DNA from: Eubacterium sp.
Lineage (GTDB): Bacteria > Bacillota > Clostridia > Oscillospirales > Acutalibacteraceae
DNA length: 64,000 nt
NCBI GenBank assembly: GCA_022511225.1
Contig: JAFLRZ010000002.1
Location: forward strand, 1 to 64,000
Reading direction: 5' to 3'
In this document: in pieces, positions 1 through 64,000 of the stretch
How positions within the stretch are numbered: position 1 is the stretch's first letter
Layout of the letters: each line of letters starts with the position of its first letter
Notes under the pieces: generated by a model
The model's input: only the letters and a program-made list of their open reading frames with translations
Told to the model about the DNA's origin: nothing
Databases searched by the model: none
Program-made: the position numbers and the translations under genes

Positions 1-399
1 TTAGTTATGGGAATTGCCGCAATCGGTTCAGCAATCGGTATCGGTATTGCAGGTCAGGCATCAATAGGCTCATGGAAGAAGTGCTATATGAATAATAAAG
101 CAGCTCCTTTCATCCTTACCGTATTTGCCGGTGCGCCTCTTACACAGACAATTTACGGATTCCTTTTGATGCAACAGATGAAAGGGTCTGATGCTGACCC
201 TGCATTTTTAATTGGCCTTGGAATTGCCTCCGGTGTGGCTATGGCACTTTCAGCTGTTTTTCAGGGCAAGGCAGGTGCTGCCGGTGCGGATGCATTAGCT
301 GAAACAGGAAAGGGCTTCTCACAGTACATCACCGTTGTCGGACTTTGCGAAACCGTTGCACTCTTTGCTCTCGTTTTCAGCATGGTGGCATTGGGATAA
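1..399 (+). CDS. ntpK: V-type ATP synthase subunit K (proteolipid), 5' end cut by window
   Basis: This is the membrane rotor proteolipid of a V-type Na+/H+-translocating ATPase. The visible 130 residues hold the end of the first hairpin (Gly-rich GSAIGIGIAGQAS) and a complete second hairpin. The second hairpin contains the ion-binding glutamate in VVGLCETVALF. V-type K subunits are double-hairpin proteins of about 155-160 residues, so roughly 25-30 N-terminal residues are missing. The frame is open to base 1, so the ATG at 7 is probably internal. It is the last readable gene of an ATPase operon and is followed by a strong terminator. Whether it carries Na+ or H+ cannot be settled from the sequence. 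Confidence 0.9.
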   Translation, partial: LVMGIAAIGSAIGIGIAGQASIGSWKKCYMNNKAAPFILTVFAGAPLTQTIYGFLLMQQMKGSDADPAFLIGLGIASGVAMALSAVFQGKAGAAGADALAETGKGFSQYITVVGLCETVALFALVFSMVALG

Positions 400-421
400 A
401 TAAAAATAAATAATTATCGAC

Positions 422-460
422 TAAAAAGGAAGGAACTCAGTGTTCTTTCCTTTTTTTATT
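422..460 (+). terminator. Rho-independent terminator after the V-ATPase gene
   Basis: An AAGGAAGGAAC / GTTCTTTCCTT stem with a 5-base loop is followed by a run of T. It separates the ATPase operon from pilus locus A. Confidence 0.85.
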
Positions 461-468
461 GTCCAGAG

Positions 469-561
469 ATTACATATTGACATATTTGGACAAATTAAAT
501 TGTTACAAATTGTAACTTTTAAAAATTACATATTGACATATTTGAGTTTTCGTGATATATT
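469..561 (+). promoter_or_regulatory. Promoter and putative operator of pilus locus A
   Basis: TTGACA (533-538), a 17-base spacer and TATATT (556-561) with an upstream TG at 553 form a near-consensus extended -10 promoter. The 20-base block holding the -35 (525-544) is exactly duplicated at 469-488. Between the copies lies a perfect 15-base palindrome, GTTACAA-A-TTGTAAC (502-516). The palindrome and duplicated block look like regulator sites; the regulator is unknown. The mRNA leader would be about 65 bases. Confidence 0.75.
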
Positions 562-633
562 ACTGTCGTCTGAAAATATATATTATGATTATTATATTAA
601 ATCTCAAATATAATCTATAGTTAGGAGAACGTT

Positions 634-3600
634 ATGAAAAAGAAGTCAACGATACGCAGAATTTTTTTGGTACTACTCTGTCTGTGCTTGATTTTACCAA
701 GCTTCAGCGGACTTATAGTGCCTGCCGATATTACGCCCGGAACCGTAGAGCATACTGCGGACGGCGATACGACAGACAGCTATCGTAACCTTGTCGCTCT
801 GCGTGACAATTCACGAAGAGCCGGCCGTGTGTGGGCAGATAAGTCTGTGTTTACAGACAGTATCGAGCTTGATATGACAACGGACGGTATCGACAAAAAC
901 ACTATAGACAGATACCTGCTCAGTAATAGCGATATTGACGTAAACGGCGAGAATATCCAAATTATGAACGGCAGCGACTTCCTGCACGTATTCTCCGCAC
1001 TTGGCTCAAGCCAAAGACCTGATAAGCTTCAGCCTCTTGACGTAGTATTCGTTCTTGACACGTCTGCATCTATGTCAAGCCAGGGTGAAAGTCAGTTCAC
1101 TGATACTGACTATGAGAAACCCGTAATTGGCGGAGAAACCAATAAGAATCCCCGTCTTGAATATACAACCGATGCACTGAATGCAGCAGTAGATTTGCTG
1201 ATGGAGAAAGGCGATTTTAACCGTGTGGCACTTGTTTCATTTAACATTGGTGCAGAAACGATAATGCCTCTTGGCAGATACGAAAAAACACATGTAAAGC
1301 GTAAATCAAATCAGAGCAAAGGTTATCACAACAATGAAGAGCGTTATTTCACTATTGCGCAGTGTAGTAACCCTTCACCCTCATTACACAATAACGGTTA
1401 TACCGGTGATACCGGCAGATACGCTTCCACTCCGACTTACTATGATAATAGATTTGAGCAGCAATATACAAATTCAGGTACGATAAGATTTGTTGACAGT
1501 AAGGGAACACCTGAAGACTGGAAAATCATTGAAATCAACGCTGTTCCTCAACCGGGTCAGGACAGCTCAATAAAAATATCATCAAGTTATAACGGAAAAG
1601 CTGACGACGGCACTATAATCCCTGCCATCCACACGTCAGCCGGTACTGATACAACGTGGGGCATCAAAGAGGGCATGCAGATATTAGCCACAGAAAAAAA
1701 TACAAAGCTCACGTTGTACAACGACATTAACGGCAAATTAACAGACAAAGCAAGCGAAGCTGTCGGCCCTGCCGTGGCTAAAATCCAGCGTCAGCCCATC
1801 ATTGTTGTGCTTACCGACGGTGCTCCTAACCCTAACAGTACAGGATTGAACGGCTCGTCAAGAGTTTATACCGAAAACTGGTGGGACTGCAGCGGAACTT
1901 CAGTAAGCAAATCCGTAATTAACAGATATCACGAAGCAAACGGATTACTTGTAGCTGCCAGCGCCGCTTATCAGAAGCAGCAGGTAGAGAAGAACTACTA
2001 TGGTTCAATTCCTACAGATAAAGATAAATTTAAATCTCTTGTTTATAATTTTGGTATCTGTATGGATAATCCGGATTCCGCTACTGCAAATACTGCTCAC
2101 GATGGTCAGATAGCACAAGCTGCATTAAATCCATCAAGTTTCTTAAAAGAGCCAAACAAATATGATTATTTCAGAACCATTAGCGGCTGGTGGAATACGT
2201 ATATAAGTAATTCAGGCAGAGGAACCCCGAGGTTTAATAACGCCAGCTCCGGTACCGCATACGGAACCGGCGAATACACAATGTACCACCCTCCGAGAGA
2301 AGACATAAATACCTCAACTCTTGATTATCCTACTATGTACGATAACATAGATGACCCATCAAGGTTAGAATATGAGCTTAGTAAATTAATTCTGAAATGG
2401 GTTGGCGATGCTTTCAATCCTATTGAGGGTAAAAACGATTTAGAAGTAGATAATGCTTTGACATATATGGACCCAATCGGTAAATATATGGAAGTTAAAG
2501 ATATCAAATACGTTCTGCTGTTAGGAAAGCTTTATGAAGTAAATCCATCCGGTGGTCTGAAGTATTATGATAAGGACGAAAAGCCTGCAACCGCAAGCGA
2601 CTACGTCTCCACAAGACAATACTACAAAATCGACAGCAAGGGTAATGATGAATTGTCTAACCCCTCATACGGAACGGATATTGATAATAAATTTAAATTC
2701 AAGCTGTCCGAAATAGAGATTTATGTAAAAACCACCAACGACTACTATGACGCAGGAGTTGGCAGCGGTGGTATTAAGTCAGACTTAGGCTATGATCAGG
2801 CTTTGTATATTAACATCCCTTCAACAGCTCTGCCAATGCAGGTAGCAACCGTTACTACCGATCCAGATGATAAGTTCATTAAATATGAATCCAATATAGG
2901 TAATGATGAGGAGAAGCAGAATAATCCTAATTTATACCTTGAAAAGAAAACTCAGTCTACGCCTTTCAGAGTATTCTACGAGGTAGGAATTGATGATGAA
3001 ATCAAGACCGAAAACGGAAATATAGATATGACCAAGGTCAGCCCTGACTACGTTATGGCAAACAGAAGCGGTGATGGCGAAGACGAAAAGGTTTATTTCT
3101 ATTCTAACTGGTATAAAAAGGATAAGGATCCGTATGGTGACTACGCTACCGGTGATACCGAATACACCTACGGCGACCCTGTTTTAACGTTTAGTCCAAG
3201 TGATAAAAACCGTTATTACGTGTTCCAAAAAGAATTACCGCTGTATTCAAATCCTAATGGAGATACCGTTGGCGGCATAGTCAGCGGCACCGAGTCAAGC
3301 GGTTGGTCTTTGAATGGAACAAAGCTTGACACAGTCACAAAAATAGATCCTACTAAGTGGTACTACATTTTAATTGAATACTACAACAATGACGGACTTG
3401 TTCGTTTTGCACTGCCTCGTCTTGGCAGTGAATTCGGCTCAGGTATCGGCGGTGACGATGGCGCATCAACCGAGAATGAGTATCTGTGTTGGTATAACCC
3501 TAACGAAACAGATGAAAGCAAAAAGACTAAGCCTTATATGGAAAACGGTCAAGTCACCGATAGGCCGGGCGATGATTATATCATTGCTGCAGCTACAGGC

Positions 3601-5982
3601 GGCTTGCGCGTAGGTGATATGTCTGCAGGTATTGGTACAAAACAGCCCGACGACACCAAAAAAATTGCAGCTACGTCACTCGACCCCAGCGGAAACTGGG
3701 CAGATTCAAGTGCAAATAGCACCAGCACATCAGATACGTATTACTTGCCAACCGTTAGCTCCGAAACTAAAGGCGATAACATTTTAATCAACATATATCT
3801 TGGTAACAACGGTAAACTCGGTGTTACAAATACTCAGCTTTTAGTTACTAAAACAGTAAATACTATCGGCGCTGACAGTGACGATTTAAGCAAAGCTTAT
3901 TTCGATTACACAATCAAGCTCGAAGATAATGAAGGACTCCTTAATGGAGATTTCGGTGCTATTAAAGCTACAAGAGAAGACAACGGAACGTGGCGTGCTC
4001 TTATTGAAAAGATTGTGCTGAAGACGAGCAACCATGGTCTTCTGCTCAACAGTGCTAACGGCAAGTATGCCACTGTAGGTATAGACACAGACGGAAATAT
4101 CGACAAGAACGGAAGCGATTATTACGTCTATGTCAAAGCCACAGCTAATGCATATACGTTGTTTGATTCAAACAGGGGCGACAGCTTCCACAATATTCTT
4201 GGATCAGGTCAGAATTTGACTGTGAAAGCATATCTTGTTCCTGTAGCAACCTTTGATGATTCAACTTGGAGCTATTCTGATGATTTACATCTCGAGGAAA
4301 AGGATTTAATCGTAGGAAGTGTCGGATTCGACGGAAATACGCAAATCGGATTTGCTGCCAAGCTTGACTATGAGAGCGAATCAACATATCAGACAGAGCA
4401 TCTCAATTTTGTAGACGGTATTGCTGATTTCAAATTGAGAGACGGCGAAGGTCTGTTGTTTACCGGTCTTGATTCCTCAACAAAATATACTGTAACGGAA
4501 AAATTGACAGACAGTCAGGTTGATGACGGCGTAGTGCTTATGAAAGCAAGCCATAAGATCAATGCTCCGGATAACAGTGCCGTAACAAACACTTATTACG
4601 GAGCTTCAACGGTCAAGGACAATAACCACGATTTCGATGTTGATAAACACACCTACTCTGTTTCCGGCGAAACAACAGCAGTGCTTACAGAGGAAGTTAA
4701 CTACTTCAACTATCTGCCAAAGACAGAAAAGCTTTTGATTGATCACGAAGAAGGCGATCTCGTTGAAGTTGGAGATGAACTCACTTACGTCATCTATTGG
4801 GAAAACTTTGCAATGGACGATGAAGGAAATTACGTTTCGGCAGATGTAACTGTAACAGACCGTCTTGACGACGGAGTAAAATTTGTAAGTGCTTCATTTG
4901 CTGAACTCGTAGTATCCCCTGACGGAGAAAAATCATTCAATGCTATCAGCACCCCTACGGGATGGTCGTATACATACAACGATGCGGAAGCCTCCGAGAA
5001 TCCTCATACTGCTATTTGGCATATTAATGCAGGTGCAGGAGAATCCGGTTACGTTATGCTCACGGTCGAGGTCAAGAATAATGCCGAAGAGTATTGGAAT
5101 GACTATGAAGAGCTTGAAGCAGGCACAACTCAACCTGACAAGGACTTTGAAATTCTTAACAAAGCTGTAGTAAGAGTTGTAAACAATGACTACGGATTTG
5201 ATCATGAAATTGATACCGATATTGTCAGAAATCCTATCGGAAAACCGCATAAGACCGAAACAAATATCGGCGGAAGCGATGTAAGCGAAGAGCTTGGCAA
5301 TCTGATTAAGGACGAAGATACCGGTTTCCTTGTAGGACCAAAGGCAAATGACAAAGATCTAATCACCTATTCTATTTCCTATATAAACTACAATAGAGAA
5401 AATAGTGCAAACATTATAATCGTCGACAAGCTTGACCCCGGTGTTAAATTTGTCAGCGCAAGCTGGGTTGATACGACACTTTCTACAACTACTGTTCCGA
5501 CTGACGATATAAGCGTTAAGGAAGATGACGTTGTTGAAATCGAATACGCTCCCGGTTCACATACTGTTACGTGGAAGATTTTTAACGTCGATCCGTTAAC
5601 AGACGGTAATGTAACTATGGTAGTCAAGGTTGATGAAGAAGAGGCTATCAAAGGATGGAGTTACAAAGGTGACGGACTCGAAAACGAGAGCTCAGACGAT
5701 TTGGACTTCAAGATTTTCAACCGTGCAAGCGTTCAGGTTGGTGCTTTGATTGGCGTTGACACTGATAATGACGGCAAAGCAGACAAATTTGAAGCTCAGT
5801 ATGATGATCCGCAAATCACCGAAACAGTGGAAAATCCACTTCTTAATATAGTAAACTTCCCTGCTACCGGTGGTATGGGTAACGAGTTATTCATCCTTAC
5901 AGGCGGATTAATGACGTTTGCAACTTTAATTGCCTCCTACTTCTTGCTTAGCGATAAACGCCGCAAGAAAAAATCTATGTGA
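634..5982 (+). CDS. vWA-domain pilus tip adhesin, sortase-anchored
   Basis: A 1,782-residue surface protein with a lysine-rich signal peptide (about 1-32). A von Willebrand A domain (about 130-600) has a MIDAS D142-x-S144-x-S146 and a second acidic loop LTDG (D395). Large inserts interrupt the vWA fold, as in pneumococcal RrgA. Residues about 1075-1330 contain an FctA-like domain (KLRDGEG core), and two DUF11/isopeptide-type beta domains sit near 1370-1480 and 1570-1690. The C-terminus has a sorting signal FPATGG (1742-1747), a hydrophobic helix and an RRKKK tail. The start has an AGGAG ribosome site. As first gene of locus A and its only vWA protein, it is inferred to be the pilus tip adhesin. 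Ligand unknown. Confidence 0.88.
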   Translation: MKKKSTIRRIFLVLLCLCLILPSFSGLIVPADITPGTVEHTADGDTTDSYRNLVALRDNSRRAGRVWADKSVFTDSIELDMTTDGIDKNTIDRYLLSNSDIDVNGENIQIMNGSDFLHVFSALGSSQRPDKLQPLDVVFVLDTSASMSSQGESQFTDTDYEKPVIGGETNKNPRLEYTTDALNAAVDLLMEKGDFNRVALVSFNIGAETIMPLGRYEKTHVKRKSNQSKGYHNNEERYFTIAQCSNPSPSLHNNGYTGDTGRYASTPTYYDNRFEQQYTNSGTIRFVDSKGTPEDWKIIEINAVPQPGQDSSIKISSSYNGKADDGTIIPAIHTSAGTDTTWGIKEGMQILATEKNTKLTLYNDINGKLTDKASEAVGPAVAKIQRQPIIVVLTDGAPNPNSTGLNGSSRVYTENWWDCSGTSVSKSVINRYHEANGLLVAASAAYQKQQVEKNYYGSIPTDKDKFKSLVYNFGICMDNPDSATANTAHDGQIAQAALNPSSFLKEPNKYDYFRTISGWWNTYISNSGRGTPRFNNASSGTAYGTGEYTMYHPPREDINTSTLDYPTMYDNIDDPSRLEYELSKLILKWVGDAFNPIEGKNDLEVDNALTYMDPIGKYMEVKDIKYVLLLGKLYEVNPSGGLKYYDKDEKPATASDYVSTRQYYKIDSKGNDELSNPSYGTDIDNKFKFKLSEIEIYVKTTNDYYDAGVGSGGIKSDLGYDQALYINIPSTALPMQVATVTTDPDDKFIKYESNIGNDEEKQNNPNLYLEKKTQSTPFRVFYEVGIDDEIKTENGNIDMTKVSPDYVMANRSGDGEDEKVYFYSNWYKKDKDPYGDYATGDTEYTYGDPVLTFSPSDKNRYYVFQKELPLYSNPNGDTVGGIVSGTESSGWSLNGTKLDTVTKIDPTKWYYILIEYYNNDGLVRFALPRLGSEFGSGIGGDDGASTENEYLCWYNPNETDESKKTKPYMENGQVTDRPGDDYIIAAATGGLRVGDMSAGIGTKQPDDTKKIAATSLDPSGNWADSSANSTSTSDTYYLPTVSSETKGDNILINIYLGNNGKLGVTNTQLLVTKTVNTIGADSDDLSKAYFDYTIKLEDNEGLLNGDFGAIKATREDNGTWRALIEKIVLKTSNHGLLLNSANGKYATVGIDTDGNIDKNGSDYYVYVKATANAYTLFDSNRGDSFHNILGSGQNLTVKAYLVPVATFDDSTWSYSDDLHLEEKDLIVGSVGFDGNTQIGFAAKLDYESESTYQTEHLNFVDGIADFKLRDGEGLLFTGLDSSTKYTVTEKLTDSQVDDGVVLMKASHKINAPDNSAVTNTYYGASTVKDNNHDFDVDKHTYSVSGETTAVLTEEVNYFNYLPKTEKLLIDHEEGDLVEVGDELTYVIYWENFAMDDEGNYVSADVTVTDRLDDGVKFVSASFAELVVSPDGEKSFNAISTPTGWSYTYNDAEASENPHTAIWHINAGAGESGYVMLTVEVKNNAEEYWNDYEELEAGTTQPDKDFEILNKAVVRVVNNDYGFDHEIDTDIVRNPIGKPHKTETNIGGSDVSEELGNLIKDEDTGFLVGPKANDKDLITYSISYINYNRENSANIIIVDKLDPGVKFVSASWVDTTLSTTTVPTDDISVKEDDVVEIEYAPGSHTVTWKIFNVDPLTDGNVTMVVKVDEEEAIKGWSYKGDGLENESSDDLDFKIFNRASVQVGALIGVDTDNDGKADKFEAQYDDPQITETVENPLLNIVNFPATGGMGNELFILTGGLMTFATLIASYFLLSDKRRKKKSM

Positions 5983-6036
5983 TATCCTGTATATCAGCTT
6001 CATATATAAACAAAACCAACTAAAAGGAGATTCGAG

Positions 6037-7779
6037 ATGAAAAAAACATTCAAAAGGTTTTTAGCTGTAATCCTTGCAGTATTTATGGTACTTGCTTGTG
6101 CAATTCCTGCAATGGCTGAAGACACAACCAAGTACACACTCACCATTAATAACAACGAAAACCTTCCTGCAATGAATGATAATCAGTTTGTTGCTTACCA
6201 GATTTTCAAGGGTGATCTTTATGAATACCAAGGAAAAAAGCAGCTCATCAACGTTGCTTGGGGTAATGATGTAGACGGTACTAACCTTTTAGCTGCCTTA
6301 AAAGCTACAACAGCTGCTCCTATCAGCAGTGCATTTGCAAAAGCAGCAAGTGCAGCAGATGTTGCACATATTCTTGAAGATACTGCTATTGCAACTCACG
6401 ACTTCCTTCAGGCATTTGCAACAATCGTTAAGGCAAACATCAAAACCGATGCTGACGGAATAGGCTCAAAAGCTAACGCTACAGGAACCAGCTCAACTAT
6501 TACAGCTCCTGTAGGTTACTACTTCATTGATGAACCAAACGTTCCTACTAAAAACGGAAGCGGCGCAGTAACAGCTGAGTTTGCTCTTCAGCTTTTCGGC
6601 AGAGATACAAATCAGCCAATTTCAATCAAAGCTGATATCCCAACAGTAACCAAAACAATCGTAAAGGATGATGACAGCGAGGTTAAGGGCGACGATGCAG
6701 GTGTAACCGATACAGTTAAGTTTAAGCTTGTAGGTACTCTTCCTGAGGACTATGCAGTTTATGATGCATACAGATATATTTTCCACGATACTATGACTGC
6801 AGGATTCGATTATAAAGCACCTGTATCAATTAAAATCGGTGATGATGTTGAGATTCCTCAAGCACAGCTTGCAAGCTACTTCAGTACTTCAGGCAAAACC
6901 TTGTTAACAGTTAAGTTTGCTGATTTGAAAAAGCTTAATCCAAACCTTGCTTACGGTCAGAAAATCGTAGTAGTTTATGAGGCTACAGTAAACACAGATG
7001 CTGTTTTAGAATCATCCGGCAACCAAAATACAGTTTACATTGAATATACAAACAATCCAAATGCTACAGGTACAGGCAGTTCTATAAAACCACCGGAAGG
7101 ACCTGGAAAGCCGGGACAGCCAGGAACACCTGAGGATCCAACTAATCCGGATGATCCAAACGGACCTGAAACAGGCGAAACAGTAAAGGATCTCGTTTAC
7201 GTTTACAGCTTTGGTCTTGATATCACTAAGATTGGCAATGATATTGCTCACAAAAACGGACTTGATGGCGCTGGCTTCATTCTTTCAAGAACAGTTAACG
7301 GCGTAACTCAGTATGCAATAATAAATAACGGAACATTCACAGCTTGGGGAACAAAAGCTCAGGCAACAACTATTACATCAGCTAACGGCGGTAAGATTTA
7401 CGTTAAGGGTCTCGATGCAGGCACATATACTCTTACTGAGGTTGAAGCACCTGACCACTATGTTGCATTGTCTGCTCCTATTATTATTACAATCTCATCA
7501 AACATTGATGCAAACGGTGTATTGCAGTCTGTATCAATCAAGGCAACACTTGGCGAAAAAACACTTACAGATAAGACATACGACAAGAATGACACAACCG
7601 GAGTATTCTCAAGCGGTCTTCTTCCAATAACAATTGAAAACCAGAGAATTCCGATTCTTCCGGGAACAGGCGGCATCGGTACAACAGTATTCTACGTTCT
7701 CGGTGGTGTACTTATTGCAGGTGTAGCAGTATTTGCCGTTATTTCAGGAAGAAAGAAAAGAGAGCAGGAATCTCTTTAA
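6037..7779 (+). CDS. Major backbone pilin (SpaA-type, LPGTG)
   Basis: A 580-residue isopeptide-forming fimbrial protein, probably the polymerised shaft subunit. It has a signal peptide ending near AMAED, then an N-terminal pilin domain in which K198 in ISIKAD is the best candidate for the polymerising lysine. A D2-type domain follows, then a Pro/Gly-rich hinge (about 349-376). A CnaB/SpaA domain carries the E-box YTLTEVEAP with E468. The C-terminus is LPGTGG (541-546), a membrane helix and basic residues. An AAAAGGAG ribosome site lies before the ATG. It sits between the tip adhesin and the class C sortase, the usual order. The polymerising lysine assignment is tentative because the classical YPK motif is absent. 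Confidence 0.92.
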   Translation: MKKTFKRFLAVILAVFMVLACAIPAMAEDTTKYTLTINNNENLPAMNDNQFVAYQIFKGDLYEYQGKKQLINVAWGNDVDGTNLLAALKATTAAPISSAFAKAASAADVAHILEDTAIATHDFLQAFATIVKANIKTDADGIGSKANATGTSSTITAPVGYYFIDEPNVPTKNGSGAVTAEFALQLFGRDTNQPISIKADIPTVTKTIVKDDDSEVKGDDAGVTDTVKFKLVGTLPEDYAVYDAYRYIFHDTMTAGFDYKAPVSIKIGDDVEIPQAQLASYFSTSGKTLLTVKFADLKKLNPNLAYGQKIVVVYEATVNTDAVLESSGNQNTVYIEYTNNPNATGTGSSIKPPEGPGKPGQPGTPEDPTNPDDPNGPETGETVKDLVYVYSFGLDITKIGNDIAHKNGLDGAGFILSRTVNGVTQYAIINNGTFTAWGTKAQATTITSANGGKIYVKGLDAGTYTLTEVEAPDHYVALSAPIIITISSNIDANGVLQSVSIKATLGEKTLTDKTYDKNDTTGVFSSGLLPITIENQRIPILPGTGGIGTTVFYVLGGVLIAGVAVFAVISGRKKREQESL

Positions 7780-7812
7780 TCTTTAAACTATTTGATTTAA
7801 CGTAAAATCATT

Positions 7813-7847
7813 ATCCGTCAGGGCAGAAATGCTCTGCCCTGACGGAT
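7813..7847 (+). other. Strong intercistronic hairpin without T-tract
   Basis: A perfect 14-bp inverted repeat (7813-7826 with 7834-7847) has a 7-base loop. It lies between the stop of the backbone pilin and the sortase gene. No T run follows, so it is unlikely to be a simple terminator. An mRNA-stabilising or partial-attenuation role that lifts pilin over sortase is inferred. Confidence 0.7.
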
Positions 7848-7878
7848 ACGGCAACAGGGAGGGCCCTAATTACCACTT

Positions 7879-8784
7879 ATGAAGACAAAAAAAACGAATG
7901 GTAAAAGACGATGGGTCACGGCTTGTCTTGTTCTGATTTTGCTTTTAGGACTTTCCCTGATGCTGTATCCAACAGTCGCTGATTATGTAAACTCGCTTGA
8001 AAATCGCAGGCATATAAATGAGTACGAGGAAGCAGTAACTCAAATGAATGTCGATGATCGTGAGCAGTTATTCGAAGAAGCGTATGCCTTTAATGCTTCG
8101 CTTTTAGAAAGAACCACACCGTATATGACAACTCTCAACGATGAGCAAAGAGAGGTATATAATAGCCTTTTAAATATTGCAAACACCGAAATTATGGGGT
8201 ATATTGATATTCCTAAGGTAAATATCCACTTGCCCATATATCACGGAACGAGTGAGGCTGTGCTCCAGCAAGGTGTAGGTCATTACGAAGGTTCTTCCCT
8301 TCCCGTCGGCGGTGAGGGTGTTCACACGGTCCTTTCGGGACATACGGGGCTCCCTTCATCCAAGCTCTTTACAGATATACGCGAGCTTGAAGTCGGTGAC
8401 ACGTTTACACTACATATTTTCAGCAAGGATTTGACTTATGAGGTGGAAAACGTTGACGTCGTTCTGCCAAAGGAGCTTGAGAAGATACAGATAGAACCTG
8501 ATAAGGATCTTTGTACGCTGTTCACCTGTACTCCGTATGGAGTTAACACGCATCGACTCGTAGTGCGAGCTCACAGGATTATGGTGGAAAACGTTGAAGA
8601 TCAACCACAGAACAACAATATTCTCTCGTTCTTAAGTGACGACGGTGAGCCGATAAACAGAGCTATAATTATTCCGATTGCTGCTGTTCTCGGAATCGTT
8701 GTTACTATATTGATAATCAGATTCAGTAAGCGTTCTAAATCAGATTCAAACCGTTCAAAAGGCGGAAATGATACCCAGACATAA
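7879..8784 (+). CDS. Class C (pilus-polymerising) sortase
   Basis: A membrane transpeptidase expected to join LPXTG-type pilins through a pilin lysine. An N-terminal transmembrane helix (about 12-32) and a C-terminal helix (about 255-280) bracket the catalytic domain, as is usual for class C. Catalytic residues are H155 (SGHTG), C217 (TLFTC) and R226 (HRLVV). The region where most class C enzymes keep an Asp-Pro-aromatic lid reads T80-P81-Y82, so the lid Asp appears to be missing. The ribosome site is poor: GGGAGG is about 16 bases from the ATG. That, with the hairpin upstream, suggests lower expression than the pilin. Confidence 0.93.
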   Translation: MKTKKTNGKRRWVTACLVLILLLGLSLMLYPTVADYVNSLENRRHINEYEEAVTQMNVDDREQLFEEAYAFNASLLERTTPYMTTLNDEQREVYNSLLNIANTEIMGYIDIPKVNIHLPIYHGTSEAVLQQGVGHYEGSSLPVGGEGVHTVLSGHTGLPSSKLFTDIRELEVGDTFTLHIFSKDLTYEVENVDVVLPKELEKIQIEPDKDLCTLFTCTPYGVNTHRLVVRAHRIMVENVEDQPQNNNILSFLSDDGEPINRAIIIPIAAVLGIVVTILIIRFSKRSKSDSNRSKGGNDTQT

Positions 8785-8825
8785 AATAATTCAATTCTAT
8801 GAATTAGAAAGGTGGCGCATTAGGT

Positions 8826-9773
8826 ATGAAAAAATGCGGTTATTTTAAGAAGTTTATATTTTTGATGAGCTTGGTAGTAGCTTTTATTCTGCCATCAACT
8901 GTACTTGCTGCTTCACAGGGCTCTATACACGTTCATTTTTATCACGAAAATGAAGCGATTTCCGACGCTGTGTTTAGTGCTTATCGTGTTGCAGATTTTA
9001 CAGAGGATGGAGAATACGTTCCAACCGAAGCTTTTTCGTCTTATGCGATTTCGTGGAAGGATCTTGATCTTGAAACCGCAAGCGAGCTTGGGTCTACCCT
9101 TTCCGCTTACGTTTCTCGAGATAATATAGCTGCGGACGCTCAGGGCAAAACCGATGAAAACGGTGATGTATACTTAAAGGATTTGCCGGCAGGTATCTAT
9201 CTTGTGATAGGCGATGCAGTTACCGTGGTGAATTCGTCTGTTGAGGATACAATTTATTTTCCGCAGCCTGCCGTTGTTCACGTGCCCGACTGGGATGAAA
9301 ACGGTATGCATATCAGTGATGACGTTACTATCGAGCCAAAAAGCGATTTCACAAAAGTAGACAAGTCGATTGAACGAAAAGCCCTGAAAATCTGGAAAAA
9401 TGACAGTAGTGAAAATCGTCCGAGCGAGATTACTGTTCAGCTCTTGAAAAATGGTGAGATTTACGATGAACAGACCTTAACAGCAGAAGACAACTGGAGA
9501 TATACTTGGAGCAATCTTGATCCCGAATGCAGATGGGAAATGATTGAAAAGGACGTACCTGACGGATATACTGCTACAGTAAGCCAACAGGGTGTTACTT
9601 TCACTCTCACAAATACTTACGGTGACCCAAGTTCGCAGAATACAACACCTGACAAAAATCTGCCAAATACTGGTGTGTTATGGTGGCCTGTTCCTGTACT
9701 CCTTGGCTTAGGCGCAGTTCTTTGCATTGTGGGTATCAAATATAAGAAAAACAGCAAGGAATCATATGAATAA
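8826..9773 (+). CDS. Minor/anchoring pilin with CnaB domain (LPNTG)
   Basis: A 315-residue surface protein. It has a signal peptide (about 1-28) and an N-terminal SpaA/prealbumin-like domain (to about 170, ending in VVHVPDWDENG). A CnaB domain (about 185-272) starts RKALKIWKND and has a TFTLTNTY end strand. The sorting signal is LPNTG (279-283), with a membrane segment and a KYKKN tail. This matches the basal or minor pilins that accompany a class C sortase. The stop overlaps the start of the next sortase gene by 8 bases, implying translational coupling. Basal versus ancillary position in the shaft is not decidable here. Confidence 0.87.
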   Translation: MKKCGYFKKFIFLMSLVVAFILPSTVLAASQGSIHVHFYHENEAISDAVFSAYRVADFTEDGEYVPTEAFSSYAISWKDLDLETASELGSTLSAYVSRDNIAADAQGKTDENGDVYLKDLPAGIYLVIGDAVTVVNSSVEDTIYFPQPAVVHVPDWDENGMHISDDVTIEPKSDFTKVDKSIERKALKIWKNDSSENRPSEITVQLLKNGEIYDEQTLTAEDNWRYTWSNLDPECRWEMIEKDVPDGYTATVSQQGVTFTLTNTYGDPSSQNTTPDKNLPNTGVLWWPVPVLLGLGAVLCIVGIKYKKNSKESYE

Positions 9774-10368
9774 ACGAACGTTAAGCACCTTTCTTGTCGG
9801 ATGCGGAATACTCCTGATTTTAGCATCAGCAGCCTTGGTAGGATATAATATTTGGGATGATATCAGGGCAAGAAACGAAGCTGACAGCGTTTTGAGTCAG
9901 CTTGGAGAGCTTACTCTGTCCCCTGACGCTCAGGCTATTCCTGATTATATTCTGAATCCTGAAATGGATATGCCCACCGTTGAGATTGACGGGTATCGGT
10001 ATATCGGAACTGTATCAGCTTCTTCAATAGGTCTTGAGCTGCCTGTTATGGAAACGTGGGATTACACACGTATGACTATAGCACCATGTAGATACAGTGG
10101 CTCAGCCTATCTTAACAATATGATTATCTGCGGACATAATTATGTCTCTCATCTCGGTAGTTTAAGGAATCTTAAAATCGGCGATACCGTAACTTTTACG
10201 GACGTTGACGGAAACGTGTTCAACTACGAGGTTGTGCAAAAGGAAACCCTGTCTGCAACAGCAGTTGAGGAAATGCAAAGCGGCGAGTGGGATTTAACCC
10301 TATTCACCTGTACTGTCGGCGGACAGACTCGTGTAACCGTGCGCTGTATGTTAAAGAAAAATTATTAA
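9766..10368 (+). CDS. Small accessory sortase of pilus locus A
   Basis: A 200-residue sortase with one N-terminal membrane helix and no C-terminal helix. Catalytic residues are H124 (ICGHN), C182 (TLFTC) and R189 (TRVTV). The start is placed at the ATG at 9766 because AAGGA lies five bases upstream; an upstream in-frame ATG at 9727 lacks this site. It may be the housekeeping-like enzyme that attaches the finished pilus to the wall, or may act on the minor pilin only. The class is uncertain; the compact build and absent C-terminal helix are closer to class D/A than C. It is the last gene of locus A. Confidence 0.88.
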   Translation: MNKRTLSTFLVGCGILLILASAALVGYNIWDDIRARNEADSVLSQLGELTLSPDAQAIPDYILNPEMDMPTVEIDGYRYIGTVSASSIGLELPVMETWDYTRMTIAPCRYSGSAYLNNMIICGHNYVSHLGSLRNLKIGDTVTFTDVDGNVFNYEVVQKETLSATAVEEMQSGEWDLTLFTCTVGGQTRVTVRCMLKKNY

Positions 10369-10370
10369 GC

Positions 10371-10407
10371 AATAGATGTGACAAGAAAATGTTGTCACAT
10401 CTATTTT
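10371..10407 (+). terminator. Terminator of pilus locus A
   Basis: A 13-14 bp perfect stem (ATAGATGTGACAA and its complement) with a 7-base loop ends in TTTT. It closes the locus A transcript. Confidence 0.85.
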
Positions 10408-10478
10408 CATTTCCACATCATATCTGTTTCCTATTCACCATATTAATTATATTTAAATTTAATTAAAAGTTTATATTT

Positions 10479-10567
10479 GTCTATTTATAAAGTGTTGACT
10501 TTTATTATAGATATATTATAATAAAAAATATATAATAAATAGACTAATATATACTAAATAGACTAAT
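10479..10567 (+). promoter_or_regulatory. Promoter and repeat elements of pilus locus B
   Basis: TTGACT (10495-10500), a 16-base spacer and TATAAT (10517-10522) give a strong promoter with a leader of about 120 bases. A 13-base direct repeat, TAAATAGACTAAT, occurs at 10536-10548 and 10555-10567. Its first nine bases occur inverted at 10479-10487, upstream of the -35. Three copies flanking one promoter look like sites for a DNA-binding regulator; this is inference. Confidence 0.7.
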
Positions 10568-10648
10568 TACGATACAGAATGTATTGAAACATCATTTGAT
10601 TTAACGATTTAATTTTACGCTTATTCACTGTCCGAAGGAGACCGCATT

Positions 10649-13525
10649 ATGAAGAGAAGGATTTTGAGCTTGGTGCTGACGTTGTCAGTGTTCCTGTCTA
10701 TGCTCCCTGTTGGAGGAGCAATAGCAGCAACAACAGACGACAACGAAGCTGCTGCCCTCAGCATATTTGCTGCGGGTGACGGCACTGCTTCTGCGCCTTA
10801 TGAAATCCCTAATCTTCAAGCAATGTTGGACTTCTGTGACTATATAAACACAGACGCGAAACACGGATTCGGAATGTATTTTAAGCTAACCGACGACATT
10901 GATCTTAACGGAAACGAAAATAACCAATGGACGCCGATCGGAAACACCAAGTATCCTTTCGCCGGCACATTTGACGGTGGTGAGCACAAGGTCTCAGGCT
11001 TGTATATCAATAGAAACGAAGACTATCAGGGCTTGTTTGGATATATTACTGAGGGTACTGTTAAAAATCTCACAGTGAAAGGTACGATTTTTGCGGGCGG
11101 AAATGTGGGCGGCATCGCCGGTACCATTTATCCGAACAGCACCAACGGACGTATTGAAAACTGCAAGTTTGAAGGGGATATCGGTGAAAACGGCAGCGGT
11201 TCCAATATGGCTATCGGCGGTATCGTGGGGCGTAATCACGGCGCTACAGTAACCGGCTGCCACTTCACAGGCACGGTAACTCGAAAGACCATGTATGTTG
11301 GCGGCATTGCGGGGCAAAACGATGGCAGTAATACAGTAGTAGAAAATTGCTACAATGAAGGAACAATCTCTATTTCCGGAGGCGCGGCTGGTTCTGCCGG
11401 CGGCATTGCAGGCATCATTACCTCCAACGTTCAGATCATAAACTGCCGCAACAGCGGTACAGTGAATGGTGCGGGGAGTACTGGCGCAATCGGTGGAATC
11501 ACAGGTACAAATAATAGCGGCAAGCTGGAGCAATGCTATAATGACGGGTCGATTGATGGTGTTGATTCCAGCACTGTTGGCGGCATTGCGGGACAAAATC
11601 TCGGAGGTACGATTGACGGGTGTTACAACATCGGCACAATAACGGGCAAAAACCAGATCGCTGGCATTTCAGGACAAAATAACACTAAAGGTGCGATTTC
11701 TGAGTGCTACAACGCCGGCGCAGTAACGGGCACAGATCAGATCGGTGGTATTGTGGGGCAAAACTACGGCAACGCTACGGTCACAAACTGCTATAATGAA
11801 GCTGCTGTCACAGGTACAAGATACATAGGTGGTATTGTAGCACAGAATCACACCGGAACTACCAGCAAGAGTACTACTGTCGGCAAAGTTATAAACTGCT
11901 ACAATAGAGGCACGATTAAAGGCAGCTCTGTCGGTGGTGTTGTTGGTGTTAACGGCAACAACTACGGGACCGGTACAGTCTCAAACTGCTATTACCTTTC
12001 ATCATCTGCAGTAGGCGGTATCGGAGGCAGCGATAAAGCAGCTCAGGCAGAGAGTAAAACAGAAGAGTGTTTTAACTCGGGTGAAGTATCATGGAAGCTT
12101 CAGAATCCTGAAAAAGTAAGCTCAACCTATTCACCGCAAAGCAAGCTTGTCTGGGTACAAGAGATTGTAAAAACACCGAAAGACCCATATCCGCTTTTGC
12201 TTAATACCGACATCGGTGCAGGGCACCCCAAGGTTCTGAGAATTACCTTTACTACAACAAAAAACAGCGAATATGCTGTTGAATATACAAACAGCGGCGG
12301 TACAGTTCCGATACCCCCTACCCCTCCTCCGGACTTTGGTTTTCTTTTCTTTGGATGGCGAAAAGAAACTATAACCGGTGAAGTATTCACAGGACCTGTT
12401 AAGGAAAATAACGATTTAACCATCGTTGCCATACAGCGTGAAACCTTTGGCGCTGAAGATCCTAATACCACGGTTATTACCACAACCTACGGCAATAGTG
12501 TCCAAAAGGATTTGGGTGAATGGGTATCATACATAAGCGGCACAACTTCGTCGCACGGCAAATTTACGTATACAATCACAAATAACGGCGGTATTAGCTC
12601 TGCCACACTTGTGGATGAAAGTATCCTTACAATACCGGCAGGAACCAATGCAGGTGTCTATACCTTAACTATTAGTGCTCACGAAAAAGATCCGGAGGTC
12701 TCACTGCTTTCAATCGGTAGTTACGGTACAAGTGACGTTACATTAACTGTAAAGGTTATTGTCGAAAAAGCTGATTTAACCTCAGATATGTTTACATACA
12801 AGCCTCCGGATGACCTGAGCTGTAACGGTGAGCCTAAGGTGGCAACAGTTACCTTGAATGATGGCTACATCGGTGTAGGCGACACGATTCAGATTAAGTA
12901 TTACAAAGACGGCAGCAATGAACCGCTTGAATCCCCACCCACTGAGGAAGGAAAATACATCGTTAAGATAGACGTTAACGAGGGTATTAACTATAAAAGT
13001 GCAGTAGACTTGACGGATATTGGCTGGGAATTTGAAATAGTCAATTCTGCAGGCGGACTGACCGTAAGCACGATAGTTACGGGTAACGCAGGTGATAAGG
13101 ATAAAGAATTTACTTTCACCGTAGTATTGTCCGACGATACGATTAACGGCAAGTTCGGCGATATGGAATTTACAAACGGCGTCGCAACGTTTACGCTAAA
13201 GCACGGTGAGAGCATAAGTGCTTCAGACCTGTCGGATTCAATCACGTACACGATAACTGAGTCAGATAACGACGGCTATGCAGTTAAAATAGAAGGCTCG
13301 TCCATAGACAATAACGAAGCCTCGCAAAGCGGAAACGGGCAGTGTGTCGGAAGAATAATAAGCAACTCAACGGCACAGCTTAATTTCGTAAACAATCGTA
13401 ATCTCAGCGTTCCTACGGACGCTACAACAGAATATGACTGGCTGATTCCTCTGTTTATGATGATTGGCACAGGCGCAATATTCTTAACTCTTAAGCGACT
13501 TAAGACGTCACGTCAAAGGAGGTAA
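10649..13525 (+). CDS. GLUG-repeat surface adhesin of locus B
   Basis: A 958-residue secreted protein. After a signal peptide (about 1-26) it has an insert of GLUG-type repeats (about 60-470). About ten units are built on GGIAGQN / CYNxG, predicting a right-handed beta-solenoid. An InlB/Listeria-Bacteroides-like repeat follows (about 530-590), then Ig-like domains, then an FctA-like domain (about 805-915, LKHGES core). The C-terminus has a membrane helix and a KRLKTSRQRR tail preceded by VPTDA (921-925). VPTDA sits where the FctA-type VPTG motif is expected but lacks the glycine. As first gene of locus B it is inferred to be the tip or ancillary adhesin. The ribosome site is AAGGAG. Confidence 0.85.
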   Translation: MKRRILSLVLTLSVFLSMLPVGGAIAATTDDNEAAALSIFAAGDGTASAPYEIPNLQAMLDFCDYINTDAKHGFGMYFKLTDDIDLNGNENNQWTPIGNTKYPFAGTFDGGEHKVSGLYINRNEDYQGLFGYITEGTVKNLTVKGTIFAGGNVGGIAGTIYPNSTNGRIENCKFEGDIGENGSGSNMAIGGIVGRNHGATVTGCHFTGTVTRKTMYVGGIAGQNDGSNTVVENCYNEGTISISGGAAGSAGGIAGIITSNVQIINCRNSGTVNGAGSTGAIGGITGTNNSGKLEQCYNDGSIDGVDSSTVGGIAGQNLGGTIDGCYNIGTITGKNQIAGISGQNNTKGAISECYNAGAVTGTDQIGGIVGQNYGNATVTNCYNEAAVTGTRYIGGIVAQNHTGTTSKSTTVGKVINCYNRGTIKGSSVGGVVGVNGNNYGTGTVSNCYYLSSSAVGGIGGSDKAAQAESKTEECFNSGEVSWKLQNPEKVSSTYSPQSKLVWVQEIVKTPKDPYPLLLNTDIGAGHPKVLRITFTTTKNSEYAVEYTNSGGTVPIPPTPPPDFGFLFFGWRKETITGEVFTGPVKENNDLTIVAIQRETFGAEDPNTTVITTTYGNSVQKDLGEWVSYISGTTSSHGKFTYTITNNGGISSATLVDESILTIPAGTNAGVYTLTISAHEKDPEVSLLSIGSYGTSDVTLTVKVIVEKADLTSDMFTYKPPDDLSCNGEPKVATVTLNDGYIGVGDTIQIKYYKDGSNEPLESPPTEEGKYIVKIDVNEGINYKSAVDLTDIGWEFEIVNSAGGLTVSTIVTGNAGDKDKEFTFTVVLSDDTINGKFGDMEFTNGVATFTLKHGESISASDLSDSITYTITESDNDGYAVKIEGSSIDNNEASQSGNGQCVGRIISNSTAQLNFVNNRNLSVPTDATTEYDWLIPLFMMIGTGAIFLTLKRLKTSRQRR

Positions 13526-13532
13526 TACTCCT
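13517..13532 (+). promoter_or_regulatory. Ribosome site folded into a small hairpin before the SipA-like gene
   Basis: AGGAG (13517-13521), part of an ideal AAAGGAGGT site overlapping the previous stop, can pair with CTCCT (13528-13532) across six bases just before the ATG at 13535. It may throttle initiation unless upstream ribosomes open it. Confidence 0.45.
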
Positions 13533-13534
13533 CT

Positions 13535-14080
13535 ATGAATAATAACAATAATGATGTGACCGAAAAACAGCCAAATCAAAAGCCTGATAATAGGAAAACA
13601 GCAAAAAAAGCAGCTTTGCATCTTTTAATAAAGCTTGCAGTGATTGCATTGATTATCAGCTTGACACTGGTTTTTATATTTGGCGTATTTCGCTTAGGCG
13701 GTAACAATATGTACCCGGCGCTGAAAGACGGCGACTTGTGTGTTACGTATAAGCTTGGCGAATACCATAGCGATGATGTTGTAGCATATCGGATAGACGA
13801 TGAAATTCGATTTGGACGCATCATTGCAAGAGCCGGAGATACTATAGACGGAGACGAGCAAGGCATATTGCTAAACGGCTCGTACCTGAGTGAAGAGGTC
13901 TTTTATCCCACTCAGATAGTTGATACTCAACTAAATCTGCCTTATACCTTGAGTGAGGGCGAGTTTGTAGTGCTCAATGACTACCGCTCCGATCAGAGCG
14001 ACAGTCGTACGTACGGCGTAATAAATAAAAAAGCGCTGAAAGGAAAAGTAATATTTATATTCCGACGGCGTGGATTTTAA
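13535..14080 (+). CDS. SipA-like signal peptidase homologue lacking the Ser/Lys dyad
   Basis: A 181-residue type I signal peptidase-fold protein with an Asn/Lys-rich cytoplasmic start and one membrane helix (about 32-53). The conserved Ser-Met-x-Pro box reads N57-N58-M59-Y60-P61, with Asn at the nucleophile position. The Lys-Arg-hydrophobic box reads G94-R95-I96-I97, with Gly at the general-base position; the following Ala-Gly-Asp is kept. Known of the family: in streptococcal FCT pilus loci SipA also lacks Ser and Lys and is needed for pilus assembly rather than peptide cleavage. Its place beside an FctA-like pilin and class B sortase matches that. A chaperone-like assembly role is inferred. 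Confidence 0.88.
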   Translation: MNNNNNDVTEKQPNQKPDNRKTAKKAALHLLIKLAVIALIISLTLVFIFGVFRLGGNNMYPALKDGDLCVTYKLGEYHSDDVVAYRIDDEIRFGRIIARAGDTIDGDEQGILLNGSYLSEEVFYPTQIVDTQLNLPYTLSEGEFVVLNDYRSDQSDSRTYGVINKKALKGKVIFIFRRRGF

Positions 14081-14162
14081 TTTCTTTATTACAGGTTAAC
14101 AAATCTGTTAAAATATAAAATAAATAAGGCTATCAGCCAAAAATTGAAAGGAGTTCATAGTT

Positions 14163-15278
14163 ATGAACAAGAAGTTATCAAAAATTTTTGCAGTAGCACT
14201 TGCACTTGTTATGTGTTTTGCTATGGCAATGCCTGCATTCGCAGCGACTCAGGCAAGTACAGCCGGAAGCGGCTCTATTACTGTAAGCAAAAACCTCATT
14301 ATGAATAGTGATGCAGGTGTACCGGAAGCAACCTTCAGCTTTACATTGGAAGCATATAAGGGCGACAATACATATCCGCTTTTTGACGGCATTATGAACG
14401 GCGTTGGTTCTAACTACACCGTTTCATTTAGCGATGCTTCAGTTGTAACTAACGGTCTGCCAAGTGATACTAATGGCACAACTACAGACGGTAAGAAATA
14501 CGCAACAGAAACTTTCACCGTTGATTTTACAGGTGTAGATTTCACAGAGGCCGGTGTATACCGTTATGTTATTACCGAAAATTCTGTTGACTCACCATAC
14601 AATATTTCAAGCACAAATCCTCAGTATATCGATGTATACGTAGAGTATGCACAGCAGACTGACGGCAGTTATGCAACTGATCTTACAATTCAGGGCGTAT
14701 TTATGCATACAGACAGTTCAGCTGTTCTTGACCCAACAGTTACTCCTGTAAAGAGCAGTAGCTTTGACAATATGTACACAACATATGACTTAACCGTTGG
14801 TATGAACGTTTCAGGCAACCAGGCTGATAAGGAAGATTATTTCACATTCACACTTACTGTAAACAGTCCTGTTAACGATTCATATGCTATTGACGTTACT
14901 AATGCTACAAGCAACTCAGCAATTACTTTGGACGTTGTTGGCGGTGAAGGTACTGTAAACTTCGACCTTAAGCACGGCGAGAGTGTTTTAGTTAAGGGAC
15001 TTCCTGTAGGAACAACATATACTATCACAGATGCAAGCGGTACTTACACAGCAACTTACGTTGTTACTGAAAATGGTACAGTATTAGTTTCTGACGGTTC
15101 AGGCGATTCATATGTAAATAGTGACGGTATTAAAGGCGACACCACAGTTACATTCACAAACACTCGTGGCGGTGTTATTCCAACAGGTGTCATTCTTACA
15201 GTTGCTCCGTTTGCAGCTCTTATGCTTGTAGGTATTGCAGGTGCAACAGTTATTCTTAAGAAAAAGAGATCTATGTAA
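14163..15278 (+). CDS. FctA-like backbone pilin (IPTGV signal)
   Basis: A 371-residue pilin with a signal peptide (about 1-28, AFAAT). The N-terminal Spy0128/FctA-type domain (about 35-200) contains the glutamate of an intramolecular isopeptide bond in YRYVITE (E139). A second beta domain (about 205-335) has the LKHGES core also present in the locus B adhesin and the locus A tip. The sorting signal VIPTGV (338-343) differs from LPXTG and resembles the VPTG signals used by streptococcal class B pilus sortases. A membrane helix and KKKRS tail follow. The ribosome site is AAAGGAG. It is probably the shaft subunit of locus B, assembled by the sortase 22 bases downstream. Confidence 0.9.
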   Translation: MNKKLSKIFAVALALVMCFAMAMPAFAATQASTAGSGSITVSKNLIMNSDAGVPEATFSFTLEAYKGDNTYPLFDGIMNGVGSNYTVSFSDASVVTNGLPSDTNGTTTDGKKYATETFTVDFTGVDFTEAGVYRYVITENSVDSPYNISSTNPQYIDVYVEYAQQTDGSYATDLTIQGVFMHTDSSAVLDPTVTPVKSSSFDNMYTTYDLTVGMNVSGNQADKEDYFTFTLTVNSPVNDSYAIDVTNATSNSAITLDVVGGEGTVNFDLKHGESVLVKGLPVGTTYTITDASGTYTATYVVTENGTVLVSDGSGDSYVNSDGIKGDTTVTFTNTRGGVIPTGVILTVAPFAALMLVGIAGATVILKKKRSM

Positions 15279-15300
15279 TTAAATTTCGGAGGAGGAGCAG

Positions 15301-16002
15301 ATGGTTAAAGTAATAAATTACATAGACCGTGCAACAGACTCTCTGCTGCTACTGTTCTTTCTCCTCCTGTTTCTTATCGGTGGGTATACTATGTACGATA
15401 CCGTACTCGTATATAACCTTGCTGATGGTGACGAATTTAGAAGTTTCCGCCCCGCCGTTGTTGACGAGGAGCACGGCTGGGATATGAGTGCCTTGTCTGA
15501 AGACGTTGTCGCTTGGCTCACTGTTGACGATACTAATATTGACTATCCCGTGCTTCAGGGTAGCGATAACACCGAGTATCTCAACAAGGACCCATTCGGA
15601 AAGTATTCCCTGTCGGGAAGCATATTCCTTGATGCGAGAAATGCACGTGATTTTTCCGATTCATATTCCCTGATTTACGGGCATCATATGGAATTCGGAA
15701 AGATGTTCGGTGCGCTTGATAAGTTTTTAGATGAGGATTATTTCGATACTCATCGTACGGGAACACTCACTGTATCTAACAAAGTGTATTCCGTAAAGTT
15801 CTTCGCGTGTCTTGAGGCAGATGCTTCAGTTGACGAAATATTTGACTCTACCGAAGCTAAAGTCGCACTTAAATATGTAAAAGAACATGCTCCCATATTG
15901 CGTGAGCCTGAGGGCGATAAGCTCATTGCCCTATCCACTTGTAAATTTCCGCAGACAACAGAGCGGATAGTTGTGTTTGGAGTATTAAAAGATGAACAGT
16001 AA
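15301..16002 (+). CDS. Class B sortase, pilus-assembly type
   Basis: A 233-residue transpeptidase with one N-terminal membrane helix (about 14-36). The class B hallmarks are the WLTVDDTNIDYPVLQG segment, catalytic H128 in YGHHM, C214 in LSTC and R222 in ERIVVFG. Class B enzymes of FCT pilus loci polymerise pilins with VPTG-type rather than LPXTG signals. The adjacent IPTGV pilin is therefore the likely substrate. The ribosome site GGAGGAGGAG is unusually strong. The gene overlaps the start of the next by 11 bases. A haem-related class B role is less likely given the neighbours. Confidence 0.9.
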   Translation: MVKVINYIDRATDSLLLLFFLLLFLIGGYTMYDTVLVYNLADGDEFRSFRPAVVDEEHGWDMSALSEDVVAWLTVDDTNIDYPVLQGSDNTEYLNKDPFGKYSLSGSIFLDARNARDFSDSYSLIYGHHMEFGKMFGALDKFLDEDYFDTHRTGTLTVSNKVYSVKFFACLEADASVDEIFDSTEAKVALKYVKEHAPILREPEGDKLIALSTCKFPQTTERIVVFGVLKDEQ

Positions 16003-16642
16003 AAAGTTAATATCTATGATTTCTCTGTTTATTTTCCTGCTAAGTATGCCGATATGGGCATTTGCTATGGAAAGTACGACAGCAGAGATTTTCTTTAAGG
16101 TCAATAATGCTCCGGGAACAGTTATTGTGGAGGCAGTGGATGACGCACCTTTGCCGGAGCAGACGATATTTAATGACGTATCAACGGGTAAGTTTGATGT
16201 ATCTATATCTCAGCCCGGTGATTACTACTACAAAATTTATCAGAATAAGGGAACTCAGCAGGATGTCAATTACGACAATACAGTTTTCGTAGCACGCATA
16301 ACTGCTCTTGTAGATGAAAATAACAACCTGTATTCAGCAGTAACAGTATACGTAGAAAAGAGTTCTCAAAAGATTGGAAATATAGAGTTTAAAAACACTC
16401 TTATAGAGCCTGAAAAAGATATATCAGGATCCGAAACCAATCCAACGGAATATGAAGACATTTCGGAAGATCCAATCAAAACGACTACGGCTGATTCTTC
16501 AGCTGAAGAACCGCATACAGGAGATGAAAGTCATTTAGGCTTGTGGCTTGCGATGATGGCAGTATCTCTCGTCGGTATCGCTTTAGCAAACGTTTTCTAT
16601 AAAGTGTTTTCTGGAAAATCTGATAAGAAGAATTCTAATTAA
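15992..16642 (+). CDS. Small FctA/FctB-like surface protein (EPHTGD signal)
   Basis: A 216-residue secreted protein with a signal peptide (about 1-26). One Spy0128-like beta domain (about 28-135) has GDYYYKIYQ in the place of the pilin E-box region. An acidic Thr/Ser linker follows, then EPHTGD (173-178), a membrane helix and a GKSDKKN tail. The motif is a degenerate PxTG signal, different from the IPTGV of the backbone pilin, so it may be anchored by a housekeeping sortase. Overlap with the sortase gene implies coupling. It probably forms the base of the locus B pilus; that role is inferred from FctB of streptococci. Confidence 0.8.
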   Translation: MNSKKLISMISLFIFLLSMPIWAFAMESTTAEIFFKVNNAPGTVIVEAVDDAPLPEQTIFNDVSTGKFDVSISQPGDYYYKIYQNKGTQQDVNYDNTVFVARITALVDENNNLYSAVTVYVEKSSQKIGNIEFKNTLIEPEKDISGSETNPTEYEDISEDPIKTTTADSSAEEPHTGDESHLGLWLAMMAVSLVGIALANVFYKVFSGKSDKKNSN

Positions 16643-16667
16643 GAATATTAAGTTAAAATTATGCAAT

Positions 16668-16709
16668 AAAAAACTCCACCAATACCTCAAGTATTGGTGG
16701 AGTTTTTTA
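16668..16709 (+). terminator. Terminator of pilus locus B
   Basis: A perfect inverted repeat around ACTCCACCAATAC with a 5-base loop has A tracts before it and T tracts after it, so it may work in both directions. Confidence 0.88.
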
Positions 16710-16757
16710 TTCCTTTTACAAACGAAATCAGTTCGTAAAATAATATGAGTCAAATTA

Positions 16758-17975
16758 TTACTTCCAAATATTATAAAACAAAAAAGCCACTTCTGTCCGG
16801 TAAACAAAAGTGACCTTTTGTGGTGGAGTTAAAGGGAATAAATCCGAATTTTCTTTTATTTCATCAATTGAAAGTTCTTTTGCACCTTCTTTATAGTTGA
16901 AATGAAATTCTATTCTATCATCATAAAGTATAATGGCATTTACAAAGCTGTCAATAATACGATCAATTAAATCATCGTCCATTATTGTTTCCATTACCTG
17001 ATAAACAACAATATTTTCAATCCATTCCTTTTTAACTGCTTTCTTGTCGCAGTTTTTAGTGCGTTTTGCATTTACGCATTTATAATGGGTGTAACGGTTA
17101 CCTTTTGAGTATCCGCTTTCTCCAACCATAAATGACATACATTTTCCACAATATAATTTTGTTGTTAACAAATAATCATCCTCCGCCTTATGTCTGGCAG
17201 GCGCTCTTTTACTTTTTGCAAGTATTTCTTGCACATCATTAAACATACTTTTGAAATAATAGCAGGAATTCCATCAGGGGTAACTGTACCGCTGTAAATA
17301 TACTCACCTATGTATCTGCGATTAGTTAGTACGAGAAATATTGTTTAAATTAAATTTACTGCCACGCTGGGTGCGCAAGCCTTTATTATTAAGATTGTCT
17401 GCTATTTCCTGCTGCGTCATGCCGTTTTTATAGTTTTCAAAAACTTCACGAACAATTGGTGCAGTCATCGGATCAATCTGATAATGCTTCTCACTATCAA
17501 TGCGATAACAGAGAGCCAGTGAACCACCGTTATATTTGCATTTCAAGGCATTTTCAGTAAGTCACCTATTTATCTTTTCTGCAAGTTCAACAGAATAGTA
17601 TTCTGCCATACCCTCGAGTACAGATTCGAGAATGGTGCCTTCTGCACCTTCGCTGATTGCTTCAGTTGCAGAGATTACACGAACATTGTTCTTTTTGAGG
17701 AGATTTTTATAATGAGCTGAGTCATAACGGTTTCGAGCAAAACGATCAAGTTTCCAAACAATAACAACATCAAATAAACCTTTTGAGCTATCCTTGATCA
17801 TCTGCTGAAATTGTGGGCGGTTATCTGTCTTGGCAGATAATGCACGGTCAATGTATGAATCAATAATGCGAATACCATTCTTTTCGGCAAACGCTTTGCA
17901 TTCACGCAACTGACCTTCAATAGACTCTTCGCGTTGATTGTCACTTGAATATCTTGCATAAATTACACCGTTCAT
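16758..17975 (-). pseudogene. Large serine recombinase, inactivated
   Basis: The N-terminal resolvase domain is intact to about residue 137, including the nucleophile region YARYSSDNQREESIEGQ and VWKLDRFARN. Codon 138 (17562-17564) is an in-frame TGA; the reading continues in the same frame as LTENALKCKYNGG. A frameshift near 17335 and another near 17250 break the recombinase domain. The last fragment has the Cys zinc ribbon (CGKC...C...C). It then jumps from IDRIIDS straight to FVNAIILYDD, so about 100 residues of the usual coiled coil appear deleted. It is the relic of a Tn4451/ICE-type integrase and marks the left side of a decayed mobile island. Confidence 0.88.
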
Positions 17976-18057
17976 TCTATCACCTCATCTGCATCTTAGC
18001 GCACATTAGGTTTTTTGTCAACAATAGTATATTACAATTAATACAACATGGGATTCG

Positions 18058-19599
18058 TTAAATTTGACTAAGTTGTGGGAAATACAATATATGTTTTACT
18101 TTGATTTTATTTGAATTTTTAATTAATTGTACAAAACTATCAATATCAGAGGTTAGATCATTTCTAAAAATGTCAGTTATAATTGCTGATAAATTATTTC
18201 TCAATAACTCATATCCAACGCCCATATTTTCTATATATTTTTTTAGAGATACTAATTCTTTTTTGTTTATGTCGTAATTTTTGTAATATAAAAACATACA
18301 AATTGAAAGCAATAAATAATCACATTCTCCATTGTCGAATTTATTCAAAATATAATTTAAACTTTTTGATGCATATTCCTTATTAAAGGATAAAACTTTT
18401 CTGTAAAAACTTATAATATTGTATATGGATTTAAAGTATTCATCATAGGTACTATTCGTTATTTTGCTTTTAGTTGTTGCTGAGTAATATTTTTCATTCT
18501 CGATTGTAATTAAGAATCCCCATGACCACATATGAATATGAATAATGATATCTTTTAGTTTAGTTTTATAAAGACTTTTACATATCACAAAATTTACTAA
18601 AGAAGAAAGAGCAATAGCAACTAGTATGATAATAGCAGACTGCTGAAAGTCTTTTTTGTAGTTAAAACATATCAATAAAAAGCTAATAATAAAAGACCAC
18701 AAAAATGTATTTCTTACTAATTTATTTTTTATATCTTCGGTGAAAGAATTGCTATTATCAATAAATGATATAAAACTAATTTTTTCTTTTGTTATGTGTT
18801 TGTGCTTAGAGTTTTTTATAAACAAATAATCCAATCCATCATAAATCTCTTGCTCATTTTGAATAGTAATATTATATAATTTCTCATGAACATCCAAATG
18901 TAAAGAATCTAATAATTTGTATTCGGTTTTTTTGGAAAACAAAAATTTTATTATTGAATAGAACATTTTAAGCACATAAAAGACTACAACAATAGCTGAA
19001 ATTATTGAAATGGTAAAGAAAAAGACTTTAAAAATATCTGTGTTATACTTACTATCAATTAAGTAATAGCAAGCATAATACATAGAAACGGATATAACAC
19101 ATAAAAAATATATTATTGATGTTGAAAAAATGCACTCTTTTATTTTAAGTGCATCAATTATATCTTTCGATGAAAAAAACAAGTAGTATTGCTTATTTAA
19201 AGATGAAAATACAGCAATTAAACCAAATGTGGCTAAAATGATTGTTAATAGACTCTCCATCAAATAATGCTGTAATCTTAACGCAGAAGAAGAACACATA
19301 AATGAATATATTAATATATTGTCATAAAAAACAACAACTGTTGCGGATACAATAAAAATAAAGCAAAAAATAGCAATATTATTTAATATGTAATTCATAA
19401 GAAATTCGCTTATTTTAAATATCTTATTCTCGTTTTCTGTATTAATAGCCGTAAAAAATCTTGATGAAATATTTCCTTTAGGACTAAGCTTTTTCAAGAG
19501 AAAATACATAAATATTATAAAACCATAAAATGGTAAATTTGATAACAAAACTGCTTTTATTACAGAACAAATAAAAGTTAATATCATTTCCATTATCAC
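18058..19599 (-). CDS. Multi-pass membrane protein, unknown function
   Basis: A 513-residue, very AT-rich gene. About seven hydrophobic segments are visible, with centres near residues 22, 75, 115, 165, 200, 298 and 325. A Lys-rich soluble loop lies at about 225-285 and a soluble C-terminal third at about 350-513. No catalytic or transport motif was recognised. It starts four bases after the preceding DUF4037 gene, so it is probably co-transcribed with that gene and the acetyltransferase. Base composition differs clearly from the pilus region, consistent with acquisition on the island marked by the recombinase relic. Function is not assigned. Confidence 0.7.
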   Translation of the reverse strand: MIMEMILTFICSVIKAVLLSNLPFYGFIIFMYFLLKKLSPKGNISSRFFTAINTENENKIFKISEFLMNYILNNIAIFCFIFIVSATVVVFYDNILIYSFMCSSSALRLQHYLMESLLTIILATFGLIAVFSSLNKQYYLFFSSKDIIDALKIKECIFSTSIIYFLCVISVSMYYACYYLIDSKYNTDIFKVFFFTISIISAIVVVFYVLKMFYSIIKFLFSKKTEYKLLDSLHLDVHEKLYNITIQNEQEIYDGLDYLFIKNSKHKHITKEKISFISFIDNSNSFTEDIKNKLVRNTFLWSFIISFLLICFNYKKDFQQSAIIILVAIALSSLVNFVICKSLYKTKLKDIIIHIHMWSWGFLITIENEKYYSATTKSKITNSTYDEYFKSIYNIISFYRKVLSFNKEYASKSLNYILNKFDNGECDYLLLSICMFLYYKNYDINKKELVSLKKYIENMGVGYELLRNNLSAIITDIFRNDLTSDIDSFVQLIKNSNKIKVKHILYFPQLSQI

Positions 19600-19602
19600 A
19601 CC

Positions 19603-20690
19603 TCATTTTGTATATAATTTCTTTATTTGCTTATAATACTGTTTCTCATCAGCAAAGCTTGATAATCCGCCAAATTGACTCATTGTTCCTATGAGTGGTA
19701 TTTTTTCAAACATAGTTCCTTTTAATTTCTCAACTGTGGCATCAACAAACTTATCTGCAAAAATAACCTTTATATCTCTTCCGAAATAAGACTCAATGCT
19801 GTAATCAACCTTGTCTGTAAGTCCGCTTGCGTTATGTAAATCTGCTACAAGTGCTTGTGCTTCAACAAGCTTGTTTTCTCTTTCAATTAAATAGTTAGCT
19901 TGCAAAGCAGCATTGATTTTAGTCTTTATACTTTCATCAATATCCAACTTGTTGAAAGCTGTTCCAAACCATTTGCTATATGGAGCATATTTGCCTTTGT
20001 AAAAAAACACAGCCTCATTAACCTTTCGGCAATCCTTGCACAAATGATTTGTGAACCAATCTCATCTCCACAATCATCGCAACGCTTAACAAATGCTTGT
20101 TCGGATGAAATCAGTTCCCATTGCGAAGCTATAAGATACAATTTTACATCATCAGGATAGTATTCGATTTTTGCTGTCTGTTCTCTGATACTAAGCTTGT
20201 CTACAAACAACTTGCCGGATACTAAAGATAATAACCTATGCTCTGAAAATGCAAGCCAATCTAAGGGAGATATATTGTCCAAATCAGCTGTACCAATTTC
20301 GTCAATAAGAAATTCATTAAATGTTTGAATAAATATCAGCGGATTGACCTTGCCACTGTTAATAAACTGTGGGTGCTGAACGCCACAATCATTTGGATCC
20401 GGCTCAGTAAAGTTAACACTATAACCCATATACTCATATGGCAACTCTTCTGCAAATCTGTTGAATATTTCGTCCTTCTTGTCTATATCTTTTTCGTTTA
20501 AAAACATATAAAAACGGGGTCCCCACATATGGTCACGGGATACCTCGTCATCATAGCCAAGAACGTCAGAACCGTAACCGATCAATCCCGCTGAATATTG
20601 CAAGTCATGGAAATATTTATCAATAATAGGCTTTGCACATTCATTGAAAAAGCCTTCACATAAATCTAAACCTTTTATAAATTTAGCCAT
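19603..20690 (-). pseudogene. DUF4037 nucleotidyltransferase-like protein, single frameshift
   Basis: Two frames together encode one DUF4037 protein. The first (20690 down to about 20000) has the domain signature GYGSDVLGYDDEVSRDH. It loses frame at LMRLCFF; the second resumes as YKGKYAPYSKWFGTAF and runs to 19603. The break lies in a 7-base T run (20001-20007 on the + strand as A7). One extra T would restore a continuous protein of about 360 residues. It may be a recent mutation, slippage-controlled expression or an assembly error. Family members are predicted nucleotidyltransferases of unknown substrate. It sits between the acetyltransferase and the membrane protein. Confidence 0.82.
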
Positions 20691-20700
20691 AGTCTACCTC

Positions 20701-21198
20701 TTAATCTAACACCATTGCATAATTATCAACATCAATAACTGTCCCGTCAGGATAAGTTTCTTTTGCTGATTTTATAAATTCGCTAAAACCTAAATGTTTA
20801 TATATTTTTAAGTTTTCTGTTTCTTCAGGCTCAACACCTAAAGTAACTTTTTCATAACCTTTCCTTTTTAAATCGTTAATCATAAAACTGAACAGTTTTG
20901 AAAAATAGCCTTTACCCTGATGTTTTTCAATAGTTCTGAAAGCACAAAGATAAACTGTTTTTTCATCAACTAAGCCATCACTATTTTGAACAGTACTTTT
21001 GTCTAACATTGCAGTTGCTTCACATATGATTTTACCATTTAATACACCGTAATAAACGATGCTTTGACCATTATTTACACGCTCTATAGATTCGCTTTTC
21101 CAAATCTTCCAGTTAGAATCCTGGTGTTTTTTTATTTCATAATTCCACTTTGTTTCCATTTCATCAACGGTCGCAATTTTACATACATAATCTTTCAT
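20701..21198 (-). CDS. GNAT family N-acetyltransferase
   Basis: A 165-residue GCN5-type acetyltransferase. The acetyl-CoA pyrophosphate-binding motif A is visible as FRTIEKHQGKGYFSKLF, followed by LGVEPEETENLKIYKHLGF, the usual motif B. The start is placed at the ATG at 21198 (MKDYVCKIATV) because GAGGT lies just upstream; an extension to 21264 would add a spurious hydrophobic stretch from AT-rich DNA. It is the first gene of a three-gene minus-strand operon (11 bases to the DUF4037 gene). The substrate is unknown. The pairing with a nucleotidyltransferase-like gene recalls small-molecule or antibiotic-modification cassettes, but no resistance family is recognised. Confidence 0.82.
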   Translation of the reverse strand: MKDYVCKIATVDEMETKWNYEIKKHQDSNWKIWKSESIERVNNGQSIVYYGVLNGKIICEATAMLDKSTVQNSDGLVDEKTVYLCAFRTIEKHQGKGYFSKLFSFMINDLKRKGYEKVTLGVEPEETENLKIYKHLGFSEFIKSAKETYPDGTVIDVDNYAMVLD

Positions 21199-21289
21199 TT
21201 CTATTACCTCATCAATTAATAATAACATATAGATTAATATAAGTCCAATAAATAAAACAATCAAAACACGTTATTATATATTTGTTGAT

Positions 21290-21580
21290 TTAAAGTGTTG
21301 AGCTTTATTATTAACCTATGCTAGTATAAATACAGAAAGCAGCACAATTCTATATGAACTAATGATATGCTGTTTTGATAGCAATGAAATGATAGCTATT
21401 TGATAGCAAAAGCAAAAATACCTGATAGAATTAGGATAATGTGTATCATTTCATATCAAATTAAATCAAAACTCCTAAACAAAATTAGTTAATATCTGTT
21501 TTGTACTTAGGAGTGGGAATAGTAATAAACAACCCCGAAAGGTGCTTAAATAGGCACTTTTCGGGGTCCATTTTTTGCTC
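21290..21580. other. Gene-free stretch with orphan + promoter and hairpin
   Basis: No plausible gene lies between 21199 and 21717. On the + strand TTGAGC (near 21298), about 18 bases and TAGTAT suggest a promoter without a gene. Two copies of TTTGATAGCAA lie near 21373 and 21399. A strong stem CCCCGAAAGGTGC / GCACTTTTCGGGG (21533-21567) is followed by TTTTTT. This looks like the control region of a gene lost from the decayed island. Confidence 0.45.
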
Positions 21581-21671
21581 GTGGCTCTATTTTGCTCTAC
21601 AAATTTAATGCTTCTCTCTGTATTCTACATATTTTCACATCCAATATATCTATGGCACTACTTTCAGCAAA

Positions 21672-21701
21672 TAAAAAAACCACTATGCAAATGCACAATG
21701 G
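21672..21701 (-). terminator. Terminator of the small acidic protein gene
   Basis: On the minus strand CCATTGTGC and GCATAGTGG pair over nine positions (two G-U pairs) and are followed by seven T. The wobble pairs exist only in the minus transcript, which fixes the direction. Confidence 0.75.
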
Positions 21702-21717
21702 CTTTAATTAACGTTAT

Positions 21718-21987
21718 TTAGTTGTTATGCGATTTATGCTCAAGTACCTCAAGAGCATCCCACATTTTATCACTTGGAAATTTACTATATATATCCTCAA
21801 ACACTTCTGAAATATAAATGAGGTCATCTATACAGCAAGAATTAAGAAATTCTATTACATCGTCTTCGTCATTTCCAAGTGCTTCAAAAAGCTCATTTTG
21901 TTTTTCTTCAACGGCAACCTCATTATTAGGTGAGATAGCTCTTCGCTCATCGAGTATTATTTTAATTTGTTCTTCAACTATTGACAT
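21718..21987 (-). CDS. Small acidic protein, candidate immunity protein
   Basis: An 89-residue, strongly acidic, all-helical-looking cytoplasmic protein without a signal peptide (DERRAISPNNEVAVEEKQNELFEAL...). No family is recognised. The evidence that it is real is its own terminator, a ribosome site (GTGGGAAAAA before ATG) and a position about 20 bases after the remnant of a probable polymorphic toxin C-terminus. Small acidic helical proteins in that position are usually immunity proteins, and orphan immunity genes commonly outlive their toxins. The function is inferred from context alone. Confidence 0.6.
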   Translation of the reverse strand: MSIVEEQIKIILDERRAISPNNEVAVEEKQNELFEALGNDEDDVIEFLNSCCIDDLIYISEVFEDIYSKFPSDKMWDALEVLEHKSHNN

Positions 21988-22008
21988 CGGTTTTTCCCAC
22001 TTTCATTC

Positions 22009-22340
22009 CTAAGGTTGTTTTGAATTGTCAGGGAATATAGTATTTACTGTGCCTGAATTATCAATAAATAATCCTACCCTAACACCTTATCTCTTGTCAC
22101 TATTGGTATGATTTTCTACTCCGCCAATTCTAATGCCATTACTATAAGATTTTCTACAGAAAACTTAATACCTTTTTGTTGCAAGATATTAATATTTGAT
22201 TGAGAATACCCTCCATTAGTAAGATTTCCTCCGTTTTTACCACTTTTATTTGGATTTACAAGTGCGTAAAATGCATTTCACAAGCGTGATTGACTGTGCT
22301 TGCTGATACTGTCATTCTACCATCTTTTGCAAGATTGTAA
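22009..22340 (-). pseudogene. Remnant of a secreted toxin C-terminal domain
   Basis: On the minus strand, broken frames read GYNLAKDGRMTVSASTVNHA, then after a shift NPNKSGKNGGNLTNGGYSQ with NINILQQKGIKFSVE. After another shift comes SYSNGIRIGGVENHTNSDK, a stop, and GVRVGLFIDNSGTVNTIFPD before TAG at 22011-22009. The NGGYSQ...KGIKFSVE...YSNGIRIGGVENH pattern resembles EndoU-like and related nuclease toxin tips of polymorphic toxins, where a chain with YxNGVRVGxVxxH is typical. No upstream secretion or repeat region remains. At least two frameshifts and one stop make it inactive. Family assignment is tentative. Confidence 0.55.
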
Positions 22341-22387
22341 CCTTACCCTTAGAGGTTGTGATTGTTTTGAAAAGCTGAATATTTAAT

Positions 22388-22443
22388 AATAAAAAGTCCC
22401 GCTTGTACAGAAGAAATAACTACTCCGCAAAAACGGGACTTTC
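22388..22443 (-). terminator. Terminator of the giant protease gene
   Basis: An AAAGTCCCG / CGGGACTTTTT inverted repeat with a long (about 35-base) loop begins just after the protease stop codon and ends in T-rich sequence on the minus strand. Confidence 0.7.
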
Positions 22444-22447
22444 ACTA

Positions 22448-25400
22448 TTACACTTGCACTCCGTTCACAATGTTAACCTGATTTGAATATGCGGTTTTCA
22501 AATTACCGTCGGCATCGTAATACGTCACGTAGCCTCTTGCTGCCCAATTGTAATTCAGTAAGAAGTTATTGAAATTAATAATATAAATATCATTAATTTT
22601 ATCTGTATTAAATCTGCCTGCAAGCATTTGGTTGTTAAGCAGGAGTTCAAACTTTGTAGGGTCAAATTCTTTTGCCTTTTTATAATAAAACGCAATGCCG
22701 ATTGATTCGATTTCGCAGTCATCGGGTATTCCTGCCGCCATTACAAACGAAGCTACGTCTGCCTCTTCATCAAGCTTATAATACAAATCAAGTGCGGGTG
22801 TACCGTCTGTTGACTCTCTCGGTGTAGGCAGTGACGTATCATCTTCATCGTATTCGGGAATAAGAAATACACTCTCTCCTGTTCGAAGCTTTGCGAGAAC
22901 TTCATCATTATTGTACACCCATCTGCCGTTACTGTAGCCATACCTATAAGGCACTTCAGGCAACAAATCATCAATGCTTGTTATCTCGTTCCACTCATCA
23001 ATGGTTTTCGTGATTGCTTCCTGCACCCAATTGCTGTACGTGGTAAACGTGAGGGTAGCAGACTGCTCTTTAACAAACACGGCTTTCAAATGAGTATTCG
23101 TTGTAATTTTGAAGCTGTAAGTATTCTCTTTACTAAAATACAAGTTGTTGATTACGTCATACCAGCCGACAAACTCATATCCCTCGTCTGCTGTTGCAGT
23201 TAGTGTGACTTCAGTACCAAACAAAAGTGAATATTTATTCTCGCTATACGTACTTCCATCATACTGCACTTCAAAGCTTCCGTTTTCAGAGAAAACAGTG
23301 AAATTAAAATACGGCACTAAATCGTACATTGCTTCAAGAATTTCTGTTACTGCCTTATCAACCTCCTGCTGAGTTGTTGCTGATGTCAGTAAGTCTTTAT
23401 TACTTTCAACAATATCACGAAGATTGCTGAATGATTCCTCTGAATAATCGGCAGGATCAAGTTTGTCGAATTTATCAATTGCCGCCTGCAAGGCATCTGT
23501 GTCTGCTAAGCGAACGGTAGCGGCAATGCTGTAAGCAGGAGCATTTCTGTCCTTTTCGGTGACTGTATAGCTTGTAAGCTTTCTTGACGTACTTGATTGG
23601 TAACGCTCTAAATTAGAAGTATCAATGTCATCATACAGTCCGTCAGCACCATCGACATACCATGCGCCAAATTCGTTTCCTTCAATCCATTTGGCAGGAT
23701 CGCTCAGGCGAACATCGTAGTCAACACTTCCCTTTTGCGAAATAACGACTATATCGTTACCCATCGTCTGTGCTGTGTTGCCGTAAACAAGCGCGTTGCC
23801 GCCTATTTCAAGCTCCCCGGTACCTGTTCCCCACAGATAAATTCCGCCGCCGTTACCGCTTCGGTCATATTTTGTCTTAACGGCTTTGTTTCCTGTTATT
23901 TCACCGCCGTTAACAGTTATCCATCTGCCTGATACGGCACCGTTTGAGGCAGTGTTACCCCTTATATTACCGCCGTTAATAATCAGGTGAGCTGCTGCGT
24001 TTCCTGCCACAGCAATCGCTGAGCCATTGCCGTCAACGGTGTTGTTTTCAATATTGCCACCGTTAATTGTCAGCGTGTCGTAGATAGTCGAAGCACTGAA
24101 ATATATTCCTCCGCCTGCGTTACCCGACAAGGTAACAGTTTTGCCTGTACCGCCGGTGATAGTGCCTGTCTTATCTTTACTGCTGTCGTTGATTGTTATA
24201 TTGAAGCTGTGCTTTGCGCCACCTGTTCCGCCGGATTCAAATCGCATTACAGGGCCGCCAACACCTGTTACTGTGTGACCGTTTAAATCAATTGTTAGAT
24301 TATAATCATAGTCAATTGCTTTTCTTTGCCACGTTTTGCTCACAGATTCTTTCGTATCAGCAAGCAGAGTAACGGTCTGTGCTTCGTGGCTTCCTGATAT
24401 GATCAGATTATGCGCCGCGTCAATTGCCTCCTGTAAGGTAGGATACTCCGTCTTAGTACTTTCAAGACGAGCGACCGCAGAGCTCACAGCATAAGGGCGG
24501 ATGTTGTATTTGCCGGCAGTAGTACGTACAAAAGCTTTTTCAATACCTTCATATACACTGTGTGTATTTGTTTTATCGGATTTTTCATCAGTAATATTTT
24601 CAGCAGATGCGAACTTTTCGGTTTCTTCTAAAGTATCCGTATCTGTAAAAGAAGTATATATTATCTCTCCGTAAGGTGCGGGGATGTTCTCTGCCTCGCG
24701 GGTCATAGAGATAATTTCTTCCTCTGATAAAGTTGCTTTTATCTCTGTTTGCTCAGCAGAACTGTTCTCGCTGTCATACTGATACTGAGCCACTACAGGC
24801 CAGACATCTTCGCCAAAATCGGTGTTTGACATAACCCTCAAGGTCTTCGGGTTAATCAGCTGTACTTTTGCCTTATTTCCTTTAATACGGCTGGTAAGTA
24901 TCAGATAACCTGTATCCTGATCGTATTCCATAGATGCAGTGGCGCTCCTGTTGCACGCAGAAACACCTGTTAGGTCGATACCGGGCACAACACCGAGAAG
25001 CTCAAAGCTTGAATACAATGGGTATACTACATCATAAAGTGAACCATCCTCCAGCATAACGTAGTAGCGATAATTCATTCCCGTACCGTCATTCACTTCG
25101 CCAACGTACGCAACGGTCGCTGCAGGAGAACTGAAATTCATAGCTGTTCCTATATATCTGGCGGTTTTTTCATTATACACTCCCAGTCTTTTGCCGCTAT
25201 CCGTAATACCTATTACATCTTTAAAAGTTGATATCGTGTTTTTGGGCGCCTGTGTTGCATCCGACCAAAGAAAATCCAAGTAGGAGAATATCGCACCTTG
25301 CTCTACCTTTAAAGTCTCCGGGTCAATAGTATACAGCCAACTGCCGTCGTGAGCATAGATTGTTCCGTTTGAAAGTCCTCCGCTATATAACGGATATGAT

Positions 25401-28400
25401 ATGGCATCACTCTTCTTCTCCCATTTCTGAGGAGCAGATACGTTGTAATCAGCAAGGTAACCCTTTTTATTATTCTCATAAATCAGTGCTGACATCTGTA
25501 TGTCAGGAATCTCTTTTACAGTGATAATGCAACTGTCGGTAACGGACGGATTTGCCACTGAAGTTACTGTTACAGTTGCCTCACCTGTACCTACCGCCGT
25601 GGCGATACCGTCTTTTACTGTAACAACTTGATTATTTGTAGTTGACCATACGATTTCTTGATTCTCTGCGTTCCACGGGGTAATGATTGGTATCAAGTCC
25701 TCATACCCTGTGACAAACATATCTAACGTCTCAGGCAGAATATCGAGCTTCTCAATTTGCTTGGTAGGAGTAAGAGTATCGTCTCCATCGTCCTCTGTCG
25801 GCACTACAAACAGACCTCTGACAGAATAATAGAGTCGGCAGTCGGTACTGTGACTGGTATTAGCATACTCTGCCTTTCCGCTCTGAGTATCAATCCTGAA
25901 CAAATGGTTAGTCGTATAATATGTATTGTTTTCATAGGATTCAGCGAGGTACAAAACCTTTTCCTCAGGATGGTATACCATAGAACCGAATCTGTCACGA
26001 ACTGCTGTGCCTGTAAAGGCTGTACCTGTAATGGTAATCTTCTCCTGATTCACATCATCCAGAGTCCACTTCAAAAACTGAGAGGAAGAGGTGTTATAAT
26101 AGCTGACACCGTAGAACGTTCCTCCATCGTCAATTGCCATAGCGGTAATACTTGCCGCTGCACCGCTTAGATTAGAAACGGTGATTTGAGCTACTTTTGT
26201 GGCATAGCCGTTTCTTGGGTTAATGCCCCATAAATTATTTCCGCTCGTGAGAGCATAGAGCATATGATCTGTTATATTATAGGAAAGAGCGTACACCGAA
26301 TGGAGCCTGAACCGTTCCAGATCAACAAGCTCAGTCATATTGTCAATCTCATTTGCTGGAGATGTGTATAGTTTGCTGCCGATTACCTGATAAATGTATC
26401 CGTCAACGTAGGCAGCGGCAGTAACGGTATCTCCGCCGTGCTGCGCAACAGATTCAATTCCATAGGCTACATTTGAAGTGATATGAACATCATTTGGGTC
26501 GATGGCTATCCATGTCTTATTATAGGTGTTTCTGCCATCATGGATATAACCACCGAGTTTGCCTTTTAAATCGGGATATTCTGCGCCGTAGTTATAAATT
26601 CTTGTATCTGTATTAGCAGCATAATCGCCGACAAGGACCATACAGTTAGGTCCTATATTCTTTCCCTGCAGATCAAAGGTGTAGGTTACTGTGCCGTTCT
26701 TCTCAGCATTTGGTATATAGCTTGCATATACCTTAGATCCACTGCGATTTGATATGCACATATAGGCAATATACTGATTGTCCCTTGCTGTTACAGTTAG
26801 ATTGCCGTTAGCTTCTTTTTTTATACCAATAATCTCGGGTTTTGTATCGTCAATGTTTAAAGTTGTAGACAAATAAGCGCCTTCACCCAGTCGACCGCTT
26901 TTTATCAAAGCCTCCATTTCCTGAGCATCTATGTCGCCATTCGTTTCATAGTACTCAGGCACAGCAACTAACTTGACCTTGAATACATCTCCGTCCTTTA
27001 GGTCCATAGATGCAGGTGTACGATTAAAGCTGATATAATTAGAAATTGTGCTCCAGTTTGCTCTGTAGCAAAAAGCACCGTATATCTGCGTCCTGATATT
27101 GCCTATGCCGATAAAGGTGTCGTCTTCCTTGGTGAGGAATATTCCTGCTGCTGCAGGATTACGAATCAGCGTGGTCGTATATCCACTGATAATATCAGTG
27201 CTTCGCATTGCACCGCGGCCTTCAGGAAACTTGGATTCAACACCATATGGGTTACCGGTGTAGATACGGCTTTCTCCTGTGTCAGGATTCATTATGTTCA
27301 AATAATTTGTGTCCGTGATTTGGAGCTTGGAGTGGTCAAAGACATAGGACATAGTATTGTCGCCATAGAGCATGCCGGTATAACTTGAATGGTCGTACAT
27401 AGAGGCAGAGCTCCAGTTGCCGTAGAATCCAACGATAGGGATAGAATAATCTACGTCTTTGATGTCCTCTTCATCAGCGACTCCATTGATAAAGGTATAT
27501 CCCTCAACATAGGCACCGTTGCGGTAAGAAGCATCAAGCTCTTTCTTTTGCTTTTCGGTTAATTTGATTTTGACATTGATTGTCAATTTGCCATATGCAT
27601 CAACCGTAATCGGAGTATCTGCATTGACTGATTCGTTATCAATTATATATGTAACATCAGCGGACAACGGCGTTGTGAGTTTATCAAGAAGATTCGCTTT
27701 TTCTCCGTTTGACAGAGTCTCATTTTTCCTAATTCCCTGCGTGAACAGTTCAGTAGATAGAATATACTGATTCTCCTTACCACTGAAATTTTTGATTGTG
27801 AAGGTATAACCGTAGCTACCGGTTCGGTCAGTATCGTCACCTAATTCGACTTTAACCTTACCGTCGGCATAATCATCGGTAGCATCCGCACCCATTACAA
27901 TCAGCGCCTGAGCATTGAGTGCACGTTGAAGATTGGCAAGACCTGAGCCCTGCTGAAGTACCGGATGGTAATATTTGTTTTCTGTATTCTTCATAGGAAC
28001 AGCACTGGACATCAGCAGATTCTGTGTCAAAAATCGCGAGGTGTAATCGGTCTTTGTCAGCTTAGCGTCCTGTATGTACTGACCCATTACAGCGGACATA
28101 CCTGCGATCTGAGGCGCCGCCATAGAGGTGCCGGAGAGGGACACATAGTCTTTGCCGCTGACTGTTTTACCATTTACCGAAAGGATCTTTCCGCCCGGTG
28201 CAGATATCTCAGGCGTAAGGGTAAGACTTCCGGGAACACCGAAGGAGCTGAAGAAGCTCATAGTATAGCAGCTGTCTTTTTCAGCAGAACCTGTATTCTC
28301 GCTGACCGTCAGAGTGCCCTGATAATATTGAATTGTACCGTCTGTGCCTGTCACTGCCTCAGCAGCGTTTTTCAAAAGCGCACCGTCAGATTTTGTAACC

Positions 28401-30058
28401 GTGAGCACGGGATTCTTGTAACTGTAAGCAGAAAGCTCCGGTTCAAGTGTACCGATCTCATTATTAACAATGATAACCGCACTTGCGCCTGCTTTTGCAG
28501 CATTGTTAGCTATAGTTGATAATGGAATACCGCCACCACGCTGGCAAACTAAGATATTACCTTTTACAATTTCACCTAGTGCATCTAATGCGTCCTGATT
28601 TGCCAAAGCGTCCCCCGGCAGATAGATATAGGTCTGCTGACCGTCAAGACCGGTAATAGAATCAGCGTTAGGAATATTGAAATAGATTCGAGTGCCGTCA
28701 ACGGTAATATAATTCTCCGGCGTATTGCAATTATCTACGGAAGCGACCGATAATGAAGAACTATAAGATCCGGGACTTCCGGCTGTGTACATATTTACAT
28801 CCTCTGCAAACAGATATCCATTAATCTTACCCTTGTCAGCCCACGCAGCACTATTGCCTGCCGACGCTACGCAAACCGTGCCGCTTTCTACGAGATTTTC
28901 AAGAATATCTGTGTACAGAGTAGGGCGTCTAAAGCCGGCAGTGCCGGTACCTAAAGAAAGATTAATCGTGTCAGCACCAAGCAGAATTGCATCCTCAATT
29001 GCTACCATAAAATCTGATTCATAAGCACCGCCTAACGCATTAAACACTCTTAATGTAAGGATCTGGGCATCGGGAGCAATACCGCGGACACCAACTGCTT
29101 CCATAGCATCTACATACCCACCCTCCGCTGTATCGGAAGGAATGTATGCATTTGCCGCAGCAATTCCCGCTACATGAGAACCGTGCTCATTATCAGCAGC
29201 CTCACCATGGTGATCTACTTTAGTAGTTTTGGAATTATAATTATAGGCAAAAGGCAATTTGCTGGAGCGATAAAGCTCTTTAGCAGTTATTCCGTTGTCA
29301 GCAACGTTAAGCTTATCTAAAACACCTGCAATCGTTTCCTCAGTCATAAGATCAAGGTCATCAATGTTAATAAGGTCTTTTTCTTCCAACTGATGAAGAG
29401 AATACTCATATGCACCTGCGTCAAAGGACTGATGATCGGTATCAATTCCGGTATCAATAATGGCGACTCGGCTGCCTGCTCCGGTGTAGCCTGTGGAGTA
29501 TGCAAGAGATGAGCCTGTCATAGAGGAAGAGCCTGCCATATTTGTACTTATACTATCCTCAGTCGTTTCCATAACGTCAGGATAGTAAACCGTTTCAACA
29601 AACACTTCCTTAACGCCGTCCATTGCCTCGATTTCGTCCATTTTTCCGTATTCTACATTGGCGGAAATAACATTTGCGGCAAGAGTCAGATTCCATATGA
29701 CATCGAGCTCTTCTCCGTCAAGAGCATATGTTTCGATATTATCAACCACAATTTCCTGAATTTGCTCCAGATTGTCGCGATATGACATAGCATCATCATT
29801 TTCAGCTATATTATTTAAATCATATTGAGCAGCGATAGTAGGCTCATCTTCGAGCACAATGGAAACCCTGACAGTTTCGTCGTCATCATAAACTTCCTCT
29901 TCATTTTCCATAGAAATATCAGGAGTAATTTCTGACAAAGCAAAATCATCACTATTGCCTGAAGCAAAGGCTTCAAAAAGCGGCAACTGCATTCCTGATA
30001 ACATAATTACAGTTAAAATTATTGCTGTGATTCGTGTAAGTATCTGATGCTTTTTCAT
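22448..30058 (-). CDS. Giant secreted subtilisin-like protease (S8), multidomain
   Basis: A 2,536-residue exported protease. It has a signal peptide (about 1-32), an inhibitor I9-like propeptide (about 60-160) and an S8 domain (about 190-680). The catalytic residues are D202 (IDTGID), H292 (EHGSHVAG) and S645 (SGTSMAAP), with a PA-type insert (about 460-580), as in C5a peptidase and lactocepin. Fn3-like domains follow, then two repeat regions resembling beta-propellers (about 1240-1420 and 1510-1730) around a Big2 domain (about 1435-1505). A beta-helix (about 1870-2110), a helical segment (about 2180-2245) and an InlB-like repeat (about 2250-2330) come next. No LPXTG, SLH or terminal membrane helix is visible, so wall attachment is unexplained. 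It is monocistronic with its own terminator. Confidence 0.9.
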   Translation of the reverse strand: MKKHQILTRITAIILTVIMLSGMQLPLFEAFASGNSDDFALSEITPDISMENEEEVYDDDETVRVSIVLEDEPTIAAQYDLNNIAENDDAMSYRDNLEQIQEIVVDNIETYALDGEELDVIWNLTLAANVISANVEYGKMDEIEAMDGVKEVFVETVYYPDVMETTEDSISTNMAGSSSMTGSSLAYSTGYTGAGSRVAIIDTGIDTDHQSFDAGAYEYSLHQLEEKDLINIDDLDLMTEETIAGVLDKLNVADNGITAKELYRSSKLPFAYNYNSKTTKVDHHGEAADNEHGSHVAGIAAANAYIPSDTAEGGYVDAMEAVGVRGIAPDAQILTLRVFNALGGAYESDFMVAIEDAILLGADTINLSLGTGTAGFRRPTLYTDILENLVESGTVCVASAGNSAAWADKGKINGYLFAEDVNMYTAGSPGSYSSSLSVASVDNCNTPENYITVDGTRIYFNIPNADSITGLDGQQTYIYLPGDALANQDALDALGEIVKGNILVCQRGGGIPLSTIANNAAKAGASAVIIVNNEIGTLEPELSAYSYKNPVLTVTKSDGALLKNAAEAVTGTDGTIQYYQGTLTVSENTGSAEKDSCYTMSFFSSFGVPGSLTLTPEISAPGGKILSVNGKTVSGKDYVSLSGTSMAAPQIAGMSAVMGQYIQDAKLTKTDYTSRFLTQNLLMSSAVPMKNTENKYYHPVLQQGSGLANLQRALNAQALIVMGADATDDYADGKVKVELGDDTDRTGSYGYTFTIKNFSGKENQYILSTELFTQGIRKNETLSNGEKANLLDKLTTPLSADVTYIIDNESVNADTPITVDAYGKLTINVKIKLTEKQKKELDASYRNGAYVEGYTFINGVADEEDIKDVDYSIPIVGFYGNWSSASMYDHSSYTGMLYGDNTMSYVFDHSKLQITDTNYLNIMNPDTGESRIYTGNPYGVESKFPEGRGAMRSTDIISGYTTTLIRNPAAAGIFLTKEDDTFIGIGNIRTQIYGAFCYRANWSTISNYISFNRTPASMDLKDGDVFKVKLVAVPEYYETNGDIDAQEMEALIKSGRLGEGAYLSTTLNIDDTKPEIIGIKKEANGNLTVTARDNQYIAYMCISNRSGSKVYASYIPNAEKNGTVTYTFDLQGKNIGPNCMVLVGDYAANTDTRIYNYGAEYPDLKGKLGGYIHDGRNTYNKTWIAIDPNDVHITSNVAYGIESVAQHGGDTVTAAAYVDGYIYQVIGSKLYTSPANEIDNMTELVDLERFRLHSVYALSYNITDHMLYALTSGNNLWGINPRNGYATKVAQITVSNLSGAAASITAMAIDDGGTFYGVSYYNTSSSQFLKWTLDDVNQEKITITGTAFTGTAVRDRFGSMVYHPEEKVLYLAESYENNTYYTTNHLFRIDTQSGKAEYANTSHSTDCRLYYSVRGLFVVPTEDDGDDTLTPTKQIEKLDILPETLDMFVTGYEDLIPIITPWNAENQEIVWSTTNNQVVTVKDGIATAVGTGEATVTVTSVANPSVTDSCIITVKEIPDIQMSALIYENNKKGYLADYNVSAPQKWEKKSDAISYPLYSGGLSNGTIYAHDGSWLYTIDPETLKVEQGAIFSYLDFLWSDATQAPKNTISTFKDVIGITDSGKRLGVYNEKTARYIGTAMNFSSPAATVAYVGEVNDGTGMNYRYYVMLEDGSLYDVVYPLYSSFELLGVVPGIDLTGVSACNRSATASMEYDQDTGYLILTSRIKGNKAKVQLINPKTLRVMSNTDFGEDVWPVVAQYQYDSENSSAEQTEIKATLSEEEIISMTREAENIPAPYGEIIYTSFTDTDTLEETEKFASAENITDEKSDKTNTHSVYEGIEKAFVRTTAGKYNIRPYAVSSAVARLESTKTEYPTLQEAIDAAHNLIISGSHEAQTVTLLADTKESVSKTWQRKAIDYDYNLTIDLNGHTVTGVGGPVMRFESGGTGGAKHSFNITINDSSKDKTGTITGGTGKTVTLSGNAGGGIYFSASTIYDTLTINGGNIENNTVDGNGSAIAVAGNAAAHLIINGGNIRGNTASNGAVSGRWITVNGGEITGNKAVKTKYDRSGNGGGIYLWGTGTGELEIGGNALVYGNTAQTMGNDIVVISQKGSVDYDVRLSDPAKWIEGNEFGAWYVDGADGLYDDIDTSNLERYQSSTSRKLTSYTVTEKDRNAPAYSIAATVRLADTDALQAAIDKFDKLDPADYSEESFSNLRDIVESNKDLLTSATTQQEVDKAVTEILEAMYDLVPYFNFTVFSENGSFEVQYDGSTYSENKYSLLFGTEVTLTATADEGYEFVGWYDVINNLYFSKENTYSFKITTNTHLKAVFVKEQSATLTFTTYSNWVQEAITKTIDEWNEITSIDDLLPEVPYRYGYSNGRWVYNNDEVLAKLRTGESVFLIPEYDEDDTSLPTPRESTDGTPALDLYYKLDEEADVASFVMAAGIPDDCEIESIGIAFYYKKAKEFDPTKFELLLNNQMLAGRFNTDKINDIYIINFNNFLLNYNWAARGYVTYYDADGNLKTAYSNQVNIVNGVQV

Positions 30059-30232
30059 AGTGCTTTCCCCCCGGTTTTATTACTATATGAAATTAATATT
30101 TCACTTTCCATATTGCATACAAATTATAGCATAGTAACAAATTATTATCAAGTGGAGAAGGGTGATATGCTACTCTCGCTATAAGATTGAAACAATATTC
30201 AAAGTTTATCGCTAATTTCTTGATATTCAAGC

Positions 30233-30270
30233 AAAAGCCGGCGAAGAGATATCTTCTTCGCCGGCTTTTT
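30233..30270 (-). terminator. Terminator of the GH30 gene
   Basis: A long GC-rich stem, AAAGCCGGCGAAGA and its complement, has T runs on both sides, so it can stop transcription in either direction. It follows the GH30 stop codon. Confidence 0.85.
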
Positions 30271-30299
30271 TATTTGTGAACTATTAATTATTTGTAGGA

Positions 30300-31907
30300 T
30301 TAATATACAACTGTTACAACTGACATTGCTGGGAGATTTATTTGGGCATCGCCCGACTGACCTGATGCGGTTTTTTCAAGATCATATTGTGCGCTCGTTG
30401 TGTAGATTTCGTATTCATTATCAACTGCAAGTGTTGTAGCTGCATCGTTTTTAGTATTGTTAACGTACACAACAACCCTGCTGTTATCAACATTCATAAA
30501 TGCACAGCTTGAAATGCCGTCAACGCCTGAACTGCAAGCATATCTGATGGCGCCTTCGTCGATAAATTTTGAGAAATTACCAAGGCACCACAATCTTTTT
30601 GACGGCTGAATATCGCTGTGATTGTCACGGTTGACATACACAAGCCCGTCAGTGTATACACCAAATGAGCAACCGAGCCACCAATCCCATTCATCAACGT
30701 TAACTATTGTCAGATCCTTCATAATGATGTCTGCCATGGCAACGCCATATTCAATAGTCATACCGTTAGTTCCGTTTTCTTCTTCCTGAATCAGATAATA
30801 AACACCTGTATGGGTATCATTATACATCTGGCAGTATTCTGTTGCAGAAATACTGTAATTAGAATATTTATCGGCAAAAAGTCTGGATGTCGTTATCTTT
30901 CCGTACTCATTTGACCAATAAGAGTGCATACTTACGCTGTTAAAATAATCTCTAAGCGGCTTGTTTTTGAAAACATATTTTTTTCCTTTGCCTATCATAA
31001 AGTCAAGGTAAGATGATGTCGTTGTGTTTTCACCTTCCATCGCACCGGATTCAAACATTGAAACCTTAACGCCCGCTTCTGCCTCGAGCTTGCTGCCTGA
31101 AAATTTGTTTACCATTGCAAGCATCAAATCCCTTGCTTCTGCCTCGCTGTAGTGACATCCCTCCTGATTGCAAGAAAAAGTGCCGTCATCATTGTACCAT
31201 GCACTCCATTCAAATTGGGGCTCATTGATTGGCGAAACGTCCGTAACCCTGTAGCCATCGTTGACAAAATGCTCAGCTGCTGTGTAGCAATAATCGGCAT
31301 ACGCACCATAATTGCTTGCATCAAGATTGCTTTCCAAAGGCTCACCGTCCCTGCGTGCAGGGCCGTAAGCAAGTCCGTTTTTAGTAAGACTGACAGGCGG
31401 TGAGTTTGCAAAAAGCGTTACTCTCAAATCATCACCCGCTAATTTTTTAGCAGTTGCAAGGCTGTTCTGAGCTGCATGGTCAGCACTGAAATCATAGCTT
31501 CCATCAGGCTGTAAAAAGCATTCTGCCCTCTTACCTACGTCATGCAAATTCTCATCATCCTGTGATCCCGCACCGAGATTGTAGCGGTAAATATTAAGTC
31601 CGATACCTTTTTTATTATCGTAAAGATAGCTTATTATTTCCTCACTGTTTTCCCATTCTCCAACCTCTTGCGCCCACCATGCACCTGATGCGCCGAAGCC
31701 TTTCATCGTCTGATATGAAACTGTTTCATCAATAACAGTCACGTTAGTTCCTTTATTATTTTGCACTATTTCACTTTGCTTGTACTCTTTTTTGCCCTCA
31801 ACACCTACAATACCAAAAAGTATGTAAGCGCCAACACCGGCGAGTATCAGGATTATTAAAACAAGCGGAATTACTATAGCAAGTATAGTTTTTTTCTTTT
31901 TAGACAT
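30300..31907 (-). CDS. Membrane-anchored glycoside hydrolase family 30
   Basis: A 535-residue retaining glycosidase. A KKKK cytoplasmic start and one membrane helix (about 8-32) anchor it outside the cell. The barrel begins MKGFGASGAWWAQ, the GH30 entry motif. The acid/base is E229 in SPINEPQFEW and the nucleophile is E357 in ISATEYCQ. A beta-sandwich side domain closes the C-terminus (about 435-535). GH30 members cleave beta-1,6-galactan, glucuronoxylan, beta-glucosylceramide or fucosides. Subfamily cannot be fixed by eye, though the GASGAWWAQ start resembles the beta-1,6-galactanase-like groups. The N-terminal anchor instead of a cleaved signal peptide is notable. It has its own transcription unit, separated from the protease by a terminator. 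Confidence 0.88.
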   Translation of the reverse strand: MSKKKKTILAIVIPLVLIILILAGVGAYILFGIVGVEGKKEYKQSEIVQNNKGTNVTVIDETVSYQTMKGFGASGAWWAQEVGEWENSEEIISYLYDNKKGIGLNIYRYNLGAGSQDDENLHDVGKRAECFLQPDGSYDFSADHAAQNSLATAKKLAGDDLRVTLFANSPPVSLTKNGLAYGPARRDGEPLESNLDASNYGAYADYCYTAAEHFVNDGYRVTDVSPINEPQFEWSAWYNDDGTFSCNQEGCHYSEAEARDLMLAMVNKFSGSKLEAEAGVKVSMFESGAMEGENTTTSSYLDFMIGKGKKYVFKNKPLRDYFNSVSMHSYWSNEYGKITTSRLFADKYSNYSISATEYCQMYNDTHTGVYYLIQEEENGTNGMTIEYGVAMADIIMKDLTIVNVDEWDWWLGCSFGVYTDGLVYVNRDNHSDIQPSKRLWCLGNFSKFIDEGAIRYACSSGVDGISSCAFMNVDNSRVVVYVNNTKNDAATTLAVDNEYEIYTTSAQYDLEKTASGQSGDAQINLPAMSVVTVVY

Positions 31908-32201
31908 ATTCTACTCCTACATAACCTTTATTTTCTGTTGCCTTATATTTTAATAATAACATAAATACCAATAAATGTCTATTAAATAAAATATTAAAAC
32001 CGAAACAGACGATTACAAAGAATACGACGATTTTTCAGAACATTATGTATATGTTTTGAAATTAGTAAAAACAAATTGTTACGGCATTTTGCATTTTACA
32101 ATAGAGCATTAAAGGAATGCTATATTCTAAGATTTTTATTCACTACAAATGCGTTTTATGATGGAAAAGCCCGTTAATATGCGTTAATTTTTTGAAAAAC
32201 A

Positions 32202-32256
32202 TTGACGAAAAAAATGAATAAACATATAATTATTATATAATTTGTCATAATTTGTC
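32202..32256 (+). promoter_or_regulatory. Promoter of the Thr-rich surface protein gene
   Basis: TTGACG (32202-32207), a 17-base spacer and TATAAT (32225-32230) form a near-consensus promoter. Immediately downstream ATAATTTGTC is repeated in tandem (32237-32246, 32247-32256), around the expected transcription start. The rest of the gap 31908-32201 is AT-rich with nothing recognisable. Confidence 0.75.
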
Positions 32257-32275
32257 GAAAAAACGGGGTGATTTT

Positions 32276-33301
32276 TTGAATGCTTTAAGAAAATTGTTTT
32301 CACTTGTTACGCTGATTATTGTAATAATTTGTATGCCGTTAAATACAATGGCACTTGATGACGGATGTGTTTTATCGGATAGCTTTTTTAATAATGCAGA
32401 TACAAAAGTGATTTATAATGACGATTTTGTATCTACTGTCAATTACATTGTTGACAGCAATAACGGCTGCTTTTATTTCAAGACAAAATTCACGGATTAC
32501 ATTATGTCATCAAGCGATAAAATTTACTTCAAATTTACTATCAGTAATGCCCTTGAAACTATAAAATTTGATGTTGACGAAAATGGTATTGCATCCTCAA
32601 CAAGCCTGAATACACAAAGCAAGGTGAAGGTAATATCAGATTTTGATATTCGAGCAAACAACTACGGCGGCACGGTAATAATCGGTTTTGAAATTATGGA
32701 AAAATCATACCGTACTTTATTTAATACAATTGACTGCGACTATTATTGCGGTGATATGCGATTCTTTAATGTTTTCAGTAACGTAGCAATTGATATGTAC
32801 GTTCAACAAACTGAAAAGCAAAAAACGACCACAACAAAGACAAGTACAACGAAATCAAATAACAAGAACACGACTACCTCAAAAAAAGAAACAACGACCA
32901 AAAACACTGATATTTCTTCATCCACCAAATTCACACCGAGCAAAGCCACTGGTGAGCAGTCAACTGCACGCACCACTACTACTGCTACTACAAAATTTTC
33001 GCCAAACGGTTTCACAACACAAAGCGAGACACAAGTTCAGTCTCAAACTGCGGAAGACACGGATTTGGTACAGTCCGATGAAGAATACTGGAGCGAAGTA
33101 TTAGAGGGTGCACAAACAGAAGCATCTTCTGCAACACAAATAAATACCCAAAATCTTAGCACGTCAAATCTTTCAAAATATATATTTTCTTTAGGAATAA
33201 TAGTTATTATCGCAGGTGTAAGTATTCTCATTGTGGGCCTAATAAAAAGAGAAAAGAATTCAAAAAACGAAAATAATACAACCGAAATCGATAACGAATG
33301 A
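32276..33301 (+). CDS. Thr-rich stalked surface protein, unknown function
   Basis: About 341 residues. The start is read at a TTG at 32276 because GGGGTG stands five bases upstream; an earlier TTG at 32252 lacks a site. A signal peptide runs to about MALDDG. One folded domain (about 30-175) carries several Cys (C...C, DCDYYCGD) and a beta-rich pattern resembling cohesin-like or ligand-binding modules, but no family is recognised. A Thr/Lys/Ser stalk follows (about 180-290), probably glycosylated. A membrane helix and a short KREKNSKNENN tail end the protein without an LPXTG motif. It stands alone between a strong promoter and a hairpin. The stalk composition resembles that of the cobalamin-locus lipoprotein near 40,200. 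Confidence 0.75.
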   Translation: MNALRKLFSLVTLIIVIICMPLNTMALDDGCVLSDSFFNNADTKVIYNDDFVSTVNYIVDSNNGCFYFKTKFTDYIMSSSDKIYFKFTISNALETIKFDVDENGIASSTSLNTQSKVKVISDFDIRANNYGGTVIIGFEIMEKSYRTLFNTIDCDYYCGDMRFFNVFSNVAIDMYVQQTEKQKTTTTKTSTTKSNNKNTTTSKKETTTKNTDISSSTKFTPSKATGEQSTARTTTTATTKFSPNGFTTQSETQVQSQTAEDTDLVQSDEEYWSEVLEGAQTEASSATQINTQNLSTSNLSKYIFSLGIIVIIAGVSILIVGLIKREKNSKNENNTTEIDNE

Positions 33302-33311
33302 AAAAAGCTAA

Positions 33312-33340
33312 TGGGCAGGATTTATTCCTGCCCAAATTCA
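33312..33340 (+). terminator. Hairpin after the Thr-rich protein gene
   Basis: A perfect 9-bp stem TGGGCAGGA / TCCTGCCCA with a 5-base loop, followed by AAATTCATTTATT. The T tract is weak, but the position right after the stop supports a terminator. Confidence 0.6.
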
Positions 33341-33521
33341 TTTATTGCCTATCTCGTTTGGTTATGATATTATGTTGATATATAAATACGTTTAAATATT
33401 TATTGAGGTATAATAATGATTGCAAAAGTAAAAACTATCTCGTTACGATTTTAGAAAGCATATTTTTAACTGCGCGTGATAGAATAAAACGGCGAAAAAT
33501 CATAAGTTAGAGGTGAGTAAT

Positions 33522-34193
33522 GTGGTTGAATCAAAAGGGTGGAAATGGGAAATCTTTGAGTATGACGAGAATAGTATTTGGAAAAATCCATGTATTGAAT
33601 CATATTATCTACTTAACCGTTGGAAAGAACAAGGCAAAACTGAATTTCTTGACTTAGGTTGCGGCTTAGGCAGACATTCTATTCAGTTTGAAAAAAATGG
33701 ATTTAATGTACATTGCTTTGACATAAGCGAAGAAGCAATTTCAAGAACAAAATTATGGGCTGAAAGTGAAGACTTGACTTTTGAATATGCAATCGGAGAT
33801 ATGTTGAAGCTACCATATAGAGATGAAAGTATGGACTGCATTTTGTGCCGAAATGTCATTTCTCATACTGATACCAAAGGCGTTAGCCAGACAATTTCTG
33901 AAATACACCGTGTATTAAAAACAGGTGCTGAGTGTTATTTGACACTTGGCTCAAGAGCGACTTGGGGATTTAAACAAAATGAGTGGTCTGCAATTGACGA
34001 GAACACTAAACTTTGTATGGAAGAAGGACCTGAATATAAAGTTCCGCATTTCTACGCAGACTATAATCTTGTGAAAAAACTATTTGTAGATTTCAAAATT
34101 GTTTCAATAACACATGTTGAAGATTTTTGGGAAAGTGACTGTGTAACGAATTCTTCTTTCCATTATCATATACTAGCCAAAAAGAATAGATAA
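33522..34193 (+). CDS. Class I SAM-dependent methyltransferase
   Basis: A 223-residue methyltransferase. SAM-binding motif I is LDLGCGLGRHSIQF (about 46-59), followed by the acidic residue in VHCFDISEEAI and the AIGDMLKLPYRDESMDCILCRNVISH motif typical of small-molecule methyltransferases (methyltransferase 11/25 type). The start is read at GTG 33522 because AGAGGTG lies six bases upstream; a GTG at 33513 is also in frame. It is a single-gene unit. The substrate is unknown. A 12-codon reading frame just upstream (near 33416) is too short to call. Confidence 0.82.
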   Translation: MVESKGWKWEIFEYDENSIWKNPCIESYYLLNRWKEQGKTEFLDLGCGLGRHSIQFEKNGFNVHCFDISEEAISRTKLWAESEDLTFEYAIGDMLKLPYRDESMDCILCRNVISHTDTKGVSQTISEIHRVLKTGAECYLTLGSRATWGFKQNEWSAIDENTKLCMEEGPEYKVPHFYADYNLVKKLFVDFKIVSITHVEDFWESDCVTNSSFHYHILAKKNR

Positions 34194-34328
34194 ATCTCTG
34201 TTTGTTAGCTTAGCAAAGGAAACCGATAAAAAGATGGATAATACTGATAATCCCTATACTCTGTGCTAAACTGCCTACACAAAATTATTTACGTTAAGGC
34301 TTGCAGAAGCGAGTGGGGATGAGGATGC

Positions 34329-34371
34329 CCTCCCGAAGCTTTTTGGAGACACAGCTTTCGGGAGGATTTTT
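34329..34371 (+). terminator. Hairpin terminator after the methyltransferase gene
   Basis: CCTCCCGAAGCT pairs with AGCTTTCGGGAGG across about 12 bases, followed by ATTTTT. It lies 136 bases past the stop. The DNA between (34194-34328) carries no intact gene. Confidence 0.65.
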
Positions 34372-34400
34372 GTACTGTTTTTACTCTTTATTAATTAAGC

Positions 34401-34946
34401 TTAATAACCATTATTTGAAAATTTATATCGATCATTTCTGACTACAATGGATATTCCACTATAATCATAGCCAACCACATCCAAAATCCGGGTCATTAAT
34501 ATTCTCAATAATGTTTCCGTGTCATAATGAGTTTCCATATAAAGCCATTTGTCAATTTTTAACGGACTTCTCATATTCTCTTTAGTTTTGGCAAGAAGCA
34601 CACGCTCACGTCCGGAAACTTTTCCTCTAAGATTCAATAATTCCATATGTCTGTTTTGATCAGAATTACATTGATGTAAAATTTCCTCAACAACTTTCTT
34701 CCAGGTTCTCACATCAACACGTCTTCCGTCCTCAAATATAACTCCTGTAGGTTTTTTCCCTTTAAAAATAGTAGGACCAGACAATAAGGAATAAACAATC
34801 TCATAGGATTCTTTTGAATTTGTTGCAGATACAATTTCATTTTGTTCCAGTTCATTGCTTACTCGTTGTAAAAGTTGTTCGAATGACAAATCAATCTCTC
34901 GAATAAGTTGTGCGCGAGTCGTTTTTAGTTCATACAATATGTCCAT
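34401..34946 (-). CDS. Conserved hypothetical protein
   Basis: A 181-residue soluble protein of a widespread Firmicutes type with no assigned function. The recognisable core is SGPTIFKGKKPTGVIFEDGRRVDVRTWKKVVEEILHQC followed by LRGKVSGRERVLL and a C-terminal TRILDVVGYDYSGISIVV. Proteins with this core occur in accessory regions of many clostridia, sometimes near mobile or phage genes. There is no signal peptide, membrane helix or catalytic motif. The long AT-rich gap upstream holds a promoter region for it but no other gene. Confidence 0.72.
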   Translation of the reverse strand: MDILYELKTTRAQLIREIDLSFEQLLQRVSNELEQNEIVSATNSKESYEIVYSLLSGPTIFKGKKPTGVIFEDGRRVDVRTWKKVVEEILHQCNSDQNRHMELLNLRGKVSGRERVLLAKTKENMRSPLKIDKWLYMETHYDTETLLRILMTRILDVVGYDYSGISIVVRNDRYKFSNNGY

Positions 34947-35132
34947 AAAACAATCTCTCCTTTCAAAAAATATATTGTCGCACGTGCTAAACTAATATTA
35001 GCATCAATATTTTTATTTGTCAAGTGTTTTTTGTCTATATATTCTATCTATGTCTTTGCTTTTTTATTAGGCTTATAATCAATTTGCTAAATAACAGGCA
35101 TCACCGAACAACTAAAATATGAATATCCCTTC

Positions 35133-35173
35133 AAAAAAACGAGACATTCACAAAAGTGAATGTCTCGTTTTTG
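35133..35173 (-). terminator. Terminator after the deoxyinosine glycosylase gene
   Basis: AAAACGAGACATTCAC and its complement form a 16-bp stem with an AAAA loop and T runs in both directions. The 306-base gap 34947-35252 holds only this hairpin and AT-rich sequence. Confidence 0.82.
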
Positions 35174-35252
35174 GCTTAAGGCTATTTGTATTATTTTCTT
35201 CTATTATTAATGGCTTCCTTAACAGCATAGCTATAAAAAGTAAATGTGCTTA

Positions 35253-35741
35253 TTATAACAAGGATGTATTAAGCATACTTTTCCAATAATCCGTAAGCTG
35301 TTCAAGGCTCCACTGCGCATTGGCAGGGCTTGTTGACGGCAGGCATACAGCCTCGATGCCGACTTGCTTTTCAATATATTTTTTATAAAGACTTTCTGCC
35401 TTTTTTCCGTTTACAAATATTCTGTTTACATTAGAATTTTCGAGTATAATGCCTATGTTATTAGGAGCAACATTTTTGATTGAACTGTCTGAAGAGCCTG
35501 ATATATCGCAGGAATGAATTACATCCCAAAGTGCAAATTCATTATCAAGAATAAGCTTTTTCTTTTCCTTAATTGTCTGCGGAATTTCACTACTGCAAAC
35601 ACTTGCCATAACACGCCAGAAGCGGTTTTGCGGATGGCTATAGAAAAAGCCCTCCTCTCTTGACTTCACTGACGGAAACGAACCCAAAATCAATATCTTT
35701 GAACTGCTATTATAAAGCGGCTTTATAGGATGAACTATCAT
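35253..35741 (-). CDS. DNA-deoxyinosine / mismatch uracil-DNA glycosylase
   Basis: A 162-residue member of the uracil-DNA glycosylase superfamily (family 6, hypoxanthine-DNA glycosylase type). Members remove deaminated bases to start base excision repair. Visible signatures are ILILGSFPSVKSREEGFFYSHPQNRFWRVMASV at about 14-46 and LPSTSPANAQWSLEQL near the C-terminus, the usual active-site and DNA-intercalation segments. The start is set at the ATG at 35741, preceded by GGAGAGG. An upstream ATG would add 11 residues without family support. It is monocistronic, with its own terminator. Confidence 0.88.
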   Translation of the reverse strand: MIVHPIKPLYNSSSKILILGSFPSVKSREEGFFYSHPQNRFWRVMASVCSSEIPQTIKEKKKLILDNEFALWDVIHSCDISGSSDSSIKNVAPNNIGIILENSNVNRIFVNGKKAESLYKKYIEKQVGIEAVCLPSTSPANAQWSLEQLTDYWKSMLNTSLL

Positions 35742-35864
35742 AACTCGCCTCTCCTCCCTGCCTAATAATAGCATATAACCGTATTATATTCAAACATCAA
35801 GCATAAAAAGTTGAATTAATATTGATTTTATGATATTGTTTATATAATGAAAGGCAGTGAAAAA

Positions 35865-36509
35865 ATGATAATAATTGAAAAAATCAACCATTTAATAATT
35901 AATTTTTTTAGAAAGAATTATAGGAAAATCAAGCGCAAAGGGCTTAATAACATAGATATTACAATACTTTGCAACAACTGCGTTGGCGGAATAATATATC
36001 ACGATATGGGACTGCGTTTTCTCAGTCCTACAATAAATCTGTTTTTCAGCGAAGAGGACTTTCTTACATTCGTTGAACATTTGACGGATTTTAAAGACGC
36101 TGAATTAGTTGAAATATATGACGAGAATTACGATTACCCGATAGGAAAGCTTATATCGAACAAAGCAGATATTTCTGTGCGCATTAATTTTAGGCATTAT
36201 AAATCCTTTGATGAGGCAAGGGACAAATGGTTTGAGCGAAGCGTAAGAATTGATTATGATAATGTTTATGTGATTTTTGAGCGCCCTCAACTATCTGCTG
36301 ACAGTTTAAAAAGATTTTATGCTCTTGATTACAAGCACAAGGTTTTAGTCACTTCAAAAGAGACTGTTAAAAGCTCAAATGCTCAGACGGCAGTACTTGA
36401 TGTATATGATAATAATTATTATTCAGGAAAAGTTCTTGAATACCCTACAACACATTCAATTAAAAGGTATCTTGATTCATTTGATTATATAAAGTTTTTA
36501 AACAGCTAA
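35865..36509 (+). CDS. DUF1919 exopolysaccharide-biosynthesis-type protein
   Basis: A 214-residue protein of the DUF1919 family, often encoded in capsule and exopolysaccharide clusters; its reaction is not established. The signature NNCVGGIIYHDMGLRFLSPTINLFF (about 36-60) and the following DFLTFVEHL are clear. It has no signal peptide. The start is placed at ATG 35865 because a TATAAT -10 (35843-35848, with TTGATT upstream) overlaps the earlier ATG at 35847, which would then precede the transcript start. It leads a three-gene unit with a DNA methyltransferase (14 bases on) and a glycosyltransferase. Confidence 0.8.
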   Translation: MIIIEKINHLIINFFRKNYRKIKRKGLNNIDITILCNNCVGGIIYHDMGLRFLSPTINLFFSEEDFLTFVEHLTDFKDAELVEIYDENYDYPIGKLISNKADISVRINFRHYKSFDEARDKWFERSVRIDYDNVYVIFERPQLSADSLKRFYALDYKHKVLVTSKETVKSSNAQTAVLDVYDNNYYSGKVLEYPTTHSIKRYLDSFDYIKFLNS

Positions 36510-36523
36510 TTTTAGGTGTTAGT

Positions 36524-37477
36524 ATGACAGAAAAAGCAAGCAGAAACAAAACGATTGACATATCTGTGGACGAGGGCAAATCTTATCTTGAAAAATGCAT
36601 TACCCTTAAAAGCAAGGCAGACGCAGAGTCAATAACAGACAAAACGATTAATGGCGACACGTTTGATATTCTTCCCCTGCTTCCTGAAAAATTTGTTGAT
36701 TTGCTGATTGTAGATCCTCCGTATAATATTGATAAAAATTTCGGCGGTAACAAATTCAAAAAAACCTCTGACGAACTGTATGCCGAATACACTGAAAGCT
36801 GGATAAAGCTTGTGCTTCCTTTACTGAAAGATGACGCTACTATCTACGTATGCTGCGACTGGAAGTCAAGCACCGTTATCGCATCAGTTCTCAAAAAATA
36901 CTTTCATATTCAAAATCGTATCACATGGCAGAGAGAAAAGGGCAGAGGCGCACTCACGAACTGGAAAAACGGTATGGAGGATATCTGGTTTGTAACAATG
37001 TCAAACGAATACACTTTCAATGTTGAGGACGTAAAAATCAGAAAGAAGGTAGTTGCGCCGTACCGAGTTGACGGCAAGCCCAAGGACTGGATAGAAAGCG
37101 AAAACGGGAATTTCAGGAACACATACCCATCAAACTTCTGGGATGATATTTCAATCCCCTACTGGTCTATGCCCGAGAATACGGCACACCCTACACAAAA
37201 GCCTGAAAAGCTTCTTGCAAAGCTGATACTTGCGAGCTCTAACGAGGGGGATATTGTGCTTGATCCCTTCCTCGGCTCAGGCTCAACATCAGTGACCGCG
37301 AAAAAGCTTAATCGCCATTTTGTCGGAATTGAGCAGAATCCCCAATACTGTATATGGGCTGAGAAAAGGCTTGAAGCAGCAGATAAAGACATCACGATTC
37401 AAGGCTATGCAGACGGTGTTTTTTGGGAAAGGAACACGGCATCCTTGCAAAAGAAGTATAACGAAAAAAGGAAATGA
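36524..37477 (+). CDS. Orphan DNA adenine methyltransferase (beta class)
   Basis: A 317-residue N6-adenine or N4-cytosine DNA methyltransferase. The catalytic motif IV is D64-P-P-Y67. The target-recognition region lies between, and the SAM-binding motif D247-PFLGSGST is C-terminal. The order IV-TRD-I defines the beta class. DPPY favours adenine methylation. HPTQKPEKLL and the ending KKLNRHFVGIEQNPQY are standard. No restriction endonuclease or specificity subunit is nearby, so it is an orphan enzyme, unusually set between two glycan-synthesis genes. AGGTG lies before the start. Recognition sequence unknown. Confidence 0.9.
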   Translation: MTEKASRNKTIDISVDEGKSYLEKCITLKSKADAESITDKTINGDTFDILPLLPEKFVDLLIVDPPYNIDKNFGGNKFKKTSDELYAEYTESWIKLVLPLLKDDATIYVCCDWKSSTVIASVLKKYFHIQNRITWQREKGRGALTNWKNGMEDIWFVTMSNEYTFNVEDVKIRKKVVAPYRVDGKPKDWIESENGNFRNTYPSNFWDDISIPYWSMPENTAHPTQKPEKLLAKLILASSNEGDIVLDPFLGSGSTSVTAKKLNRHFVGIEQNPQYCIWAEKRLEAADKDITIQGYADGVFWERNTASLQKKYNEKRK

Positions 37478-37478
37478 T

Positions 37479-38441
37479 ATGAATAAATTGATTTCTGTAA
37501 TCGTACCTGTTTACAAGACTGAAAAATATATCGGCAGATGTGTAGAAAGTCTTGTAAATCAGACGTATAAGAACATCGAAATACTGCTTGTTGATGACGG
37601 TTCACCCGACAACTCCCCTGCTCTTTGCGATGAATGGGCAAAAAAAGACAGCAGAATTAAGACCTTTCACAAAAAGAACAACGGTGTTGCTGCTGCAAGG
37701 CAGTTCGGTGTAGCCGAAGCGACAGGCGAATATATTATGTTTGTTGACAGTGACGACTGGGTAAGAGAGGATACGTGCGAATATCTGATTTCGCTGATAA
37801 ACCGTGGTGATTATCAGGTTGCCTGCTGCTCATATTGCCTTACAAAAGATAATGCAGAGCCGTCTGAAACAGACAATGAAATCATCACAGAACTTGATTT
37901 TAACGGCATTATAAAGGGACTTTATGACTATTATCTGTGGTCAATGTGCTTTAAGCTTTTCAAAAAAGAACTGTTTGAAAAAGCTGAAATCCCTGAAATA
38001 ACGCTGACAGTCAGCGAGGATTTGCTTACGAATTTCTACGTTTTCAGGCAATGTGACAGTATTATTGTTTCAAACAAGGAAAAATATTTGTATTTCAGGC
38101 ACAGCGGTTCTGTTATGACTAAAATGACAATGAAAAGGATAACAGACCAGCTAAGTGCATACAAAGCAATCTGCGATATGCTTGACGAGGGCACTCCGGC
38201 ACATTGCTACAGTATGGCAAATCGACTTATTAATGACTTTCAGCTTGTAAACAGCGTAATTAATAAAGGTGAAAGTGCAGAGCTTTCCGCCCCTCTTATC
38301 AGTGATATAAAAGAGTGCAAAAAATATATTTTCAAAAAAGAAAATAATTACTGTATGGGAACAAAATATCAAATTGCGTACCTGCTCCTTATGAATTTCC
38401 CTAAGCTTTACGGCTTATTGATAAAGATAATCGGAAAATAA
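37479..38441 (+). CDS. Glycosyltransferase family 2
   Basis: A 320-residue GT2 (GT-A fold) transferase. The start ISVIVPVYKTEKYIGRCVESLVNQTYKNIEILLVDDGSPDNS is diagnostic, and the DXD-type metal site is VDSDDW near residue 93. The ATG at 37479 (with AAAGGA upstream) is preferred to an in-frame ATG at 37320 inside the methyltransferase gene. It begins one base after the preceding stop. It probably adds a sugar in capsule, wall or exopolysaccharide assembly together with the DUF1919 protein. Donor and acceptor are unknown. There are no membrane helices. Confidence 0.88.
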   Translation: MNKLISVIVPVYKTEKYIGRCVESLVNQTYKNIEILLVDDGSPDNSPALCDEWAKKDSRIKTFHKKNNGVAAARQFGVAEATGEYIMFVDSDDWVREDTCEYLISLINRGDYQVACCSYCLTKDNAEPSETDNEIITELDFNGIIKGLYDYYLWSMCFKLFKKELFEKAEIPEITLTVSEDLLTNFYVFRQCDSIIVSNKEKYLYFRHSGSVMTKMTMKRITDQLSAYKAICDMLDEGTPAHCYSMANRLINDFQLVNSVINKGESAELSAPLISDIKECKKYIFKKENNYCMGTKYQIAYLLLMNFPKLYGLLIKIIGK

Positions 38442-38448
38442 CATTAAC

Positions 38449-38487
38449 AAAAAAACAGCTTGAATTCGATGTTCAAGCTGTTTTTTG
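38449..38487. terminator. Bidirectional terminator between the GT2 and alpha-toroid genes
   Basis: A CAGCTTGAA / TTCAAGCTG stem flanked by A and T runs serves both the rightward GT2 gene and the leftward cobalamin-locus operon. Confidence 0.88.
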
Positions 38488-38546
38488 ATGGGCAATACTA
38501 CAAGCGTACAATGACACTTCTGTTTTGCTTTATAAAAACAAATAGA

Positions 38547-39686
38547 TTATCTGCTTTCCTTTTTCTTTGCGGTGATTACTGCAAAGGCTGCTGTGCAGAA
38601 AGCTATGCCAAAAGCTGCACCAAAAATATTGTCACCGGTTGCAGGTGACTTTTTCTCTGCATTTGTCTTTTCTGTTGTTTCCTTTTCGGTCTTATCAATC
38701 TGAGATGTGGTTTCTTCTTTTGACGGTTTAGTGGTTTCTTCAAAATCATAATCGTCTAAACCGTTAAACAACTCATCAATAGCTACAACAATGTAGTAAA
38801 GAGAAATTCCGCGAAGTGCGTCTGCCGTGGCAAAAGCATTGTCGCCGTCATTCATATAAGTATAAACACCTACTGATGATCCCTTGAAGCTCGTCAAAGC
38901 ATTATAAGCGCTATCACAGGCTTCCTTGATTTCGTCATTATCTTCATCACTGCTGAAATAAGCTGAGCACAGAGCCATAAGTGCAAGTGCCGTTGAGTCA
39001 GCATTTGGCTCAGTGCCGTACTCTCTGTTATAGCAATATCCGCCGTCAACCTTATAAGTTTCAAGAACTGCAAGGCAATCAGAAATCACCTCTTCATAAT
39101 CAAAGCTATACGTTGAAAGAGCTGTTATAAGATATGCAGTATTATCACAGCCTAAGCCGTAATAGTTCATACCGTTGCCCTTTTCATAATAATTTTCAAT
39201 CAAAGTATCACAAAGTGTTTTACCGAAGCTTTCATCTTCAACAAAAATTGATGCAGGAATGATTACGTTGTATTCATACGGCGAAGCAGGAAGCACTGTA
39301 GGATCCATCTTGCTGAAGTTATCAAGCAGAGTAGAAAACGTGTCGTCATCTTCAATGTCAACATACATCATTATCTGAATTGCAGCTGCATACGCAGTAA
39401 GTGTTTCGCCGTTGCTTGTAACGAGCTTTCCATCGTTTGCACTGAGATTTTCCTTAACTGCAGTGGCGAAAGAATCAACATTATTAACCTCTGCACCTGA
39501 GCTTACGAGATAATAAAGCTCTAAAGCGTCATCAACTGTGTATGACTCTTTTGAAAGGTAATCGACAGCACCCTGAAGCTCTGCCATAAGCTCGTCTGAC
39601 GTAACCTTTTTGTCCTCGGCAAGCGCAGTAATGCCTGTGCTCATAACAAGGCAAACCGCAATAATAACAGCAATAATTTTTTTCAT
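38547..39686 (-). CDS. Wall-anchored alpha-toroid protein, intrinsic-factor-like domain
   Basis: A 379-residue exported protein with a signal peptide (about 1-24). It then has a helical repeat domain (about 30-310) with the terpenoid-cyclase/prenyltransferase toroid pattern: repeated ALALMALCSAYF, DNTAYLITALSTY and NAFATADALRGISLYY helices. This is the fold of the alpha domain of intrinsic factor and transcobalamin. A Thr/Glu/Lys linker follows, then SPATGD, a membrane helix and AKKKESR, a sortase signal. The start has AGGAGG. It is co-transcribed with the DUF4430 lipoprotein under a cobalamin riboswitch. It is therefore inferred to form half of a surface corrinoid-binding site; direct enzyme activity is unlikely. 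Confidence 0.85.
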   Translation of the reverse strand: MKKIIAVIIAVCLVMSTGITALAEDKKVTSDELMAELQGAVDYLSKESYTVDDALELYYLVSSGAEVNNVDSFATAVKENLSANDGKLVTSNGETLTAYAAAIQIMMYVDIEDDDTFSTLLDNFSKMDPTVLPASPYEYNVIIPASIFVEDESFGKTLCDTLIENYYEKGNGMNYYGLGCDNTAYLITALSTYSFDYEEVISDCLAVLETYKVDGGYCYNREYGTEPNADSTALALMALCSAYFSSDEDNDEIKEACDSAYNALTSFKGSSVGVYTYMNDGDNAFATADALRGISLYYIVVAIDELFNGLDDYDFEETTKPSKEETTSQIDKTEKETTEKTNAEKKSPATGDNIFGAAFGIAFCTAAFAVITAKKKESR

Positions 39687-39703
39687 TTTTGTCCTCCTAA
39701 AAA

Positions 39704-40420
39704 TCAATATTTACAAACGAAGCTGAATTCAATACAGTCTCCGTCTTTAATAACGTATTTATCACAGCTTTGCCAGATGGATTTTGAATTTACAGTGTAT
39801 GTCCATCCGCTCTGACTTCCGCAGTCTTTTTCATCAATATTGTTAAAGCCTAAAATGTACTTACCGTAAGCACTGCTTTTAACGCTAATCGTAACACCCT
39901 GTTTGTCACAAGCAGTTTTCAGTGCATCATATGCGGTACTACCGTTCTTAACTGTAACGCTCGTACTGCTCATTATAACCCCGTCAGACGGAACAAAGCT
40001 CTCGTGCCCTGACTTAAGATCATCCATATTATCAAGAATGCTTTTACATTCAACAGCTACGGTGCAGGTAACAGTTGACGAAGTGGTGGTCTGCTTTTGG
40101 GTTGCAGATTTTTTAGTAGTAGTTGTGGTAGATTTAGTTGTCGATTTCCTTTTGGTTGTTGCCTGAATTGTAGTTTTTGCGGTACTGCTTGTACTTTGCG
40201 TTGTGCTTTTTGACGTAGTGCTTTTTTGCTCGGATTTTTTAGTCGTTGATTTATTTTGGGTATCATCAGCTAAAGTGCCTGTAAGTTCACTAACTGTTGT
40301 ATTTTTTGTTGTGCTTTCTGATATAGACGTGCCTGTAATGTTTGCAGGAGAATCTGCACTGCATCCGAAGAAAGTAAAGCATATAATAAAGCTTAATAGA
40401 ATAACTGTAAATTTTTTCAT
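39704..40420 (-). CDS. DUF4430 lipoprotein, transcobalamin beta-domain-like
   Basis: A 238-residue lipoprotein. The signal peptide ends at a lipobox-like FFGC (C about 20), with an unusual Phe at -3. A very Thr/Ser/Lys-rich stalk (about 25-120) leads to a DUF4430 domain (about 125-238; GSTAYDALKTACDKQGV...SGWTYTVNSK...KDGDCIEFSFV). DUF4430 corresponds to the C-terminal cobalamin-contacting domain of transcobalamins. The ATG at 40420 is preceded by AGGGG, which lies in the riboswitch expression-platform stem. It is 17 bases from the alpha-toroid gene. Probable role: membrane-tethered partner in corrinoid capture. Confidence 0.87.
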   Translation of the reverse strand: MKKFTVILLSFIICFTFFGCSADSPANITGTSISESTTKNTTVSELTGTLADDTQNKSTTKKSEQKSTTSKSTTQSTSSTAKTTIQATTKRKSTTKSTTTTTKKSATQKQTTTSSTVTCTVAVECKSILDNMDDLKSGHESFVPSDGVIMSSTSVTVKNGSTAYDALKTACDKQGVTISVKSSAYGKYILGFNNIDEKDCGSQSGWTYTVNSKSIWQSCDKYVIKDGDCIEFSFVCKY

Positions 40421-40428
40421 AAAAAATA

Positions 40429-40448
40429 CCCCTGCCATTTGGACAGGG
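40429..40448 (-). promoter_or_regulatory. Expression-platform hairpin of the cobalamin riboswitch
   Basis: On the minus strand CCCTG(T)CC-AAAT-GGCAGGG is followed by GTATTTTTT and then the ATG. The stem contains the only ribosome site (AGGGG) and precedes a T run. It could therefore block translation, end transcription, or both, when cobalamin is bound. Confidence 0.65.
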
Positions 40449-40507
40449 ATATAGAAGGACTTTTAAAATCCATTGCTTTTCCACTTGCCCAAAAGCTGAA
40501 TTTGTTT

Positions 40508-40680
40508 GCACGGCAGGTATCCCGACTTGTGATATAGTGCACTAATTAATACACGTACAAATACGCCTTCTCAGTTTCCCAATGGCAAATGTATTTGTTT
40601 CATCAGATACGGTAATGGCGGTTGCTTGAGATTCGCACTCAATTCCCTTTTAATTTCGGCATTACACCAAAAGACCGTTA
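40508..40680 (-). promoter_or_regulatory. Cobalamin riboswitch
   Basis: Read on the minus strand, the leader has the ordered conserved elements of the cobalamin aptamer. These are GGTGTAATGCC, AAAAGGGAATTGAGTGCGAA, TCTCAAGCAACCGCC, GCCATTGGGAAACTGAGAAGGC and the B12 box AAGTCGGGATACCTGCC (40512-40528). It starts a few bases from the predicted transcript start and ends upstream of the expression-platform hairpin. Such elements switch genes off when cellular cobalamin is high. It controls the DUF4430 lipoprotein and alpha-toroid genes, tying both to corrinoid acquisition. Confidence 0.93.
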
Positions 40681-40693
40681 ATACTATGCTTTT

Positions 40694-40721
40694 AGTATAC
40701 CATTAAAACTAAATTTGTCAA
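40694..40721 (-). promoter_or_regulatory. Promoter of the cobalamin-riboswitch operon
   Basis: On the minus strand TTGACA (40721-40716), a 16-base spacer and TATACT (40699-40694) form a near-perfect promoter. The -35 overlaps the stop codon of hpt, so the riboswitch operon is transcribed separately from hpt. Confidence 0.82.
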
Positions 40722-41257
40722 CTATTATATATTTCTTCTTTAAGAACACCTATGTACGGAAGATTTCTGTAAAACTGATCATAGTCGAGGCCGTAGCCTA
40801 CTACAAATTCGTTAGGCACGTCAACACCGACGTAATCTGCACTTATATCGGCAACTCGTCTTGCAGGCTTGTCAAGAAGTGTGATAATAGAAATTGAGTT
40901 GGCGTTTCGATTTGAAAGCATATCTACTATATGCTTAAGCGTTCTTCCCGTATCAAGAATATCCTCAACAAGAAGCACGTCAAAGCCAGTTAAATCATCA
41001 GCTACGTCCTTGATGATTTTGATATTATTGCTTGAAACAGTACCCGAGCCGTAGCTTGATGCCTGAATAAAATCAATAGTGCACGGCAAATCTATGTACC
41101 TTGACAAATCTGTTAAAAAATATATTGACCCCTTAAGAACGCCTATAACAAGCAGTTTCTTGCCTGCAAAATCCCTTGTTATCTGCTCACCAAGCTTTTT
41201 TGCAATAGCACTAAGCTCTTCCTCGGTAACTAAAATGCGCTCTATATCCTCGTGCAT
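40718..41257 (-). CDS. hpt: Hypoxanthine phosphoribosyltransferase
   Basis: A 179-residue cytosolic purine-salvage enzyme converting hypoxanthine or guanine plus PRPP to IMP or GMP. The PRPP-binding loop VLLVEDILDTGRTL (about 97-110) and the flexible-loop SYGSGT are standard, as is GVLKGSIYFLTDL for pyrophosphate binding. The length is normal for the family. It ends inside the promoter of the cobalamin operon. It follows rlmH by about 30 bases and probably ends that operon. No terminator separates it clearly from the next promoter. Confidence 0.95.
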   Translation of the reverse strand: MHEDIERILVTEEELSAIAKKLGEQITRDFAGKKLLVIGVLKGSIYFLTDLSRYIDLPCTIDFIQASSYGSGTVSSNNIKIIKDVADDLTGFDVLLVEDILDTGRTLKHIVDMLSNRNANSISIITLLDKPARRVADISADYVGVDVPNEFVVGYGLDYDQFYRNLPYIGVLKEEIYNS

Positions 41258-41286
41258 ATTCTATCCTCCGTACCTTTATCTTCACG

Positions 41287-41766
41287 TCACTTATGATATT
41301 TACTGTTATTTGAAATGGAAAATGCTCTGTATATCTGCTCTAAAAGCACCATTCTTGCAAGCTGATGCGGAAGCGTCATTTTACCGAATGAAAGCTTGTA
41401 GGAGCCGAGTGCCTTTACGCTGTCGCAAATTCCGAATGAACCGCCTATGATAAAGCAGATATGAGAGCTTTTAAGCGTTACGTTCTCTAACAGCTTTGAA
41501 AAATCAGGGCTTGAGTATTCTTTTCCCTCGATGCAAAGCGGTATTACTGTCGCTGTCTTAGGTATTTTTTTCTCAATGCGCTCGCCCTCCTTGGCAAGCA
41601 CGTTATTTATCTCGGACTGCGACGGATTATCACCGCACCGTTCCTCGGCAACCTCAATAATGTTGACCTTTGCAAAGGCACCGAGCCTTTTGATATATTC
41701 ACTGCAGCCGTCACGCAGGTAGCTCTCCTTAAGCTTACCGACAGCTATAACCGTTACGTTTATCAT
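41287..41766 (-). CDS. rlmH: 23S rRNA (pseudouridine1915-N3)-methyltransferase
   Basis: A 159-residue SPOUT-class methyltransferase that modifies helix 69 of 23S rRNA. It has the family SAM knot FIIGGSFGICDSVKALGSYKLSFGKMTLPHQLARMVLLEQIYRA and the characteristic C-terminal YHK. Full-length. The ATG overlaps the stop of the upstream hydrolase gene by four bases (ATGA type), so the two are translationally coupled. This pairing of rlmH with a WalJ/YycJ hydrolase is widespread in Firmicutes. Confidence 0.96.
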   Translation of the reverse strand: MINVTVIAVGKLKESYLRDGCSEYIKRLGAFAKVNIIEVAEERCGDNPSQSEINNVLAKEGERIEKKIPKTATVIPLCIEGKEYSSPDFSKLLENVTLKSSHICFIIGGSFGICDSVKALGSYKLSFGKMTLPHQLARMVLLEQIYRAFSISNNSKYHK

Positions 41767-42551
41767 ATCGTAATCCCCCTGCCTGCATTTTCCTCGGGAG
41801 AAACGTAGAGCCTATAATCCTGATTCTCAAGAAGTCCAAGCTCAGAAAGTGCTGAAACAGCCGTCTGCCTTGCGATTTCAGGCAGATTATTCTCACGGCT
41901 CAGATGACAAAGAACAAATCTTGTAGTACCGCTTTCTGCAAGCTCCTTTATAAACTCACTGCAAGCGAAGTTAGATAAATGACCTCTTTCGCTGAGTATT
42001 CTCTGCTTGAGGGGATATGGATAAGGACCCATCTGAAGCATAGTCGTTTCGTGATTTGATTCAATAAAAATCATATCAACCCCTCGGAGCACCTGCTTTG
42101 CATTCTGTGTTACGAAGCCGGTGTCAGTGCAAATTCCAACACTTCTGCCGCTATCAAAATTAAATCTGTAGCCAAGGCAATCAACACTGTCGTGACTCTG
42201 CTTGAAGCCCATAATCTCAACACCGCCGATATTGGTATGATAATCAAACGTCCTTATATCCGTAGTGTAATCAATCAGCTTTTCACTGTACATTTTTTCA
42301 ATACAGGCTTCGCTCGCAAAAACGGGTACGCTATGCTTTTTTGAAAAAACTCTCAGCCCCTTACTGTGATCAGTATGCTCGTGGCTTACAAAAACCGCCT
42401 CTATACTGTCCGGTGAAACATCGATAGCCTTCAGTGCATCCTCACATCTTTTTGCCGAAACTCCAATGTCGACAAGAAGGTTGTGTCCCTTTGAGCTTAT
42501 AAGTATTGAATTTCCGCTGCTGCCTGAAAAAAGCTGACACACTCTTGCCAT
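41763..42551 (-). CDS. WalJ/YycJ-like metallo-beta-lactamase-fold hydrolase
   Basis: A 262-residue metallo-hydrolase. The metal site HxHxDH is SHEHTDHSKGL (about 57-67), with later ligands in CTDTG and CHLSRENNLPE. It resembles YycJ/WalJ, a predicted cytosolic exonuclease-type phosphodiesterase linked to wall growth and DNA repair. The substrate is not proven. It shares an operon with rlmH. The start is the first ATG after the murA unit, without an obvious alternative. Confidence 0.88.
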   Translation of the reverse strand: MARVCQLFSGSSGNSILISSKGHNLLVDIGVSAKRCEDALKAIDVSPDSIEAVFVSHEHTDHSKGLRVFSKKHSVPVFASEACIEKMYSEKLIDYTTDIRTFDYHTNIGGVEIMGFKQSHDSVDCLGYRFNFDSGRSVGICTDTGFVTQNAKQVLRGVDMIFIESNHETTMLQMGPYPYPLKQRILSERGHLSNFACSEFIKELAESGTTRFVLCHLSRENNLPEIARQTAVSALSELGLLENQDYRLYVSPEENAGRGITI

Positions 42552-42671
42552 ATTCTTCTCCGATTAGGCAAAGTAAACCAAATCCGAACACGGTTTTTAA
42601 TGGCTAATTTGCCTATGTATAAATCATAATAGGGGTCAATGCAATATCGACCCCTAAATATTTTAGTTATA

Positions 42672-43964
42672 TTAACCTGCGTTTGAAACTGTTTCTGAGT
42701 CAGCGTCGTTGATAGTTACACGCTTAATATCAGCACCGATAGCACTGAATTTTTCAACAACGTCCTCGTATCCACGGTCTATATAAACGATATTTTCTAT
42801 TACCGTTTCGCCCCTTGCAGCAAGACCTGCAATAATCATTGCCGCACCTGCACGAAGGTCGGTTGCTTTGATTTTAACACCTGAAAGGAAATCAACACCC
42901 TCGATAACCGCAATCTTTCCGTCAACCTGAATATCTGCTCCCATACGAAGAAGCTGACCTACGTACTGAAAACGGCTGTCCCACACACCTTCTGTAAGAA
43001 TGCTCGTGCCGTTTGCGAGAGAAAGCAGTACAGCCATCTGCGGCTGCATATCAGTCGGAAATCCCGGATGAGGCATAGTCTTAACGTTGCACCTTGTAAG
43101 CTCCTTAAAACGAGTTACACGAATTGCATCGTCATACTCAATAATTTCTGCACCTGCCTCGATGAGCTTTGCACTTATTGACTCAAGGTGCTTTGGAATA
43201 ATGTTCTTGATAAGCACGTCACCGCCGCAGGTAGCAGCAGCAACCATATACGTACCTGCTTCAATCTGATCAGGTATAATTGAGTAGGTACAGCCGTGAA
43301 GCTTTTCTACTCCGCGGATTTTTATAACGTCAGTACCTGCACCGCGAACGTCGGCACCCATTGAATTAAGGAAGTTTGCAAGGTCAACAATATGAGGCTC
43401 TTTAGCAGCGTTTTCGATAATCGTAAGTCCTCTTGAGAGCACTGCCGCAAGCATTATATTGATAGTTGCGCCCACCGAAACCTGATCCATATATATAGAT
43501 GCGCCCACAAGCTTGTCCGCTTTTGCGCATACCATACCCTCAATAGTGTCAACAGTTGCACCAAGCATTCTGAAGCCCTTGATATGAAGGTCGATAGGTC
43601 TTGTGCCAAAATCACAACCACCGGGCATCGCAACCTCTGCATTCTTAAATCTGCCGAGCATAACGCCGATGAGATAATAGCTTGCGCGAAAATGAGAAGC
43701 CAAGTCATACGGCACGCTCTTACAGGTTACGGAACGTGAATCAATCTCAATAGTGTTGTTGTTTATCATTTTAACTCCTGCGCCCATTCGGTTCAGGATT
43801 TGTATAATTAAGCTTACATCGCTGATGTTTGGAATATTTTCTATACGAACTACGTCATCACATAAAAGTGCTGCAGGTAAAATTGCAACAGCGGCATTCT
43901 TCGCACCGCTGATATTAACCTCACCGAAAAGCTCGTTTCCGCCTTGAATAACGAAATTTTCCAA
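42672..43964 (-). CDS. murA: UDP-N-acetylglucosamine 1-carboxyvinyltransferase
   Basis: The first committed enzyme of peptidoglycan synthesis, transferring enolpyruvate from PEP to UDP-GlcNAc in the cytosol. About 430 residues with ISGAKNAAVAILPAALL near the N-terminus and the PEP-binding Cys, C117, in MPGGCDFGTRPIDLH (the fosfomycin target). The start is assigned to a TTG at 43964: it gives the family-typical MENFVIQGGNEL start, and AGAGGTGAG precedes it correctly. An in-frame GTG at 43973 would sit inside that ribosome site. The gene has a long 5' leader of about 270 bases. Confidence 0.95.
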   Translation of the reverse strand: MENFVIQGGNELFGEVNISGAKNAAVAILPAALLCDDVVRIENIPNISDVSLIIQILNRMGAGVKMINNNTIEIDSRSVTCKSVPYDLASHFRASYYLIGVMLGRFKNAEVAMPGGCDFGTRPIDLHIKGFRMLGATVDTIEGMVCAKADKLVGASIYMDQVSVGATINIMLAAVLSRGLTIIENAAKEPHIVDLANFLNSMGADVRGAGTDVIKIRGVEKLHGCTYSIIPDQIEAGTYMVAAATCGGDVLIKNIIPKHLESISAKLIEAGAEIIEYDDAIRVTRFKELTRCNVKTMPHPGFPTDMQPQMAVLLSLANGTSILTEGVWDSRFQYVGQLLRMGADIQVDGKIAVIEGVDFLSGVKIKATDLRAGAAMIIAGLAARGETVIENIVYIDRGYEDVVEKFSAIGADIKRVTINDADSETVSNAG

Positions 43965-44239
43965 GCATCTCACCTCTCTTTATTAGGTTCTATATTTAAG
44001 TAGGTAATAATCGTAATATTATAGTTTGCTGTTGAGCACATATTATGTATGCCATAAGCAGATACATTATACCAAATACTGTATGTAAAATAAATCATAT
44101 TCAGTATATTTTCATCAAAATGTAATCATTGTCGATTGTTGTCTAAATTGTATATTCGACATTTTTGCATACTATATATTGTATGATTTTAATTTTGATA
44201 AATATTAAGTCAAAATATTGTGCTTTGAGCAGTAACAAA

Positions 44240-44268
44240 ATAGTAACACGATGTAATCAAATTGTCAA
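44240..44268 (-). promoter_or_regulatory. Promoter upstream of murA
   Basis: On the minus strand TTGACA (44268-44263), a 17-base spacer and TACTAT (44245-44240) with TGT just before it form an extended -10 promoter. Between it and the murA start lie about 270 AT-rich bases without a gene; no known riboswitch was recognised there. Confidence 0.7.
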
Positions 44269-44326
44269 TATTTATCAGCAATAATATTTAAATAAATTAT
44301 GAGTAATAAATCTATATTAAGCCAAG

Positions 44327-45700
44327 TTATAAAATATCCTTCTGATTATTATATTTACCGCCGGTCAGTATAACGTCCATTGCTTCTATAAGCTTTTTCA
44401 AATCATTATTGTTTTTGAAAATTTTTGCAGGAATAGATACGACCGACATAATAAGCCTGTAATAATCACTGTCACGCTGATAATTCTTTCTGCTTCCGTC
44501 AAGAACGGACAACCATACGTTATCAATAATCGTAATCAGCCTTATATCACCACACGCTCTGACAGCAGACCTGTCAACGTATTTAGCAAGACCTAATCTC
44601 TTGAGCCTTTTATAAATATCTTTTACTGTATCCGTTTTGATATTCTTAAATATTCTTTTGAGAAATGGGAAAAGAAAGGCAATTTTTTCTCCGTTGCCCT
44701 GAAGTGCCGTGATTCTGTCTGCAAATTCCTTCTTGTTCGGTGAATTGAACACGCGGTGAAGCAAATCAACTGCGTGAAGTCGCAGATACTCCTGTGCATC
44801 AATTTCTCTGCCGTTTACGTAAAACTTTTCAAGATGGTCAACCTCGTAACTCAGAGTCATATCATCATTTACGGTAACGTTTACAATAGGCGCCGGATAA
44901 CCGACAAGAGAGCCTACGTTCACTTCCTTAATCGTATTGCCCTTTTCGCTTGTAAAATCAGTAGTGCTCTGCAAATGCGAATGACCCACGAACATATATT
45001 TAAGTCCTGCATCTGCAAGTCTTGAGGCAACGTATTCTCTGTCAGCAACACAGGTGCCTCCGCCTGTTATAAGCGAGCTTATATGCGGCATCAGCAAATG
45101 GTGCTCCATTCCTATTATAAGGCAGCCGTCATCGTTTGCTTTTTTAATCTGCTTTTCAATCCACTGAAAATGCTCTTCCGTAAAGCCTGCGTGATGATTT
45201 TCATTTTTATCGTCATTTAGTGCGAGAAGCCTTACGTTATCCGAAAGCTGAGAAACGTATGAGCATGTGCCGATATGAGTTGTAAAAACGCTTATAGCAT
45301 CGGCAGGACCGAAATCCTTGTAAAATTCCGGAAGCTCGTTACTCGCTATAACCTCAACGTCGTGAGTAACAGTATCACCGTCAAATCTGCGAGGATTTTC
45401 GTCACAGCACCAGTCATGAGTTGCCGTAATCAGGCAAACCCTCTTCTTTTCTCTGAGCTTATAGAGCTTTTCACGAAGCTCGAGATGTGAGACCATTTCA
45501 CCGTCATTAGAAACGTCACCTGCAATCATAACGGCATCAGTGTCAGAGGAGGCAATTTTTTCAAAAGCAGCATCTAATATATCACCCGTTTCTGCAAGGC
45601 ACTTCTGGTCTGAGCCTGAACGAAGACTGTATGCTCTGCCTGACGTGCCGAGAGTTTTGCTGTAATGATGTGTATCTGCAATAAACGTTAATTTAAGCAT
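44327..45700 (-). CDS. Calcineurin-like metallophosphoesterase (A)
   Basis: A 457-residue phosphoesterase. Metal motifs are ADTHHY (about 8-13), AGDVSNDGE (about 60-68), MEHH (about 194) and VGHSH (about 239). In the place of the usual GNHD/E the sequence is TATHD, so the bridging Asn ligand appears to be Thr. A C-terminal helical region (about 300-457) is shared with the paralogue at 52,713-54,077. No signal peptide. The substrate is unknown; the family includes cyclic nucleotide and phosphodiester hydrolases. It stands alone between the murA promoter and the divergent nad genes. Confidence 0.82.
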   Translation of the reverse strand: MLKLTFIADTHHYSKTLGTSGRAYSLRSGSDQKCLAETGDILDAAFEKIASSDTDAVMIAGDVSNDGEMVSHLELREKLYKLREKKRVCLITATHDWCCDENPRRFDGDTVTHDVEVIASNELPEFYKDFGPADAISVFTTHIGTCSYVSQLSDNVRLLALNDDKNENHHAGFTEEHFQWIEKQIKKANDDGCLIIGMEHHLLMPHISSLITGGGTCVADREYVASRLADAGLKYMFVGHSHLQSTTDFTSEKGNTIKEVNVGSLVGYPAPIVNVTVNDDMTLSYEVDHLEKFYVNGREIDAQEYLRLHAVDLLHRVFNSPNKKEFADRITALQGNGEKIAFLFPFLKRIFKNIKTDTVKDIYKRLKRLGLAKYVDRSAVRACGDIRLITIIDNVWLSVLDGSRKNYQRDSDYYRLIMSVVSIPAKIFKNNNDLKKLIEAMDVILTGGKYNNQKDIL

Positions 45701-45864
45701 AAGCCACCTCGCAATAAATAATTGTATTTTAATCTTAATCTGATTTTATCATAATACATATATCTTGACAAGAAGTGAAAATAAATATATATTATTATAA
45801 ATATATATATTATTCATTATTCACTATTCATTATCCTAAGGAGAGGGCGCTGCCCGACAGAAAA

Positions 45865-47190
45865 ATGGAGTTTAAGGATTATATAAAAACAGATGTGGTC
45901 ATAGTAGGAAGCGGTGTTGCAGGATTATTTGCAGCACTGTGTTTGCCGAGTGACAAAGACATTCTCGTTATAACAAAGGAAAACCTTAAAGAGTGCGACT
46001 CATATCTGGCTCAGGGCGGAGTATGCGTGCTTAAGAGCGTAGATGACTTCAAGTGCTATTATGAAGACACTATGAAGGCAGGCCATTACGAAAACAATCC
46101 CGAATCAGTCCGAGTTATGATAGAATCGTCTACGGACGTTATAAGCACTTTAGTTGACCTCGGTGTTAAATTTGATACCGACGATGACGGCGAATTTGAC
46201 TACACAAGAGAAGGTGCACACAGAAGAAACCGAATCCTTCACCACAAGGATGAAACGGGCAAGGAAATTACTGCCACGCTCCTGAATATTGCAAAAAAGA
46301 AGGAGAATATCACCCTTGTTACGCAGACTACAATGATTGACTTTATCGAGAAGGACAACATATGCTTCGGTATTGTCTGCGAGGATGAATACGGCGAAAT
46401 GGGTGCTATTCTTGCAAATGATATAATTCTTGCGACAGGCGGTATCGGCGGACTATTCCTGAACTCTACAAATTACCCTCATATTACCGGTGACTCCTTT
46501 GCTCTTGCAATCAAGCACGGCGTTGAGCTTCAGGATATGAATTACATACAGATTCATCCCACTACACTCTACAGTAAAAAGAGTGGAAGACGCTTTCTTA
46601 TAAGCGAAAGTGTCAGAGGTGAGGGTGCAATTCTTCTTAACGAAAACGGCGAAAGATTTACTGACGAGCTTCAGCCGAGAGATGTAGTTACAAACGCTAT
46701 AGTTGAGGAAATGGCTAAATTCGGCACTGACCACGTTTATATTACACTTCCAACTATGACGAGCGATGAAGCTAAAAAAAGATTTCCAAATATATTTGAC
46801 GCTTGTATGGATGAGGGCTACGACATAACTAAGGACAAAGTGCCTGTTACTCCTGCTCAGCACTATATGATGGGCGGAGTTAAAACAGACATTAACGGCA
46901 AAACGTCTATGAATCATCTCTATGCAGTAGGTGAAACTGCCTGCAACGGTGTTCACGGCAGAAACAGGCTTGCTTCAAACTCGCTTCTTGAAAGTCTTGT
47001 TTTTGCAAAGAGGGCAGCAGAGCTTATTGCAGGTGACAGTGATGAAAAGGGAATCTCCCTGCCGGATATTGACCTTAAGTCATATCCTGCCAAGGCACAG
47101 CGTGAAAAGGAATTCAAAAAGCTGATTATGGATGAAATCAAGGGAAAGGATAAGGAATTTTATGATAAATGGTGTAACGATGAAAATTAA
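45865..47190 (+). CDS. nadB: L-aspartate oxidase
   Basis: A 441-residue FAD flavoprotein oxidising L-aspartate to iminoaspartate, the first step of de novo NAD synthesis. The FAD fold begins DVVIVGSGVAGLFAALC. Substrate-binding motifs include GAHRRNRILHHKDETG, QIHPTTLY and HYMMGGVKTDINGKT. The C-terminal helical domain is shorter than in E. coli, a common condensed form in clostridia. The start is placed at ATG 45865 (MEFKDYIKTDVVIVG) by homology; no good ribosome site precedes it. An AAGGAG lies 25 bases upstream, before an in-frame CTG. It overlaps nadC by 11 bases. nadA is not next to it here. Confidence 0.93.
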   Translation: MEFKDYIKTDVVIVGSGVAGLFAALCLPSDKDILVITKENLKECDSYLAQGGVCVLKSVDDFKCYYEDTMKAGHYENNPESVRVMIESSTDVISTLVDLGVKFDTDDDGEFDYTREGAHRRNRILHHKDETGKEITATLLNIAKKKENITLVTQTTMIDFIEKDNICFGIVCEDEYGEMGAILANDIILATGGIGGLFLNSTNYPHITGDSFALAIKHGVELQDMNYIQIHPTTLYSKKSGRRFLISESVRGEGAILLNENGERFTDELQPRDVVTNAIVEEMAKFGTDHVYITLPTMTSDEAKKRFPNIFDACMDEGYDITKDKVPVTPAQHYMMGGVKTDINGKTSMNHLYAVGETACNGVHGRNRLASNSLLESLVFAKRAAELIAGDSDEKGISLPDIDLKSYPAKAQREKEFKKLIMDEIKGKDKEFYDKWCNDEN

Positions 47191-48019
47191 CGTTGATGAT
47201 TACATTCTTAATACTCTGAAAGAGGACATTACCTCAGAGGACGTTTCGACAAATGCAGTTATGCCTGAGGACAAGCAGGGCAAGGCTGACCTTATCTGCA
47301 AGCAGGACGGAATAATCTGCGGACTTGATATTTTCAGGAGAACGTTTGAGCTTCTCGACTCTACAAGCCGTTTTGAAGCTAATTTCAAGGACGGCGATAA
47401 AGTTAAGAGCGGCGAGCTTCTCGGCGTAATTTACGGAGATATAAAGGCTATTCTTTCAGGTGAAAGAACAGCACTTAACTATCTGCAGAGAATGAGCGGA
47501 ATTGCAACTATGACAAGAGATTATATGGATGAGCTTAGGGGATATAAAACAACACTGCTTGACACCCGAAAGACTACTCCTAATATGCGACCCTTTGAAA
47601 AGTATGCCGTTACTGTAGGCGGAGCTATGAATCACAGATATAATCTTTCAGACGGTGTGCTTCTTAAGGACAATCATATCGGTGCAGCAGGCTCGATTAC
47701 AAAAGCAATTCAGATGGCAAAGGCATATGCTCCGTTTGTGCGTAAAATCGAAATCGAAACGGAAACGCTCGAGCAGGTAAAGGAAGCAATTGATGCCGGT
47801 GCAGATATTATAATGCTTGATAATATGGATAACGACACTATGAAAAAGGCAGTAGAGCTTATTGACGGCAGAGCACAGACTGAGTGCTCGGGAAACGTCA
47901 CAAAGGCAAGACTTAAGGAGATTGCCGAAATCGGTGTTGACTTCGTTTCCTGCGGGGCACTCACTCACTCGGCACCAATTATGGACGTAAGCCTGAAAAA
48001 TCTTGTACCTATTGAATAA
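47180..48019 (+). CDS. nadC: Nicotinate-nucleotide pyrophosphorylase (carboxylating)
   Basis: About 280 residues. It converts quinolinate and PRPP to nicotinate mononucleotide, the third step of de novo NAD synthesis. Family motifs are LKEDITSEDVSTNAV, SGERTALNYLQRMSGIAT, LLDTRKTTPNMRPFEKYAVTVGGAMNHRYNLSDGVLLKDNH and CSGNVTKARLKEI. The start MKINVDDYI at 47180 fits the family. An ATG at 47162 has the better AAGGA site and would add six residues. It ends the nad operon before a bidirectional terminator. Confidence 0.94.
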   Translation: MKINVDDYILNTLKEDITSEDVSTNAVMPEDKQGKADLICKQDGIICGLDIFRRTFELLDSTSRFEANFKDGDKVKSGELLGVIYGDIKAILSGERTALNYLQRMSGIATMTRDYMDELRGYKTTLLDTRKTTPNMRPFEKYAVTVGGAMNHRYNLSDGVLLKDNHIGAAGSITKAIQMAKAYAPFVRKIEIETETLEQVKEAIDAGADIIMLDNMDNDTMKKAVELIDGRAQTECSGNVTKARLKEIAEIGVDFVSCGALTHSAPIMDVSLKNLVPIE

Positions 48020-48039
48020 TTTTTCTGATTATAAAACAC

Positions 48040-48081
48040 AAAAACGGAAACTCTGTTTAATACTCAGAGTTTCCGTTTTTT
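48040..48081. terminator. Bidirectional terminator between nadC and the GPH symporter
   Basis: AAAAACGGAAACTCTG and CAGAGTTTCCGTTTTT form a 16-bp stem with T runs both ways between two convergent genes. Confidence 0.9.
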
Positions 48082-48097
48082 GTTTTGCTTTATTGCA

Positions 48098-49570
48098 TTA
48101 TTTCTGACAATACGGCGATATGCCCGATTCAGCCTTGCCCTCTCTTCTCGCTTTTAAGTCACTTTCAACAAGGACCCTTTTTTCTTTATTGTAATTAACA
48201 AAAAGAAGCGGAATAATGAACAGTACACTTGCGATTGCAGGAGTAAGAATTACAAGCGGCCATATCCACGTATCAAATGCTGATGTCTGTGTGCCTACGT
48301 AAACGTCTGCGTTATCAACAGCAATGTATCCGAGAATATGCAGAGCAAGCGTTGCAAGACCTGAGGTTATACCGCTTGAAATTTTTGTAAATGAAGTCTG
48401 CATTGAAAACGTAATTCCTTCTGTACGCTTTCCAGTTTTCCACTCCATATAGTCAATACTGTCGCAGAAAATTGATGTCTGTGCAATTGACGATGCACCG
48501 GCAGGAATACTTCCGATACCTATGATAATCATAGAAATCCAAAGCTTGTTGCCCTCAAAGCCAACAAAGAAAGCAATGATGCGGACAATTATGTTCGTTA
48601 CCTGAATTAAGATAAGTACGTTAACGTATCCGCCAAGCTTCTTCTTGAATTTATCTGCAAACACCATACCGATAAAGCTCGGAAGTGACGTCATAGCAAA
48701 ATAAATTGTAGTAAGACCGAGCGCGCCTATTATACCTCCGCCGATGAAATCGGCAGGTATCTCATATTTGAAAAAGTACGTAACAAGGCTTGCTCCGAAG
48801 CCGAGAGAGCCGAAAAGATTAGCAAGTGTTACAAGCAAAAGCATTTTATTTTTAAAGAGCAGTAAAAAGCTTTCGCCAAGTGAGCTTTGCTTTTCTGCAA
48901 TATTAACGTGAATTCGCTCCTGAGCACTGTAACAGCGGTAGCTTATCATTGCTCCGCCGAGGCCGAAAATAATAGCAAATACGAGCGTCACAAGCGACAT
49001 ACTTACACCCTTTGCATTTGCAATCATTTCAATCGCCATAGGTATCAGCGTGCTGAATGCTCCGTATACTGCGCTGCCTATGGTTCTTGCCCACTGAACA
49101 AAACGGTCACGTTCGTTTGAATTCGGGGATACCATTGCAGTTATCCCCCAAACGGAAACGTCCTGAACGGTATATGCCAGATCCCAGCAAATGTACATAA
49201 TTATGAAGTACGATATTCTTAGCCAGAGTAAATTCTCTTTAGTGGAAAAAACGAGGAAAAGCAATACTGTCAGCACACCTACAGGAAGCGGTGTATATCG
49301 CAAAAATGGTCTCAGCTTCTCACCGTTTTTAAACGTATGTCTGTCAATAAACGAGCCGATGATAGGATCGTTTATACCGTCCCACACCTTCATTATTATG
49401 AGAAGTGCGGACACGGCTAATGCAGGGAACAAAGCAATATCCGTCATAAAGTAGGTGAAAAATGATCCGCCTATCAGCGAATAAACAAGATTCTGCCCTG
49501 TCAGACCGATAATAAAATTGCCCGTTTCTTTTTTCGGAATATAATTCTTTTCAGCAGTTGCAGTAGCCAT
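48098..49570 (-). CDS. GPH-family sugar:cation symporter (A)
   Basis: A 490-residue, 12-helix MelB-type (GPH) symporter for glycosides. Motifs are KVWDGINDPIIGSFIDRH (about 58-75, with the cation-site Asp) and the central WGITAMVSPNSNERDRFVQWARTIGS. The start is set at ATG 49570 (MATATAEKNY); the frame extends to a TTG at 49600 with little support. It is the last gene of the six-gene sulfatase/GH2 cluster. It probably imports the sugar released outside the cell or the intact glycoside; the substrate cannot be read from sequence. Confidence 0.87.
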   Translation of the reverse strand: MATATAEKNYIPKKETGNFIIGLTGQNLVYSLIGGSFFTYFMTDIALFPALAVSALLIIMKVWDGINDPIIGSFIDRHTFKNGEKLRPFLRYTPLPVGVLTVLLFLVFSTKENLLWLRISYFIIMYICWDLAYTVQDVSVWGITAMVSPNSNERDRFVQWARTIGSAVYGAFSTLIPMAIEMIANAKGVSMSLVTLVFAIIFGLGGAMISYRCYSAQERIHVNIAEKQSSLGESFLLLFKNKMLLLVTLANLFGSLGFGASLVTYFFKYEIPADFIGGGIIGALGLTTIYFAMTSLPSFIGMVFADKFKKKLGGYVNVLILIQVTNIIVRIIAFFVGFEGNKLWISMIIIGIGSIPAGASSIAQTSIFCDSIDYMEWKTGKRTEGITFSMQTSFTKISSGITSGLATLALHILGYIAVDNADVYVGTQTSAFDTWIWPLVILTPAIASVLFIIPLLFVNYNKEKRVLVESDLKARREGKAESGISPYCQK

Positions 49571-49622
49571 AAAATCACGCAGCCTTTCGTTTATGCCCAA
49601 TTAATAAAAGCAAGTATCTGTT

Positions 49623-50957
49623 TTAAGTAAGACTTGTATAATTTTTTGCAAAGTTTTTATCCCAGTTATCCTCAAGCTGAGCTCGCCATTCGAGTGCCTT
49701 CGTTTTTAGCATTTCTGCTAAATCAGGCATAGAATCGGCAAGATTATGCTTTTCTGAGGGGTCGTTTTCTAAATCTGACAAGAACACTTCTGCCCTTTCA
49801 GGCTCGCCCTCAACAAGCTGACCGTTAAGCACGAGTTTATATTTACCAAAAAGTACAGCCGTTTGGTTTTCCATTTCCCAAAACAAATATTCGTGCGTTA
49901 TTTCTTCTCCGCCTAAAAGCATCGGCAGAATGCTTTTGCCGTCAAGGACGTAGTCATCCGCGTCACCGCCGCAGGCTTCAAGCACTGTCGGAAAAATATC
50001 TGTTGCTATGTGAGGAGAATCAATCACTCTGCCTGACGGTATGTGACCTTTCCAGCTGACGATAGCAGGAATTCTTATACCGCCTTCAAAAAGGCTGAAT
50101 TTGTGACCTGTGAATATACCGGACGTGCCTCCGTAATATGGGTCCTCAGTTCCGTCAAGCCAGTTACGGCTTTCTCTTGACGGTCCGTTGTCGCTTTGAA
50201 AATAGATAATGGTATCATCGAGTAAGCCCTGACGCTCAAGCTCGGCTCTGATTTCACCGACGCCGTCATCGACTGCACTTATCATTGCAGCCATAATTCT
50301 TCGATCCCACGGCAGATGCTCAAAACGCTTTATATATTTTTCGGGCGCGTGCATAGGATAATGAGGTGCGTTGTATGCAACATAGAGCATAAAAGGCTCG
50401 TCCTTGTGATTTTGGATAAACTCAATGCTCTTTCTTGTAATTCGTTCGGTCAAATATTCGCCGTTATCGTAAACCTCGGTATCATTTTCCCACAAATCGT
50501 GAGTCGGATTTGTATTTCCGTCTGCCATACCGTAGTAAAAAATATGAGAATAATAATCAAGGCAGCCTGCAAGAAAGCCTGAAAATTCGTCAAATCCGTT
50601 AGCATTTGGTCTACATTCGTTTTTTAATCCCAAATGCCATTTGCCTGAAATACCTGTAATGTAGCCTAAATTTTTCAGCGCAGTCGCAATTGTGGGTACG
50701 GCAGGAGTAAGACCTGACGCCCGGCGATGACCTGCTAAAATAGCACGCACACCTGCATTGCCGGGGTATCTGCCCGTAAGCAGAGCCGCTCTTGACGGAG
50801 AGCAGACAGGAGAAGCTGAATACATAGATGAAAAGCGCACACCGTCTTCGGCAAGCCTGTCTAAATGAGGAGTCTTAAAATCAGTAGCTCCCATACAGCT
50901 TAAGTCGCCGTAGCCCTGATCATCCGTCATAATTATAATTACGTTTGGCTTTTTCAT
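49623..50957 (-). CDS. Type I sulfatase (Cys-type formylglycine)
   Basis: A 444-residue alkaline-phosphatase-superfamily sulfatase. The N-terminal metal motif is MTDDQGYGDLSCMG. The modification motif is C52-S-P-S-R56 followed by AALLTGR; Cys52 must be oxidised to formylglycine. Under anaerobic conditions this needs an anSME radical-SAM maturase, not found in the window. Further metal ligands lie in YFQSDNGPSRESRNW. There is no signal peptide, so it should act in the cytosol, probably after uptake of a sulfated sugar. It starts 4 bases after GH2. Family S1; subfamily not resolved. Confidence 0.92.
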   Translation of the reverse strand: MKKPNVIIIMTDDQGYGDLSCMGATDFKTPHLDRLAEDGVRFSSMYSASPVCSPSRAALLTGRYPGNAGVRAILAGHRRASGLTPAVPTIATALKNLGYITGISGKWHLGLKNECRPNANGFDEFSGFLAGCLDYYSHIFYYGMADGNTNPTHDLWENDTEVYDNGEYLTERITRKSIEFIQNHKDEPFMLYVAYNAPHYPMHAPEKYIKRFEHLPWDRRIMAAMISAVDDGVGEIRAELERQGLLDDTIIYFQSDNGPSRESRNWLDGTEDPYYGGTSGIFTGHKFSLFEGGIRIPAIVSWKGHIPSGRVIDSPHIATDIFPTVLEACGGDADDYVLDGKSILPMLLGGEEITHEYLFWEMENQTAVLFGKYKLVLNGQLVEGEPERAEVFLSDLENDPSEKHNLADSMPDLAEMLKTKALEWRAQLEDNWDKNFAKNYTSLT

Positions 50958-50961
50958 TTAC

Positions 50962-52710
50962 TTATCTCTCAATTGCTGCAATTTGTGAATTTACTTTTTT
51001 GATTTCGTCATATACCTTGTTTGAAAATTTCTTTTCTCTCGTATACGTAAAGAGTCCGTTTTGCTCCTGCTCAATATCGTAAAGCTGAGTGTAGCAAAAA
51101 CCGAACATCCTTTCATTTTGCATAAGTGCGTCTGTTAAACCGCAGTAACGCTCTGCAAATTCTTCCTCAGTTTTTACGTCAACACCGTAACCCCAAGCCT
51201 TGTGAGCCTTGTCTGTTTCCCACTTTATACCGCCGTATTCACTCACAAAAACAGGCTCTCCGTTATATTTTTGCCTTTCAGGGTTATCAACAAGCACGTG
51301 CTCATAAAGAGTGCCTTCGGTTACAAGCTTATCGAAATTATTTTTAAACCAAGGCACGTCATAGTTATAATCGTGAACGTCATATATATCTGTTTTTACG
51401 TGGAAATTTCCGCTTGTGTCAATACAAGGACGAGTCGGGTCAACTGCCTTCGTGTAATCATAAATAGTTGAAAGCAGTGCATCATACTGCCTTCTGTTAT
51501 GATAATTCCATGTTTCATTCATAGGGCACCAGCCGATAATTGACGGATGGTTAAAGTCGCGCTCAATTGCCTCTTTCCATTCAGCAAGAAAAATGTCAAC
51601 AGACTTAGGCGATGAATGGTCAATTCCCCAGCTTGCATATTCGCCCCATACAATGTAGCCGTAAACGTCACACCAATAGAGAAAGCGTGGGTCAAACACC
51701 TTTTGATGAAGTCTTGCGCCGTTAAAACCGAGGCTCATAGAAAGTTCAATATCTCTGTAGAGCTCAGCATCTTTACTGGGTGTGTAAATCCCCTGTTGAT
51801 AAAAGCCTTGATCAAGTACGAGCCTTTGGAAAACGCTTTTATTGTTAATAAGAAATTTATAGCCCTCAAGACTTACGTTTCTTAGTCCGAAATATGACTC
51901 AACCTCGTCTTTTGCAAATCGGATTATTAGGTCATAGAGTCTTCCCTCTCCGACCTCCCATAAGTGAGTTTCATCTAAATCAATCTGAAGCATTGTATGA
52001 GCAGATACATTCATTTTTTTAGCTTTTCCGACTGATTTACCATTGTAGAACGCTTCGCACAAAATATCTCCCCTGCCGGATAATTCTGCACTGATTGTTA
52101 CACTGCCGTTATCACTATCAGGATATATTTTGAAGCTTTTAACGTAATTATCAGGAACGTATTCAAGATAAACAGTCTGCCAGATGCCTGTAGTTCTCGT
52201 GTAGTCACAGCCATGGCTTTTTCTCTGCTCACTCTGCTTTCCTCTCATAACAAGCGGTGATTTGACGTTATCCTCGCATAAAATGAATATCTCGTTTTCA
52301 CCGTTACAAACGTAGTCCGTTATGTCAAAGGAAAAGGACGTGTAACCGCCCTTATGCCTGCCTGCGCATTGAGAATTGACTATAACAGTAGTGAGATAAT
52401 CGGCAGCACCTACGTGCAGGAATACTCTGCCACCGTCACGATTGGTAATTTCAACCTTTTTTCTGTACCATACAAGATTAACAAAATCAGTATATCCGAT
52501 ACCTGAAAGCACACTTTCAATACAGTATGGGACACGGATTTTATATCCGTATCTGCCCTCAGAATGAATTTTTAATGCCAAGCTTTCATCACTCGAAAAC
52601 TTAAAGCCTGATCTTGCCCTTTCAAATCCAAAATCCCATTCGCCGTTAAGGTTAACCCAATCTTTTCTTCCAAACTGTGGATTAGGATAATTTCTTTTGA
52701 AAACACTCAT
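50962..52710 (-). CDS. Glycoside hydrolase family 2 (beta-glycosidase)
   Basis: A 582-residue GH2 enzyme with a jelly-roll sugar-binding domain (about 1-190), an Ig-like domain (about 190-290) and a TIM barrel. The acid/base is E399 in WCPMNETWN and the nucleophile is E491 in FVSEYGGIKW. It is short for GH2, lacking the C-terminal domains of beta-galactosidases, and closest in size to beta-glucuronidase or beta-galactosidase-like members. The glucuronide-recognising NxK motif is not evident. No signal peptide, so it is cytosolic. It overlaps closely with the sulfatase and phosphoesterase genes. With the sulfatase it suggests turnover of a sulfated glycoside. Confidence 0.9.
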   Translation of the reverse strand: MSVFKRNYPNPQFGRKDWVNLNGEWDFGFERARSGFKFSSDESLALKIHSEGRYGYKIRVPYCIESVLSGIGYTDFVNLVWYRKKVEITNRDGGRVFLHVGAADYLTTVIVNSQCAGRHKGGYTSFSFDITDYVCNGENEIFILCEDNVKSPLVMRGKQSEQRKSHGCDYTRTTGIWQTVYLEYVPDNYVKSFKIYPDSDNGSVTISAELSGRGDILCEAFYNGKSVGKAKKMNVSAHTMLQIDLDETHLWEVGEGRLYDLIIRFAKDEVESYFGLRNVSLEGYKFLINNKSVFQRLVLDQGFYQQGIYTPSKDAELYRDIELSMSLGFNGARLHQKVFDPRFLYWCDVYGYIVWGEYASWGIDHSSPKSVDIFLAEWKEAIERDFNHPSIIGWCPMNETWNYHNRRQYDALLSTIYDYTKAVDPTRPCIDTSGNFHVKTDIYDVHDYNYDVPWFKNNFDKLVTEGTLYEHVLVDNPERQKYNGEPVFVSEYGGIKWETDKAHKAWGYGVDVKTEEEFAERYCGLTDALMQNERMFGFCYTQLYDIEQEQNGLFTYTREKKFSNKVYDEIKKVNSQIAAIER

Positions 52711-52712
52711 AT

Positions 52713-54077
52713 TTACACCAATTCAAGAACCGCATTATAATCGTCAATATCGTAATTGCCTGCGGTATTTTTGAGAATATCAAACAAATCTGCCCTTGTG
52801 CCGTCAACAGCCTTAACGTTGATTTTTTTGAAAACAGGATTAAGGCGCTTTAAGAATTTGATAAAGACGTCACCCTTCGGTGTGCCCTCCTTAAAGGTCT
52901 GGTTACCCTCGAACGCACCGCGAACGAGCTCTGTTGCATAACTCTTAAGGAGCATAGGCTTGACCGATTTATCGCATTTTATCCATAGCAGTCTGCAAAA
53001 AGCACCTACAGTTATTTTATTTATAATTTTGCCGACAAATTTAATTACCGAGCGAACAGCTTTTTTATCTCCGACACCGAATTTATGCATTACTCTGTCA
53101 GGGTTATACTGCATATCTTCAAGAATATTGAGTATCATCGAGTCAAATAAATCAGAAAGATACTGCTTGCAGTCCTTGCCGTCAGTGTCCCACTCAAAGT
53201 CGGGAGTTTCAATGCTTTTAATTATTGCTTTGTTATCCCGAGTAATTGTAACGTGGCGGATAATCGCAGGGTCTGCAATGATTGCACCTGTGCAGACGTC
53301 ATAAAGCTTATTGCCTTTTTCGGTGATTTTTTCGTTAATGCTCTGATTATGCATATGACCTGTAAATACAAGGTTCACGCCCTCGTCAGCAAGCATTGTT
53401 GTTACTGCATCGCTTTCTTTTTGAACAGCTGATGAAATAACGGAGAATATCGGCTGACCGGGGAGAAGCGGATAATGATTCATAGCGAACATTATCTGTC
53501 CGTCCTCACGAGCCTTTTTCGTCTGCTCTTTTATCCATTTAATATGTTCTTCGTCAAATCTTCTTCTGCCGTCATCTGCTCCGTCATTGTTAAGTGCAAG
53601 GAGTCTTATGCCGTCACAAAGCTGACTGACGTACGATAGATGCTGTTTGTCAACTGCAATAGCATCCTTAAAACCGAATTCATAATAAAGATCATAGAGC
53701 TCTTCTCGCTTCGTGCTTTCAGGGGAAAGCCTTCCGCTTTCATCAAATGCAAAGCAGCCGTCTCCCTCTTTTTTGAAATCGTGGTCTGCCGTTACAACGT
53801 ATACTCTCTTGCCTGCTTGCTTAAGCTCATTCAGAAGCTCTATAAATTCAAGATGACTTTCCTTTTCGCCGTTAAAGGACAGGTCGCCTGCAATAAGAAC
53901 CGTATCAGCCTCGTCGGCTTTTTTCAGCCAATCAAATACAGAGCGGTTTATCGCCTCGGTTTCGGCAAAGCACTTTTGTTCAAAGCGCATAAACTCGTCA
54001 TACTCCTTGCCCCTTGCGCCTAACGAGTTCTTAAAATAGTGGGTATCCGTTATAAGATAAAAGCTTAAATTTTCCAT
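52713..54077 (-). CDS. Calcineurin-like metallophosphoesterase (B)
   Basis: A 454-residue paralogue of the protein at 44,327-45,700, with the same order of motifs: TDTHYF, AGDLSFNGE, FAMNHYP and TGHMHNQS. The usual GNHD is TADHD, so the Asn metal ligand is replaced by Asp. A C-terminal helical domain of about 150 residues is shared with the paralogue. It lies between GH2 and the exported beta-lactamase-fold protein. Inclusion in a sugar cluster suggests it removes phosphate from, or otherwise processes, a sugar product; the substrate is unknown. Confidence 0.82.
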   Translation of the reverse strand: MENLSFYLITDTHYFKNSLGARGKEYDEFMRFEQKCFAETEAINRSVFDWLKKADEADTVLIAGDLSFNGEKESHLEFIELLNELKQAGKRVYVVTADHDFKKEGDGCFAFDESGRLSPESTKREELYDLYYEFGFKDAIAVDKQHLSYVSQLCDGIRLLALNNDGADDGRRRFDEEHIKWIKEQTKKAREDGQIMFAMNHYPLLPGQPIFSVISSAVQKESDAVTTMLADEGVNLVFTGHMHNQSINEKITEKGNKLYDVCTGAIIADPAIIRHVTITRDNKAIIKSIETPDFEWDTDGKDCKQYLSDLFDSMILNILEDMQYNPDRVMHKFGVGDKKAVRSVIKFVGKIINKITVGAFCRLLWIKCDKSVKPMLLKSYATELVRGAFEGNQTFKEGTPKGDVFIKFLKRLNPVFKKINVKAVDGTRADLFDILKNTAGNYDIDDYNAVLELV

Positions 54078-54089
54078 ATAAAGTACCTG

Positions 54090-55097
54090 TTAATGAATGT
54101 TATTGTAGTAACTTATTTTTCCGTTATCGTCAATTACAGCGACTATTCCGTTTTCGATACCTGTTACAAGAATTGCCGAACGTGCGACGCGTGTTATTCT
54201 TCTCAGCGTTCTTTTATCGGTTTGCTCATAATTGTTTGTGACAACACAAACATCGGGGTTAAGAGTTTTGAGCCAGTCGGACGTAGTCGAGCCGCTGTAG
54301 CTATGATGACCCACTTTCAGCAAATCAACCTTTCCGATAAGAGGCGCAAGGCGGTCCTCGTCACCGTTAAAATTATCTATATCACCTGCGAGAAATACTT
54401 TTGCACCGTTTTTCTCTATCAAAACGCCTAAGGAATTATCGTTTTCGCCAACCTTTTCAGTATTGTTATCCTTTGTGTTTAATAAGGTAATAGTGAAATT
54501 GCCGAGTGAAAAAGATTTTTCTTCAATATTCGATATGATGGGAACATTTTTTTCTTCAAGAGCGTTTACCATCTGCTCATAAACCTCTTTATTATCCCAC
54601 TTCTCAATCTCATAATCTCTAATCTGAGCTTCATCATATACTTTCAGGTATGCCCTGCCGATTTTGACTGACTCATCAGCTATCACGGTATCAAATCCTC
54701 CGATATGATCCGAGTGGCTATGAGTACCAAGAACAAAATCAAGATTAACAATACCGTTTTTATCCGAAGCATTTGCCTTCAGATATTCAAGCACCATATC
54801 TTCATATCCGTCATAAGCAAGCTCGGCAAAGCCCCTTGGATTATCACTGTCTTCTGCACAGTCAATCAAAGCATATAAGCCGTTGCTTTCAAGCACAATT
54901 GCATCAGAGCTTGCGGTGCTCAGAAAATGAATAGCATCCCTGCTTTCATTATTTTTTTCAAAATGAGTAACATCAAGCTTTTCTCTGTTACCCTTAATGT
55001 CGCAGTGACTTTTTACCGCAACTGCGGATACGGCAGTACCGCACACAATCACGGTAAAGCAAACGGCGCCTATTAATGCTTTAATTTTCGTTTTCAT
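54090..55097 (-). CDS. Exported ComEC-type metallo-beta-lactamase-fold hydrolase
   Basis: A 335-residue protein with a short basic start and a membrane or signal segment (about 6-28). It then has the beta-lactamase fold of ComEC/Rec2-like hydrolases: THSHSDHIGGFD (metal site), FLAGDIDN and VGHHSYSGSTT. The free-standing form without the ComEC channel is secreted or membrane-tethered; related proteins are proposed to be nucleases or phosphodiesterases. It sits in the sulfatase/GH2 cluster, which does not match a DNA-uptake role. The actual substrate is open. Confidence 0.82.
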   Translation of the reverse strand: MKTKIKALIGAVCFTVIVCGTAVSAVAVKSHCDIKGNREKLDVTHFEKNNESRDAIHFLSTASSDAIVLESNGLYALIDCAEDSDNPRGFAELAYDGYEDMVLEYLKANASDKNGIVNLDFVLGTHSHSDHIGGFDTVIADESVKIGRAYLKVYDEAQIRDYEIEKWDNKEVYEQMVNALEEKNVPIISNIEEKSFSLGNFTITLLNTKDNNTEKVGENDNSLGVLIEKNGAKVFLAGDIDNFNGDEDRLAPLIGKVDLLKVGHHSYSGSTTSDWLKTLNPDVCVVTNNYEQTDKRTLRRITRVARSAILVTGIENGIVAVIDDNGKISYYNNIH

Positions 55098-55135
55098 AAT
55101 TACCTCGATAAAACTTTTTTATGTTTCAGAAGTAC

Positions 55136-56593
55136 TTAGTTATTGTCAGCGCCCTGTTCTGTAAGCTTTTCACGCTGTTCAAGAACTGCATTGTGAATAT
55201 CGTCCTTAGTTTTGCCTGTTAACTTGTATGTAAAGAAAGGAACACCTGCAAGGAACATCATAATTCCGTGGAAAATTGTATAGAAGAAAAGAAGCGCAAC
55301 TTTAGTTTCAAAGGTCTGGTCATTATAAACCAAGCCTTCAGCCGTTTCGAGAGGACGTATATAACCGATAAGCGAGCCCTTGTCGAAAAGGATTTGCGGA
55401 GCTATTGCACCTGCAATTGCACTGCTGATAGTTGTTCCTATGCCGAGAACAAACGGCAAGCTTGCGTCAAGTCGTTTGCCCTTTGTCTGAAGCTCAAGAG
55501 ATTCAAGAACGTCAGCCTGAAACATTGTTGGGAGAAGGTTAGAGGCACCGAACTGAAGACCGATTAAGAACAGTGCGATAACGAATAAAATCTGTAGAAC
55601 TCCGCTTCCGTTTTTGAAATAAAGATAACCTACACCGAATGCAAGAGTATTGATGATTACAGAGTAAATACCGCTTGCTATATAGAGAACACGGGAGTTG
55701 AATTTCTTTAAAAGGAAGTTAATGACGAGCATACCTACCGCTGTGCCGATTCCCGTGGGAAGACCGAAGAGAATGAATTTAGAAGGACTTCCCAAAAGCG
55801 CAACTGCAAGATAGATTCCCATATAAGTTGCAATATTTCTGAAGGTTTTAACAAAATCGGAAATAATAATCGTCCAGGCGTACTTGTTTCTAAGGACATC
55901 AAGAATTCCGATAAGGGGATTTTTTCTTTCCTGAGAGCAGGCAACTCTCTCTTTAAGAAGCTTCATAGCGAAAAGCATTGAAATTATTCCGCAGGCACTG
56001 CAAAGACCCGCACCGACAATATATTGCAATGCAAGATTGTTTTTCCAGATAATATCCAGAACAAGAATTACAACCAAGGGTGCAGAGTTGCCAACCGCAG
56101 AGGAAATGCTTCTGAACGAAATAACGTTGTCACGCTCTTTAAGGTTGGGGGTCATAAAGTTAGCAACCATATTAAGACAACCGCAAAAGTTAGTTGCTAT
56201 TGTCCAGCCGAGAGCCACTATCATAAGATATGCAAAAAGCATATTTCCGCTAAGAAAACTCGGTGCTACAAAGCTAAGCACTAAAAGAATACCTGCCGGG
56301 ATGGTTGCGTAAATTATAAGCGGACGAAATTTTCCCGATTTTGAGGGCTTTCTTCCATCAATATACATTGAAATAAAGAAGTTAATAATAAATCCTGCAA
56401 TTGGAAGCACGGTGTTGAAAATTGAAATGTAATCCTTATGTATTTGCAGGACATCTGACAAGTAATTATTTCTGTAATTACCTATCATACCTGTCATCAT
56501 TGTGTAGAAGAAAACCGATGCAACATACATAATGAATTCAGGCTTCTTCACGTGTTTTTGGGTGTTAGAAGCTGTTAATATGTTTTCTGACAT
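55136..56593 (-). CDS. GPH/MFS-family sugar symporter (B)
   Basis: A 485-residue transporter with about 12 hydrophobic helices. The weakly conserved GPH motif appears as FISMYIDGRKPSKSGKFRPLI (about 74-94) and NLKERDNVISFRS (about 150-162). It is the first gene of the six-gene cluster. It shares layout but little close sequence with the second symporter at the end of the cluster. Two transporters in one cluster suggest separate substrates, for example an intact conjugate and a released sugar. Specificity not inferred. Confidence 0.85.
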   Translation of the reverse strand: MSENILTASNTQKHVKKPEFIMYVASVFFYTMMTGMIGNYRNNYLSDVLQIHKDYISIFNTVLPIAGFIINFFISMYIDGRKPSKSGKFRPLIIYATIPAGILLVLSFVAPSFLSGNMLFAYLMIVALGWTIATNFCGCLNMVANFMTPNLKERDNVISFRSISSAVGNSAPLVVILVLDIIWKNNLALQYIVGAGLCSACGIISMLFAMKLLKERVACSQERKNPLIGILDVLRNKYAWTIIISDFVKTFRNIATYMGIYLAVALLGSPSKFILFGLPTGIGTAVGMLVINFLLKKFNSRVLYIASGIYSVIINTLAFGVGYLYFKNGSGVLQILFVIALFLIGLQFGASNLLPTMFQADVLESLELQTKGKRLDASLPFVLGIGTTISSAIAGAIAPQILFDKGSLIGYIRPLETAEGLVYNDQTFETKVALLFFYTIFHGIMMFLAGVPFFTYKLTGKTKDDIHNAVLEQREKLTEQGADNN

Positions 56594-56732
56594 GAAAATT
56601 TCCCCTTTATATAAATGTTTTTATACATAGTTAGAATAACATTTATTTTATATAACTGTCAATTAACAGGATTTACAAAAATATATACTGTTTATTGTTG
56701 ATAGATAATAAATATCAAACCGTATAAGGCGA

Positions 56733-56769
56733 AAAAATACCGCAGACCTTATAAAAGGCTTGCGGTTTT
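56733..56769 (-). terminator. Terminator of the acetyltransferase gene
   Basis: CCGCA...AAGG and its partner ACCTT...TGCGG (56740-56750 with 56755-56765) form an imperfect stem with a T6 run on the minus strand. Confidence 0.75.
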
Positions 56770-56771
56770 TC

Positions 56772-57374
56772 TCATTTATACGTTCCTGTATACGTAGGAT
56801 ACCTGTTTTTATCTTCTTCTGTAATCTGTCTGAGTATCTTACACGGAACACCGACTGCAACAACGTTCGGTGGAATATCCTTTTTTACTACACTTCCTGC
56901 TCCGATAACCGAGTTATCCCCTATCGTCACACCTGCAAGAATTGTTGACGATGCACCTATCCACACGTTATTGCCGACAGTAATAGGCTTGGCAACCTCG
57001 ACTCCTGCTTTTCGCTGTTCGGGGTCAATGGAATGTTCCGCCGTAGTAAAGCAGCAGTTAGGCGCAACAAAAACGTTATCACCAAAAGTAACCTTTGCAC
57101 CGTCGGTTATAATCAAATTATGATTAGAATAAAAATTGTCACCGAGCGTAATGTTATATCCGTAATCACACCAAAAAGGAGGAGTTATGATTACGTCTTT
57201 ACCGATTTTGCCGATTAATTCATCAAGAATCTTCCTTTGCTCCTCACGGTCGTTCGGGGATAATTGATTATACCTATAGCACTTTTCCTTGCACTTCTCT
57301 ATTTCTCTTTCAAAATCGGGATTATAGCACCCCTGAAAGTAGCAGTTTATCGGCACAATCGGTCTGTCAGACAT
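56772..57374 (-). CDS. Maltose/galactoside O-acetyltransferase-like hexapeptide transferase
   Basis: A 200-residue LacA/Maa-type enzyme that moves acetyl from acetyl-CoA to a sugar hydroxyl. The N-terminal helical cap (EREIEKCKEKCYRYNQLSPNDREEQRKILDELIG) precedes a left-handed beta-helix of hexapeptide repeats. The catalytic His lies in FTTAEHSIDPEQR. The C-terminal VIGAGSVVKKDIPPNVVAVGVPCKILR is typical. Length and layout are normal. It forms its own unit downstream of the sugar cluster; such enzymes often detoxify non-metabolised sugars. Confidence 0.9.
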   Translation of the reverse strand: MSDRPIVPINCYFQGCYNPDFEREIEKCKEKCYRYNQLSPNDREEQRKILDELIGKIGKDVIITPPFWCDYGYNITLGDNFYSNHNLIITDGAKVTFGDNVFVAPNCCFTTAEHSIDPEQRKAGVEVAKPITVGNNVWIGASSTILAGVTIGDNSVIGAGSVVKKDIPPNVVAVGVPCKILRQITEEDKNRYPTYTGTYK

Positions 57375-57443
57375 AACGTTATCATCCTTTATATAATCAT
57401 TTCAATTATATTATGGCATATACGCTACGCGATTTCAATATAA

Positions 57444-58028
57444 TTATTCCGCTTTAAGAGCCTTTTCAGATGCTTCATCTCTTGCTTTGATATTCTTTGC
57501 AAAGATAAGCTTGAAAATCGTTCTTGTAAGCGGCTGGATAAAGAATAGTTGTGAAAAGAACGCAAAAGGAAAGTTATAGCAAACAAGCTTTAACCAATCT
57601 GCGAGCAAAGCTACGAAGTTAAAGCCCTCATAGTATGGATAATAAAGAAATGCTGCAATCAAGCTCATTGCAGGGCACATTAATCCTACTGTTGCACAAA
57701 TGATAGCTGTTTCAAAAAGCATAGGATGATCCTTGCGTGGATCGAATACTCTTGATGCAAGCTTAAATGAAAGTGGACTTCCCATAATAATCTCAAGGCA
57801 GTATGCAAATGCAAATTCTACAACTACTACTGTCCAGATAGGAACGAATCTGCCGAACATATATACTCCGCCCTGATTGCTGACAGCTTCGATAACTCCT
57901 GATGCATTGTTGATTGCTTTAAGCGTCGCACCATTCACTACATAAAGACTGTAAAACACATAAGCATGCACTGTAATAATTACAGTGATTAATGCAAATA
58001 TCATTCTTTGAAATTGATTCCTTGGCAT
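57444..58028 (-). CDS. DUF2798 four-helix membrane protein
   Basis: A 194-residue protein made of two DUF2798-type units, each a pair of membrane helices, starting MPRNQFQRMIFALITVIITVHAYVFYSLYV. Function is unknown in the family. The start is at ATG 58028, preceded by GGAAGG; an earlier ATG would add 12 basic residues. A GC-poor upstream region (58029-58240) presumably holds its promoter. No operon partner is evident. Confidence 0.8.
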   Translation of the reverse strand: MPRNQFQRMIFALITVIITVHAYVFYSLYVVNGATLKAINNASGVIEAVSNQGGVYMFGRFVPIWTVVVVEFAFAYCLEIIMGSPLSFKLASRVFDPRKDHPMLFETAIICATVGLMCPAMSLIAAFLYYPYYEGFNFVALLADWLKLVCYNFPFAFFSQLFFIQPLTRTIFKLIFAKNIKARDEASEKALKAE

Positions 58029-58242
58029 AAATAAAACCTTCCTTTTCCGAAAACGAAACGACACAAGATACAGCCTGTAATGTACTTTTGATATGAATAC
58101 AAAATAAACATTTGTACCGTAATCAGATTTACATGCAAAGGCAATACTTGTGTCGTTAATGTTTTCAATTATTAATTTTTTAGTATTTTATCACACACTG
58201 TTTCAATTTGTCAAAGGTGAATTTTATTTTTTTATAAAAAAC

Positions 58243-58271
58243 AAGTGCAGTACAAACATCGTACTGCACTT
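58243..58271 (-). terminator. Terminator of the G5/3D-domain gene
   Basis: AAGTGCAGTAC and GTACTGCACTT form a perfect 11-bp stem with a 7-base loop; on the minus strand a T run (GTTTTTTATAAA) follows. Confidence 0.88.
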
Positions 58272-58288
58272 AATTATTGTAATTACTT

Positions 58289-59527
58289 TTACCATCCTAA
58301 GCGGACAATCTCTATAGAACACGGACCTGTGCCATATTTGTAGCACGCTGCATGTCCCTCAGGAGTGAATATATCTATTCTGCCTACTGATGAAAGTCCT
58401 GATCCGCCGCGGTCAACTACAGTATAGTTTACACCGTCAACGTTGATTACTGTGCCGAGCGGAAGCCAGTTGCACGCAATATAGTACGGATTTTTCATAC
58501 CGTTAGTAATTTTTTTACCGCTTGCAGTAATTCCTCTTGAATTACCGTTGCAGGCTGCACAAGCACAATAATGTGTGTATCTGCCTGTAATTTTCTGCCC
58601 TAAGGAATAGCCGTTTTTAGACTTAATGCCGTTCGGCTTTATAGAGGAAGTGCCCTTTGCTTTTTTGGTTCCGACATTCATAACTGCATTTACAGGTGCT
58701 TTTACAGTCATGCGGGAAATCTCAGTCTGTTCAAAAGCCTTACCATCTACGTACTTAACCTTATAGCTTATTTTATCCTCGCCCTTAACACCCTCTACTA
58801 CAGTTTCTGTTTCACCCTGAAGCATTGAGGAATCCTTCTTTTCAATTGTTTTGTAGGCAGTTTTAACTGTCTTTTCTACTGTCTTGTAGCTTACTCGGTA
58901 AACACGTACCTTCATATCAGCCTTAAGCTCGGTATCAAGTGAAGGCTTTGTGTAATCGTCTTCGCCGAGTGTAATCTGGGCAAGATTAAGCAAGTCCTTA
59001 ACTGTGCCCTCGCAAATAGCGTATTTAGCGCTTTTGCCGTCAGCCTTAAGAACGACTGACTTTGCCGATTTAATGGTTATTACCATACCGGACTGAATAA
59101 CGTCATCCTTCTGATGACTAAGCTTGTCATAATCATTTACTGTAATTCCAAGCTCCTGCAGTGCTTCGCCTACTGTGTCGGCATACACGCTGTAAGTGTT
59201 GATAGATGAGTCAAATTCGATATTTACACTCTTTAATCTATCAATATTGATTGTGCCACCCTCGCCTGCTACAAACTGACTTAAATCAAGTTTGTCACTC
59301 TGTACTAAGACGATGTTTGCTTGTGACAGGATTTCGATTGCTTCCGTCTCATTAGTCGTAACGGCAATAGTATCGTTATCAACCTTAATTTCTACGTTGT
59401 ACTGATTTGATAAATCAGCAAAAGTTGTAGTTGCAAAGAATGCAGTGATAAGAACGAGTGCCATTACTACCGCCAGGATTGTTCGGGCGACGCCCTTTAA
59501 CCCCTTAGGTGTTGATTGGTTTTCCAT
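58289..59527 (-). CDS. G5 and 3D-domain cell-wall protein (RpfB/YabE-like)
   Basis: A 412-residue exported wall-remodelling protein. A membrane or signal segment lies at about 15-38. Two DUF348 (ubiquitin-like) units (about 42-100 and 105-200) are followed by a G5 domain (about 205-275). A 3D domain (about 310-412) has the three acidic residues of VVDRGGS and RIDIF and the ending HAACYKYGTGPCSIEIV. The 3D domain is a MltA-type double-psi barrel lytic transglycosylase fold. RpfB/YabE-type proteins cut peptidoglycan during growth resumption or spore outgrowth. A consensus promoter and long structured leader precede it. Confidence 0.92.
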   Translation of the reverse strand: MENQSTPKGLKGVARTILAVVMALVLITAFFATTTFADLSNQYNVEIKVDNDTIAVTTNETEAIEILSQANIVLVQSDKLDLSQFVAGEGGTINIDRLKSVNIEFDSSINTYSVYADTVGEALQELGITVNDYDKLSHQKDDVIQSGMVITIKSAKSVVLKADGKSAKYAICEGTVKDLLNLAQITLGEDDYTKPSLDTELKADMKVRVYRVSYKTVEKTVKTAYKTIEKKDSSMLQGETETVVEGVKGEDKISYKVKYVDGKAFEQTEISRMTVKAPVNAVMNVGTKKAKGTSSIKPNGIKSKNGYSLGQKITGRYTHYCACAACNGNSRGITASGKKITNGMKNPYYIACNWLPLGTVINVDGVNYTVVDRGGSGLSSVGRIDIFTPEGHAACYKYGTGPCSIEIVRLGW

Positions 59528-59544
59528 CTTAATCTCCTTTGTTC

Positions 59545-59693
59545 TTCGGAAATATTAGGGCTACAGGCATTTCTGCCTTGCTTGAATTTAGTTCCTAATA
59601 TCTGTGCAGTTATTTTTTGCACAAAACAGAAGTTAGTAAAATTTTCTGCTTCAGTGGTAAGAAGTACCACCTATCCGTTAGTATTTCCCCGAG
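59545..59693 (-). promoter_or_regulatory. Structured 5' leader of the G5/3D-domain gene
   Basis: The transcript has about 166 untranslated bases. Visible elements on the minus strand are a GTGGTA-CTTC-TACCAC hairpin, a paired region ATATTAGG...CCTAATAT enclosing an AGGCA-GAAA-TGCCT stem with a GNRA-type loop, and then AAAGGAG before the ATG. Leaders of rpf-type genes often carry c-di-AMP (ydaO) riboswitches, but the conserved ydaO core was not recognised. The element is left unnamed. Confidence 0.5.
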
Positions 59694-59700
59694 CATTAGC

Positions 59701-59730
59701 ATTATAGTCACAAGGTGCATAAGGTGTCAA
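59701..59730 (-). promoter_or_regulatory. Consensus promoter of the G5/3D-domain gene
   Basis: On the minus strand TTGACA (59730-59725), 18 bases and TATAAT (59706-59701) match both hexamers exactly. The remaining gap to 60046 is AT-rich and holds no convincing gene; a 67-codon frame at 59828-60031 has no ribosome site. Confidence 0.85.
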
Positions 59731-60045
59731 CAATTTTTAATGTTGATTTTTGTATATTGTGCACAAAAGGATTAATCTGTATATATGTAAAGCGAAAAGC
59801 ATATACCACATCTTGTGGTTATATAATTTAGCGCTTTAGCTCGTTAATACAAAATTTTGTTAAAACCTCAAAAAATCGCTTAAAATTCTTTTGCATTTTG
59901 TAACAATTATAATTTACAATTGATGCAAAATTTGTCATTACACAATATATAGTATATATTTCAAATATTTCAAATATTTGATACAATATACAGATTAAAA
60001 ATATTTTTATTCCAAATAGACATTTGCGCACGCTTTTGTCTAACA

Positions 60046-60089
60046 GAAAAAGACAGTCTGCCTAACCAATCAGGTTAAACAGACTGTCT
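60046..60089 (-). terminator. Terminator of the pseudosortase operon
   Basis: AGACAGTCTG and CAGACTGTCT arms continue into TAACC/GGTTA with T5 on the minus strand. It lies 44 bases past the last gene of the operon. Confidence 0.82.
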
Positions 60090-60132
60090 GCACTATTATA
60101 TATTATAATAATTATAAGTATTAAAAACTATA

Positions 60133-60960
60133 TTAGTTATCCATCATTCTTTTCTTAATGACAGCAGAATTGGTCTTTACCGCACCGTAAACGGCAAGTG
60201 CGCTTATTATAGCTCCAATCATAATTATGAATATAAAATCAAGTCTTATAGCATTAACAAACGCATCTGCATAAATCTGCGGAGTAATCATTATGCCCTT
60301 GCCGACGCCTGCTGCAATTCCTATTATTCCGAACAGAACAAGACTGAAGCCACAACAGCTGATTGATGCAAAAAGCTGAGAAAGCAGATTCTCTCTCTTA
60401 GTGAAAATTACTATGATAGCAGCTATTGGAACAATAACAAAAAGTAATCCCAAAGATATAATTCCCGAACTTTTTTGAGATACGTCATCAATGAAGAAAT
60501 AAAGCGACTCCAAATTAGAAATTCCATAGCAGTCAGAATAAATTTCAGCCGCCCTTTGAGCTGCCATGTGAACTGCATCGCTGTCATATTTTATGTTACT
60601 GCCGTCAAGATACTCTTTACACAGCTTTTCATATACCTCTATTTTATCAATATTGTACATAGAGGCATCCTGATTTTTATACATTCTGTCAACTGCAGTT
60701 TCTGTAAGAATAAATTTGTCATTCGCAGCCTGATAAATTCTTGCAGGAATACCTGTTTCTTCCTCAAGGCTTTTAAGCATAGCGTTGTAGCTTGCATCAC
60801 ACTGCTCGATAATTTTGCCTGACTGAAGAAATTTTTCCATAAAAGTGCTTCTGCAAACGGTGTATTTGAGCACTGCACCGCCGACGCTTGCAAGCATTCC
60901 GATTGCCATAATAAGTGTAAGAAGAGCACATACTATTTTTCTTGATTTTCTTAAATCCAT
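60133..60960 (-). CDS. Membrane protein of the pseudosortase operon (A)
   Basis: A 275-residue protein. One N-terminal helix (about 10-32) is followed by an extracytoplasmic helical domain (about 33-165) and three C-terminal helices (centred about 175, 205 and 245). No known family is recognised. The layout matches the protein at 62,455-63,357. A short shared pattern lies at the same place in both: EETGIPARIYQAAND here, LKTNVPTEVYMNATG there. The two are therefore probably distant paralogues. Its start follows the sortase-like gene by 9 bases. Inferred to be part of one envelope complex with its operon partners; function unknown. Confidence 0.7.
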   Translation of the reverse strand: MDLRKSRKIVCALLTLIMAIGMLASVGGAVLKYTVCRSTFMEKFLQSGKIIEQCDASYNAMLKSLEEETGIPARIYQAANDKFILTETAVDRMYKNQDASMYNIDKIEVYEKLCKEYLDGSNIKYDSDAVHMAAQRAAEIYSDCYGISNLESLYFFIDDVSQKSSGIISLGLLFVIVPIAAIIVIFTKRENLLSQLFASISCCGFSLVLFGIIGIAAGVGKGIMITPQIYADAFVNAIRLDFIFIIMIGAIISALAVYGAVKTNSAVIKKRMMDN

Positions 60961-60969
60961 AATGCCCTC

Positions 60970-61575
60970 CTACTCTGCAACCGGTGTGCCGGAAACGAGC
61001 TCACAGTTAACAGCAACGTATTCTGCCGTCATACCGACCTTGCCGTTTTTTGCCGTGCATATAGTAAGCCCTCTGCCTATACCGTTTGCAAAGCTATGCT
61101 CAGAAATTTCTCCCGAAAAGCTCTCACAGCTGACAACCTTGTACTCATAGTCTCCGTAAAACGTGCTTATATAAACGGTGTCACCATTTGTAAGGGCTCT
61201 TACCCCGTCACCGCTGTTTTTGTTGCAATATATTACTGCGTTTCCCGTTTCACTGATAAGTATACCATTGTCTATCTGGCAGAAGTTCCCCCTCGTGTTT
61301 GCATAATCGGGTGAAAATACAAGAGGAAGCTTAGTATCACCTACGGCAATACTCCCTATAGCAGTATTCGGTTTTATGACTTCTCTGATATTTTCGTTTG
61401 CACCCGCCTCTGCCGTTTTTATATCAGCCGTGCCGATTTTTGCAAATTCAACGCTATTATGATAAAAATACTGATTGCCTAAAAAAGTATATAATATGGC
61501 AGTAACAATGCATACGGCTATTATCGCAATGGTAATAGGAAGTACAAATTCTTTATTAATAAAACGTTTATTCAT
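60970..61575 (-). CDS. Sortase-fold protein lacking catalytic His and Arg (pseudosortase)
   Basis: A 201-residue protein with one N-terminal membrane helix (about 12-33) and a sortase-like beta barrel. The chain reads IGSIAVGDTKLPLVFS, GNAVIY, ALTNGDTVYISTFYGDYEYKV, then LTICTAKNG and YVAVNCEL, in sortase order. The catalytic His should follow GNxVIxG; here it is Y-C117-N118. The barrel Cys is kept (C173 in TICT), but the Arg before the last strand is E185 in TAEYVAV. Transpeptidation is therefore unlikely; a binding, scaffold or changed-chemistry role is inferred. It sits in the middle of a five-gene operon without any LPXTG substrate. Confidence 0.75.
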   Translation of the reverse strand: MNKRFINKEFVLPITIAIIAVCIVTAILYTFLGNQYFYHNSVEFAKIGTADIKTAEAGANENIREVIKPNTAIGSIAVGDTKLPLVFSPDYANTRGNFCQIDNGILISETGNAVIYCNKNSGDGVRALTNGDTVYISTFYGDYEYKVVSCESFSGEISEHSFANGIGRGLTICTAKNGKVGMTAEYVAVNCELVSGTPVAE

Positions 61576-61604
61576 TATGCTGAGATACCTTGTTTAGTGC
61601 AGAA

Positions 61605-62444
61605 TTACTTGTTCTGGGAGAGTAATGATGACTGTAGTGGATTCGTTCTCTTTTTCTTTGGCTTGTATGGAGGCGGATTAAGAAGCTTTTTGGTAAGACT
61701 GTTGTTCTTTCGTGTAATCTTATTGATTTCATGAACAGGGCCTGACATATAGTCAGACATATACTTGTCCGCCGTATCCATCATATCCTTATCGTTTTTC
61801 ATAGCTCCGAGAATGGTTACTCCGATAATATCCTGAACCTCGTTAGTTCCATCCTCATAAATCTCGTTAAGCATTTTGAAAAGCTTTTTACATTCCTGAT
61901 CGTCACCGCGTCTTATCACGTCAAGAACAACGTCAGCACCGTACTCGGTAAAGAAAGTTTCAGGAAGAAACTCGTCGTAGTCAACAATATTTTGCTTAAT
62001 AATCGGTTTCATCTGCGGAAACATCAGAGCAAAGCGATTTGCAAGAGAGTCCACGTCATAGCTTATTACACCGTTCTTTGCTTTGTTTTTTGACACTGCC
62101 TTTGGCATTTTTACCTTGTCAAAATCGACCTTTTTCTTCACACCGAAAAGAGATTTTACTTCGTCACTGATTTCGTTTGCAAACGATTTTGCATCTCTTT
62201 CTTCATAAGTATTGATATCAAACAGGCTCTTTGATACCGTACCATATTCGCTGTCAGAATTAACCTCGCCCATAACACATTCAAATGCCATAATAGTTGC
62301 CTGTGCATCATAAGTGATTTTGTATGCACCCTTGTCACTTTGAAAAGCAAGGCAGTCAAAATCCGAGATTTTGTAAAAACCAAGCTCGTCATTTACACCT
62401 TCAAGACGCTTTTCGATAATTCTGAATACTTCATTAAGCTCCAT
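61605..62444 (-). CDS. Soluble hypothetical protein of the pseudosortase operon
   Basis: A 279-residue cytosolic protein with no signal peptide. The N-terminal half (about 1-110) is alpha/beta (MELNEVFRIIEKRLEGVNDELGFYKISDF...). A conserved-looking FLPETFFTEYGADVVLDVIRRGDDQECKKLFKMLNEIYEDGTNEVQDIIGVTILG follows, then a basic Pro/Lys-rich tail (NPPPYKPKKKRTNPLQ). No family is recognised. Tight spacing (10 bases from the upstream gene, 29 to the pseudosortase) puts it in the operon. It may be the cytosolic partner of the membrane proteins. Confidence 0.7.
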   Translation of the reverse strand: MELNEVFRIIEKRLEGVNDELGFYKISDFDCLAFQSDKGAYKITYDAQATIMAFECVMGEVNSDSEYGTVSKSLFDINTYEERDAKSFANEISDEVKSLFGVKKKVDFDKVKMPKAVSKNKAKNGVISYDVDSLANRFALMFPQMKPIIKQNIVDYDEFLPETFFTEYGADVVLDVIRRGDDQECKKLFKMLNEIYEDGTNEVQDIIGVTILGAMKNDKDMMDTADKYMSDYMSGPVHEINKITRKNNSLTKKLLNPPPYKPKKKRTNPLQSSLLSQNK

Positions 62445-62454
62445 AATTTTCTCC

Positions 62455-63357
62455 TTAATACTCTATATCATTTTCATTGTTATTACTTACAAGATTTTTC
62501 ATAATTTCATTTTCTGTATCAAAATCTATCAGCTTTGTTTTGTAATACCTGTAAACAGAATAAAATACAGAAAAGCCTGCAATAACTAATAATATGCTTA
62601 CTGCAAGAAGTATAAACATCATAGATTTAGATGCTGACGCTATTGCAAGATTATATGCTTCAATATTGGTAAGATTTAAGCTGTAAAGGCTTCCCCTTGA
62701 AAGCACTATCGCACATAATGAAATCAATATTTCGCCTGCACTCACCATAGCCATAGCAACGTAGTTGAGCGTTTTTCGCCTGCCTGAATTAAATATAAAT
62801 TCAAAAAAAATACAAGCTACAATCCCGAGAACGGAAACAACGGTTAACTGTAGTGAGCGGTTGCTTACAAGCGATGCAATCCTGCTAAGCTGTGTGGTAT
62901 TTGAAATAGAACACGTCTTATTAAACACGTCAACAGCATCGTTTATAAGCTGATTCATTTCATCTTCAGTTCGGTTTATTTTGTTTTCTTTGTCATACTT
63001 TTCAATTGAAGCCCTGAGCCTGTTTTCAATATCAACAGTACCGCTGAAATCAACAATAACTGATGACTGCGTGCTCTTAACAACAGTTCCTTGGACCGAT
63101 CTTATCAGCCCTGCACCCGTTGCATTCATATAAACCTCAGTCGGTACGTTCGTTTTGAGCATTAGCTCATCGTATTCTTCTTCAAGCTTTATCGAAAGCA
63201 TATCAACAACTCTGCCGTCAGTAAAATACTTGACCTTGTAATCAGTGTTGCCTAAGGTTACAGTCGATATGCCGCTGATTAAAAAAACGATGATACAAAC
63301 TGCAAGTACAGCAGAGGCACCGTAGCTGAAGATTTTTTTGATAAATCTGTTAAACAT
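62455..63357 (-). CDS. Membrane protein of the pseudosortase operon (B)
   Basis: About 300 residues. One N-terminal helix (about 10-32) precedes an extracytoplasmic domain of about 130 residues and three C-terminal helices, the same plan as the protein at 60,133-60,960. The start is set at ATG 63357 because GGAG stands nine bases upstream. The frame is open to 63411 but that extension overlaps another small gene. It overlaps the stop of the 58-residue gene upstream, a sign of coupling. Family and function are unknown. Confidence 0.7.
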   Translation of the reverse strand: MFNRFIKKIFSYGASAVLAVCIIVFLISGISTVTLGNTDYKVKYFTDGRVVDMLSIKLEEEYDELMLKTNVPTEVYMNATGAGLIRSVQGTVVKSTQSSVIVDFSGTVDIENRLRASIEKYDKENKINRTEDEMNQLINDAVDVFNKTCSISNTTQLSRIASLVSNRSLQLTVVSVLGIVACIFFEFIFNSGRRKTLNYVAMAMVSAGEILISLCAIVLSRGSLYSLNLTNIEAYNLAIASASKSMMFILLAVSILLVIAGFSVFYSVYRYYKTKLIDFDTENEIMKNLVSNNNENDIEY

Positions 63358-63526
63358 CACTTTCCACTCCGTCATTTTGCACACTGTATTCTGTCGAATT
63401 TGGCAATGCATTTTGAATACGTGGCAAGGAAATAATTAAAATTCCTGAAAATATCAGGGCAGCAAGAGTCGGAATCACAAGTGCTTTAATAATCAATTTG
63501 CGTTTGTATAGCTGAAAACTGGTCAT
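63350..63526 (-). CDS. Small membrane protein at the head of the pseudosortase operon
   Basis: A 58-residue protein, short enough to be missed by length-filtered gene finding. It reads MTSFQLYKRKLIIKAL, then one hydrophobic helix (about 15-34) and a polar tail (LPRIQNALPNSTEYSVQNDGVESDV). It has GGTGATGG before the ATG. Its stop overlaps the ATG of the next gene by 8 bases, and a good promoter lies 40 bases upstream. Coupling and promoter position support that it is translated. Function unknown. Confidence 0.65.
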   Translation of the reverse strand: MTSFQLYKRKLIIKALVIPTLAALIFSGILIISLPRIQNALPNSTEYSVQNDGVESDV

Positions 63527-63566
63527 TATCCATCACCCGATACAGATTTTTTATCTAATCTATGAT

Positions 63567-63595
63567 ATTATATCATTACGTATCCCATTTGTCAC
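63567..63595 (-). promoter_or_regulatory. Promoter of the pseudosortase operon
   Basis: On the minus strand GTGACA (63595-63590), 17 bases and TATAAT (63572-63567). It lies 40 bases before the first small gene. Confidence 0.75.
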
Positions 63596-63643
63596 TATAT
63601 TTTTTATCTCAATAATTAATTACTTAATACGTTCTCAAAAAAG

Positions 63644-63682
63644 AAAAACAGGTTGAATGCTGATTGCATTTAACCTGTTTTT
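63644..63682 (-). terminator. Terminator of the right-edge gene
   Basis: AAAAACAGGTTGAATGC pairs with GCATTTAACCTGTTTTT (one mismatch or wobble) across 5 bases, just after the stop at 63686. Confidence 0.85.
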
Positions 63683-63685
63683 GTA

Positions 63686-64000
63686 CTACTTCATACCTGC
63701 GTTTCTGAAATGCAGCTCTTTCATTCCCTCAATCTCGTCGCAGATAGCCTTAAGATTACAGCTTTTGCAGTCGAATGTGACGTTGTTCATAATATGATTC
63801 AGTGCCTCGGTAATATCGTAATTTTTCTCAGATATTTTCGCAAGGCGGTCATAATCCACGCCGTCATCACTGATGTAAATAACCTTAACAGCCTTAACGG
63901 CACTGTTTTCCCTGTACTTATTAATCAAAATATTGCCGACACCCTCAAAGCTTAAGCCGTCTTTCAGTGCTGTTTTTGAAATCCTGACTATTTCCTTATG
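63686..64000 (-). CDS. C-terminus of an unidentified Cys-motif protein, cut by window
   Basis: The frame is open to the window edge, so about 105 C-terminal residues are seen. The end FDCKSCNLKAICDEIEGMKELHF has three clustered Cys (C-x2-C-x5-C) that could hold a metal or Fe-S cluster. It vaguely resembles C-terminal motifs of acetyl-CoA synthase/CODH-type proteins, but too little is visible to assign it. A TTG at 63928 is internal rather than the start. It has its own terminator. Confidence 0.6.
   Translation of the reverse strand, partial: HKEIVRISKTALKDGLSFEGVGNILINKYRENSAVKAVKVIYISDDGVDYDRLAKISEKNYDITEALNHIMNNVTFDCKSCNLKAICDEIEGMKELHFRNAGMK

Follow-up and report, generated by a model that had tools for sequence, protein, structure and literature searches.

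A cobalamin riboswitch operon encoding a predicted two-part corrinoid capture module on the surface of a Eubacterium species

Bacterial proteins that combine toroid and SLBB (beta-grasp) domains were predicted to be B12 scavengers by Burroughs et al. in 2007 (PMC1796856), with 0 occurrences of riboswitches in that study. In ECF transporters, the substrate is bound by a membrane S component (PMC5997447). In a survey of human gut genomes, nearly half of the B12-auxotroph variants had a known B12 transporter, and identifying the B12 transport systems of numerous gut genomes is named there as an open problem (PMC6593275). Our search of openly licensed papers returned no report linking DUF4430 to bacterial B12 uptake. 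Here we describe an operon of a Gram-positive-type Eubacterium species that encodes a predicted DUF4430 lipoprotein and a toroid protein, and we compare it with these systems.

A two-gene unit behind a cobalamin riboswitch

The operon lies on the minus strand of the window, that is, the whole stretch of 64,000 nucleotides analysed. Its features, in the direction of transcription, are as follows.

40694..40721, minus strand: sigma-70-type promoter, TTGACA-16-TATACT with TG before the -10 element (consensus scan, 11/12 matches)
40495..40694, minus strand: cobalamin riboswitch aptamer, RF00174 (cmscan, 88.2 bits, model 1-189 of 189)
40426..40452, minus strand: expression platform, a terminator-like 11-pair hairpin with a T run (terminator scan)
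39704..40420, minus strand: gene 1, P0002, a 238-residue putative lipoprotein with a C-terminal DUF4430 beta-grasp domain (PF14478, E 8.8e-13)
39719..39943, minus strand: DUF4430 domain of P0002 (profile match, 50.9 bits)
39693..39698, minus strand: ribosome-binding site AGGAGG of gene 2, inside the 17-nt gap after gene 1 (sequence)
38547..39686, minus strand: gene 2, P0001, a 379-residue alpha/alpha-toroid protein, secreted and ending in a sortase-type sequence (AlphaFold model and homology)
38757..39596, minus strand: alpha/alpha-toroid domain, P0001 residues ~31-310 (helices of the model)
38634..38648, minus strand: SPATG sortase-type motif, then a hydrophobic segment and KKKESR (sequence)
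38450..38486, minus strand: intrinsic terminator 3' of gene 2, a 15-pair stem with a T run (terminator scan)

The cobalamin riboswitch, already proposed in the initial annotation, agrees with a covariance search: the match to RF00174 is full length, exceeds the gathering score (88.2 against 31.5 bits), is the only hit to any Rfam family that passes its gathering threshold within the window, and is the single RF00174 match in the whole genome. Directly 5' of the aptamer stands the near-consensus promoter (40721-40694, minus strand), the top-scoring promoter-like site of the scanned region 38300-41000. This region contains 14 promoter-like sites against a shuffle mean of 7.3, and 6 terminator-like sites against 2.0 in shuffles; since such sites are abundant here, their rank and position are informative, not their mere presence. 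With promoter and riboswitch in front, only 17 nt between the stop of gene 1 and the start of gene 2, and a terminator closing the unit after gene 2 (fold z -5.3 for 38430-38560, the region that holds it), the locus can be described as it was originally, as a two-gene unit with its own promoter.

The hairpin at 40452-40426 (minus strand) contains the AGGGG ribosome-binding stretch of gene 1, and its 3' arm, GGCAGGGG, can alternatively pair with the ACCUGCC that ends the aptamer on its 3' side (minimum-energy fold, z -2.0). Because the terminator overlaps the ribosome-binding site, we infer that cobalamin represses the operon through this overlap and that the operon would be transcribed and translated at low cobalamin.

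Folds and anchoring signals of the two proteins

P0002 matches PF14478 (DUF4430, transcobalamin-like SLBB clade) with 49.0 bits, the Pfam cut-off being 23.8. Its best PDB sequence match is transcobalamin-2, at a level below significance (E 0.024; profile E 0.061), and a PDB profile search with full-length DUF4430 proteins was uninformative, as low-complexity stalks dominate the matches.

P0001 was assigned to the toroids because of its AlphaFold model (pLDDT 83.8, pTM 0.84, 12 helices of at least 6 residues) and its homology to other toroids. A profile of 69 toroids built without P0001 detects it at E 5.9e-9, with 0 of 500 shuffles reported; iterated toroid profiles, which do include P0001, served for gene labelling only. 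As modelled, P0001 shares its alpha/alpha-toroid fold with the large domain of the intrinsic factor and transcobalamin family. Judged by its sequence, it is a divergent toroid, retaining 18 of the 57 columns conserved in 69 relatives. It matches no Pfam family above its cut-off, and PF01122 (Cobalamin_bind) is absent among its Pfam matches up to E 1. The nearest solved folds, among the matches listed, are terpene cyclases, sugar-active enzymes, epimerases and other toroids; transcobalamin is not among the 50 structure matches listed, which is no proof of its absence, and a PDB profile search with a five-row P0001 alignment gave nothing informative. The initial comparison of the two proteins with the fold pair of intrinsic factor and transcobalamin is supported for the DUF4430 beta-grasp and the modelled toroid; the few retained columns, the missing PF01122 match and the terpene cyclases among the nearest folds speak against a strict reading of it. 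BtuG proteins have a beta-propeller fold, and neither protein is of that type, P0001 being an alpha/alpha toroid by its model and P0002 a DUF4430 protein.

The best fold matches could also be taken to mean that the toroid is an enzyme, of terpene-cyclase or sugar-active type, or an adhesin, sharing the operon by chance. DXDD is the motif of terpene cyclases and GCGEQ that of thioester complement-like proteins; P0001 lacks both, and we rejected it as a member of either class. The absence of DXDD, the strong sequence divergence, the wall anchoring signals and the conserved linkage of the toroid to a B12 riboswitch and DUF4430 (below) make an enzyme or adhesin highly improbable.

Separate candidate anchoring signals, as claimed for the two proteins, can be seen in the sequences: P0002 has an FFGC lipobox, and P0001 ends in SPATG, a hydrophobic stretch and the basic tail KKKESR. 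Across 12 aligned proteins the lipobox Cys does not vary; Phe at -3 and -2 departs from the usual consensus. P0001 scores 11.8 bits against PF00746, under its 20-bit cut-off; the genome holds six sortase matches above cut-off, and in 14 of 20 chosen loci of the genus the toroid protein has SPxTG among its last 60 residues. Long Thr-rich stalks had been described for both proteins, which fits P0002, whose stalk of ~85 residues is rich in Ser, Thr and Lys as judged by eye, but not P0001, whose stalk is ~35 residues long and rich in Thr, Glu and Lys.

Related loci and the associated transporter

We compared the operon with 80 DUF4430 loci in named genomes, which are the best 80 of 594 confirmed DUF4430 matches, not a random sample of DUF4430 genes, and were found with a query of 12 sequences taken mostly from riboswitch/ECF operons. 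The usual operon in these loci consists of a riboswitch, a toroid, a DUF4430 protein and an ECF transporter. In six-frame counts, the toroid is present in 72 loci (55 as a separate frame, 17 only fused), EcfT in 75, on the same stretch and strand, and an S component in 69; the loci without a toroid have only a propeller (5) or neither (3: L081, L089 and L147, all short stretches). An earlier count on length-filtered ORFs was lower (toroid 67, EcfT 66, propeller only 4, neither 9), and its 74 loci with 'EcfA or S' were discarded, since unrelated ABC proteins are picked up by the ATPase profile as well. The pair co-occurs in many other Clostridia and Bacilli. A riboswitch is found in at least 49 of the 80 loci (nhmmer, E 1e-3 or better), with all 53 hits on the operon strand. 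The first operon gene lies no more than 600 bases from the start of the fetched stretch in 22 of the 31 remaining loci, and cmscan of nine of these 31 found RF00174 in three, twice on the operon strand and once on the other.

SLH domains (S-layer wall anchoring) occur in 39 of the 48 separate toroid proteins scanned, and the DUF4430 partners look membrane-anchored from their sequences, anchor types having been assigned by a simple hydropathy rule; the wall/membrane split would thus recur. In some other operons the partner of DUF4430 is a beta-propeller. For a natural single chain of toroid and DUF4430 (model pLDDT 82.0, pTM 0.67), intrinsic factor and transcobalamin are the only PDB entries, among the 50 matches listed, whose alignment spans both domains (338 to 351 residues; model 1..446), with a domain orientation that differs from theirs. 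Five single-chain relatives of 720-759 residues (L064, L169, L170, L171 and L179) have an N-terminal domain that is weakly DUF4430-like, and, with an hhalign probability of only 37%, we did not count them as proven fusions. The proposed split design, in combination with a B12 switch and an importer in the membrane, appears to be widespread.

The same linkage was seen from the side of the riboswitch. For 150 genomes of the same family (own included), 107 RF00174 matches were listed, five of which score below the Rfam cut-off. Among the matches listed, 65 of the 107 have DUF4430 within 8 kb downstream on the same strand. Within that distance none has it upstream on the same strand or downstream on the opposite one, and two have it upstream on the opposite strand; 150 listed DUF4430 places were used, out of a larger number. 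In 32 of the 65 cases a short DUF4430 protein follows within 500 nt of the riboswitch. We hand-picked 12 family loci with a riboswitch and a short DUF4430 protein: the next gene encodes a small membrane protein of 166-180 residues in eight (a weak S-component profile match in 5/8; no Pfam match in 6/6 scanned), and a toroid was labelled in none of the 12. These loci, the beta-propeller as partner in other operons and the loss of most conserved columns in P0001 would all suit an arrangement in which the DUF4430 lipoprotein alone is the B12 receptor of the ECF importer, and the toroid has another surface role: it might keep the receptor in the wall, take B12 off a carrier or bind a different compound. 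We consider this unlikely, since the toroid accompanies DUF4430 in 72 of the 80 named loci, several times in one chain, and since two loci (L173 and L175) have a toroid under a riboswitch and no DUF4430 noticed in the vicinity.

A match to P0001 is present in 51 of 60 genomes of the genus (own included); among 20 hand-picked loci, RF00174 is found in 18 and a layout like that of the window operon in seven. The window operon itself is without transporter genes, and the stretches of 6-10 kb fetched for these seven loci contain no labelled ECF gene, as would be expected if the pair hoarded B12 at the cell surface, either to keep a reserve or to deny it to competitors, uncoupled from import. Such hoarding is very unlikely in view of the EcfT genes on the same stretch and strand in 75 of the 80 named loci and of an ECF module on contig C8 of this genome, which fits the profiles from the named loci (S component, 1.4e-60; EcfT, 3.5e-69). 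FecCD (the BtuC-type permease) has no match above cut-off in the genome.

The genome contains one protein with a B12-binding domain, MetH-like by profile, and enzymes of the MetH type require a complete cobamide; MetE and CbiC have no match in the genome. Conceivable alternatives to cobalamin as the ligand are cobalt and a corrinoid precursor, for which cobinamide is an example: the EcfT proteins match the CbiQ family, in Pfam a cobalt transport protein, and Burroughs et al. name B12 or its precursors (PMC1796856). The MetH-type enzyme, the lack of a CbiC match and the ORFs listed at the C8 locus, among which no CbiM/CbiN-type gene was noticed, speak for cobalamin, and we hold the alternative ligands to be distinctly unlikely.

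Proposed function and comparison with known systems

Taking the directly computed features together (the riboswitch, the layout of the operon, the folds and homologies of its proteins, their anchoring signals, the conserved association with ECF genes, and a MetH-type enzyme without a MetE match), we propose, with a probability of about 0.7, that the locus encodes a capture module at the cell surface which is repressed by B12 and serves an ECF-type B12 importer, in which we infer the ligand, the clamp or hand-over, the delivery to the ECF transporter and the direction of the switch. When cobalamin is scarce, the riboswitch would permit transcription and translation of the operon, such that the membrane DUF4430 beta-grasp lipoprotein and the wall sortase-type alpha-toroid would be produced together. 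By analogy with intrinsic factor and transcobalamin, in which one cobalamin lies sandwiched between the toroid and the beta-grasp domain, wall toroid and membrane cap might clamp one corrinoid between them, or the toroid might pass it to the cap. The cap would then hand the corrinoid to the ECF S component, whose gene lies on contig C8 here but inside the operon itself in most of the 80 loci. A more tentative extension, to which we give somewhat less than even odds, is a B12-repressed split trap across Bacillota, in which the corrinoid would draw together a membrane-anchored DUF4430 cap and a wall-anchored body, either a toroid or, in certain operons, a beta-propeller, and would be passed on to an ECF transporter. 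If true, an ECF importer of a vitamin would have a receptor that is both external and split, and the system would be the bacterial counterpart of intrinsic factor.

Three things had escaped the initial annotation: the probable ECF importer on C8, the breadth of the operon family and what Burroughs et al. had predicted (PMC1796856); given that prediction, the core idea is not new. New here are the split anchoring, the riboswitch link and the proposed external receptor for an ECF transporter, whose corrinoid binding and complex formation are predicted. Since the genes of the pair are common, are often under B12 riboswitches and have an uninformative family name, DUF4430, they are direct candidates for missing B12 uptake.

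The pair resembles the BtuG surface lipoproteins of Bacteroides in that B12 would be captured at the surface ahead of a membrane transporter; BtuG, however, belongs to a Gram-negative outer-membrane system with BtuB and is an analogue in purpose only (PMC6143338, PMC10404256). With the ECF-type B12 transporters (CbrT, Santos et al. 2018, PMC5997447; CbrUVT, PMC6593275) it shares the EcfT, EcfA and S-component genes, found in the operons of relatives and on C8. Unlike in those transporters, where the membrane S component binds the substrate (PMC5997447), external proteins are here linked to the S component. The transcobalamin-like SLBB proteins of Burroughs et al. likewise have toroid and SLBB domains, are secreted or anchored, and come from operons with CbiO/CbiQ-like genes, but the toroid architectures in section 7 of that paper are toroid-SLBB fusions, whereas here a lipoprotein cap and a sortase-type toroid are separate (PMC1796856).

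The animal carriers intrinsic factor, transcobalamin and haptocorrin consist of an alpha/alpha-toroid and a beta-grasp domain. The likeness extends to the bacterial single chain, which matches both domains in structure, and to transcobalamin-2 as the best, sub-threshold PDB match of DUF4430. In contrast to the single chain of intrinsic factor or transcobalamin, the Eubacterium locus has two genes on two anchors, no PF01122 match and very low identity, and its cobalamin binding is predicted only. If B12 is bound, the pair would exemplify an external receptor that serves an ECF transporter, and would lend weight to the idea, put forward in 2007, that the animal B12 carriers descended from bacterial proteins of this kind (PMC1796856).

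A two-gene unit led by a cobalamin riboswitch

P0002, the DUF4430 lipoprotein (gene 1), and P0001, the alpha/alpha-toroid protein with an SPATG tail (gene 2), are encoded in one compact transcription unit on the minus strand, running from 40721 to 38450 in the window, with these features in order:

Promoter, minus strand, upstream of the riboswitch and ending at the start of the riboswitch match: near-consensus (11 of 12), TG before the -10
Aptamer, minus strand: RF00174, full model length, 88.2 bits
11-pair hairpin with a trailing T run, minus strand, ending a few bases before the gene 1 ATG: includes AGGGG
Gene 2 start, minus strand, 17 nt past the gene 1 stop: AGGAGG in front
Terminator, minus strand, at the end of the unit after gene 2: 15-pair stem

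The initial annotation had described a riboswitch-led unit of just two genes, a DUF4430 lipoprotein and a toroid protein, at 38547..40721. This observation is confirmed, and the coordinates and gene count are correct: a promoter, the riboswitch, two genes and a closing terminator were found. The AGGGG inside the 11-pair hairpin would be the ribosome-binding site of gene 1. The minimum-energy fold shows a competing helix between the hairpin's GGCAGGGG and ACCUGCC from the aptamer's 3′ end; this alternative pairing suggests an OFF switch, in which the ligand-bound aptamer would free the hairpin. Riboswitches of the RF00174 class usually sense adenosylcobalamin.

Elsewhere in the window, positions 634-16642 of the plus strand hold a cluster of large surface proteins with three sortase genes (matches at 8203-8577, 10021-10350 and 15517-15987), which resembles a pilus or adhesin locus.

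Linkage of DUF4430 to riboswitches and ECF genes

We compared 150 genomes of the family, our own included, with 14 control genomes. DUF4430 was present in 112 of the former versus 2 of the latter, and a cobalamin riboswitch in 94 versus 8. Among the matches listed, 65 of 107 riboswitches were followed by DUF4430 on the same strand within 8 kb, 62 of them within 5 kb versus about 0.13 expected by chance. Among the same listed matches, DUF4430 lay upstream of the riboswitch on the same strand in no case and on the other strand in two, and downstream on the other strand in none of the 107; 41 had no DUF4430 within 8 kb on either side. A common operon among 20 hand-picked family loci begins with the riboswitch and continues with an anchored toroid or propeller protein, a DUF4430 lipoprotein, EcfT, a double EcfA and an ECF S component.

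A second type of unit, seen in 8 of 12 sampled loci (L187, L188, L190, L191, L192, L193, L195 and L197), has a cobalamin riboswitch followed by a short DUF4430 protein, called at about 140-235 aa, and a membrane protein of 166-180 aa. The latter is perhaps an S component; six of these membrane proteins were scanned and gave no Pfam match.

In named genomes, a search with the conserved stretch E[KF]DCGxxSGW gave at least 597 matches, 594 of them confirmed among the matches listed, and the best 80 loci were retained; they belong to Oscillospiraceae, other Clostridia, Paenibacillus and additional groups. A six-frame profile search found a toroid in 72 of the 80 (55 as its own frame, 17 solely fused to DUF4430), a propeller without toroid in 5, neither in 3, EcfT in 75 and an S component in 69, and nhmmer found a riboswitch in 49, with 53 of 53 hits on the operon strand; since the loci were selected as top hits of a query mostly drawn from such operons, these fractions hold for the riboswitch/toroid/ECF type of operon, not for all DUF4430 genes.

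The toroid branch of P0001 and the layering of body and cap

P0001 is a member of the toroid family of the named loci. A profile of 69 toroids built without P0001 found it at E 5.9e-9 and reported none of 500 shuffled copies, and a profile-to-profile comparison of P0001 relatives with the toroids, sharing no sequence, gave 99.2% over 230 columns. P0001 is nevertheless on a divergent branch, retaining 18 of the 57 columns that reach at least 85% conservation across the 69 toroids. This branch is typical of the genus, with a P0001 match in 51 of 60 genus genomes (own included).

Among 20 hand-chosen genus loci, cmscan placed RF00174 in 18 (13/15 and 5/5). The window's order of riboswitch, DUF4430 lipoprotein and SPxTG toroid recurs in seven (L160-L165, L168), and the pair stands without a detected riboswitch in L166 and L167. 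DUF4430 lies beside the riboswitch on the opposite strand in five (L172, L174, L176, L177 and L178), the L176 toroid not being labelled by the profile yet found with P0001. Four loci (L169, L170, L171 and L179) encode one chain of 720-759 aa whose N-terminal domain weakly resembles DUF4430, and two (L173, L175) have a toroid without a labelled DUF4430 near by.

Of the separate toroid proteins in the named loci, 48 were scanned, and 39 of these have S-layer homology domains, which tie proteins to the wall. In the window's family and genus an LPXTG-like end is common instead, recognized by eye in 13 of 20 family loci and present as SPxTG in 14 of the 20 from the genus. Proteins that deviate from these patterns finish with a membrane segment, a dockerin or an Fn3 domain. 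A hydropathy rule divides 77 DUF4430 partners from the named loci into 59 with an N-terminal membrane segment but no lipobox, 15 with a lipobox and 3 with neither. A wall-held body with a membrane-held cap thus recurs although the anchors differ, and this speaks for the layering being important.

Toroid and DUF4430, in this order, are also found naturally joined in one chain. The predicted structure of one with 456 residues (L115; pLDDT 82.0, pTM 0.67) was compared with the PDB: among the 50 entries listed, only human intrinsic factor and transcobalamins span both domains (338 to 351 residues), the remaining entries ending by residue 314. The rmsd to these carriers is near 11 Å, so the predicted domain orientation differs. 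In another, 627-aa chain (L063:4382-6265), two membrane segments, recognized by eye, lie between toroid and DUF4430, so that even the one-chain form would tether the two separately.

B12 in the host genome and comparison with known systems

Our genome (2.23 Mb, 98.65% complete) encodes a sole protein with a B12-binding domain, a 770-aa enzyme (L073:4446-6758, on contig C28) neighbouring methylenetetrahydrofolate reductase. Its match to the methionine synthase model TIGR02082 spans positions 42-857 of 1182 (469.5 bits, below the full-length cut-off); as the match ends at 857, this MetH-type enzyme lacks the C-terminal reactivation part. That part might come from the 185-aa neighbour at L073:3902-4459, which has no NCBIfam match at E 1e-20. 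The genome gave no match to MetE or CbiC, no PduO-type adenosyltransferase, and no member of the FecCD permease family (that of BtuC) above cut-off, with one sub-threshold match of 17.9 bits. Of its three EcfT-like places, the one on contig C8, slightly below the CbiQ cut-off, adjoins a double ATPase and an S component; with profiles from named loci only, this EcfT scores 229 bits, the other two score 52 and 20, and the S component gives E 1.4e-60. No riboswitch lies near this module. Thus in this organism the genes for capture and those for import seem to lie in different places.

The initial annotation had read the unit as a split, transcobalamin-like corrinoid trap. That reading is partly supported: B12-regulated capture linked to uptake is likely, with a probability of about 0.7, whereas a cobalamin-dependent clamp of P0001 and P0002 is a plausible prediction, and our caution is mainly due to the divergence of P0001.

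This kind of system is known so far from prediction only. Burroughs et al. 2007 (PMC1796856) had already defined a transcobalamin-like SLBB clade in Gram-positive bacteria, with toroid fusions, signal peptides and Gram-positive anchors, mentioned a propeller fusion, and described operons with CbiO/CbiQ-like genes. They proposed B12 scavenging, and suggested complexes of different extracellular SLBB proteins encoded together in one operon and the acquisition of the animal carriers from such bacterial proteins; riboswitches do not occur in the paper. In the DUF4430 literature found, cobalamin appears in title or abstract only in work on vertebrate B12 binders. Beyond the 2007 study, the present analysis contributes a large-scale link to riboswitches, the separate wall toroid and membrane cap, the PQQ-type beta-propeller in place of the toroid in some operons, and a predicted coupling of these receptors to an ECF importer, a transporter type in which binding is otherwise the task of the S component (PMC5997447).

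Propeller partners replace the toroid in L053, L054, L056, L057, L058, L061, L074, L075, L095 and L150, with Pfam identification covering L053, L054, L057 and L074 only; most of these loci also carry a riboswitch and ECF genes. The BtuG receptor has a propeller fold, and the PQQ-type propeller partners of DUF4430 recall BtuG in fold.
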